Below the pieces are notes generated by a model. That model was not told where the DNA came from and made no database searches. It saw nothing but the letters and a program-made list of their open reading frames with translations. This document shows positions 1 to 64,000 of a stretch of 64,000 nucleotides of DNA, one piece after another. This stretch comes from Romanomermis culicivorax. Lineage: Eukaryota; Nematoda; Enoplea; Mermithida; Mermithidae. The first letter of the stretch is position 1. Every line of letters begins with the position of its first letter. The stretch spans positions 124,001 to 188,000 of the forward strand of contig CAWUHX010000211.1 of NCBI GenBank assembly GCA_963922205.1. Direction: 5' to 3'. Position numbers and translations under genes: made by a program.

Positions 1-544
1 AGTCCAGATCATCTCGAAAAAATTACGATGTACTTGAACAAAGTGGAACATCAATCCTGAACATTTTTGATCAACAGGTCGCGTGACCAATGGTCATTTT
101 GGTCTCTCAGGTGACCACTTACTATCACAAAAGTGTTTATGACACTATTTTTGTCCCATTTCATAGAATGGCCGTCAGCAGTCAGGCCTGCTCGCAAAAT
201 CTCAGCCCACAAAAAGTGACGTAACTCTCTTGGCCGAGAGTTGAATGTTGGTGGACCTATTGAGAGTAGAGTATGTTCGCCAATCGAATTACGGATCAGT
301 ACTGAGCTTATGACTGTTTTAACATAGGCACTGGTATCAAGTCTAAAGGCTCTGCCATACTTCAGCGCGAGGGGCCGCGCGGCGCCGCTTTTTGACTTCA
401 GGATTTTGCTCTCTGAAAAAAAGACGTTCTCGAAAAATTTTCAAGTACTCTTGTTTTTTATCGTTTTTGAAGCTGCTAATTACATTTAGCTTACTGCTAA
501 GACATCTGGGCCTGGTTTCACTACAACGTTGCGAGTCATACGAG
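1..544. other. Intergenic, no gene seen
   Basis: No convincing coding exon is visible on either strand. Open stretches here are short and low in complexity. The segment ends at the CATACGAG flank of the first CATAC-family element. Confidence 0.5.
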
Positions 545-943
545 CATACATGCACGTGGGGGGTTTGGGGGGGGGTTTGACCCCCAGCAGATTTTTATTG
601 ACCCCCAGCAGATTCTTGCTGACCCCAGCAGATTTGACGCCCCCAGCAATAATTGAGAAATTGATGAAGAAAAATGAGCAAGAGAGAAGAGAAAGTCGTC
701 ATAAAAATGGAAATGATGGAGTAACATTATAACTTTAAAAAGGTAACCAAAGGAGTAACATTATAACTTTAAAAAGTGCATTCTAAGATAATTATTCTAC
801 ATATCTGACTAATATAGTTGTAAGAATATGCTGTTCGGACGTTAGAATACCTTTCTTTTCATTATCATGAACGAAAAAAAATTTAGTGTTCCACCCCCTG
901 TTCTGGCTGACCCCCAGCAGAATTTCTATACTGTGCATGTATG
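545..943. mobile_element. CATAC-family non-autonomous element, copy 1
   Basis: The element runs from CATACATGCAC to GTGCATGTATG, an 11-bp inverted repeat. It is flanked by CATACGAG (537-544) and CGTACGAG (944-951), a 7 of 8 match that reads as an 8-bp target duplication. Inside, the motif GACCCCCAGCAG occurs several times, and a short segment (GGAGTAACATTATAACTTTA) is duplicated at about 719 and 752. There is no credible transposase. Related fragments lie at about 6389-6530, 14290-14590 and 34995-35030. Confidence 0.7.
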
Positions 944-959
944 CGTACGAGTACTAGGA

Positions 960-1115
960 GTGTCGAATTCTAGGAGTAAATGAGTTTCACCAGCTTCACT
1001 CGTGCTACGGGTGACGAGCTACAACCTACGGATGGCGGACTGCAAGCTACGAGTGATGTGCTTTGAGTTACGAGTCCATAGAAAGAGTGTTTCACCATGT
1101 TTTTCGTAGGACTCG
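960..1115. repeat. Degenerate ACTCGTA-rich repeat
   Basis: Short variants of ACTCGTA/TACGAGT recur here together with GTTTCACCA. A related stretch on the opposite strand lies at about 5640-5930, with GTGAAACGGCC and ACTCGTAACTCGTGA. The two look like old copies of one interspersed repeat. No coding content is seen, and boundaries are approximate. Confidence 0.4.
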
Positions 1116-1315
1116 TAAAATGAGCATTTTATGGGTGTTTTTTGGCACTCATTATACGGGAATTCATAATGTTTTTATAATCGGATGGTGCAATCGGATA
1201 GGGAAATTTGTTCTGAAAATGATTAATTTCTAAGTTATTCTGAAATTTCATCAAACCTTGAAGAAATTTTCCCAATTCTTGTAAAAGTTTGTTAGATTTT
1301 GTTGAAACATATAAA

Positions 1316-3292
1316 AACTAGTTTATTAGAAAATGCCCCGATGGGACAGAAAAAAGGAGAATATACTTGCTTGGATAGTTGCCAAGCTAGAAAAAAGATT
1401 GAACTATAGTTTGTTTTTCTTGAAATGCTTCCAAATGATGAAAGTGGAAAGCAAGTAGTATCTAAGATTTTTGCGATTTTCCAATAAACAATATGTCATG
1501 TAGGGTTAAAAATTTGTGAGCATACTGACCTAACCTTTACCAATTTTTCGAGTGGAAAATTTTGCAGAAAGAACTTTATGTAAACGATTTTGACGATAGT
1601 ACTGATTTGTGTCACTTTTCTATTTGGAAGCATTTTATAAAAAACAGACTATAGATTTTTGAGAACTTGGGTTGGAGTTCGAAAAAATTCACTTTCGTTA
1701 TATTGGATTTTCATTCTTTCTCAAAAAAAATTTTCCATGTCCGTGAAAAAGTATAATCTGCATCTGAGTGCATCAACACACTTTCCAACCAAACATAAAG
1801 ATCTCCGAAATTTTGAGGAGAGTACAGAGCTGGACCTTGGTTTTTTGGCGTTTTTTGAGACAACAAATTCAAAAAAAGTTGACCAAAATTTTTTTTTGTA
1901 ACACATTTTTCAGTTTCAAAACCTTTGGGTTAGTTTGTACCCCCATGTACCCTCACACATGTGTGCTGCTAACTGCGTTGAACTTTTTGCTAAATCTAGT
2001 GTTAATAAAACAAGAATCAACTATGGGAAAGTGACACATGAAATCCCACTCAGTTTTTTTTAGAAAAAGCTACAGTACAAAGTCTTCTTAGAACTAAATC
2101 GATTGTGAAAGATACGTTTAATTTACTCATTTTACGTAACATATCGTATACAATTCACTCACTGAGTTCTACTGATTACAAGCTATAAACAAATTCATTC
2201 TCTTCTATTTAACTAGTCAACAAAATAGCATCATTCACAGTTTTTGGATTTAAACAGAAATTAGCAAAAAGAGCGCTTTTTGTGGGATTGCAGACGGGAA
2301 GCAATTTCTCCCATCTCTGTCGCTCTGGTCCTACTTTCAAAAAAGTCGTACTGTTGCAGTGGGAGTGTGAGTAGGGTCGGGGAGAACCGGATACGGTATT
2401 TGGCGCACACCCCTAAAAGGCACGGCTGAACCAGGAGCATTTTTGTATGCTTTACCTTGTTCGCTCATTTGCAGATCGGTGCCCAATGAGTGTAACCAAG
2501 GCCCAGTTGCACTAAAGGGGTCTGAGCTCGAGCTCAACATAATCTCGAACAAAAAAGCGACTCGGTTTGATCTCATGTTCGGTATAATTTGAATGTCCTC
2601 AGGATCATAACGAGCTCAATGTCAAGATTATCCTTAACTCGAGCTGTAGGGTTGCAATAACATTTTCCCATAATTTTCATACCTTTAAAGCAAATAAAGA
2701 TAAAAATGTCTGCAATTCTCAAACTCGAACTTACACTTCAGTAGTCGTTAATCCTGAAGTGAGTACTGTTTGTGCACTGGAAGAGAATACTTTGGACATT
2801 GCGATTAGCTGAAATTCAGGATCAGCAATTTAATCCCGATGTTGAGATTATCCTCATGTTGGATTAGTGCACCCAACCTCAGGTTTCTTTATAGTTCTGA
2901 AAATGACTATAATATGCCTGCCTCACTATTTTTCAGCTAGTGTGAGAGGCAGGAGTTTCGAATCGGTCGGGAGTTAGGAAACTATTGGTTTACCATTTCT
3001 TTACATTTGAAATCATGTGCATATAATTTCCATATAGAAAAATTTTGCTGCAGTTAATGCCAGGGGAAGGACAAAATGCACGATGCTGCAGAATATACTT
3101 TTTTACAGACGTGGAAAATTTTTTTTTGAGAAAGGATGAAAATCCAATATAACGAAAGTGAATTTTTTCCAACTCCAACCCAAGTTCTCAAAAATCTAGC
3201 TCGATCCTTTTTCTAGCTTGGCAACTATCCAAGCAAGTATATTCTCTTTTTTTCTGCCCCATCGGGGCATTTTCTAATGAACTAGTTCACCT
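1316..3292. repeat. Pair of inverted repeat arms around a 1.2-kb spacer
   Basis: Sequence at 1316-1830 (for example GAAAATGCCCCGATGGGACA) returns as its reverse complement at about 3000-3292. Both outer ends fall at ACTAGTT. The left arm is longer only because a 245-bp MITE sits in it. The spacer holds no gene; within it, about 2498-2880 has loosely inverted ends around GTTGCACTAA and TTAGTGCACC and may be another small element. This could be a foldback element or two opposed copies of one repeat. Confidence 0.6.
1407..1651. mobile_element. TAGTYTG MITE, copy 1 (TA target duplication)
   Basis: The element begins TAGTTTGTTTTTCTTGAAAT and ends as the approximate inverse, ATAAAAAACAGACTA, flanked by TA on both sides. 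The right arm of the surrounding inverted repeat (near 3205) has the same sequence without the insert, which gives an empty site. The TA duplication suggests a Tc1/mariner-like or PIF-like mobiliser; none is encoded here. Other copies are at 6023-6231, 8424-8651, 12150-14120 (split) and 39664-39911. Confidence 0.8.
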
Positions 3293-3479
3293 CTTTTTAG
3301 TTGGCCTCAACCATGCACGAAAACCTTCATAGAAGCACATTGAAGTTTTAAATTTGGTCATCTTCACGTCAAAAAAACAATAAAAAACCATCTTCAAGCT
3401 ACGAATTCTCACCTCCGGCAAAATTAAAGGATGTGTAAACCAAAAGGTGACCATATCTATTGAATTCATGGTCTAGAAT

Positions 3480-4510
3480 CCTTCAACCCAAAAAATCGCA
3501 GAAATACCTTTGTTTATACAAATGATTTTTTGCATGTGAACTGACTCCGTCCACTCAAAACTGACTCCGTCCATTCAATTTTTGCATGTGAACTGACTCC
3601 GTCCATTCAGAAGCATCTTCACTCAAAAATCGCAGAAATACATTTGCTTACACTCAGTATGAATTAGTGTGTAAAGTGATCACTTTCATTAAATTCTCAG
3701 TGGTCGAAAACCCCTCCCACAAAAAACTCACGAAAACAGGCTTGGTGTTGTCACGTAATTGGGTAAACGCGTTGCCATCGTAACCATCGCCAAACACTGT
3801 TTCGAAAAATAATGCTCGACCGGGATTCGAACCCGGGTCTCTGTGACTATAGTGCAGCGTTCTTCCATTTGAACTACCGAGCCAGTGTTGCGATGGCTAC
3901 GAAGGGGTTATGTACGGCCGTGCGACACGTGACAGTGTAATCCGGAATATTTTTTTTTGTGTAAAGTGACACATCCATTGAATTCCCCGCAGTCGACAAC
4001 CCCTTCCATAAAAAATCACGAAAATACGCTTGTTTACACCTGCGATAGTTTTTTTTGTAAGATGATCCCATTCATCAAATTCTCGTGATCGAAAACCCCG
4101 TCCACCGGGAAATCACGAAAATACGTTTGTTTACAACCAGGATAAGTTTTTGTGTAAATTGATCGTATTCATCAAATTCCCCGTGGTCGAAAACCTCTTC
4201 CAGCAAAAAATCACGAAAATACGTTTGTTTACACACGGGATAATTTTTGGTGTAAAGTGATCACATTCATTGAATTCCTCGTGGTCGAAAATCCCCACCA
4301 CAAGAAAATTACGGCAGTACCCTTGTTTACACCGTGGATAATTTATTTGTGTAAAGTGAGGACGTCTATTGAATTCCCCGCAGTCGAAAACTCCTTCCAC
4401 TGAAAAATCACGGAAATACGCTTGTTTACACCCGGGATAATTTTTCGTGTAAAGTGACCGCGTCCATCAAATTCCCAATGGTCGAAAACCCTTGCAGCCC
4501 AAAAATCCCA
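3480..4510. repeat. 97-98-bp tandem satellite, about 7 to 8 units
   Basis: Units start with GTGTAAAGTGA-like sequence near 3671, 3959, 4057, 4153, 4251, 4350 and 4448, giving a spacing of 96-99 bp from 3959 onward. Each unit carries a variant of TTGAATTCCCCG, AAATCACGAAAATACG and TTGTTTACACCCGGGATAA. Degenerate units extend upstream to about 3480, where ACTGACTCCGTCCA is itself repeated. The unit at 3671 is interrupted by about 190 bp containing a tRNA-like sequence. Confidence 0.85.
3813..3883 (-). tRNA. tRNA-like sequence (pseudo-tRNA or SINE head), anticodon loop CTATAGT
   Basis: Read on the minus strand, the 71 nt fold as a cloverleaf. The acceptor is GGCTCGG/TCGAGCA with a mismatch in the outermost pair. 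The D stem is GTTC/GAAC and the T arm CCGGGTTCGAATCCCGG is perfect. The anticodon stem is poor (CTGCA/CACAG, two mismatches) and the loop gives ATA, an uncommon anticodon. A and B box-like sequences are intact, so RNA polymerase III could still recognise it. The weak stem and its place inside a satellite argue for a tRNA-derived repeat, not a working tRNA gene. Confidence 0.6.
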
Positions 4511-6388
4511 ACAAGGCTTCAGGTTTATTTGAAACTGCTAAAAAATTAGTAGTGCATTATGCTGCAAAAAATATTTTTTTTTGAACCCATAAGTATTATA
4601 ATAACAAAATTGGGAAATTTGGCGTTTTCCATGACTCAGGACAACCATATAATTGAATTGAGGCCATATTTCGAAAAAAAATTCGCATTTGAGATTACAC
4701 CCCCAAGATGCTTAGGCCTAAGTATGGAGGTTGGATATGGCACACCGATTGCTGGGCATGGTGGAACTGGAGGGCCTAAAAAAGTGCGTTTTTTACCTGT
4801 TTTTGGGGCCCCACCGAGCACTACTTGCAGATAGAGGCGAAATGACAAAAGGCACCCCATAGTTTGCCCCTATGCCCGATATTATGCAAAAATCCCGAAG
4901 GTTCTAGCTCTTACCGTTTTGGCTCTAGGGGGGGGGGTTATGAAATTTGGGGGCCAAGTATATTATAGGTTGACGCTGTCGCGCCACCTATGATTTCGAA
5001 AAATTTTCCAATCTCTACGGAAAATCATTTTCCTCACATTTTTGAAAATTCGTCAATTTTACGGAAATTTGCTAAATTCATTGTGAAGATAAGTTAATTT
5101 CATTAAAAACATCCAAAAAAAATTGCAAAAATTTTTTAGATCTTTGCAGATTTTTCATTTTTGTTAGTTATTCGTACGGAATACAAGAAGGACCACTTGA
5201 AAAAACTCGTTAATGCTTGAAAAAATGTGTTACCCCCGCGAAAAAATTTGTTGCGATTGAAAAAAAATCGTTACCTTCAAACATGATACACAACATTTTT
5301 TCAAGATGCATGGCAAAAAAATCAAGATGTGAGAGTTTTCTGATGTTCGACTGTTTTTCAAGTGCATCGAATTTTTTTGAAATTTATTTGTTATGGTTAT
5401 TTCTGGTTATTTTGCACGGACAATCCGGTGGACATATTGATTTTTCTTAAAAAAATTTTTTTTTAGGTTTTTCAGGCAAATGTCAAAAATGCTTGTTTTT
5501 CACTCAAAATGTGATAATTTCGGAAAAAGATCCAAATTATTGTTTCTTTGTCGGGTTGACAAAAAACCAATGACAAAAATGCTCAAATACCACTAAGCTA
5601 GGAGTCCTACGGACCCAATTTTGGTCCGTGAAAATATCATCAAATTTATGAGTCCTTTCATTGTCATAATTACGGGTAACTCATCTGGTGAAACTGAACA
5701 GTCGTAAATTATAAAAAATCGTCGCTCGTAACACTCATAACTCGTGAGCCCGGATTCATAAACTTTATTTTTTGGTGAAACGGCCACTCGTAGCGCTCCT
5801 AGATTCGTAATTCCTTGCCCGTAAACCATGATTTTTGGTGAGACGGCCATTCGTAGCTCTCTTAACACAGGACTCGTAACTCGTGACATTTTACTCTTAA
5901 TACGGAGTTTTGTGGTGAAACCGGGCCCAGGTCGTGGAAACGTGTTTACACCTACTCTGTATATTCATATTTTCTCCACATTCATATTTTCATTCTGAAT
6001 TATGTAATCACAACAGAACCTATAGTCTCCTTTTCTGGAAATGCTTGTGAATAAAAAAGTGGAAAGCAAGTATCATTTTATATTTTTATAATTTCCTGAG
6101 TCTGCTCAACTAATCCTCACGAATTTTTTGCGCCAAAAATCCTATAGTAAACGGTTTGTTTAAACGACTTTGAGGGCGGTCCATTTTTTGGGCATTTTTC
6201 AATTTACAAACATTAAAAAAAACGAACCATACATATTTCAAATCCTCCTGAAAATCTATTTCTGAAAAAGTCCTCTTGGATGAAATTGCAGAAAAAACTT
6301 TACTGAGAAAGTTTCTGAGTGCATGGCCAAAATTTGTCAATCATGAATTTTTCAGAATGTAGGATGAATTTTTTCAGAATCCAAAATA
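4511..6388. other. Repeat-derived intergenic region
   Basis: No supported gene. Contents are a G-rich patch near 4925, AT-rich unique sequence, the ACTCGTA-type repeat at about 5640-5930 and a decayed TAGTYTG MITE at about 6023-6231 flanked on the left by TA. Confidence 0.45.
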
Positions 6389-6530
6389 CTTGCACGTAGG
6401 GGGAGGGTTTGCGAGTATTGACCCCCAGTAGATCCGACCCCCCAGCAATGATTGGGAGGATGACGAACGAAAAAATGATTAAGAGAGAAGAGAAAGTCAT
6501 CATAAGAATGAAAATGATACCACCTTAACT
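6389..6530. mobile_element. Fragment of CATAC/CCCCCAGCAG-type element
   Basis: It contains TTGCACGTAGGGGGAGGGTT, GACCCCCAGTAGAT and a tail matching 650-715 (AAGAGAGAAGAGAAAGTC with small differences). It is a partial copy of the element at 545-943. No clean ends or target duplication were found. Confidence 0.55.
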
Positions 6531-6935
6531 ACTCTCAATTTCAGCCAGTAGTGAGCATGCCTAGTTTTGAAAGCAACAGACTGAATCAAGTTTGAAGAAC
6601 GTTCTGATGATCCGGCTCTTACTGTTTGTCCAAGTCCTATGTTATTCAAGCATGGGTATACTTTCCGAAGAATTGCTTTACTTCTGTTTAATCTTACGCA
6701 GTCTACGATTTCCCACAGAAATGTAGTCTCTTGGAAATGTTCTGGGTTTCATCGTTATCCAAAAATCTCTTATAATATTGTTATTTTTGTATGTTACAGT
6801 AAAAGCATTTTTGATTGAGACAGTGTGAATAATATGAGCCTGCTCATTTTATCGACCTCACATTTTGTCGCGACTTCAAACATGAAACATTAGCCACTCT
6901 GTCACATAACCTGATGAGATCTTTTGCTACTTCAG

Positions 6936-7360
6936 GAACAACGGCTTTCATATTGATCCTGATCGCCATCCTTTATACAGTATGCGTTTACATATCGATC
7001 CTACGGATAAAAAGTATGAGCGTCTCGACCAGATCTAATTTTGTCACCGAAATTAAACTTTTGGTCCAAGCCATTTTGGTCGGTTTCTTGCTCTTTTTGC
7101 AAGAGCTGCTCTATCACGTGACCAACGGCGGCATTAGCTACGACGCCGTTTATACCTTGTACGCCGGTTTGAACCCGTTCATCTACCTATCGTTCAATAG
7201 TAAGTTACGTGAATTGTACGCTTCGACGGTCGTGCCGGCGTTTTTTAAGAAAAAATCGGCCGCCGTTAACCCGGGGGCGACGACGACAGCGGCCGCCGGC
7301 GTTGCTTCGAAAATGCCGTCGTCCGTATCGGCGGTAGGGGGCAAAGAGACGCAAGCATAA
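6936..7360 (+). CDS. Seven-transmembrane receptor, last exon (TM5-TM7 and tail), partial
   Basis: A 3' splice site, TACTTCAG, precedes an open exon that ends in TAA. The 141 codons encode a hydrophobic helix (FILILIAILYTVCVYISIL), a basic loop (RIKS), a second helix (VQAILVGFLLFLQELLYHV), and a third with the NPxxY-like motif LNPFIYLSFNSKLREL. That is the pattern of TM5 to TM7 of a rhodopsin-like or nematode serpentine chemoreceptor, followed by an Ala/Ser/Thr-rich tail. The GC-richer codon use fits real coding sequence. The upstream exons encoding TM1-TM4 were not recognised in 6.5-6.9 kb and may lie outside the window. Ligand unknown; plasma-membrane location is inferred from the helices. 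Confidence 0.7.
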
Positions 7361-8423
7361 AATGTGGACTTTGTGAAATTCTTTTTGACGGGTTTTTGCG
7401 CATACGTGTATATTGAATCTTGATTTCTATAATTTTGATCGAGTCATATTCATAAACGGATGTTAGGATATGTTGGATGGATCGTAGTCCCGAAAAATTG
7501 GAATTTGTGGATTTGAAAATCACAGGAAGACTTCTGAAGTTTTCGGCGAGGCGTCTCTAGCCATTTTTGTGAGTCAAATTATGCACATGCAGCTGCAGTA
7601 AGAGTGAAAGCATTGCGCTTTTACAGTAAACCATTACTTTTTATATTTCTAGTCCTTTTTATTCAAAAGAAAGTCACAATTGGTAGGGAAATATTAAAAA
7701 CAGAATAAACAATCGCATCCAATCAAAAGCTGTTTTCATGAAAATCGAGCTTTGTATTTTTGTATTTAATTCACTAAAATAACCTCTTAAATAGAGGATT
7801 ATACAGTTCATTTTTTCCAAATGAACTTCGGAAAGATAAAAAATGTTAATGCAATTAATAAGCATATCTGTGTACGCATTTACCTTTTTGCCATGAGATG
7901 GACTGTAACAATCATGCACAATGGAAAAAAATGTGGGTTTGCCATGCATGTGGTCATCACCAGCCCGTTAATTTGCTGCATTTTTTGCAATACGGAACTC
8001 ACTTGACAATGAAGGTAATGTAAGGATTTCGAATAGAATAATAAACACTGGAATCCTGAATCGGCGGTGGTTGTCATAATGCCGCATTTTTAGGTGAGTT
8101 ATTTTTCATGAGTCTTATCCCTGCGTATACATTTTTTCTGTAAACTTGTGTGCACAAACAATCGCAACATATATTCTGATCGAACCTGTGTCCAGTCCAG
8201 TGGAGTTGTTTGAAAATCCAAGGCAATTTATTACGCTATGTTGCTTTTTTAGCAAGCGATCATCGTGTCAGCATGTACATCTGGTGATGCGAGCATAAAA
8301 GAGCCATGATTGAATGTGAGACTGTTCCATCTGTTTTTGACTTTCGCGTTTAAAGCAGTGTGGACAGATCATTACAATGGCTTTGTTGATCAGATTGAAA
8401 TGTATCTAAAATTTCACAAATTT
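7361..8423. other. 3' flank of the receptor gene, no gene seen
   Basis: Likely 3' untranslated and intergenic sequence. Only short, non-conserved open frames are present, and no exon with good splice sites was found. Confidence 0.4.
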
Positions 8424-8651
8424 TAGTCTATTTTCCTATAAAATGCTCATAAATTGAAATATGACAAAAGTTAACACTACCGTCAACCTATTGTAGAATT
8501 TTTTTACTCAAAATTTTAAGGCTAGTTGATAAAGCTAACAATTTTTCAGCCCTTTGCAACACATGGTTTAGCAGAAAATAGTAAAAGCATGAAATAGTAT
8601 ATACTTTTTTCCAGTCTTATTACTTACAAGCATTTCAAGAAGAACAGACTA
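8424..8651. mobile_element. TAGTYTG MITE, copy 3
   Basis: The ends are TAGTCTATTTTCCTATAAAA and GCATTTCAAGAAGAACAGACT followed by A, close to the ends of the copy at 1407-1651. The flanking TA duplication is no longer recognisable. Internal sequence includes the family's GTTGATAAAGCTAACAATTT. Confidence 0.65.
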
Positions 8652-8843
8652 CTGAAAAACGCGCACTGCATGAATGCAGTAAAGCACTAATGCGCAGCTG
8701 ACCAACCTGCAATGGGCTCAAGACGAATGAGAGAAAATAAATTTGAAAATGAATCCAATTTCGGTTCTAAAACGCAACAAAATAATCTCAATACCTAATG
8801 AATTGCGGTCAAAAAAACATACAGAAATAAAAAAAAAGTTCGA

Positions 8844-11569
8844 TCAATATTGAAACTTCTCATCACAGGGCGCACATTTAAAGCAATTTCTCAAATAATT
8901 CACTTCTTTCCGAAGGAAATGTAATTCCTCTATCAAATCGGGGTTGCTTGATTTAACTTTTGTAGCCATATTCTGAATGGAAAGTCAGCATTTTTATTTA
9001 TACTTTTAAAAATCATTTCCGCATAACAGCAAGAGATTGTAAAAAATATCAGCACGTTTCCAGGTTAAAGCCATGAACATAAGAAATTTTCATTTTTTCT
9101 AAAATATGTTGATCGAATTCGTGAAAATTTAACAAAAGTAAGTACATAACGTTGCTTACTTTGTTTAAATTCAATTTTCTATCGCATTCTAAACTGTACA
9201 GTCGATTCTCGAGTTCGTGGCACTGTAGAATAAATATCTTAAGACTACATCACAGCAATAAAATTGATAATTTACTCGGCTTTGAAGAGTCCTCTTTTGA
9301 TATTCTTCCCCTCGAAGGCGCGTTTCTAGATCCTCGCTTTGACATTTCAATCTTTGGACTTGATTTAACAAACGATTCTCATTAGTCACATTCGATCGAA
9401 TTTGTAGCTGCAATTTCGTGAACAATTCGTGCCATTTATTTTCTTTCTCCTAAAACAGACTATTCCAATATGACGGATATTGCGAATTAACGATAAACCT
9501 GATAAACGCGAATAATCGCTTCTTCATTCCTTTCCATCATATGCCGAAGACGATACAATTCATCATCCTTTTTCCTGATCATAATCTGTAATGTGAAAAG
9601 TTGTCCTTCTGTTTTCTTGTTAAAAATCAAGCAGCGACAAACAAATAGTAGATACCATTTCAACAATCACTAAAGTTCGTCCCATTACTATTATTGCTAA
9701 TTTCTAATTTGACTGCACAGTTTCTATTGGTTCTAACTACATTGTCAAAACTACTACTACCACTGTTACTATATACTACTGTTTGCCACATCGATTACTA
9801 CCTACTGCGTCTATTACTGCTACTACTACTGCTACGATTACCACAACTACTGCTGCTACTGCTAAAATGACTACTAAATGAATAGTAATACTACTATTAC
9901 TCCTGCTACCACCACGATCGTCATTACAATACTTAGTCTATTTTGAAATGGCAGATGCTTTTTTCAAAAAAAGGGCTCCTGAATGGCATTCGAGAATTTT
10001 TTTATTCATGATTGAAGTTCCTTGATAATGGATTTGTTCAACTGTCCTGAGACTACGGTAAAGATGCCCTGATTTTAGGGAGTTTGCGATTTAGAAATTT
10101 ACTTCCGTTGCTTGTGTTATTTCAAAATAGACTATAGTTACAAATTGCACAAAATAAGTGCAAAAATTCTGACGTCAAACTCTGCTTTATGTCCGTTCAT
10201 TTCCAGAGTGCATGGTGTCATTTGAATTCCCGACGAATGTCCGCTGCTGGCCATATCTTGAAAACATTCAAAAGTACCATTATCATGCCAGGGTGCTTCG
10301 CCTGTTTCGTTGCTCCATTGATCGCAGAATTGCAGCGAAATAGTGCTGCCCTTGTCCTTTCTAACTGGTTCGTCATTTTGACCGGATGTTTCCGATGAAA
10401 AAGGTTTCACTCCGATGACGGACGATGACAAAGTCGTTTTACGGTCAGCAGATGTCCTGGGCAACGTGCTCGGTTCAACGCTAGCCGACAAGCGTAAACG
10501 AAAAGCGCCAGCTTTAGCATCTTTTTCGAATAGGATTTCCCCGTCGTTGGACAACGTTCGACGGATGAACGCTTGCCTATCGGTCAACGGCTGTTTGGGC
10601 AGGCAAGGGTATTCGACTGTTCTTGGAAATTTGGTCATTCTTGTTTCTTCTTGCAGCGCCTGCGTCGTCAAAAGTTCATTCGGCTGGTGCAGTGTCAACA
10701 TGGAGACATGCCGGGGATTGGTTGAATGCAAAATCGACGTGGTATAGCATGAATAGTCTTTAGAGTAACTTCCTATGAAATTGTTTACTGGTCTAATCGC
10801 CAACGGTTTTATGATATTCTGAATAAATGGAAGATGAAGAAAGAATAAAAGAAAAGAAAAGAAAAGAAAAGAAAAGAAAAGAAAAGAAAAGAAAAGAAAA
10901 GAAAAGAAAAGAAAAGAAAAGAAAAGAAAAGAAAAGAAAAGAAAAGAAAAGAAAAGAAAAGAAAAGAAAAGAAAAGAAAAGAAAAGAAAAGAAAAGAAAA
11001 GAAAAGAAAAGAAAAGAAAAGAAAAGAAAAGAAAAGAAAAGAAAAGAAAAGAAAAGAAAAGAAAAGAAAAGAAAAGAAAAGAAAAGAAAAGAAAAGAAAA
11101 GAAAAGAAAAGAAAAGAAAAGAAAAGAAAAGAAAAGAAAAGAAAAGAAAAGAAAAGAAAAGAAAAGAAAAGAAAAGAAAAGAAAAGAAAAGAAAAGAAAA
11201 GAAAAGAAAAGAAAAGAAAAGAAAAGAAAAGAAAAGAAAGAAAAGAAAAGAAAAGAAAAGAAAAGAAAAGAAAAGAAAAGAAAAGAAAAGAAAAGAAAAG
11301 AAAAGAAAAGAAAAGAAAAGAAAAGAAAAGAAAAGAAAAGAAAAGAAAAGAAAAGAAAAAGGAGATAAATATCCAAAATCAGACTTTCTGTGAGTGATTC
11401 CTGTCGCGTAGGCTATTATATCGGAATGGTGACTGTGCATGAACACCATCGTTGATAGGATAAAATGCTTGGTCTTGACGGAATTTTATGATATCGTCGT
11501 ACAATGTCTCTTTGTTCTTCATTTGAAAACAACGAACTTTAACTTCGAAGGTTACGTGTTCATAGCTCA
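8844..11569 (-). CDS. Coiled-coil protein of unknown family, 5' end not resolved
   Basis: Five minus-strand exons join in frame: 11569-11385, 10818-10174, 9585-9499, 9449-9276 and 8972-8844 (stop TGA). All four introns are phase 0 with GT...AG ends. The long exon (215 codons) is Ser/Thr-rich and probably disordered. The last three exons are strongly helical with heptad-like Leu/Ile spacing (DDELYRLRHMMERNEE, NENRLLNQVQRL, EELHFLRKEVNYLRN). The protein ends in a small Cys cluster, CFKCAPC. I do not recognise the family; a cytoskeletal or scaffold role is only a guess. The 5' part is unresolved: a candidate exon lies near 11715-11624, ending at a good GTAAAG donor, but its phase fits only with an alternative acceptor. 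Intron 10819-11384 is almost filled by a pentanucleotide repeat. Confidence 0.7.
9720..9930. repeat. Degenerate ACT/CTG trinucleotide tract
   Basis: Runs of ACTACTACT, CTGCTACTACT and variants fill this part of the 9586-10173 intron. It is too mixed to be a young microsatellite. Confidence 0.6.
10851..11360. repeat. (GAAAA)n microsatellite, about 102 units
   Basis: An almost pure pentanucleotide array of 510 bp, with a single 4-nt unit near 11236-11239. Because the period is 5, it stays open in several frames and creates long false reading frames of KEKKR or FSFLF repeats. It lies inside an intron of the coiled-coil gene. On the transcribed strand it is (CTTTT)n, ending about 30 nt before the 3' splice site at 10819. 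Confidence 0.98.
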
Positions 11570-12300
11570 CTGTTCGAAATAACCGGAATCTTCGTAATAA
11601 ATATTCGCAAAAGATGTCTTTACCTTACGGAATACTCCAGCATCAGAATTCGGGATTCTATGTCTGGGCAGCTTTTGGATGCGGTAGAGATTGTCAAGCT
11701 TCTTACGAATCCACCAAGATAAAAACAAAAAAAATATCATATAGCTTCCAGAAAATCGACAGATGTTCCTTTCATTGAGAATTTTCCTTTTTTATGTAGC
11801 GAGCTATAAATTTCAATTGTCAATGTCATTTATGTAACTACTTACTTTTGAATGCGTGACAAATTTTAGTGAGGAACTCAAATAAAAGTAGACGCCTGGA
11901 AAATGATTCCTATATAGCCCATTCATTTTAAAATGATAGACACAGCGACAAGAAGAAAAAACTAGGTTCAATTACGAAAAAAATTTTGGTGTAGAATAAC
12001 GTCAAATTTCTCCTTAGTAAGAATGTGGAGGCTAAAATCACAGAAGAACATCATGCCTGTACACTTTTGATTTGGATAGATCTGTCTCGACACCTGGATG
12101 GGATCGATGCATCTGCCATTTAAAACTATATAGTTTTTCCCGTGCTGAATAGTTTGTTTTTTGTTGAATATGCTTATAAATTGAAAACTTATAAAAAGAG
12201 TGTCGTAACTATCAGAATCCTTCGCACGAAGCTATTACTGTAGAATTTTTACCCAGAAAAATTATTGAAGGTTAGTTGAGTACGCTGATAATTTGTCAGT

Positions 12301-14016
12301 CAGGGCCGTTCTTAGGGTTTTAGCAGCCCTGTGCGAACTCAGGTTTAGTGGCCATCATTTTTCCCAATTATTATTATACACTGCGCCATTTTTAGGTAGT
12401 AGACGATTCACTACTTTACATGTTTTAGAATATTCTATAGACGACGTGTTGTACATTAACATACAACATTCCATGCGTAGGATTAATGTTTTAGCCAATC
12501 CACGGCTTCCAGACCTTGCCATTATAGTTGAGCCGTGGTCGGGATGATCACACCAACCCCGACATTGGCCAGTGGTGGAACAGCTCTGATGCCACCCACC
12601 CGCAGGGAGCCCTTCAACACTGGTGATCGTACCAGGGGCCCCTCCATTGCTCCAAGGGGGAGGGATGATGTATGGTAACATACAACATTTCACCCGTCGG
12701 ATTGATGTTTTAGCCAATCCACGGGTTCTGAACCCGGCCATTTTTGTTGAGCCCTGGTCGGGATGGTCACATCCCCTGACGTTGGCCAGTGGTGGGACAC
12801 GTCCGGCGCCACCCAGGGAGCCTTTGTTACTTGAATCTAGTGACTAACTGGTCATCAGAATTTGAATTAAATCTGTCACTACTAAATGGTTGACAAAGTA
12901 CAAAAATTGGTCTCAAAGCGTATCATAAACCTTCTGGATTGTTTTTATCCAGGGAGAGTCGCTGTTCTGAGACTCGATATCTTTGCAAAAAGGAGAGTGC
13001 TAAATCATATTGTCATGTTACATAAAATATCTTTTTAAACAACTGATTTGAAGTTGGAAGAATTCCGTGCTATCATGCAGTCAAACAGGAAATAACTTGA
13101 AACTAAAAGTGGTAGCGAAAAATTGAAAAGACCGTGGTCAACAAAGTGTCGGTATCATGAAGGAAAAATTTAAGGAATAGAGGAAACAAGTCTTCCATAA
13201 TTTTGATAAAAAGCTCTGCATCGATCATTTCAAAATTAACGGAGTATAACATATAAAATTGTTAAAACCAAGAAAAATAAAATTTCCCGAATTCTGTTTC
13301 AACTTCGTCATGTAAAAAATAATTGTTATATAAAGCATCTCTCATAGGAGTATTAGGCTTTATCTGTTCTTCGATCAGAACAGTCAACCTCATTGCCTTA
13401 CAAGCTCTCAGTATCTGGACATTGCAACTAAAAGTAAGCCTAAACATAGTGACATCCGCGGAATAGTTGCAGTCGTAATTACTCTTCGAAAGGCGCGAAA
13501 TATTAACAAGAAACGAAATTGATCTACAGATGCACTAAAAATGTTAATTCAGTGATAATTATAGACTTCCTATGTGCACTTTAGCTAAAGTCAAATAAAT
13601 AATGATACTAATGCTTAAAAACCGGTATGAAGCACAGGGCAAATTTTGAGGTTTTGAACTTTCAAAATGCAAATTTGGCCTATCATGCAATATATTGGGC
13701 AACTTTTTGGGCAACATCTACATCATAACAATTTAAATCGAAATTCCCTTACTTTTCCAGCTTTTTCCAGAAATAACTTTTTTCCCTGACTTCTCCAGGT
13801 TTTCTAGGTTGCTGGACACCCTACTAATAGCAAAACAATTTAATAAACTGGCACCAAAATTGTGTTTGTGGAATACTGTTTGCATACACAAATTGAAATT
13901 TTATTGTGGGCCACTAAAAAAGGCATTCTTCGGGCATAGACTAAAAGATTTTTGGCGGCCCTAAACTTTTAGCGGCCCTGGGCGGCCGCCCAGCTCGCCC
14001 CCCAAGAACGGCCCTG
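12301..14016. mobile_element. hAT-like non-autonomous element (CAGGGCCGTTCTT ends)
   Basis: The ends are CAGGGCCGTTCTTAGGG and CCCCAAGAACGGCCCTG, imperfect inverted repeats of about 17 bp. Flanks are TTGTCAGT (12293-12300) and TTTTCAGT (14017-14024), an 8-bp duplication with one mismatch. The 5'-CAGGG end with an 8-bp duplication is typical of the hAT superfamily. I found no transposase. A tandem repeat related to the insertion at 15014-17373 lies inside (12437-12840). A much shorter relative is at 59861-60019. Confidence 0.75.
12437..12840. repeat. Two tandem copies of a TGTTGTATG...CAACATTCC repeat head
   Basis: Copies start near 12437 and 12664. Each has a short inverted motif around CATACAACATT, then TTTTAGCCAATCCACGG, a CCATTTTTGTTGAGCC-like stretch, and TTGGCCAGTGGTGG. 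The same series, inverted, forms the right end of the insertion at 15014-17373. This links that element to a family present elsewhere in the genome. Confidence 0.7.
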
Positions 14017-14720
14017 TTTTCAGTCGTATGTGGTGCATATGATATGAAGTCATGAAAATAGATGATAGAATTTGCTTTCTAACGTAGTGATTTCGAAGCA
14101 TATTTGGAGAAAAGACCATTAGTATGATTTCCCATGTACTGAATGAAGCTGAATTGTGACTGTCTATTTGTTCAGTCCCAAAATCCCAATTTCGTGAAAT
14201 AGGATTCCATCACGATTGCACACTTGGACGTCAGGCGTTTTGAGGTTATTGACCTCCAACGCCTGACGTCCATGTTATCGACCTTCAAACTTGATCGACC
14301 TTTGGCAGATTTTTGCTGAGCATCTGCAGATTCGACCCCCCAGCTATGACCCATAAAATTATCACGGAAGATGAGCAAGAGACAAGAATAGAAAGTCGTC
14401 ATACAAATGAGAGAATGATGCTGTAGCTTAACGATTTTTCTAGACAATACCTACTTTACTCCAACAAAGTAACACTGTAACTTAAAAAGTGCTTATTGAG
14501 CAAATAGTTTTACATATTTGACTATTACAGATTGAAGAATATATTTCTAGGATGTTATAGTCTATTCGTTTTCAAATGAGCTTCGAAAAGCAAAATAATC
14601 CATAGAAATCAGCGATCAAACAATAAACCTGCATCATAGGCAAAAATCTTTTTCTCAATTTGTTCACCTAACTGATGCTACAGTCAATTCGAGAAAAAAG
14701 GGTGTTCATATATGCAGGTT
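14017..14720. other. Intergenic with an old CCCCCAGCAG-type repeat
   Basis: About 14290-14590 resembles 600-850: GACCCCCCAGCTATGA, then GATGAGCAAGAGACAAGAA and a GTAACACTGTAACTTAAAAA block. No gene is visible. The segment ends at the left terminus of the Polinton. Confidence 0.5.
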
Positions 14721-17556
14721 AGTAGTAAGGTCGAATGGTTAAGGATATCCCTATCTTTTGTGTATGACCTATGTCATTTTTGGCCGATTTATAATTCATG
14801 TAAGCACATACGATCGATTTTTTGTTGATTTATACGTCATATGGTTAAGCATGCAGGTTCTGGAGTTACCGTAATAGTAGAAGTACGGTAATATTTGGAT
14901 TATGGTAATAGTGGAATTAGGGTAAAAATCGTGTTACTGTAGGTGGAGAAGGAAAATTGATGATGAACAAGAAATGGAAAAAGGAAAACTAAAATGAACA
15001 AAAAATGGAAAAGTGTTAGGCTTCTGTGGGTTGAAGATGATGTTGTTGTATTTATATTTGAGTCGGGGGTTGATGAGTTAGGCAGGATTGGGATCCCGGG
15101 GTCCGTCCTTAATGTATGTATTTCCCAGGCCCACGCTTACCCGATTAACTTAATTAATAGTACTTAAACCCAACACTAATAATCCAACATATCAAGGAAA
15201 AGATACTTCCTTAATTGTCTCCCGAAATAAGATAAATACAAGAAAGAAAACCCTTCTTCAATTTTACTTTACACAATAAGAAACACTTACTTACAAACGC
15301 GGCTGGGCGAAAGTATAAACAATTCACTCCCACACACTGGGGAGAAAACAAACAAAGACGAGCGTGCAGGGAGGCAGCAAGAAGGACCGCGTACTGAGAT
15401 GCACTACAGTAAGACTGCTGTTGATGGTCTGCGTTGCTCGCTCCACATGGTACTTGCGTGCCTCATGCGCAGATTGACAAAAAATGACAAAATTGGCGCA
15501 AACACACCACAACAATGTAACCAACCTTTGGGTTCAGACAAAGGAAGTTGCAACAGTTCTGACCACAGGCTAACAACAACAATAAACTAAAAACTCTCTC
15601 ACACGTTTCACCAGATACTCGCCAGTACTTCCCCAAACCTCAGGCAGAACACCTTGGCACATACCTCAGGAGATCCTACCCAAGTCTCCAATCCTAATCT
15701 TATAAAATCCTCCACTACGCTCACAAAACAAAACAATTACCAGTTCAATTTGTATCGGGTATGCAAAGGGCAATGCCAACACAATAACAAAAATAATAAA
15801 AAGTAATTGGCAGTTGGCGGCGAGGCTCCATAAAACCACAATATTTTTTGAATGAATAAAAAATACCAAAAACACGCGAAACAGTGGCCACATATCTCTA
15901 TGTAAATTTTATCATTCTTTTTCACCACTTTTTGCCATGTCCTATCGCCTGCACATCGACGCCAGAAGCTGAACATGTGCACCTGTGGCAACCCCGACAT
16001 CCCTCAGCCCTCAAAACCGACCAACAGGAGGTGAAAACCTTTCTGCAGCCTGAGTCTCATACTGAGGCCCCAACTGCATAACAGTTTTCCCCTCCGAAAA
16101 CAAATTTTTGGGGCTACCCCCCTCCAAGATGTGATCCAGCCCCTACCAGGTCCTTCAGGTGACGGCGACTTTGATCAATCCATTCGGCAGGGCACTCCTT
16201 TTCAGGCTACCCATAGGATCACAAATGTAGTTTGGCCTGGACTTTGACATTGATCTGTGCCTAGATCTGGGGCGCCACCATTCCTCTTCTCCCATGTACT
16301 GGTTTTTACAGCGTAGAGGTTGAGCTACCACAGGTGCGCTTCCTCTATGGTCAGCCACTCGCCATGTTGCCCCGTCCAATACAAATCTACACAATAAAAA
16401 ATATTTTCTATAAAATAATTCAATTATCTGATTACGAAATAATTTTATAAATGCAAATAAAAATTTTTTCACGTCTTCATCTTTTTCAGGCCCTGAAATT
16501 AATGAGAAAAAATACGAGGGCTATGTACACGCCCGAAATAAGATTAACGGAAATAACAAATTTTGCCGGGCAACTTTTGGGCACCAGAAACGAGAAAAAT
16601 TTAAAAATTTAAAGCAACAATAAAATGAGATAATATATTTTTTTGTATTTTGTGTTTTATTTGTGTTTTTGTATTTTTGTATTTTTTGAAATAAAATTTG
16701 TACGAAATAACGAATTTTGGTCCAAAAATTGTGCGGCTGTATAAAATTATTGTTGCCCGCTGCCACCATAACCACTGTATTGGAAGCTACCTCCATGAGG
16801 ATAGGGACCACCCCAAGTTCCATGACCCCTGAGGAATCCCCCAAAAACTCCTTGGGGTTGGGTCACACGAGGGGCCCCAGCCATTGCCTGACCTCTATAT
16901 GGTTGCGGATTGATCATCCTGAAGGGTCTTCCTTGACCCTGTCCCTGACCCCGGCCTCAGCCATATCCCCCTCCAGTTCCCCTCTGGTATGAGCCCTGAG
17001 TGGAACTTACAGAAGATACTCCAGAAGCTGAGGCACTGGACCTTCCTTGACTTTGTTGATTTCCATAGGGCAATTTGAATACTCCAGGCTGTTGCCGACC
17101 CTGCAACTCCTAGTCCTGGACATATCTCTAGGTTGCCTTTCTGTTAAAATGTGAATCTTGAAGGGTTGACCCTTCTCATCCTCAGCTTTCTGGAACTTAC
17201 CAGAAAACCTCTGAACCTTCCAGGGTGGAGCCATGGCTGTCCCACCATTGGCCAATGTCGGGGTAGGTGTAACCATCCCAACCAGGGCTCAACAAAAATG
17301 GCCGGGTTCGGTAACCGTGGATTGGCTACAACACCAATCCTACGGGTGGAATGTTGTATGTTGCCATACAACAAAAGAAATAAAAAGAAAGCATGTATAA
17401 AAATGATTTTCTCCATGAGCAAAGGAAGTCTCTCAAAAATTTGCACCCCCAGACCCCCTTCGACAAAAGGGTGCCACCTGCAGGCCTAAAACTGATCAGA
17501 GGTCCCATTCCTGAATGATCATTTTAGTCAGCAGTTATTGGTCAGATTGGCCAGTC
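14721..17556 (+). repeat. Polinton left terminal inverted repeat, split by an insertion
   Basis: Positions 14721-15013 and 17374-17556 together match the reverse complement of the right repeat, about 476 bp. The outer part carries AAGGATATCC and GTTACCGTAATAGTAG; the inner part carries GGGTGCCACCTGCAGG. Inside the left end, the inner segment is repeated in degenerate form at about 17572-17640 and 17716-17870, so this end also has local tandem copies. Confidence 0.88.
15014..17373 (-). mobile_element. 2.36-kb element inserted in the Polinton left repeat (TG...CA ends)
   Basis: The right Polinton repeat reads through GGAAAAGAAATAAAAAG without a break. In the left repeat this is split after GGAAAAG and resumes at AAAGAAATAA, giving a 4-bp (AAAG) or 5-bp (AAAAG) duplication. 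Read on the minus strand, the insert starts TGTTGTATGG and ends CCTAACA, the TG...CA pattern of LTR elements, but I see no matching LTR at both ends. Minus-strand coding traces include a stretch around 17276-17007 (WKVQRFSGKFQKAEDEKG) and a Gly-rich tail around 16990-16740 (PYPHGGSFQYSGYGGSGQQ) with a stop inside. The product is not identified. Confidence 0.7.
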
Positions 17557-19646
17557 AGCAGTTATTGATCCCCCCACCTGGACCCCCTTCAACAAAAGGG
17601 TGCCACCTGCAGGCATAAATATGGTTGGAGGTCAATTTTGTTTTATTGTAAAATAATCATTTAGTCCAACTACAAAAATAAAAAGGGAAAAATATTAAAG
17701 TAAGCAAAACTGGAAAAACTAAAAGAAAGCATCTGTAAAAACGACTCCCTCCACCCATTGAGGAAGTCTTCCAAAAAAAGCGTCCTCGGGCTCCAAAATG
17801 AGAGGTGCGCTGTCTGCAAGTTAACAGAGTAGCTAATTGGAAGCCCTACATTTCTGAACAATCATCCAAATTAGAATGGTCTTTTATGTCAGTAATGCTC
17901 AATTCTACGAGTAAAACCTCTCAAAGTCTATATGCAATGAAACATCGTTTCTACCGGTTCATACTTATAAGGTCGTGAAGAATGACCAAAAAGATCCTTC
18001 ATGAAAAAATGACCAGAAAGAGACTGATATAAAAACGTGTAGAAAATTGGAGACAGTTTAGATGCAAAAAAAGAACTGTCCTCTGTGTAGAAACTGTAAT
18101 TGATACTACAAAAATAGATGGAGAAAAGAAAGAAAGAAAGAGAACACAGTGGGCATATACACAAAAAAACTGTACCAGAGGTTAAAGGTCAACTAAAACA
18201 TTGATGCTAGACATACATACACAATAGTCTCTGTATAGAAAACTGATTCATCTTATAATGCATACTGATTTATACAGGTAAATGTCTGATTTTGTATACT
18301 GGCTGTTTTTTAGAACAAACATAAAGAGGTTAGACCACTGAAGCCCATTTAGCTCATAAAATCAATCAGAAATGCTAGAAAAGGTCAAAGGTTGTATAAA
18401 AGCTGGTAGCAAGAGGAACTTTACCAAAACAATTAAGGTGGTGCTTATTTTTGATAGTTTTCTGGGATAACCTAGGAGCTTCAAAGAAAAAGGGGAAGAA
18501 AAACTGAAAAGATTCAACCAAAAAGGCAGAAAAAACTGTAAAAGATTTAATGAGGAAAAAGAAGTATAAATAGAAAAAACAGAAGAAAAAAAATAATTTT
18601 TTGGTTCTTGTTCGACGACAATAATGACAACAACTATGACAAAAATGGAGCCATTATTCATAGCATTCATTACTGCGCTGAAGGCCGCTTACCAGGTGTA
18701 TGGTAGGTTGATAATATGAATATATTTTAAATTCAAATTAATACAGATACAATTTGAATATTGAAAAATATTATTTTTCTTATTATTAATTTAGCACTGT
18801 TTTTAATGATGATCGACATTGATGTGCTGGCAACTGTATTTTGGGAGGAGGCGTCAACTGACTTCAAAAATTGATGGAAAAGCCAGCGTGCGGAGCTGTA
18901 TCCAGCTTGGATGAAACTCTTTTGGGGTTCCATGAAATGCCTATGCCGGATGCTTGAAAACCCCACACTGGATGATGAGTAATTAGCCTTGCACCTGTGG
19001 AACATCCTCCCCCCAGTGTGAGGGCCCAATGGAAGGGGGCTGACCAGAAATACATTGACCCCCATGTAGCTTTAGCACTGCCACATTTCTAGTAAGTTTC
19101 GATGTTATACTTAAAGATATGACTTAGTTCAATAGACTTATATCTAATGAGAGTAAAAATTGTTATGACATTTTACTGTAATATTTTGAGGTAAGACATG
19201 AACAGGGTAAATTGTACTACAAACCAACTAGGATATAGATTTTTACTATTTAGTTACAAAAAGACAGGTGTTAAGGCATAGTAGAAGAAATAGTAGTAGA
19301 TTTGCATGGTAAATAATTGGTATAGCAAAAAGATTGTTAACTTTCCTACAACATAACAAAGAACAGATGTTAATTATGGTATAATAAATTTTGTACTGTA
19401 TGTATGTATGTATGCATGTAGGTAAGTAGGTAAATCATTGAATCATTGTTTCTAGAATATTCTAGAAGGTTTCAATTATTTTGGGAAATCTTTGTGCAAA
19501 AAGAAAGGTTATGAAGATAAAAGAATAGTTTATCTGCGTAAATATACATTTGACAATGTGAGGAAAATATATAGTAAGAAAGAAAAACCAAGAAATAAAA
19601 TAGAGTGTTAATAATAGACTTTGCACCTACTAGTAAACAGTTAAAA

Positions 19647-19690
<44 letters not shown>

Positions 19691-20376
19691 TATATTAGAA
19701 CAAAATTTTTTGTTTTAATTAAAATGAATTTTAAAATTTTAGTGGTTACAAATAGAAACGGCATGCGCAGTGGTTGTCATTGTATAATTGTATATATTAA
19801 TTTACGTGAGTAAAAATTTCTACAAAAGTTTTTAAAAACTTAATGTTTTTTATTTTTAGGTATTATTTGTATATATTTTTATTTTTGTTGTTGTTGTATA
19901 ATATGTTTAATAAAATAAAATTAAATTAAACACAATAAAATTTTTCTTTATTGCAATCTATATTAGTGGTTGTTACTTTAGAGTTCTAGTGTGTCATCTG
20001 ATGGAAAATGAAAAGAGTTACTGCAGTAGAAAAACATGTCATTATTATAATAAAATAATTAGAGGTGTATGAATGAATGAAAGATCAAGTGAGATGTAGA
20101 GACCAGGTGCAAAAATAATTGCATGAAAAGTAGAGTGTTGCTCATATTGAGATTTGTTGTTTTTGTAGGTCTTAGGATAAAGAAGGATAAAAAGGTGTGA
20201 GATAATTACCAAGAGTACTGTAGAAAGGAAGGAAGGAAAGAAAGTCATTTATAATTAAAGATAGGTTGAAAGACTAGTTTTAAATAATAGGTAATGAGAA
20301 GGATAGTATAAACAACAAAACTATTGTTTTTTATTATAAAAAATTAGAATGTACATAATATAGATATATAGCTCAT
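17557..20376. other. Polinton interior without a recognisable gene
   Basis: Contents are degenerate copies of the inner terminal repeat (to about 17870), AT-rich sequence, a GC-richer patch at about 18820-19080 of unknown origin and an (AT)n run at 19649-19687. This is where a Polinton could keep a protease or cargo gene. No protease motif or signal sequence was found. Small open frames here have low-complexity, Lys/Phe-rich products. Confidence 0.5.
19649..19687. repeat. (AT)n microsatellite
   Basis: A pure dinucleotide run of about 39 bp in the AT-rich Polinton interior. Confidence 0.9.
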
Positions 20377-21762
20377 TTAAATACTATAATCCGTAAAAGT
20401 TTCACAATTTTTGTCACTCATTACAAGAGAGTCAAAGTCTGCATATATAAGTGCTTCAATACCTCTGTCAGGTATATCCTCACCAAAATTCATTTGTAAA
20501 CTGGTGGTTCTTTCACATACAAGTTCCCAAAAATTACCATCCATACCCCAAGCAGTCAAATCAAAAACAAAAAGTGTGTTATGTGTTGTAAAAGAATTTC
20601 CAGTAACTTTGTTACCCTTGTTATCTGTACCAATCCCTACACCTTCAACTAATTGTATAGAGGGACGCAAATATTTGTTTTCTTTAAAATTTAAAATATA
20701 AGGAGTAGCAGGCAGTATTGTAGTACTGCTAGTTATTTTAATCTCGTTTAAGCCAAAATGTTTGAAATTGAAGGGGCTCTGATAATAATCACCCCTAGCA
20801 GCAGCCTCATCAACAAGAGCCACAACAAGTTGACGAAGTGAGGAACCTGTGAATATCAAGTTTAGAGGTGCTGATCAATGACTAGCTGTTATGTATAGAC
20901 TTGTAACATGACAGTGTCGAATAGGGTATTTTGCAGCCATATTTTGTAACATAGATTCAATAGCTAGATTAATATTATCTAAAACTTCTACTTTTTAATA
21001 AATAAAGACATGCTTTTAACTTCAATCTTATAAGCTTCATTGTCAGTAGATATAAATTTCTGCAAACAGAAATCATCTCTATGTCTGTATAAATCAATTT
21101 TCAAGGTACATTGATTCAATAGAAAGCATTCTTGCATAAATAGATCGGCCATTAACTCAATGACTGTACTGTTTTCGAACATTCATACACTTTCCACAGT
21201 AGGTTTGTTTTTCTTTATATCAAGAACATCGTCATTTTCAAAAGTATGACCAGCAGCTGTGGCATGCGTCAATTTAGCATCGTGACCATAGTTTAATTCC
21301 ATTTCCAAATAAGATCTGTAAGCATATCTATCACCACTGAAGTGTTAAAATGTTAAAATTTAAAAAAACATGTCAACATACATTTAATTATAAAACTTAC
21401 TAGTCAGATATTAATTTTCCATTTAAATAAATTTTGATCTGTTTAAAAAATGTTTTGCCAATCAGATTAATTGATGCTACAACATTACTGCTGAGATTGT
21501 TGTTGGCATCCGATGTTAAATTGCGAGCAGTACCATTAGCTTTTGTAATTCCAAAAGTGAAACATATAAAATTTTTTGACAAATCCAGCATATAGGAATC
21601 AGGTGAAATAACAAACTCCTACAGTCCCTCATTAGTACAAGGATTTCAGAGTTGAATTTCTGACCAAAAATTTCTACAAATAGCTACCTGTGTTAGAGGT
21701 ATGGTAAATAAATCTAGCTCAGTTTTACTACTAGGAGACAAAGCATCAGTAAATTTACTCAT
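20377..21762 (-). pseudogene. Polinton major capsid protein (double jelly-roll), broken, with one intron
   Basis: The start ATGAGTAAATTT is at 21762, and the reading frame ends in FTDYSI at 20377. Segments match the Polinton major capsid family, whose homologues are often listed as F54H12.2-like: an N-terminal KANGTARNL...KIYLNGKLIS block, RYAYRSYLEMELNYG, a DLYRHRDDF block, FNFKHFGLNEI and the terminal GIEALIYADFDSL. The block after GKLIS is separated from its continuation by a 64-nt GTAAGT...TTCAG intron (21400-21337) whose removal restores the frame. In-frame stops lie near 21650-21620 and at about 20877; frame changes lie near 21182. Its role would be the virion shell. Confidence 0.88.
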
Positions 21763-22284
21763 TTTGAATAGATATCCTTGAAACTGACTATCCTAGATGG
21801 AGTCTTTTCTAAGATTGAGAAATAACATTTTAGATGTTTACGTGTATGTTGTTTTTGATGTTGATGATGATGATGACCATTATTCAACTTTTTATTGCTC
21901 TTTATACGTACCATAGAATTTATATGTTTATGCTTCCCTAGACCTTTTCCTTTCTCAATGCCCTCACCCACCTCGTGTAATAAGTTGCCTGCTGCGTTTT
22001 GTCCATGCTCAGAAACACAGAGAACGACCTTCTACTACATCACCTGCAATTTTAGAACCTGCGGTAAGTGCATGTTTTCCAGCAGACTTTAACAAAGACA
22101 TAGCTAGATGCCAAAAACTCTTGAAAAAATTACCCACTCCTGCTCCTTGATGTCTATAATAAAATGGGTATGCTGCTCTGAAACGTTTTAAGGTGCCACC
22201 TAGCTGGAACTGATTATTTTGAATGCTGTGTTGATAAATATTGATCCAATAATCAACAGTTTCAGGAACAAATACTGTATGCAT
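21759..22284 (-). pseudogene. Small Polinton virion protein, pVI/core-like, frameshifted
   Basis: The N-terminal part runs from the ATG at 22284 through PFYYRHQGAGVGNFFKSFW and KSAGKHALTAGSKIAGDVVE. This G-x-G-x-G/aromatic hairpin followed by an Ala/Lys/Gly helix is a pattern I recall from the small Polinton protein compared with adenovirus pVI or core proteins. Near 22010 the frame shifts by one and continues as AGNLLHEVGEGIEKGKG, then a basic His-rich tail (HHHHQH). Its stop TGA overlaps the start ATG of the capsid gene (ATGA at 21762-21759). Membrane disruption or core packing is a family-level inference only. Confidence 0.65.
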
Positions 22285-22445
22285 ATCTTGCTTCGTAAAT
22301 AAAAATGAACAAGTAAATAAAAAAATAAATAAATTAAGAGCACTTGCGAAAATTCAACCTGAGGACAACCTGTCTAAATGCAAATGAATGAATAAATGTT
22401 AGTTAAAATTTGATAGCATTATTATTAAAGGAATGAAGGAGTACG

Positions 22446-23537
22446 TCACGGGAAATGTAATTCAACTTTAACATGCCGAAATTGGAATGGTATAAATTTT
22501 TTCATAGTGCTTTTTATATTAATTTTGACTACTGTAATTTCTTTTAACTGAATGAGTATATAATGTAGTGTTTCATATAATCAACTCACAATATCTTTGT
22601 ATTTTCCTTGCACATTTACTATATGTAATAGTGGTGCTAATGTATTTCCAACAATATGATTTTCAATAACATTACAATAAACATAAAAACTCTGTAAATC
22701 GTTTCAATTTGGTGGTTGAATTCCTAACATACATAGATGTTTATTTCCTGGATCAGCAAGGAAAATAGATTTGGATGGTGGAATATGCATGTTAGAATTT
22801 TGGGGTTTTTCTCCAACTGTATATAGGTTAATATTCACACTTCTATTCAAAAAATTTTCAGCAGTTGCATCAGAAGCAGTATTGGTAATGCTAAAACATA
22901 GAATTTCCATAAAACAGTTGCTTAGATTGATTCTCTGCAAACTTGTGTACCACTTTTTATTTTCAGATTAACCAAACATCGATCATGTTCATCATATGAT
23001 TTCAATGTCAGTTCTTGCAATTGCTGCTCCAATTTTTGCATTCAATTCGTCAATTAACTCAGATACCTTAAAGTAATGTTTTTCAAAAACTATAAATTTA
23101 ATTTCTTTAACTTTATTTCCAACACCATCCATAATTAATTTTATTACATTATCACCACCATGGTTGGACATTGTAGCCCAACTATTGGGGTATATTATTT
23201 CGCTTAACCCTACCTCCCAACTACCATCTTGCTTCAGATGGTAGGGTAGATGGGCTGAAAAATCTGCAGGTATGTTTCCATCTTTGCTATTACTAGGTAA
23301 AGTGATATAAAATTGATCATCAAAGGCTGTCAATATTATAATGTTAGCTGTTGTAGGTATTGTCTCCAACGAGTTAGATGATGGTAATAGTCCTGGCAGG
23401 GGGCTAGGTAATAAATACCCTACACAAGCCCACAATAAGACAACCCACAACTGTGTAATATCATTGTGGAGAGATAAATTTATTATAGCTGTAATGACTA
23501 CAATATATGTTAGTATGACCTGACTAAAGAACACCAC
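22446..23537 (-). pseudogene. Polinton penton (minor capsid) protein, broken
   Basis: The conserved order of the family is visible: QFYITLPSNSKDG near the N-terminus, GSWEVGLSEIIYPNSW, then YVYCNVIENHIVGNTLAPLL, and FIPFQFRHVKVELHF at the C-terminus before TGA at 22446. Family pentons usually start very near FYxTLPSN, so the hydrophobic leader seen from 23537 may not be native and the start is uncertain. Stops and frame changes occur near 22990, 22940, 22700 and 22568. In the virion this would be the vertex protein. Confidence 0.85.
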
Positions 23538-23673
23538 TTCGTTTCAAGGTAAACCTCCAAAAAAAATCCCAAACACTGACGCCAGATGATTCCGGAAGGA
23601 GTGCTATTACTACTATCCATTTCAAAATAAAAAATCTTTATTTAACAATTAGATAATTAATTATAAATTCTAT

Positions 23674-23830
23674 AAGAAGGCGGAGCTAGTAAAGTCACCA
23701 ATAAAATTATACAAAAATATATAAAGAAGGCAGAGCTAGTAAAGTAACCATTAAAATTATACAAAAATATAAAGAAGGCAGAGGTAGTAAAGTAATAAAA
23801 TTATACAAAAATACATGAAGAACGCAGAGT
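23674..23830. repeat. Three tandem units of 45-50 bp between penton and integrase
   Basis: AAGAAGGC(G/A)GAGCTAGT begins at 23674, 23724 and 23772, with a degenerate start near 23817. Each unit is followed by AATAAAATTATACAAAAAT, so each carries an AATAAA hexamer in the plus direction. Confidence 0.85.
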
Positions 23831-24225
23831 TAACTTTTACAAATGCATACATAATATTTCACAATGGACCTTTTACAGAAAATTTACAATGAAAAAACTT
23901 ACAAACTGACTTATCATTGTAAGCAGAATTTGTATTACTAAAACTTTTAAACATTTTATACATAGGAGAATGTCACACTTTATAATACAAAAAATACAAG
24001 GTATATATACTGCAAACTCTGCTATAAAAATTTTGTAGGCCTTTCTTATTTGTGTGTCTTACTGTAGCATTCTTCTTAATATAGTTTATAAAAGCAGGAA
24101 TAATTGGTCATAAACCATATGAATCGAAATAATATACAGAGTTATCATTATCAAAATACATATCTGTCCAATGACTTCCTTTTTAAAAAGATGTATCAGT
24201 GTTTGCATTTAAAGCCGCAGGTCTT

Positions 24226-25065
24226 TTAACTATCTCCAGTAATGTATCCCAAGCAAAAACCCCTAAAAAAATTCTTGATAAAATTGCATCTTGTTGAACA
24301 TAGTATGATTATTGAAAGTTGTTCATCGTAGTCATTGTCATCATTTTGTATCTCTTTTTCTAAAATCCAACTGTTGAATTTTTCAGGATAACCCCACCAC
24401 TCCAGAGGTACTCTATTCTGACCATCTGGAAACCTCTTAGCTTTCGAAATCTTTTCAATTTTGTATTCTTTGATACTAGGGTTAAAATCAATTTTCTGTA
24501 GCTCTTTTTCATAAAAACGTCCTTCTATATCCTCGCCTTCCAAATCTTGAATTCTATAAAGTATATGGTTTCTAGTCTTCACAATATGTTTTACTCTAAA
24601 TACTTCTACACTCCATTAAGGTAAATAACCTTTGTTGAACACACCTCTATGCTTACTAATTTGTACATAATCCTCTATATCAATCTTAGATTTTCTAGTG
24701 TATAAGCTTTCAGGGTAAAGTCTTTGCCACATAATTTTTTCATTAGAATAATTCACATTAACAGGTTTTTCATTGATTGATCTATGAATAGAATGATTAT
24801 AGTTTGGAACAACTGTAGGTAAAATATCAATCCATTTATAAGTGGTAAGCTCTGTAAAATATTTAAATAATTTAGTTTTCAAGGTTCTTTTAAACGGTTC
24901 CACAATTGAACATTTAATGTCTTCATTCTGGGAAGTAAAAAATATATATTATTACCTTTAAATAATTGTTGGAAATCTTTGTTGAAAAATTCTTGTCCTT
25001 TATCTCTGCGCACTCTCCAAGGGATTTGACCTCTTTTTAAAACATTTTGAAAATAATTGCGAGTA
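24226..25065 (-). pseudogene. Polinton retrovirus-like integrase, C-terminal part with chromodomain
   Basis: Visible are the second catalytic aspartate block (RRDKGQEFFNKDFQ), the catalytic glutamate block (DIKCSIVEPFKRTLK), the YNHSIHRSIN motif and, further on, a chromodomain (FPDGQNRVPLEWWGYPEKFN). The DNA between the Asp and Glu blocks has an extra T in a T-run near 24940 that breaks the frame, and a TAA follows KGYLP near 24615. The first catalytic aspartate and the zinc-binding N-terminus were not found. Integrase would insert the element, and the chromodomain may steer it to modified histones. The copy is not functional. Confidence 0.85.
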
Positions 25066-25255
25066 CATTTTGTATTGTTCTTCAGGTGCTAATGTATTAT
25101 CCTTCAAAATGTGCTCTTATTTTTTACAATACATGTCAACTTGTTTAGCTATACCTGTCTTTTGGTTTGCACTCAAAGAAGAAGAAGCATGAGAATTAGT
25201 CAGCTTATTTAGAACCTCATGAAGAATAAGAGCAAATTTACTTGGGAATTTTATT

Positions 25256-25606
25256 CTATAATAATTTCTCTGTAACAAAAGTTGCTAATGTAGATAAAAA
25301 AGCTGGTAATACTAAAGGTAAAATGCTCTACCTATTTGAACAATTCATGCACGTTTATTAAGTAAATCATTTTTCTTGTTTTTTTCCTGTCTTGTAGCTA
25401 AAGCCTTAAGCAATAATTTATGTTTTGCCAATTTATTTTTTAACTTAGAATTAATTGGAATATTACCCTTCAATATATTTAAACAGATTTCATATAAACA
25501 ACAGATCAGATCAGGGGAGAATGTTGAAAAAAACAGGTCTTTGAATACAGTTTGAATTTTTCAACACATTGAGCTTGTGAATATGTTTCTTCAATCTAGA
25601 AGCCAT
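25256..25606 (-). pseudogene. Small conserved Polinton protein (LNILKGNIP motif), frameshifted
   Basis: It starts MASRLKKHIHKLNVLKNSN at 25606. After a one-base frame change near 25520 it continues with CLYEICLNILKGNIPINSK and a Lys-rich helix (NKLAKHKLLLKALATRQEK), then a hydrophobic tail ending at TAG (25256). From memory, an LNxLKGNxPL block followed by KxKLxxxK is a hallmark of a short Polinton protein of unknown function. A stop near 25340 separates the helix from the tail. Confidence 0.6.
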
Positions 25607-25700
25607 ACAAAACAGACCATACATTATAGAAAAATATTACAATAATGACCAAATGCTAAATGAACATTGAAACAATTAATGTATTACATTAAGACAGTAA

Positions 25701-26007
25701 TTAGGCTTCATTTTGTATAATAACATTCAAGTCTTCATGTCTAGAAAAAGGACACAAATTATTTATATTCATAAAAAACAATTTATGATTTGTATCTAGC
25801 TTAAAAAAAATGTTCTACAAAAATAGAGCAAAGTTCGATCATATCCAATTCCATTAGTAATAATTTAGCAAAACACCAAAATTGTGTAACTTTTTTACAT
25901 CCTATAGGTAAACTAACTTCAGGACGTAGATGATTGCACACTTTAGCTATGTCTTTGTAAGCAGTCTTGGCTTTGGGTGAGAAAGGAGTCCAAAACAAAT
26001 CAGCCAT
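25701..26007 (-). pseudogene. Hypothetical Polinton protein, frameshifted at a T-run
   Basis: It starts MADLFWTPFSPKAKTAYKDI at 26007 and stays open to a poly-T near 25800, where the frame shifts. It resumes with NNLCPFSRHEDLNVIIQNEA and a TAA at 25701. The product is about 100 residues with two Cys-containing hydrophobic helices. I cannot name a function; its place between ATPase and integrase fits an accessory Polinton gene. Confidence 0.5.
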
Positions 26008-26039
26008 CTCTTGTCTCTGTTTGTTGGTTAGTAATTTAC

Positions 26040-26722
26040 TTCAAATAAAAAAATATTATAATTTAATAAGTAGATAGGTGGAATAGATATAAAATTTTTA
26101 CCTTTTACTTTATTTTGCACCATTCTGACAAAAACTTCAAATGGGGGGGGAGGGGGGGGCATTGTAATTGACACAAAACAAGCAAGCTAATCATAGAAAA
26201 AATGACCAACCTCTTCAAACTAAACTGATGTATTGACTAAACTGATGTATTGTAAAATATTTTTTTCTGACTACATAATAAATCTACAGTATGAATATAT
26301 CATAAATTAGTACCCTTGATGTACAAGTTTTGGAATTTATTGGTACGGCTACAACAAGACAATAGAGTAGGATGGAAAATATATATTTTGAAACACGCTT
26401 ATAATTGCATAAATTGACCATCATTCTGAGGACATTGTAAAACTTTTTCTATAAAATGTAGTAAGGGTGTTACATGCAATTTATAATTTTCCCATAAATA
26501 TTTCCGAGCTGTACCATTATTTGTATTTGGTATCATAGAATCCATAACATTTACAGTTTCCCATTTTCATAAATTTCAAAAGGATATTGTAACCATACAA
26601 TAAAAACAGATATAAAAAGAATTATGGTAAGACTATTAAAAAAAGTGTATTTACTGCATAACATATCAATAAATAATAAGATCCGACTAACTTTTTAAAA
26701 GTTTTTTTGTAAAAATGATAAA
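26040..26722. other. Polinton intergenic segment with a G-run
   Basis: AT-rich sequence without a supported gene. A G-rich patch of about 20 bases (26142-26160) interrupts it. Confidence 0.45.
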
Positions 26723-27330
26723 TTATTTAGCTGTATATATAAGCATGTGATAATTGTCAGGAAATATATTGGCTCTAAGTTGATATTTTTCAGGACATGT
26801 CTGTGTAAGATCTACTAATAAATAACCATACGGTATACTTGTAGCATCCTCATACATCTCTATAAAATAATTTGAATTGGATGAGAATCTGGTGAGCCAG
26901 TGTGCAAACTTGTAATCTATCGCTAGGGTTTTTTAAAAGAATCAAATATTTAGCGTTTATTCTACTTGTATGCATTCTATCAAAAAATGTGTTCTGAACT
27001 ATATGTATAATTGATAGATTCCAGTGATCTGAGCCTTTAATAAAAAGCTGAGTTAAACATTGATCATTCTTCATCTCTTGCATCATATCATCCATAATTA
27101 ATAAATTAAGTGTGTCTTTACTTTTTTGTAGTTCATCCAAGTCAGGTGAACCTTGAATAAAATCTACATAAGAACATTTTTGAACTAATTCATTGTAAGC
27201 TTCTTGCCATTCAGAATAACACCAATAAAATTTTATAGGAGCAGGATGAATCATTTCTTTTGCAAAAATTACTAATTTTTTAACAAATTGCATTTTTCCT
27301 GATTTTATCAGGGCAGAAACTATGCAATTA
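26723..27330 (-). pseudogene. Polinton FtsK/HerA-type genome packaging ATPase, Walker A degraded
   Basis: The Walker B block LNLLIMDDMMQEM is clear, followed by LFIKGSDHWNLSIIHIVQN, the family's (F/I)TKGSHHxNLSVxxIVQN motif, and LILLKNPSDRLQV. The C-terminal ATSIPYGYLLVDL ends at TAA (26723). Upstream, the Walker A position reads VSALIKSGKM; the family has a GPxxSGKT-type loop, so the first Gly and the Thr are gone. A one-base frame change lies near 26866. Packaging ATPases pump DNA into preformed capsids; this one could not hydrolyse ATP normally. Confidence 0.85.
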
Positions 27331-27881
27331 AATGGAAGTTTTTTTATATATAAAACTCTTCAACATCTGACATCTCTCTCTCTCTCTCTCACACACACAA
27401 CAAAAACCAGCCACTTTTTACTTGGACAATTTTAAAGTGATTTTATTTTAAATGGTTTGTTATTTATAATTACCCAAAATTACAATAGAATAAAATGGGA
27501 TACAAGCATAAAGCATAAAAGTAAATGATTAAATAAAATAGAATAGTATTACTTTAACACGTAATAATAATAGTCATATGCAAAAATAAGATACACGCAA
27601 ATGATATATGAGGGTATATATGAAGCAAGCATTGATCAATTAACTAATTAGGCATACAATAATATAATGCGTGTAAATGAAACTTCACAATTTTTGATTA
27701 ATAAACTTGCCTACTATCTTGATAACAACACCATCATCAAAATCCTAATGATTACCTTCATCAATAAAATGAGCTCCAGTATCCTTAACAATCTTACAAC
27801 TAGTACTTGTAAGTGGAATACAATGAAATATATCAATCATCTATTTAAAGGCAAGAAGACAATAATAACCTTTAACCTTGC
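27331..27881. other. Polinton intergenic segment with (CT)n/(CA)n run
   Basis: A short CTCTCTCT/CACACACA run at about 27371-27400 and AT-rich sequence. The small open frames here have no recognisable features. Confidence 0.4.
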
Positions 27882-28409
27882 CTATAACATACTCAAAACA
27901 GTCAATAATAACCCCCATAAATGATTGACTGCTGGTATAATTGCATTATTATATAAGGATTGACAACCCAGACACTGATGATCCTCAATAATTCCTACAT
28001 CTTTTGCACAACAACAATCAAAACAATACCCCATAAATATGTTTATTATAGCCAGTTCAGCACTTATAATTATAAACAATTCTTCATCTTTTACTACATC
28101 CAGCAAACTCCTATCCGACGCTGAATTGTAGTCTGGATCGTTGAGGTAGTCAATGAAAAGATTGTTAACAAACATCATTTGAGTGCTAACTGTCTTTTGA
28201 TCTACAGTAGCATCATCTGCTTCTCCAGCGATTTTCGTAGCATTGCTATCTTCTCCAGTGGTTTTCATACCATCATTGCCTTCCCCCACAATTTTTGCCG
28301 CATTGTCCCCTTCTTCTCCAATGATTTTTATACCATTGCCACCTTTTCCAGTGATTTTTGTTGCTGAAGCATCAGCGTCACCATTATTAATTGTTGTGCA
28401 TTCCATCAT
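27882..28409 (-). CDS. Hypothetical Polinton protein with a short tandem repeat and a Cys/His motif
   Basis: An uninterrupted 175-residue frame. Residues about 16-66 form about five units of roughly 11 residues with consensus xKIxGExxDxA, encoded at about 28200-28365 by direct DNA repeats of about 33 bp. The C-terminal half contains CFDCCCAKDVGIIEDHQCLG. A CxxC...HxCL arrangement occurs, as I recall, in an uncharacterised Polinton gene and may bind zinc. Function unknown. It is one of the few Polinton frames without a stop, though the family's full length is unclear. Confidence 0.55.
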   Translation of the reverse strand: MMECTTINNGDADASATKITGKGGNGIKIIGEEGDNAAKIVGEGNDGMKTTGEDSNATKIAGEADDATVDQKTVSTQMMFVNNLFIDYLNDPDYNSASDRSLLDVVKDEELFIIISAELAIINIFMGYCFDCCCAKDVGIIEDHQCLGCQSLYNNAIIPAVNHLWGLLLTVLSML

Positions 28410-28640
28410 TGTTGTTGTTGTTGGTTGGTGTTTTACTGCTAAAGCATTGTACTTGTTTGAAATACCTGGTGCTATTTGATGTATTGAGTTGGTCCAGCAC
28501 CAAAATTGCTAAAGAAAAACATTATAAGCATTGAAAGAAAGAAAGAAAGAAAAACCATTTTAACCTTAAAAATTGTTAAAGAAAGAAAGAAACAGAGAAA
28601 AAAAGAAAGAAAGAAAGAAAGAAAGAAAGAAAAATTCATA

Positions 28641-28952
28641 TCATCTCACTTCTTTAGATAAACTCCATTTCCTTTGATTAAACACGTTGGTAAATGGTAC
28701 TGTAACCCTGTTGCTCTTGACCAACATCTTATAGCCCAAGTTGATGCGGCATTGACCTCCATGGGAAAATGTATTTTTGATAATGTTGACATTGGGACCT
28801 AATATACCGTATTGAGGTAGAATGAGTTTGAACCCTCAACCATATGCCTCCTTTGTTTTACGGTGGATGTTACAAAAATAAATCAACATGTATTCACCCT
28901 CAACCGCTACAAATAAAGCCATGTTTTTGTCTAATGTAAACTGGTGTTCCAT
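28641..28952 (-). pseudogene. Unidentified small Polinton protein with one internal stop
   Basis: It starts MEHQFTLDKNMALF at 28952 and reads in one frame to TGA at 28641, with a single internal TGA after TKEAYG. The first half has a strand-like pattern, ALFVAVEGEYMLIYFCNIH followed by basic residues. This faintly resembles single-strand DNA-binding PC4-type proteins, but the match is too weak to name. It is the gene nearest the divergent polymerase. Confidence is modest that it is a true gene. Confidence 0.4.
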
Positions 28953-29240
28953 TTTTAAAAATTTGGGAGTTGAATACAGGAAATATATTAAAGAGAGAGG
29001 GAGAGAGAGAGAGAGAAACAAGTAGTTTTTGTAACAGCAGAAATGAGAAATGTATAAAGTGATCAAAATTTTAGAGAGTAAAAGGCGGGTTATAAGCATA
29101 ATAAATATCCTGAACATATATACTACAGTAGTCTGTTATTTTGATGGCTATGTAAGAGGGGGGGCGGGGTTATAAGCAAAAGAAATTTTCCAGCTATATA
29201 TCCTACAGTTACTCTTTGTTCTGTCATATACATATAGAAC

Positions 29241-29400
29241 CTAGAGAAAATAAATTTGTTTGTGTGTTATAGTAATCTTGGAGGTCAAAGCTAGAGAAAA
29301 TAATTGTGTTTATATGTTATAGTAATCTTCAAGGTCAAAGCTAGAGGAAATAATTGTGTTTGTGTATTATGGTAATCTTCGAGGTCAAAGCTAGAGAAAT
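29241..29400. repeat. Three exact-period 50-bp tandem repeats upstream of polymerase B
   Basis: CTAGAG(A/G)AAATAATTGTGT-like units start at 29241, 29291 and 29341, with a fourth start at 29391, and each ends (A/G)AGGTCAAAG. A second, looser pair (GAAATGATATAGCCA and GAAATGATATGGCCA) follows at about 29396 and 29600. They lie between the divergently oriented minus-strand genes and polymerase B, where a bidirectional promoter or origin would be expected. Confidence 0.85.
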
Positions 29401-29812
29401 GATATAGCCAGTTGCACACGAGTTATAATGGTCTTTAAAGATTTTCTCCATAAAAAGAAAAGATAGTGCAACAGAGTTATAAACAAATATTACAGTTCTT
29501 TTATAGTATTAAGAATCAAAACAAAAATACTAGAGTTCTACTGTAAAACAGGTGTTTCAACTGATTTTAACTGGTTATATTCTAGTAAAATAAGCTAAAG
29601 AAATGATATGGCCACGTGTTCATGAGTTATAGAGGTCTTTAAGGCTTTCCCATCATGAAAAAGAAAACTACTATGACAGGGTCATAAACATTGATTAAAA
29701 CTCTACCATAGAATTAATAGTTTTTGCTGATTTATAAAACATTTTTCGTTATTACTGTAGTGTTTTCTTGTTTTTTCTAGTTTCAGTTTTGATAATCTTC
29801 ATAATTAAACTT

Positions 29813-32800
29813 ATTTAGGAGGATATCACTTTAGACAAGGAGGACATACCTATGCAAAATTTAGAAGATATTACTTCTGATGAAGAGGAAGTGGTTGTGG
29901 ATGAGGATTTAGATAATATTACCTAGGAGGAAGAAGAAGAAGAAGAGGAAGAAGAAGAAGTGGAAGAAGAAGAGGAAAAAACACTCAATAATAATATTTC
30001 AGATGAACAAGGAACTATTTTAGATTATGATGATGAAAATGATCAGTACAAAAGTTATACACCACACAGTTCAGATGAGGAAGAAATTTACGAACCAGTT
30101 CGAATTGGCAGTGGGGGTATAAAAAACTCATCTTTTGTTGCCCATGATTTTTTCAAATTAGGGCAACCCAGTACCATGGATATTAGACATTTTAATACAG
30201 TAGGTCGCAAGTATTCTTTGAATTTTCCCAATACTGAATGTATGGATGATGTAATGCCCAACTTGCGCCAACATTTCAGGGCATAGTTGAGCAAATTTCA
30301 GTGAATGTCCACCATATTGCCCTTATGGGGTTTTCCTTTGACCATCTGGATTTGACAAAAGGTTGTGTTTTGATACCTTTTAGACCAAAACATGCTTTAA
30401 CCGGTGATTTTATGGTAAACACACTAAATGCCATTCTTCAATCAAACAAGCAAATTCAAATTGATAGTCACCAAGCTACAATTCCTCTGTTGTTGTAACA
30501 CCACCTGAGGGTAGCGGTAAGCTATTTAAATTACTTATTTACTTACTCACTTGGTTGCCTTTTAACATTTTTTTAAAAACTTTTCTTTTCATTTTTCTTT
30601 GCTTATTTTCTTTTTTAAAATAAGGTATTCACAATGCTCATCAATATTCAAAGCATAATGATTTCCTGAAAGACAAGCACTGCGTTATTCAAATCAACAA
30701 CATTGATGATTTATGTTTTGCTCGAGCTCTAGGTATTGCTAGAGCTTATGTTCATAAAAAAATCCAAATGCAGTGTACAAGTGGGAAAGTATATGAAAAT
30801 CTGATAAGACACATCTACTGCAAACAAAGGTTGCTAAAGAATTCATGGCCCTGGCAGGTTTAGCTAATCATCAAGGGTCTTGCTGATTTCATCAATGGGA
30901 AAAACTGCAAACTGTTCTACTACACGATTATCAAATCAAAATTTTTAGCAAAGATTGGTTTAAGGATTTAATATTTAAAGGTTAGTGTGTTCTTACTTTT
31001 CTGTTATTGTGTGCACATTTAGAGTTTCAAGGACCTGAAGCAATACATGTTTCTAATATTTACCACCACAATAACCATTACTCAGTCATTACAAAGATGC
31101 CTGGTTTTTTTGACCATGGTTACTTTTATCCTTATTTTGATTTAGCCTACAATAACAAAGTGAAACATAGATGCAAAAACTTTTGTCCTTTGTGTTACAA
31201 TACACCCCCATGTAATCAATTTAATGCTCCAAAAGGCAAAGATTGTCACCAATATTTTAAAAAAGACGAGTGTTTTGCTTGACACAAGTTTGTTTCTACT
31301 CAAAAAGGACAATCAAAATGTCAAAAAACTGGGGTATCTATTTGTGACCGCTTCAAAGTGTGCGAGGAAAGTGATACACTGGTTTGGCGAGCACATTCTA
31401 AGCCTCATAATTGTGGTTATTTTGAATGCAAAACATGCAATAAAAGCTTACCGAGAAAAGGTATTAGAATAGCTATTATTTTTATCTTTGTTTAAATTTT
31501 TAAATTTTAGGACATATATGTTTTATGCATCCTGTTGGTAGCGAGCAAGTTGAGAAGGAAGATGTATTTGAAACAAATAACAAGGGTGTTAATGATGACA
31601 ATACTTGTCTAGTTGCTGATGAAACAGGAATTAATGATAAGTGTCCAATTGATCAAAAATTTTTTTTTTTTTATTTTGAGACTATGCAGGAAAAAGTTTT
31701 ACGACAAACTGAACTAGGCAATGTATTCAAACATGAACCAAATTTATGCATTGTTCATACTGAAAGTGATCAGTGTCGTCAAAGCGAAGGAGATTTTCGT
31801 TGCAATACTTGTGATCAATGTGAGCCCATATTCATATGATCTACATGTCTGAATGATTTCTGCAAGTAAATTTTTGGACAAGATATGAAAAACATTACTG
31901 CCATAGCACATAATTCTCGAGGAATCGATGGACAGTTTATAATGCAATTTTTGTACCATAATGGTCATCATAAACTGAATATCATTAATGGGTAAATTAG
32001 CGACTTGTTTTGTAGTTTTTCATTTTCATTTACTTATTCATTTTTTTATTCATACAGGATTAGAATTGATGTGTATCAAGGTATGATCGATAAAAATTAT
32101 TGATTCTTTGAACTTTCTTCCAATGCCTCTAGCCGCTCTACCGAAAACATTTGGGATAAGTGAAATATGTAAAGGATATTTTCCACATTTCTTTAATAGA
32201 AAGGAAAATTATGGATATATTGGACCATATTGTTCACTGGACATGTATGGTTACAATGCTATGAAACCTGCAGCTTGTGCCACATTTTCGGAGTGGTATA
32301 ATGGAAAGCTTGAAGCAGTAAGTTTGTTAAAAGTATAAAAGTTTTGCTCTTAGAAGTGTATCCTTGTTTAGGAGTATCAGTTTAACTTTGACAAGGAATT
32401 ACTCAATTACTGTCGTAATGATGTGCAGGTTTTATGACAGTGTTCTATGAAATTTAGGGATTTTTTTATGGAGGAAACAGATGCTGATCTTTTTGAAAAA
32501 TCAATAACTATCACCGGCGCTTCTAATCTTGTTTTCTGATGTTAATTTTTTAAACCAAACAGTATTGGAGTAATACCTTACAAAGGTTATTGTGAAGAAG
32601 AAAGACAGTCTGTTATCACCTCAAAATGGTTAAAAGTATCTCATAAAAACGAAAAACTGTTTATTCAACATAAAATTAATGGTGGTGAAGTTCAAATTGG
32701 TGAATACAAGGTTGATGGTTTATCAGGTCATTTTGTTAAAATTTTAAAAATTTTCAATACCTACTTGTTTGTTTGTTTGTTTGTTAAAGGAACAACTGTT

Positions 32801-34240
32801 TATGAATTTTATGGTTGTTTTCGGCATGGTTGTCTGAAAAGTATGAAAAATAGCCATAAATTAACAGCTGATAAGGATACAAAAACAAGCGATGCATATG
32901 AGCGCACATTTAATCTTGCTATGGAACTTCAATCCGTTGGTTATAACATAGTTAAAATGTGGAAAAGTGAACTGTTACAACAAATTCATTCAAATCCCGA
33001 AGTGGAAACATTTTTGCTACAGTTGAAATACTTGAACCTATAAACCCTCGAGAAGGTAAAAATTTAAAATATATTCTTTTTCATTCTGTCAAAAGTTTTG
33101 TTGTTGTTTTTAGCTTTCTTTGGTGGTCACACTAATGTGGTAAAATTATATCACAAAATTAAGTACAATGAAGATGGAAACTTGCCAAAAAATCAATTAT
33201 GTGGATGTGTGCAGTTTATACCCATTCATCAACAAATATGGGAAATACCCCACAAGTCATCCAAAAACCCTGACTGGAGGCTTTGAAGAGGTCAGCTCAA
33301 CTTCTCAACCTTATGAGGGTTCAATCAAGTGTATGGTTTTACCACCTCATAAACTCTTACACCCTGTTTTACCATATCAACATGGTGGTAAATTGCTCTT
33401 CCCTTTATGCAAAACTTGCACCCATGATTCACAAAAGACCACATGCGACCACAATGACCAAGATTGAGCATTAGATGGTACATGGGTTACCATAGAATTA
33501 TACGATGCCTTAGAGAATGGATATAAGGTATATTGTTACTGTAATAATTTGCCTTTTGGTTCTAAAGTTTGGCATTATGATAACATTGAACAATATCATC
33601 CAACTAGTAACCCTGATGGTGGTTTATTCACTCAGTACATCAACACTTTTATGAAAATGCAGCTAGTAAGTTTTATATTTTTTGAAATGTAGTCAATTCT
33701 GATCACTGGTTTTTATACGAAAGTAAAGGCTACCTTGCTAGAGCTCAGAATGATGAGCTAAAAGGTGAATATGAAATGGAGGTCTACAATCCAGAGAATA
33801 TTTCATTAGACCCCTCAAAAATTTCGAAAAATCCTGGAAAGAGACTTTTGGCCAAACTAATGTTAAATTCATTTTGGGGGAAGATGGTTTTGCAAAGTTT
33901 TTGTATTTATTTAGTTATTATTTTATGTTTTTTAGTTTGGTTAGTAAAACAATATGGATAAGACTATTATCCACAATGCCCCTAAAGAATATTTTGAACT
34001 CATAATGAATGTTGTGAATGTTATTAAAAATGTTAGACTAATCAATAAGCAAATGGTGTCAATGAATTTTTGTCAGCATGATGATTTTGCCAAGGTTATG
34101 TGGAATACTAACTCCGTTATAGCAGCCTATATGACAGCTCAGGCTCAACTGAAGTTATATTCTTACATTCAATGATTAAAAAGTTGAGTATTGTATTTTG
34201 ATATGGATAGTATTATTTACTTGTCAACAATTGACAAGCT
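29813..34240 (+). pseudogene. Polinton protein-primed DNA polymerase B, intron-split, 3'-truncated
   Basis: A first ATG lies at 29857 in a strongly acidic N-terminal region with a poly-Glu run. Family landmarks follow in order: a zinc-like CPLCYNTPPC block near 31190, the Exo I block reading FFYFETMQE (31670), KGYFPHFFNRKENYGYIGP (32180), YCRNDVQVL (32410), motif A YVDVCSLYPF (33195), motif B KLMLNSFWGK (33860) and motif C YFDMDSIIYL (34200). Eight GT-AG introns fit in phase: 30517-30624, 30981-31022, 31461-31510, 31992-32057, 32318-32371, 32727-32789, 33056-33113 and 33887-33935. In-frame stops (for example 31280, 32437) and frame changes are present. The gene breaks off shortly after motif C, about 130 bp before the right terminal repeat, so the thumb region is missing. 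Confidence 0.9.
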
Positions 34241-34374
34241 GGTCTTTTTTTCTTCTATAAAAGACCTTTTTGGTCATTTTCACGCAGTCAATTTTATGCA
34301 CACGCACCCGCAAGAATAATGTTTCATCATGTATAGACTTTTTCGAGATTTTACTTATAGAACAGATCATCACT

Positions 34375-34895
34375 GACCAATCTGACCAATCCGACAATTA
34401 CTGACTGGAACGATTGTTCAGGAATGGGACCTCCCACCATATTCACACCTGCAGGTGGCGCCCTTTTGTCAAAGGGGGTCTGGGGGTGCAAATTTTTGAA
34501 ACACTTCCTCTTCCCACAGAGGAAGTCGTTTTTATACATGCTTTCTTTTTATTTCTTTTCCATTTTTTTGTTCATTTTAGTTTTCGTTTTTCCATTTTTT
34601 GTTTGTCATCAATTTTCTTTCTCCACCTACAGTAACATGACTATTACCCTAATTATACTATTACCATAATCCAAATATTACCATAATTCTACTACTACGC
34701 TAACTGTAGGTGGAGATCTTCTGGAGTTCTCCACCTACAGTTACCCCGTTTTACCATATTTCTACTATTACGGTAACTCCAGAAGCTGCATGCTTAACCA
34801 TACAACCTATAAATCGACAAAAAATGACAAATTATAGGTCATACACAAAAGGGATATCCTTAACCATACGACCTATAGGGTCTGGCCTTACTACT
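34375..34895 (-). repeat. Polinton right terminal inverted repeat
   Basis: It ends CCTTACTACT at 34895 and mirrors the left repeat. Relative to it, about 85 bp are extra at about 34700-34785, including the perfect inverted pair ACTGTAGGTGGAG and CTCCACCTACAGT separated by 11 bp. It also has about 13 extra bases just before the terminal CTTACTACT. Confidence 0.88.
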
Positions 34896-35559
34896 AAGGT
34901 GGTTTATTACTGAAAAAAATTAAAAAAGTCCTTCAAACCATAGAAGGCTCATCTTTCCAATACGAAGAACAAAAATTCTCTCTGATCCTCTGTGTTGGCT
35001 GACCACAGCAGAATTTCTGCTGTGCATGTACCGTCACGACCGAATTTGTATGACGTTCTGCACAATATTCCTGATATAGGAAACAACCAAAAGGACAACA
35101 TATATAAAATGTATCGAACGTTGTTGGTTTGGATGAACTCGGATCTAGCAGCCATTGTTTGGTTGCAATCATGAAAACTAAAGATGATAGTCCACGCGTA
35201 TTATTTTGGTATAATTGTGTTGGTGATTCATATATATGAGATAACAATCGAAAAGTTTTCTGAATGATTCGTATTGCGTCGCTGGGAATAACTTGAGTTT
35301 GACTTTTTTACATAAACAACGTGCACGTAGTTACTAACATTGAGTGCCGGCAAATTGTAGCTATGAATCCGGATACACTGTAAGAAAATAACAATGAAAA
35401 TGAGGTTTTTCGCTATGTGGGGTCGCAGTGTTTTTTTGTGCACGGGCATTTGTGCCAATTGGCACAAGAGGCCAAAAAAATTTGTGTCAATGGCACACAA
35501 AAAATTTCTCCACTAGAAACATACCGAAAAATGCGGAAAAGTTTTTGGCCAAAAGTTTG
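34896..35559. other. Flank to the right of the Polinton
   Basis: No certain gene. At 34995-35030, GCTGACC..CAGCAGAATTTCT..TGTGCATGTA matches the right end of the element at 545-943. A minus-strand open stretch at 34933-35247 encodes a Cys-rich segment (FYICCPFGCFLYQEYC), but I found no exon boundaries to support it. Confidence 0.4.
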
Positions 35560-35822
35560 ATAAAAGGTTAACGTCTAACGCATTGATTTTTTGTAAAAAT
35601 CGTGCCCAACCTATTTTTCAGCTAAACCATGTCTGAGAGATAAGAAAAAACTGTGCTAGAAAATACTCCATGAGCTTTCCTGTATTATTCGTATTAACTC
35701 TTGTATTTATTCGCATTTAATAAATTGCTTTCTTCTTCAAATGGGATGCTGACAAAATTTAAATAACTCTAGAATTGTTTAGGAAGTTCAGATTGATTCA
35801 ATTTTCGACTACGAATGTGACC
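35560..35822 (+). repeat. Direct repeat, shared with 42910-43087
   Basis: Both copies carry TTTTTTGTAAAAATCGTGC, ATTTTTCAG(C/T)TAAACCATGT and TTTAAATAACTCTAGAATTG. In both, a CATAC-type element follows directly, so the two loci descend from one larger repeat. Confidence 0.75.
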
Positions 35823-37456
35823 CATACCTGTACTTGGGGGGGGGGGGGCTTGGGGGGGGTGTACCCCCCCCCCCCCCAACTTGGCCAACCCTGTACCCAA
35901 AATCATTTCCCCCAACCCCCACCCCCCCCAGTTTGGAAAAAATTAAAAAAAATTTCAAAAAAATGTATGTTTTTTTGCAGGGTTGGCAAGGCTTTGGTTT
36001 TTTGGTTTTTTGGTTTTTTTGGTTTTTTGAAAAAACCAAAAAATTGGAAAATCTCTGGTTTTTTTGGTTTTTTTTTGGTTTTTTTTTCCGAAATCATTGG
36101 GAAACTGTTTTTTTCACATTAGTCGATCTTCTAGGCATATTGGTTGTCTATCTAAATTAACAAAGCAATCAATTTAGTTGAATTGACTTCACTACAAAGT
36201 AGAAAAAAGTCGTATTTTTATGATACATTTCGCACTCAAAAGATGTGATATTAATCAATCGATATTCCTTTCCTTTGCATCCATCTTGCAAGCACACATT
36301 TAGTACATGAGTTGCGTTTGCTATAATTGGCTCACAAAAAAAATTGGACGCCAAATCTTTCGTAGAGTTTACTCCGACCATACGGGGGTGACATAGGTCA
36401 TCCAAATTTTACAAAATATGATAGAGTATAATAATCCTGAATTCATTGTTACGGTAAGCTTTTTAATTTTCTTAGCTCGAAATTTCAAAATATAAATGAG
36501 ACAACAATAATGAAATTTTGTGCAGATCAGTTGAGCATACTGTAGGTTAACAAAGAGAAGAGCTTTTGAGTGGCTCATTTTTATGTGACTTGACGTCGCT
36601 ACTAAGTAGAAGAAATCGTGCAAAAATATGTATATCTATCATGCAAGCGAGAATAATATATATAATAAGACCCATTTGCTGTAGTTATAGCTCGCAGACA
36701 GGTTTGAAAAGCAAAAATTTAGAAACATCTGAAATGCCTATGTGGGACCTTCAACTGCTGTTTGTAATATTAATAACATATGTAATAATCTATCAATCTA
36801 AAACCCTCTTATCGAAAACGGTATTGTTGTGTCATTTCAACTTTTTCCATTTCTGTGCATATGTATATATGTGATGCATTGATACAATTCTGTAGTTGAT
36901 TTCTATTGAGTTTTGATTACTTACATTGTGTATTGTGTATTTCTCTTTATTTGTGATTTTTCTTCTTTTCCTTGAATTTGGGCCTTACATATCGCATGCT
37001 CTGTTCCATTTTTACTTTCTTATGTTCTTCACTCATGATTTCTTTCTTTTGTGCCCACTATTACTGTATTTCTATTGCTATAATAGGGATTTCCTATAGC
37101 ATAAAATAATGACACTTCCGATAAGATTAATAGTTCTAGCTGCCACTTTAAGGCACCCTAACTAGTCTTAGATGATACATGGAGCTTCTAGCAGTTTTTT
37201 ACATAGTTACTTTGATGTACCAAACATTCTAAAGAATTAAACAAAAAAAACCACTAAAAAAACCATAGAAAAACCAAAAAAAACCATTAAAAAACCACTA
37301 AAAAACCAAAAAATCGAATTTCAAAAGTTTGGTTTTTGCCAACCCTGGTTTTTTGGCCTTTTTGGGAAAAATTTCGACTTTTTTCCTACCCCCTCCCCCA
37401 ACAATTTCGGATTTACCACCCCCCCCCCCCAACTGGTCGGAGGTCTTACAGGTATG
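35823..37456. mobile_element. CATAC-family element carrying a hAT-like insertion
   Basis: Ends are CATACCTGTACTTGGGGGG and TTACAGGTATG. Perfect 8-bp flanks ATGTGACC lie at 35815-35822 and 37457-37464. Without its insert (35978-37347) the element is about 260 bp and matches 37810-38053 nearly throughout, including ACTTGGCCAACCCTGTACCC and GGTCGGAGGT. It has long G and C runs and no coding capacity. Confidence 0.85.
35978..37347. mobile_element. hAT-like non-autonomous element (CAGGGTTGGCAA ends)
   Basis: Ends are CAGGGTTGGCAAGG and TTTTTGCCAACCCTG. Both subterminal zones are packed with GGTTTTTT or its complement AAAAAACC. Flanks TTTTTTTG and GTTTTTTG fit an 8-bp duplication. The paralogous element at 37810-38053 has GTATGTTTTTTGTGCC at the same point with no insert. 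The interior (1.3 kb) is AT-rich; no transposase was found. Confidence 0.82.
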
Positions 37457-37463
37457 ATGTGAC

Positions 37464-38479
37464 CATACCTGCGTAAGAGGTCCGACCAGTTTGGGGGGGG
37501 GGGGGGTAAATCCGAAGGAGGGGTTCGAAAAAAGTAGAAATTTCACCGTTTTTTTCCTCAAATGGGGTCCTTTTGAGGATAAAAATTTCGAAATGAGGGA
37601 AAAAATTTGGGGTATGGAGCAAATTACACTTCATCCATCTGATTTTAATCTATTTTCCAACGTTATGAAGGTTCATTTTCCAGCATTTTAGAAAGTGAAA
37701 ATCCCAAAATTTTTTCCGGCGCTCCGCACCGGACCAAGAACTATAAATAAAATTAGATGATTCTAATCGGAATCACAGAAATGTTGATAGCGGATAAATT
37801 CATGGGAACCATACCTGTACTTGAGGGGGGGGCTGGGGGGGGACCCCCAACTTGGCCAACCCTGTACCCAAAATCATTTACCCCCCCCCCAACCCCCCCA
37901 GTTTGGAAAAAAATTAAAAAAATTTGCAAAAAGTGTATGTTTTTTGTGCCTTTTTGGGAAAAAATTTCGATTTTTTTTCGGATTTACCCCCCCCCCAGCT
38001 GGTTTTTCGGATTTACCCCCCCCCCCAGCTGGTCGGAGGTTTTTACAGGTATGATGAGAACTCTATCGTTAACTTGCTTTATCCGCTCCTATAGAACACC
38101 AATATATTCTTCATGAGCTCTATTTTGACTAACATAACCAGAATTTTCTCAATTTTTTTCCGTATTTTTGCAGGGTTTCTGACTACAAATTAAACAAAAT
38201 GCTTGAGTATGCTCCTAAAATGCGTAAAAAAGCATCCATAGCCATATTATGAACGTTCTTAAAAATGAGGAAACAAATTTTGGGTACGGTTCTCATGTGG
38301 AAAAAAATCTTCGAGGAAAAAAAACGGTGCGAAAATTTCCCTTAAAAAAGGCCAAAAACATACACTTTTTTTTGCCAATTTTTTCTAATTTTTTCCAAAT
38401 TGAATGGTGGGGCTGGGTATATGGTTGGCCAAGTTGGGGGGGGGGGTTCCCCCAACCCCCCCCACCAATTACAGGTATG
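37464..38479. mobile_element. Second CATAC-ended unit at the same target, containing a third
   Basis: It begins CATACCTGCGTAAGAGG, using the last base of the previous duplication, and ends AATTACAGGTATG. Flanks are GATGTGAC (37456-37463) and AATGTGAC (38480-38487), a 7 of 8 match to the same target word as the left neighbour. Its interior contains sequence also found at 41020-41450 and the nested element 37810-38053. Confidence 0.6.
37810..38053. mobile_element. CATAC-family element, intact short copy
   Basis: Ends are CATACCTGTACTTGAGG and TTTTACAGGTATG, 244 bp. Flanks are ATGGGAAC (37802-37809) and ATGAGAAC (38054-38061). The direct repeat at about 41150 reads ATGGAAACTCTGTCG with no insert, giving the empty site. 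This copy serves as the reference for the larger interrupted one at 35823-37456. Confidence 0.85.
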
Positions 38480-38866
38480 AATGTGACTATTATCTAGGGT
38501 AAAGTGGGCTGACTTTGATCAGGGGCGACTCTGATCAGAGCATGACATTTGATAACTATTTGAGATCAGCGGGTCATTTTTTTTCCTCAAATGGGGTCTT
38601 TTAAGGAAAAAAATTTCGAAATGAGGAAATAAATTTTGTTGTATGGTTCTCATTGTGGGGAAAAATTTTGGGGAATGCAAAACCGAAAAGGTGCGTTTTG
38701 GTGGACTTATAAGGGTCAAAATCTCAAAATTTTCCGACGCTTCGCACCGGTCATGGGTATAATAATAGGATCAGGCGCCGCCGTTAGCATATCATTTTCG
38801 ACTTACTAATTAATGCCCAACAGTTTTTATCAATCAAGTTAGCTCATTTCATTTTCTAATCATTAA

Positions 38867-40726
38867 TAGTGATGGACCGATGCATCGGCCGATTGTTGCA
38901 TTTTTCTGCCATCGGCCATCGGCCGATGTTTTGCCAAATAATCGGCCGATGGCCGATTGTTTGGCAACTTTTTTGTTACAATGGATGCATGTGCATATGC
39001 TTAAAAAAACAGATTGTTCACATACATATTTAACAGTTACCTTAGTAAATACATTTTTTTGTGAAAATGGTTGTTTTAATGTCTGGCATATTTGCCCTGT
39101 GTTGCCGTTGATGAACTAGATAACAAGAATTTGACAAGCTATGAATGGGATATTTTAGCTGCGGCAAGTAAGAATATACTTTAGTACAAGTATAATGTAT
39201 TCCACACCTTAGATAATTATGTTTTGGCAGCTTGTCAATTTGTTAAAATCTTTTGCAGAAACTGTAAAAATCTGTGAATCTAAAATCGCCTGTAATTTGG
39301 GAGGAAATAGCTGAAGAAAAAGTAAGCTAGATTTTCTGCCTAAATTTTTTTGAAAAACATAAATTAAAGAATCGTAGATTAAGAATTTTTACGCCACTCA
39401 ATCCATATTTCAACTTTCCTGGATTGGGTTCATTAAAGGAGGAATTGTCGGGAAAAATGAATCAATATTTTTATAGAAATGATAATCTAGCCCACTTTAA
39501 ACTCATTGAAGACAATAGACTTCATGCTTTGGCATCTTCACTAGATCCTGGATTAAAAAAGGATGGATTGAAATTTGAAATATAACACATATTAATCATA
39601 CAAATCAAAATTAAATAATTTAGGCTTTCTGTGATCCTCAAGCAGAAGACAAAAGCTGAACTATATCTGTTTTTTATAAAATGCTTCCGAATAGAAAAGT
39701 GAAACAAATCAGTATCGTTGTCAAAATCGTTTACATAAAGCCCTTATTGTAAATTTTTCACTTGAAAAATTGGTTAAGGGTTAGGTCAGCATGCTCACCA
39801 ATTTCCATTTCTATACAATATATTGTTTATATCAAAAAGTCGTGAAAATCTAAAATACTATACTTACTTTTCACTTTCATTATTTAGAAGCATTTCAAGA
39901 AAAAACGACTATAGCTTTGGCTAGAATGGTTGTCGATCAAAAATAACAAAATCAACGCTTTTCTGAAAATATGGTTCAAAAATTTGAATGAATCTTCAAT
40001 CTCATTCTCCAAACTTTCTCAGTAAGCCACAATTAATACTAATGTAAATAATTCAAGCATTTACACAAAACTGACCAATTTCAGGCACTATTTTGGGCAT
40101 TGCAAGTTCATCTGAAGATGGGATGTAGCCCGAAAAATATGCAATGTCAACATATGAGCAAGCAAAAGCCATTGTTTTGGAATACATTACTAGAATAATG
40201 GAAGTAAACTGCTGCAACAAAACCAGAATTAGCTAATTTGAGTCAAAATAGTGTGCAGTTGAAAATAAGTTTCATTATGAAAAAAATTTCTTTAGCTTTT
40301 CATTAAATTTTTATCAGCTCCAATTGGGTCAGTAGCTAGTGAATGATCATTTTAAAAAGCAAAAGATGTTAGAAGTGGAAAAAGATCCCGTTTATTGCTG
40401 AGATTGGATTCAATAGTGCAAACTGAAAAAACAAGCTGAAGTTGAAGAAGCTTCTAGTGAACTCAGCAATCAAAGTGAAGGTAGTACAACAGATGCCATT
40501 GTTGATGACAAATTGGATGAATGAAATGTTGTTAATTATTGAATGTTGAAAATATCAGTAGAACTTTGTGAATAATTCATAATAATTTCAAATTTATTAC
40601 AGTGTAGCAACTTCAGGTTGCATTTTGTACATGTTACAGCCGATGCATCGGCCGATGCCATCGGTGACCCTGGCCGATGCATCGGCATCGGCCGATGGCA
40701 AATTTTTGGCCATCGGTCCATCACTA
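38867..40726 (+). mobile_element. hAT element with transposase remnant (TAGTGATGGACCGATG ends)
   Basis: Terminal repeats begin TAGTGATGGACCGATG and end CATCGGTCCATCACTA. Subterminal zones are full of CATCGGCCGATG. Perfect 8-bp flanks ATCATTAA lie at 38859-38866 and 40727-40734. Plus-strand traces near 39490-39585 read NRLHALASSLDPGLKKDGL, comparable to the LDPRxK block of hAT/ZBED transposases. Stops elsewhere show decay, and a TAGTYTG MITE interrupts it. Confidence 0.85.
39664..39911. mobile_element. TAGTYTG MITE, copy 5, inside the hAT element
   Basis: Its 248 bp run from TATCTGTTTTTTATAAAATG to AAAAAACGACTA, with TA on both sides. It is the inverse of the copy at 1407-1651 over most of its length. 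Confidence 0.8.
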
Positions 40727-40929
40727 ATCATTAACAGTCAATTATGTCGCCGAAAGTAGTGATTTTTCATCAATACTCAAATTTTTTTTCTCGAAATTTC
40801 GAATTTTTCAAACGATTGCAACCTGAACTTGCGTTTTTTTAAGATGGAAATTGAAGACATGATTCTAAACTGCGATTTTAGAACTTCTGTTACGAATATC
40901 TGCTGGAGAGATTTATTTTCCACGGTTTT

Positions 40930-41700
40930 AGAATATAAAAACCCGAAATATTTCCGGCGCGAATGGGGAACAAATTACACTTCATCAGTTTGATTTTAAT
41001 TCATTTCTCAACGTTGTGAAGCTTTATCTTCCAAGGTTTCTGAACATGAAGATCCAAAAGTTTTTCCGGCGCTCCGCGAGAGACATAGAACTAAATAAAA
41101 TTAGATTATTCTAATCGGAACGACAGAAATGTTAAAAGCAGATAAATCAATGGAAACTCTGTCGTTAAATGGCTTTCTCTGCTCTTGTAAAACACGAATA
41201 TTCTTCAACAGCTCATTTTGGCTAACCTCAACCTAGCAAGAATTTTCTCAATTTTTTGCTCATTTTTGCAGGTTTCTGACTCCAAATACAACAAAATGCT
41301 TGGCTATGCTCCTAAAATGCGTAAAAAAGCATCTGTAGCCTTATTATAAACGTTTTTCAAAATGTGGAAAATTTTTGGAAAATGAGGAAAAAAATTTTGG
41401 ATCCGATTCTCATGTGGAAAAAATCTTCGAGGAAAAAACGGTGATCTACATTACAAATTTAAAAACAATGTAAGGACTGGAGAAAATAAACTCGTTAACT
41501 ATGTAAATTTTCAGTCGAAACATTGCACCATTACCAACGATATCGATATTTCTATTTGAATCAATCAAACACAAAAAGTAAGAATTTTGGTTTTGGTTGG
41601 ATCCGAATATGACTAAATTAAAAGAGAATATTCAGAATATCATTTCATTCATCAGTCATCGACAGCCTATAAAGTTTGCTGGAACGATACTAATACACTG
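40930..41700 (+). repeat. Copy of the 37620-38330 repeat without the CATAC insertion
   Basis: The shared series includes TTTTTCCGGCGCTCCGC, AATAAAATTAGAT.ATTCTAATCGG, CAAAATGCTTG.GTATGCTCCTAA-like and AAATGCGTAAAAAAGCATC. It continues with a block (CATTACCAACGATAT) that recurs at about 43620. It is non-coding as far as I can see. Confidence 0.75.
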
Positions 41701-42076
41701 TTCAAAGAGAAATCGCTCGCCTTCGGGTCAAATATATGAATAGGAAATATTATATTTATTGATTCGGCGCGAAAATTTGGAATTTTATATTCCAAAACGC
41801 TAGAAAATGAATCTTCGCTACAGCTATTCCTGAGCCTTTATCTTTTTTCAATGCACTAGTTCATGTTCAAAACGTTTGAAAAACTCAAACCTAGCAAGAG
41901 AAAAAATGGGCGCAATATTTTTTGGGTGCTAATTTCAAAGACTCAAGCGGACACATATTTTTCGGCAGCTCCTGAAATGATTAATAGACTCAACAAGAAA
42001 CTGCGGAAACCAACTAGAGACTAGATTATGCCAAGTTTGTAGTAAGGGAAAAATGTATTTTTTCGCCTTTTCACCA

Positions 42077-42455
42077 AAATCATATCCTCTTGCTCTTAAA
42101 GCAACCTAAGCTTAAACTTGAAACTAAGCGTCAGCCTGAACCAAAGCCCAAGCCTGAGTGTGTACGCCTAAACCTGGGTTTCAGCCTAAGCCTAAACGTA
42201 AGCACAGTGCATCTAAATCTTGTCGATTTCTTTTCTACATCAAATTCCCCGGAAATTTCGTCAAATTATCTAATTTCCGCTAGCATCGCGTGCCTTGAGG
42301 AATCGGTACCGCTCACTGCACAACTGAGCATTGCCGAGCGAGAGCTGTCATTAAGTTGAGTGGTTGGAAAAAATTTCATCAATTTGATTGGTTGGGAAAA
42401 TATAGTTTACTGCTTCCTAACCGTAAGTCTAAGCCTAAACCTGAGACTTAGTTGA
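42077..42455. repeat. Degenerate GCCTAA-like hexamer patches
   Basis: At 42100-42210 and 42415-42450 the sequence is rich in AAGCCTAA, GCCTAAAC and AGCCTGA variants, for example CAGCCTAAGCCTAAACGTAA. GCCTAA is the complement of the nematode telomere repeat TTAGGC, but few units are exact, so interstitial telomere-like DNA is only one reading. Confidence 0.35.
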
Positions 42456-42909
42456 AGACCATGCCAGAAAATTTGTCAAAAAACTGCAAAAATCGATAAA
42501 TTTTCTGATCGATTGTACCAATATAAACGGGTCGAGTACAAAAAAAAACAATGATTGGAAATTAATTTTAAAAATAAAAGCACAACTTTTAAAATTTAAA
42601 AATGTTATTTTTTAAAACCAAAAAGTACAATATTTTTTGTGTACGTATGCAAATCATCTTTTGAATCTTTTTGAATAATTTGAATTTATTACTTTTCAAA
42701 AGGTTTTCGACATTAACTCAATTTATAATGGCTTTTTGAGTTTCGATGTAAAATATACAGATTCGTTTTTCAATACTAATGTTATATATATAGGTGTAGT
42801 GTACTATGTTAAAAATAAAAGTACATGTTTATTTACTCTTTATTACACGTTATATAAAAGTACCGGTGCCGGTACGAATATTCCAGCTGGTACCGGAACA
42901 TCACTACTC

Positions 42910-43087
42910 TAAAGCATTAATTTTTTGTAAAAATCGTGCTCAATCTATTTTTCAGTTAAACCATGTCAGTCAGATAAGAAAAAATTGTGCAAGAAAATAG
43001 TTCACGACGACTCTAAAAGAAATGGAATGCTGACAAAATTTAAATAACTCTAGAATTGTTCAGAAAGTTCAAATTGATTCACTTCTT
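42910..43087 (+). repeat. Direct repeat partner of 35560-35822
   Basis: Same series of blocks as the first copy, followed directly by the element at 43088-43490. Confidence 0.75.
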
Positions 43088-43488
43088 GACTATGACTATG
43101 GAGCCCCGAGGTCTGGGGGGCGGGGGCGGTTGGGCCACTTTTTTTGGGCCGGGGGTCAGTAATTCCAAAAATTTTGGGGGGAGGGGTCTCTGATGGAAAA
43201 AAAATTCGATTTTTTCACGAAAAAAGTCCGAAAGACAGTTCAAAAAATAGTAATTTTTGTCTAAAAAATGTATTCAAGGCGCGAAGCGCCGAGAAAATCG
43301 AATTTTTGACCATTTTTTGTTCAAAAATTGACATTTTTCCGATTAAAAGTATAGGGGTCTCTAGGGCTACCCTATGGCTAGTCATAGGATTGGAAAATCC
43401 TGGGGGCGGTCGCCCAATGGCTAGCCATATGGCCGACGATTTCTGGGGGGGGGGGGGTTCCCATAGCACTTCCCCCCAATTACATGTA

Positions 43489-43490
<2 letters not shown>
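43088..43490 (+). mobile_element. CATAC-family element, long subtype with GGCGCGAAGCGCC hairpin
   Basis: The left end is eroded (CTATGGAGCCCCGAGG, where the copy ending at 57861 has the inverse of ACATGTAACAGGGCCCCGATG split by type); the right end is AATTACATGTATG. Internal order is a G-rich stretch with GGGGGTCAGTAA, TTTTTTCACGAAAAAAGTCC, the hairpin GGCGCGAAGCGCC, CCTATGGCTAG, GGTCGCCCAATGGCTAGCC and a second G-run. The same order occurs at 55376-55728 and, inverted, at 48025-48454 and 56342-57861. Confidence 0.7.

Positions 43491-43546
<56 letters not shown>
43491..43546. repeat. (AT)n microsatellite
   Basis: About 56 bp of AT directly abutting the right end of the preceding element. Confidence 0.9.
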
Positions 43547-43549
<3 letters not shown>

Positions 43550-43753
43550 CATATATTTAGCAACAATCTAAAGACTAGGAAAATAAAGTCAAAAATTGTG
43601 TAAATTTTTGGTCGAAATATTGTACCATTACCAACGATATAGATTTTTCTATTTGAATCAATCAAACACAAAAAGTAAGAATTTCAGTTCTGAATCCGAA
43701 TCTGACTGAATTAACAGATAATATTCAGAGACATGGTGGATCCACGCTTGATT

Positions 43754-44158
43754 TTCTAAAGGCCCTGCCATTCTTCGTCAGATAGCGTCTGTCCCCACAG
43801 GCCGACTCGGGGCGGTGTCGGCCGACAGTCGGACAGAGCTACTATACTTATGCAATCCGGTGTCAGCCGGCGTCGCCCCACGCTGGATTGCTATTTTGAT
43901 CGAGTTGAAATTTTTCGTCCGACGCTGTTCGACACTCAAGAAAATCCTTCAGTTTTCAGCGTTTAAGCCCCGCCCCGTTAATCAACACATACGTAATGAA
44001 GCCGGATCGGATACTCTGCTATACTTCGTCGGACAGCTTTGACCGGTGTGTCGGCCGAACCGGCCGACACTGGATACAGATAGTGTCAGCCGACTCGGCC
44101 GACGCGATCCGTATCAGGTGTTGGCCGACACTATCCAACAAAGTATGGCAGGGCCTTA
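43754..44158. mobile_element. GC-rich inverted-repeat element (AAGGCCCTGCCAT ends)
   Basis: Inverted ends AAGGCCCTGCCAT and ATGGCAGGGCCTT. Flanks ACGCTTGATT (43744-43753) and ACGCTTGGTT (44159-44168) match at 9 of 10, a long duplication of the Mutator-like kind. The interior is rich in TCGGCCGAC motifs and unusually GC-rich for this region. No transposase. Confidence 0.65.
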
Positions 44159-44602
44159 ACGCTTGGTTGATTCCAAGTTTTGTCACCTCATACATATGTT
44201 GCTTCGTTTGTTGACAGAAATTGACACATTGAAGTTTTCACATCAAGAAAGTTTCGTTATATCTTCTGATCGCTTGCATACGTCATTGAATGAAAATGTT
44301 TCGATGACAAATTATTCCTACTAAGATTCGTGTTTTTACTTTTTTGACACTATTTTGTCGCTTAGCGCGAACCAGAATTTACCCTTTGGTCGTACACTCA
44401 TTATTTCTTTTTTTTTGAAGTCGCATGTAATATTAGCCACATGATAATTTGTAGAGTTTACCTTGCTGAACAATGCAATTCGATCTGAATCTTCCACTCA
44501 TCTGCTCATTTAAACTTGCCATCGTTTGCCAAAAAGTGTTCATTAAATATTCATCACCGATATACACACATGCTTTGTTTAGAAGTTCATACTTTATATC
44601 TG

Positions 44603-58295
<13,693 letters not shown>

Positions 58296-59860
58296 TAAAA
58301 AGACATAACCGTGATGTTTTCTTCTTTTTTGTTTTTCTGTTTTTTTTCCAGAAACTTTTTCGTGAAATATTTCTTTCTGCTAAATTCATTGACTTTTTTA
58401 TTGCGGAATGAAAGCGCAGTCTTTGGTGCCGTTCAATATGTACTTATTAACATATTTGAAAACATTTGAGCGGCTTCACTGGCTAAATTTTTAAGTCTTG
58501 AGAAATTATCCAATTTAATACAAGCGAAGTTTCAAAACGTGTGATAGAACAAGCCAAGTTCTTGAAAAAAATTTGCCAGTTTGCTATCACTGTGTTTTTG
58601 TTTTTTTGTCGTAATTTTTGGTGAAATATATATAAAAATTTAACTTTTTTGTGCTAATTTATGAGAATTTCCAATCGCGTTAAATTTTTCTTCTATTCTT
58701 CACATTGTACCTAAGTGATGCCATTTTGTGAATATGGCGTTTGTATAACGTTCGCGGTTATTTTTTAGGTACCTACCTGCAGTTTCATCTCCTTCTCTAT
58801 GCTAATCGGAAGGAGCGTTTTCTTGAATTTTGATTCAACGATGTTCTGCGTTGTTTGTTGTTGAAAAAAGTTTTTAAAAGGTGGTTGCAGTTTTTCTTGC
58901 AGTTTTGATGTCACCTTCGACATGTACATATATTTTGTTTTTGTCAGAGTTTTGGCGTGCAGCTCTGCCCTTGCTATTCTGAAAGCGGTAGGTGGATTAT
59001 TTGGAGTTGTCTGCATTGAAAATCGTGTTAATGTTAGTTGAAAATACCGGGATTTTTAGAAGATTCGACTATTCTAGGTTAGGTCTTGCGCGATCGTATT
59101 GACAAAGAAATGCTGGATTCTTATGTGTTAGAAATAAGATTCATTGCCTTATGTTACTAATAATTGTTTACTTTCACAATTCCACGCCTCCGTTGCCACC
59201 GTGCAAAAAGACGGAAGTTTTTTCCGCACGTGGTAATTTCTTTACATTCCAAACTGAAATCATGTCAAGAAATGTGTAAAATAAACGAAAATTGTAAATG
59301 CACAGGAAAATTTTCAAATGTATCTACAACAACATTTTAGAATTGTCGAGTGGAAAAAATATTTATTGCTGACTTTTTTGGATATCGGTAGATTAATAAT
59401 TTTTCATTGATTCTTCATCCGGAAAAATTTCTAGATTTTCATATTTTATAACGCTGGAAAATGAATCTTTTCAAAAAGCTTTGCGTTTTCAGTCGAGAAT
59501 GATGTCAAAAAAGTTCCGTTCACAAAGTTAAGAGAACTACTAGCGAGAGAATAGATTTTTGCTGATCAATCCAAAAATCTCAATTTCCAATGAAATAACC
59601 GAAAATTACAGATCGAAAATTTTTTGAACACCACAGCGCCTGAAGTGTTAAGAAGAATTCTAACGATAATTTTTAGTTCACGTGGTTTGTATTTTGAGCC
59701 GAAAAATAATGATAATTTGATAAATAAGTGAATGAGTGACAAAAAATCAACGAGTGTACTCATAAATATCGAAAAGTTCTAATTGTCACTATATTTTTAA
59801 AGAAAGCTTCGAGTTTTACTCATTCTTGTATCAGATATGAGACATAACAGATAATGTGAG
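58296..59860. other. 3' flank of LAF-1, one doubtful exon
   Basis: T-rich 3' untranslated or intergenic sequence. On the minus strand, 59016-58776 reads openly with a basic helical product (ARAELHAKTLTKTKYMYMSK) ending at a GTAGGT donor, possibly an exon of another gene. It has no recognised relative. Confidence 0.35.
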
Positions 59861-60019
59861 CAGGGCCGTGCGCAGGATTTTTTCGTGGGGGGGCGGACTA
59901 AATTTTTTTTACTGAATAGCCCCAAAAATGTTAATTTTACGCGATACACTGTGTGCATGCTGCCTCAATGGGGGGGGGGGGGGGCGGCCGCCTCCCTCGC
60001 CCCCTTGTGCACGGCCCTG
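59861..60019. mobile_element. Short hAT-like MITE (CAGGGCCGTGC ends)
   Basis: 159 bp with ends CAGGGCCGTGCGCAGG and TTGTGCACGGCCCTG. Flanks AATGTGAG (59853-59860) and CATGTGAG (60020-60027) fit an 8-bp duplication with one mismatch. The interior has a run of more than ten G and a GGCGGCCGCC palindrome, as in the relative at 12301-14016. Confidence 0.8.
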
Positions 60020-60987
60020 CATGTGAGCGATCAAGGATAACTTAGACTATTTTTACCGCTTTTCAGCTCCATTGTAATGAATATTATATTCATCTCCGAC
60101 TGATAAACTTTGGCTACCTTAGTTTCATGTTTACGATTCAAAGTGTTAGGATATGCTTACAGTTGAATATTTTTGATGCTCTTGTGTGGTAAAAATTCAA
60201 TGAATGTAATTGTAATATTGTCCAGTACAGTCATCATCCCGGGATTCTGTCATTTTCAGCTGGAAATCATTCACCCTTTGCTCAATTTATGGATTTTGTT
60301 GTTGGTTGTCCGGGTGAAATAAATTTACCCTTTTCTCCTGGTTATAATGCTATCTACAATGCAGCAGCGGCGAATAGTCTTTCTCTCTCCTTCCCTTCCT
60401 ATATCTACATCCAGTGCACGTTGGAAAACCTTATTACACCCATTTTATGAAAGAAAAAGAAAAATGAGCGAGAACACGTTTTTAGTTATGTTTTGCTGTG
60501 TGTAGTATCGTGAATTGATGACGATGACGTTCTTCGCTGCCGCTGGTGTTTCTGCTTTTTCGCTGAGTAAAAATGCGCTTTTTCCTGCAAAGAACAATCG
60601 TAATTTTTGCAAAATTTCGTTTAATTGACTTTTCTTGTTTTTTTTTTGTTTGCCGATTGATTATTTATTCACATTCTCGTATTATTATCAGATTTGCCTA
60701 CATACACTGAAGTGTACACAGGGTAAAGCAAACTTTTGTTGTGCGTTAATGTCGAGGTGAAGTTTCCATCATTTCCTATCGATTTTTGGTTTTTTTTTTG
60801 GTGAGGTAAAGTGGACAATTTACCTGCATGTCTGTTCTGTTTCACTTTGAATTTTGCGTTTATCAATATTATGATGATTATTAATTTTTTCTGTTACAGG
60901 TTTTCAGCAATTTTGCGTTTTTTTCAATTTGAACTTTTCCGTCGTTTATTATTGAACAAATGAACACGATTAATTATTTCCTAGTAA
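60020..60987. other. Upstream region of the serine-rich gene
   Basis: No exon recognised. It presumably holds the promoter and 5' untranslated region of the gene starting at 60988. Confidence 0.4.
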
Positions 60988-62511
60988 ATGGAAAATTATT
61001 CCAAGGAATCGCGTAAAAGGTAATTATTCGATTAATTATGGTCTTTGAAAATCTGCGGGTACTGGATGGACCTGATTTGTTCACGCGCGATGCGAAACAT
61101 TTATTGGCTTTAGAGAAGTCTAATATGTTACTACATTGCAAATTATTAGGACTTATTGATTGTGTCGAGTCGAGATGATTGTGAAATATTTAATGGAATT
61201 GCAGCTGATGGGTAAGGTGGGAACCGCATTCCATGATTCCGCTCAGCTTCCGTGCTTTCTATCTGTTTTCGAACGTTTAGAGAATCTCGATAACCAGGTC
61301 AGCCGTAAAACCAAAAAATGTGCAATTTGATTGAACCAAGAAAAAGCATCGAAGTTTGTTGGAAACATCGAATTCGTTTTTGGTCAATGATAAAAGTATA
61401 TTATGCCATCAAAACTTTCTGTTTATGCCACTGACCAAAAAGTCGAATTTGACAATTGGCAATGGTGATTTTACTTCAGCTAGCTCTGACCGAAAAAAGG
61501 CTACCTCGATTCGATGTCCTTAGAATTCCCGGAAAAGATCACCAGACCGGTGCACTTTTCGGACGAGCTTTGAACTTCGTCGCATGATTAGATCTCGACA
61601 TTTCTGCCAGTAAAATATACGTTTCCAGATGCTTGAGTATAATTGAGTATGATGAAATTCGTGAATGGAAATTTATGTGCTCGCGCTAATATTTAACTTC
61701 TACTCTAATTTTCAGAAAACGTCCAGCATCGAAATCTAGACAAAATATTCCTGCAGACACTAATAGTACGTCGAACATAAATCGCTGCGGTAAAAACGCA
61801 ACGGAGAACACGGACGGTGAAAGTAGTAGCGTTGCTGCCGCCGCAACAACAGGTTCATCGTCCACGACGACACCGACGAGTAGTAGTACCATAGGTACGC
61901 CGCTACGCCCGCCCACCCAAATACGCGAACGTTCATCGTCAACGGCGTCGGCGACTTTGGTAACGGCGTCGAAGAAACCACGTAAATCGTCGCGTTTTTT
62001 CTCCAGCTTCAATCGCGGTGGCGATAATAATTACCAACAACAAACGCAAAGTGCCGCGGCCAGTCGTCGAACGTCCTTAGCAGTTAGTAGCGACAGTAAC
62101 AATAATTATAGCCACAATAATATAAGTAAAACCAGCGGATCGGATTTGAGTGAGAAGCCATCGACGGCAAATAGTACCAATAGCGCAACTATCACTTCTA
62201 GTCGATTTTTTTCGTCGCGGAAATTTCCAGTTACTGCAGCAAGGAGTGCAGCGACTGCGGCGGAGTCTTGTTCTACGAAGCGAAAAGGCTTGGTACCGGC
62301 TACGACGACGAGTAACGATCATAGCGATTCACCGAATTTGTCGACCAATTCGTCGGGCGGCGGATCGTCAAGGCAATTATTATCATTGTTAGATTATTTT
62401 CCGAGTTTCGAATCGTCTAGACGTTTGACTAGATCTCTAACCAGGCGAGTGGTTTTTCAGTGGGGCATTTTTCGAAACGTGAAGACTTTTGCGTGTGCAC
62501 ATCAGCTTTAA
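60988..62511 (+). CDS. Serine/threonine-rich disordered protein, 5' part of an unidentified gene
   Basis: Exon 1 (60988-61019) encodes MENYSKESRKR and splices from AAAAG|GTAATT to exon 2 after TTTTCAG at 61716, restoring the frame. Exon 2 is open for about 265 codons. The product is rich in Ser, Thr, Ala and Asn with basic clusters (KKPRKSSRFFSSF), homopolymer-like runs and no folded domain visible. SRFF(S)S occurs twice (about 61991 and 62202), which may be a repeated short motif. The frame ends at TAA (62511), but a possible GC or GT donor lies near 62444-62448, so the gene may continue. High GC at third positions supports coding. Function not recognised. Confidence 0.65.
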
Positions 62512-64000
62512 AGTTGCTTAATCTGGTAATATGTTGAGTCTCTTGCCACAAAATTCTGATGTTGATTTTTATAAAAAATTTTCTCTGAGAAATTGGAATT
62601 GAAGTTATGCTAATCATTGGTTAATCATGAATATGATTACAACTTGTCGAGCTTTAAATATGTCTTTACATTTGCTGTCAAAAATTAATCATACGTGATT
62701 GAAGATGTTGCTGAGGTGAAGGGGCAGTCGTCTCACTCTGATGGGCTTATGATTAACCATACTCTGTTAATTTTAAAATATGCAGCTATTTCTTGAAAGT
62801 AAGCTCAACACGGAAAACGTGGTAAAGGTTATCACTGTCATATATTAAGAAAATTTCTAGTCCATGAGCGGTAAACAGAACTGCCGAAAATTTTCTCCTG
62901 TAATCTCTTTACATGGTCAAATTTTTCGAGTAACAGTCAGGTGTCAAACACTGTTCTATCCAACATACTTGTGAGACACGTGTTTTTTTGAGTTGGGCCT
63001 ATGCTAATGAAAATTTTTGTTGTTCTATGAAAAAGTAATACAAATTAAGGAAAGTTAGCGGCATGGGACCACTGTTTTTTTGTACTCAACCCGTTTGTAC
63101 TGGTACCAACGACGGTCTAAAATTTGTTTGTACTTCATTGGTTACACTGTGATTAACATATCAAATTGAATTTTCATACCAAAATATTCTTTGTACTGGT
63201 ACAAACAAGGCCCACATTTTTGTTTGTACTCAAGCCAAAAAGTCTAAACTACAAAAAAACTATGCATGGGACTAGTGCTAAAAAACCCTGGCAAGACATC
63301 CAGTCGGTGGGAGTGAGCGTTAAAGCCAAAATTCATGGGATGGGGTATCCCGTTTTTGCAGAATCCTAGGGCTTAAAAAATGACTCTAAAAAGTCGTAAA
63401 AAGCTGGTAATTTTTCCTGAAAAAGGCCAAAACGGGCTATTTTTCCCCATTTTTTTCGAATAGAGGCAGACTTTTTTGGATCACGAGCCACATAGCTCGG
63501 CTCATGATTCATTGTATGAATTAGGCTTTTTCTGGTTTGAAAACCAGGAGCCAAATGGCTCCTAGGCATCTCCTAGGCCTACATTTTTAGGGGCCAAATT
63601 GAAATTTTGGTCAACCAAAAATTTTTAATTAAAGAATACCAAAGAATGGGCTTGTAACACACTGTGGAACGTATATATAATTAAATTATATGGATATTGA
63701 ATCAGTTGATATGTGTTCAAAAAAATTACTGTTCAAAATTTTATTTCCAAGCAGCATTTTTCGGTTACAGGCTTTTTTTATATGTACAAAGATCGGCCAA
63801 GAAATCTTTGTGCAGAGAAAATTTTTTAATGCAAAAACACAATATTTCGTTTATTTTTGCACAAACCTTCCAAGATAGCACTTGAGTTCGTTACCTTTTG
63901 GCACTAAAGTATAAGGTTTTGAGAATGCAGCTTCTGTTCTTATTCTTCTGTGGTTTCCTCTGTCTTTCCGACGCATTCTAAAATGCTGGAAAATCGATTC
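62512..64000. other. Right end of window, no supported exon
   Basis: If the preceding gene continues, this is intron. At 63060-63300, TTTGTACT(C/G)-type words recur and GCATGGGACCACTG and ATGCATGGGACTAGTGC sit as loosely inverted ends, perhaps another degenerate element. Nothing else is supported. Confidence 0.4.

What the first reader, a model, noticed from the sequence alone, without database searches (positions are those of the whole stretch)
29813..34240. Polinton polymerase B gene cut by about eight tiny spliceosomal introns
Each gap between conserved polymerase blocks has a GT donor and an AG acceptor, and removing it keeps the family alignment in phase. Lengths are 108, 42, 50, 66, 54, 63, 58 and 49 nt. 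Polinton genes are generally intronless in the cases I know best, although nematode Mavericks can carry introns. A virus-like element whose polymerase needs host splicing implies nuclear transcription and long residence in this lineage.
Basis: partly seen in the sequence, partly recalled or inferred. Interest (0 to 1): 0.9.

Follow-up and report, generated by a model that had tools for sequence, protein, structure and literature searches.

The report
Spliced polymerase gene in dead Polinton
A worn-out, virus-like transposon in an animal genome carries a DNA polymerase gene cut by eight or nine tiny introns that look like those of a host gene nearby, although related elements carry the same gene uncut.

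Summary
A decayed Polinton/Maverick (about 14720-34896, with TIRs) carries polB on the + strand. Against 50 family proteins seven are insertions near the expected size; I4 fits loosely. They are T-rich (0.535 v 0.316; 0 of 5000 random blocks). A ninth insert at 33666 was missed. Introns of a host DDX3-type gene 20 kb away are 56-148 nt with like edges. Three DNA-level relatives lack introns. ATPase, integrase and protease pieces show no insert; penton and MCP are unclear. This copy is dead: 11 in-frame stops at well-aligned codons, frameshifts, lost C-terminus, CpG-type decay largely confined to the element. Best reading: spliceosomal introns, once removed by the host spliceosome. RNA, sister copies and host identity could not be tested. 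I recall introns in nematode Polintons but could not read the key paper, so: new variant of a known kind.

The parts
14720..34896 (.). Polinton/Maverick-type element, about 20.2 kb, including a 2.36 kb later insertion
   Evidence: TIR ends AGTAGTAAGG at 14721 and 34895; TIR arms; gene set; flanked by a 4-bp AGGT only, no clean 6-bp TSD
14720..15012 (.). left TIR, outer part
15013..17372 (.). later insertion splitting the left TIR; about 5 bp of TIR duplicated at its edges
   Evidence: the two TIR alignments overlap at 34555-34559
17373..17555 (.). left TIR, inner part
34372..34896 (.). right TIR
20422..21723 (-). major capsid protein remains (name recalled)
   Evidence: tblastn with L006 MCP, E 2.9e-16
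22012..22140 (-). pVI-like minor capsid protein, fragment (name recalled)
   Evidence: tblastn with L005 homologue, E 0.009
22452..23321 (-). penton / minor capsid protein remains (name recalled)
   Evidence: tblastn with L006, E 1.2e-20
23937..24308 (-). cysteine-protease-like protein remains (name recalled)
   Evidence: tblastn with L006, E 6e-17
24346..25058 (-). integrase with weak C-terminal chromodomain
   Evidence: tblastn with L005, E 3e-39 for 24346-24945; PF00385 E 0.017, below its cut-off
26759..27335 (-). packaging ATPase (A32-like)
   Evidence: tblastn with L006, E 1.4e-24; Pox_A32 E 0.0067, below its cut-off
30250..34229 (+). DNA polymerase B gene of the protein-primed type (type recalled), decayed, C-terminus missing
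30517..30624 (+). intron I1, 108 nt
30981..31022 (+). intron I2, 42 nt
31461..31510 (+). intron I3, 50 nt
31992..32057 (+). intron I4, 66 nt; size fits loosely
   Evidence: spans
32318..32371 (+). intron I5, 54 nt, best supported (41 of 45 kept relatives within 4 codons)
32727..32789 (+). intron I6, 63 nt, weak donor
33056..33113 (+). intron I7, 58 nt
33887..33935 (+). intron I8, 49 nt (homology edge at 33884)
53788..54625 (+). part of a host DDX3-type helicase gene with introns of 88, 56, 148 and 56 nt, used as yardstick

Best explanation
The gaps are spliceosomal introns in the polymerase gene of an integrated Polinton. While the family was active, polB would have been transcribed by host RNA polymerase in the nucleus and its eight or nine tiny introns removed by the host spliceosome. 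Shown: family homology, GT..AG inserts mostly of the expected size, T-rich composition like introns of a host gene, intronless relatives, decay of this copy. Inferred: transcription, splicing, and that the introns were gained in this lineage rather than lost elsewhere. The present copy can no longer give a working polymerase.
For: Exact edges and lengths; insert sizes against up to 45 of 50 relatives and P0014 edges for I8; T 0.535 in the eight inserts v 0.316 in the rest of the gene, 0 of 5000 random exonic blocks; GT..AG chance 6e-7 to 1.3e-4 at middle and loose tolerance; four introns of a host DDX3-type gene, 56-148 nt, with GTAAG/GTAAAT donors, TTGCAG, TTTCAG, TTTTTAG, TTTAAAG acceptors and T 0.43-0.46 v host exons 0.269; relatives with uninterrupted polB DNA, L005 and L006, and L007 with frameshifts but no insert-sized excess.
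Against: No RNA evidence. The copy is decayed, so some edges are blurred: I6 donor, I8 donor, ninth insert out of phase, I4 size loose (median 13.3 v 22.0 codons). Named inserts explain 440 of 630 nt of excess against P0014; much of the rest lies in linker segments, for instance about 93 nt in the segment after I3 (from spans), where I saw no intron but ran no formal test. Only one host gene served as yardstick.
Confidence: 0.9

Rival explanations
1. The gaps are chance insertions gathered by a decaying pseudogene that happen to have GT and AG near their ends.
For: The copy is clearly decayed (11 in-frame stops at codons aligned to 10 or more relatives; several frameshifts). A vertebrate Maverick study notes that its gene-prediction software reports large insertions in decayed copies as introns (PMC8097293, passages).
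Against: Eight of eight have GT..AG, where chance gives 0.3-21% per site depending on edge tolerance; T fraction far outside exonic blocks; seven of eight sizes lie at 42-66 nt, close to two of four introns of the host gene (56 and 56; the others are 88 and 148).
Confidence: 0.04
2. The gaps are in-frame coding insertions (protein linkers) peculiar to this family, not introns.
For: I1, I2, I4, I5 and I6 are multiples of three; I6 has no stop in the exon's frame.
Against: I3, I7 and I8 are not multiples of three and the frame changes across them; I1, I2, I4 and I5 carry stops in the exon's own frame; the kept relatives lack at least half of the residues in all cases for seven gaps and in 27 of 36 for I3.
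Confidence: 0.03
3. The introns are old and shared by a broad group of animal Polintons, and the intronless relatives lost them.
For: Not excluded: DNA was seen for only three relatives, and the gene models of P0008, P0013, P0014 and P0015 may be spliced.
Against: Long uninterrupted ORFs: L006 1262 aa, L005 1156 aa, P0002 1389 aa on a 5235-base contig.
Confidence: 0.15
4. Introner-like element: one mobile sequence made all the introns.
For: Best pairwise similarity among the nine inserts is slightly high (14 of 300 shuffles reach it).
Against: Mean pairwise similarity is near shuffle level (45 of 300 reach it).
Confidence: 0.04

Closest known systems
Polinton/Maverick elements of vertebrates (PMC8097293; passages read)
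   Same: TIR-bounded, core genes in two modules; the match of gene set to this element rests
   Different: Intact vertebrate copies are intronless by that paper; here polB has eight or nine introns
Animal Polintons with this polB: Holothuria leucospilota (P0014), Mya arenaria (P0015), beetles and ants; the label VSR-type pPolB is recalled
   Same: Best polB match is P0014, then P0015; homology runs through most of the protein in the same order
   Different: No introns in the DNA-level relatives seen (L005, L006, L007); DNA of P0014 and P0015 not seen
Nematode Polintons (Jeong et al. 2023, PMC10748475; not held, only its title seen in reference lists)
   Same: By recall, nematode Polintons may carry introns and swapped pPolBs
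   Different: Could not be compared; host here not identified
Ginger1 transposons (PMC2836005; passages read)
   Same: Elements with a Gypsy-integrase-like transposase whose genes can hold 1-4 introns, nearly all GT-AG
   Different: Cut-and-paste elements; polB and capsid genes are not part of them (recalled)

Membership tests
Polinton/Maverick | family B polymerase of the organellar/viral type | tested here: met
   PF03175 and 50 relatives
Polinton/Maverick | retrovirus-like integrase | tested here: met
   tblastn E 3e-39 over about 200 aa against the L005 integrase-like ORF
Polinton/Maverick | packaging ATPase, protease, penton and major capsid genes | tested here: met
   tblastn E 1e-24, 6e-17, 1e-20, 3e-16 against L006 ORFs; gene names recalled
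Polinton/Maverick | long terminal inverted repeats | tested here: met
Polinton/Maverick | 6-bp target-site duplication | tested here: inconclusive
   only AGGT (4 bp) repeated at the edges of an old copy
Spliceosomal introns | GT..AG ends at the protein-homology edges | tested here: met
   eight of eight, I8 shifted by 3 nt, I4 edges loose; the ninth insert's acceptor is out of phase
Spliceosomal introns | absent from homologous coding sequence | tested here: met
   intronless DNA relatives
Spliceosomal introns | resemble introns of the host | tested here: met
   four introns of one host gene
Spliceosomal introns | branch point | not tested
   not looked for
Spliceosomal introns | removed from RNA | not testable with these tools
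   no RNA data held

The most novel reading that the evidence does not exclude
Introns were gained in polB alone, leaving the structural and integration genes intronless, so that only the replicase of a virus-like element depended on host splicing: a nuclear gate that separates replication from capsid expression.
Probability: 0.3. Interest if true: 0.65.

Novelty: new variant of a known kind. Interest (0 to 1): 0.5.

Why it matters
Polintons sit between transposons and viruses, and whether they spread as virions or live as nuclear transposons is debated. A polymerase gene that needs splicing speaks for a phase of nuclear, host-dependent expression, and the contrast between spliced polB and unspliced ATPase, integrase and protease can be tested in sister copies. 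The CpG-poor zone that largely follows the element also suggests targeted cytosine methylation in an otherwise CpG-normal genome.

Tried and rejected
IMG/VR scans with window pieces and a motif from the window's own residues gave no Polinton; L001/L002 look like phage contigs (ORF lists). A protein search with the 165-aa piece 32546-33040 found nothing. Profile scan A1 in viral contigs gave only L003/L004, matching query residues 799-907. PDB search with the piece 33686-33958 gave nothing. PHROGs gave weak DNA polymerase matches, E 3e-4 and 0.006. Host identity: an ORF at 6833-7360 looks like a nematode-type chemoreceptor to me (recalled), but Pfam gives no support. Romanomermis as host was considered because of GC 36% and methylation machinery, but its median intron is 405 bp (PMC3890508, passages). 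Introner origin: not supported. Papers not held. Searches for Polintons with introns in print; none of the listings or passages that I read reports a Polinton polB with several spliceosomal introns, but I opened only some of the listed papers and most subscription papers are not in that library. Nuclease-like segment: only PF18741 at E 0.02 on the window piece, below its cut-off, and not in the five intact relatives scanned in the same call.

Full report
What was checked. I found each one at exactly that length: 30517-30624, 30981-31022, 31461-31510, 31992-32057, 32318-32371, 32727-32789, 33056-33113 and 33887-33935.

The gene. Open pieces of the region match PF03175, DNA polymerase B of the organellar and viral kind (one piece above the family's cut-off, two weak). 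A protein search with one conserved piece found 13 relatives among 21 candidates, and a profile of eight of them found 38 proteins at E <= 1e-20, 50 distinct in all. The best overall match is a predicted polymerase of the sea cucumber Holothuria leucospilota (P0014), then one of the clam Mya arenaria (P0015). Homology runs from about 30.26 kb (P0008) to 34.23 kb, weakly to about 34.3 kb in P0005 and P0009. It stops soon after the YFDTDS-type motif, here YFDMDS; the last 130-139 residues of P0002, P0014 and P0015 are not in their alignments, and none of the 50 proteins matches elsewhere in the window.

Are the gaps insertions? For each gap I aligned the upstream and downstream pieces separately to all 50 relatives, and compared the window distance between the two alignment ends with the distance in the relative (repeated with counts and a corrected downstream frame for I4). 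Relatives were dropped if either flank scored under 28 or if the two positions were far out of range; one search gives the drops. Median excess in codons, found against expected, then relatives within 4 codons of kept relatives: I1 35.0 v 36.0 (19 of 19), I2 12.0 v 14.0 (22 of 25), I3 14.7 v 16.7 (24 of 36), I4 13.3 v 22.0 (19 of 42), I5 18.0 v 18.0 (41 of 45), I6 19.0 v 21.0 (38 of 42), I7 23.3 v 19.3 (16 of 17; P0014 exactly 19.3), I8 17.3 v 16.3 (14 of 17). Excess of at least half the insert was found in every kept relative for seven gaps and in 27 of 36 for I3. I4 is loose because its downstream flank is short and frameshifted; from the spans I work out about 61 nt (P0014) and 67 nt (P0015) against 66. 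A further insert begins with GTAAGT at 33666 (median excess 17.7 codons; 21 of 23 within 4 codons of a 58-nt insert). For I8, P0014 aligns up to 33883 and again from 33936, so the homology edge begins with AT and the listed GT lies 3 nt inside.

Are they introns? The eight inserts hold 53.5% T, against 31.6% in the rest of 30250-34229; none of 5000 sets of random exonic blocks of the same lengths reached that. The chance that at least seven of eight such sites show GT..AG is 1.3e-4 with very loose edges and 6e-7 with moderate ones. Three inserts (50, 58, 49 nt) are not multiples of three and the reading frame changes across them. I6 is the weakest: donor GTCATT and no stop in the exon's frame.

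Host yardstick. About 20 kb to the right lies a host gene of the DDX3 helicase family (pieces matched to DDX3X structures). Four of its introns can be read from sequence and homology: 53788-53875 (88), 54021-54076 (56), 54225-54372 (148), 54570-54625 (56), with donors GTAAGC, GTAAGA, GTAAAT, GTAAAT, acceptors TTGCAG, TTTCAG, TTTTTAG, TTTAAAG, and T fractions 0.43-0.46 against 0.269 in its exons. So a gene of this genome uses introns close in size and make-up to those in polB. Other exons of the gene seem to lie kilobases apart, so not all host introns are tiny.

Relatives without introns. Of 20 loci found in a scan of bacterial and archaeal genome contigs, three, filed under bacterial MAGs, carry this polymerase over most of its length: L006 with one ORF of 1262 aa, L005 with one ORF of 1156 aa open at its 5' end, and L007 with the same span in three overlapping ORFs, frameshifted but with no insert-sized excess. 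The other 17 match only a short segment. P0002 is a 1389-aa protein from a 5235-base contig. Named gene models such as P0014 may themselves be spliced, which I could not check.

The element. TIRs lie at 14720-15012 plus 17373-17555 and at 34372-34896; the left one is split by a 2.36 kb insertion whose edges repeat about 5 bp of TIR. With the genes of L005 and L006 as queries, the minus strand shows MCP, a pVI-like piece, penton, protease, integrase and ATPase (gene names recalled except where Pfam gave a weak hit), the usual Polinton set. The edges carry only a 4-bp repeat, AGGT, so the 6-bp duplication is not shown. Comparing spans: ATPase 577 nt v 576 expected, integrase 692 v 690, protease 372 v 375, so no insert there; penton +63 (or +30 with L005) and MCP +90 nt are unclear; polB +511 to +630 nt, of which the named inserts explain 398-440. 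Much of the rest lies in linker segments, such as about 93 nt in the segment after I3.

State of the copy. In-frame stops fall at 11 codons aligned to 10 or more relatives, and at one more with fewer, and there are several frameshifts. CpG observed/expected is 0.34 in the element interior and 0.37 in the polB region, against 0.97 and 1.06 over the whole flanks, and 0.71-0.87 in L005-L007. The match to the element is not perfect: the outer left TIR (4 CpG) has 1.23, the right TIR 0.61, the inserted 2.36 kb 0.55, and the 1-kb bins from 35 to 41 kb 0.53-0.84. At columns where at least 60% of relatives have Arg, the window keeps Arg in 4 of 22, while 11 of 22 hold codons of the kind that CpG transitions make from CGN; the other residues are kept at 50-90%, except Gln at 4 of 13. 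The likeliest cause is cytosine methylation aimed at the element. Such targeting is reported for transposons in Trichinella (PMC4323106, passages) and for endogenous viruses including adintoviruses in Amoebidium (PMC11244446, passages).

How it most likely worked. Shown: a Polinton whose polB carries intron-like inserts that resemble introns of a host gene and are lacking in relatives. Inferred: nuclear transcription of polB, splicing by the host, intron gain in this lineage. The bolder reading is that the introns are confined to polB, so that the replicase alone needed splicing; this fits ATPase, integrase and protease but is open for penton and MCP.

Novelty. Intact vertebrate Mavericks are intronless (PMC8097293, passages), and a survey of protist elements predicted genes with an intron-blind tool on the ground that endogenous viruses lack introns, treating one species apart (PMC10120064, passages). 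I recall that nematode Polintons may have introns; the paper most likely to say so (PMC10748475) is not held. None of the listings or passages I read (and the papers opened) reports a Polinton polB with several spliceosomal introns. I therefore call it a new variant of a known kind, with moderate interest.

Noticed in passing
17373-34390: CpG depletion that largely follows the element: o/e 0.34-0.37 inside, about 1.0 over the whole flanks, with Arg codons worst hit; suggests element-targeted cytosine methylation. The outer TIRs are less depleted and 35-41 kb is also somewhat low, 0.53-0.84.
   Followed up: partly
15013-17372: 2.36 kb insertion inside the left TIR, with about 5 bp of TIR repeated at its edges and intermediate CpG o/e 0.55.
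   Followed up: partly
46008-58300: Host DDX3-type helicase gene on the + strand: four introns of 56-148 nt read in detail; other likely exons, judged by eye, lie kilobases apart.
   Followed up: partly
32792-33010: polB contains a nuclease-like segment (PF18741 E 0.02, below cut-off, and not in five intact relatives); 17 of 20 loci match the family only around here. I recall VSR-type nuclease inserts in animal pPolBs.
   Followed up: partly
L005, L006 (whole), L007: Polinton contigs filed under bacterial MAGs (Limnohabitans, Poribacteria); L006 carries polB, ATPase, integrase, penton, MCP and protease ORFs.
   Followed up: partly
35860-38450: Several copies of a G/C-run repeat family (CCCCCAACTTGGCCAACCCTGTACCCA and variants), direct and inverted, right of the element.
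   Followed up: no
10847-11359: Nearly perfect AAAAG array, about 103 copies.
   Followed up: no
3812-3883: tRNA-Tyr-like gene with the unusual anticodon ATA, minus strand.
   Followed up: no
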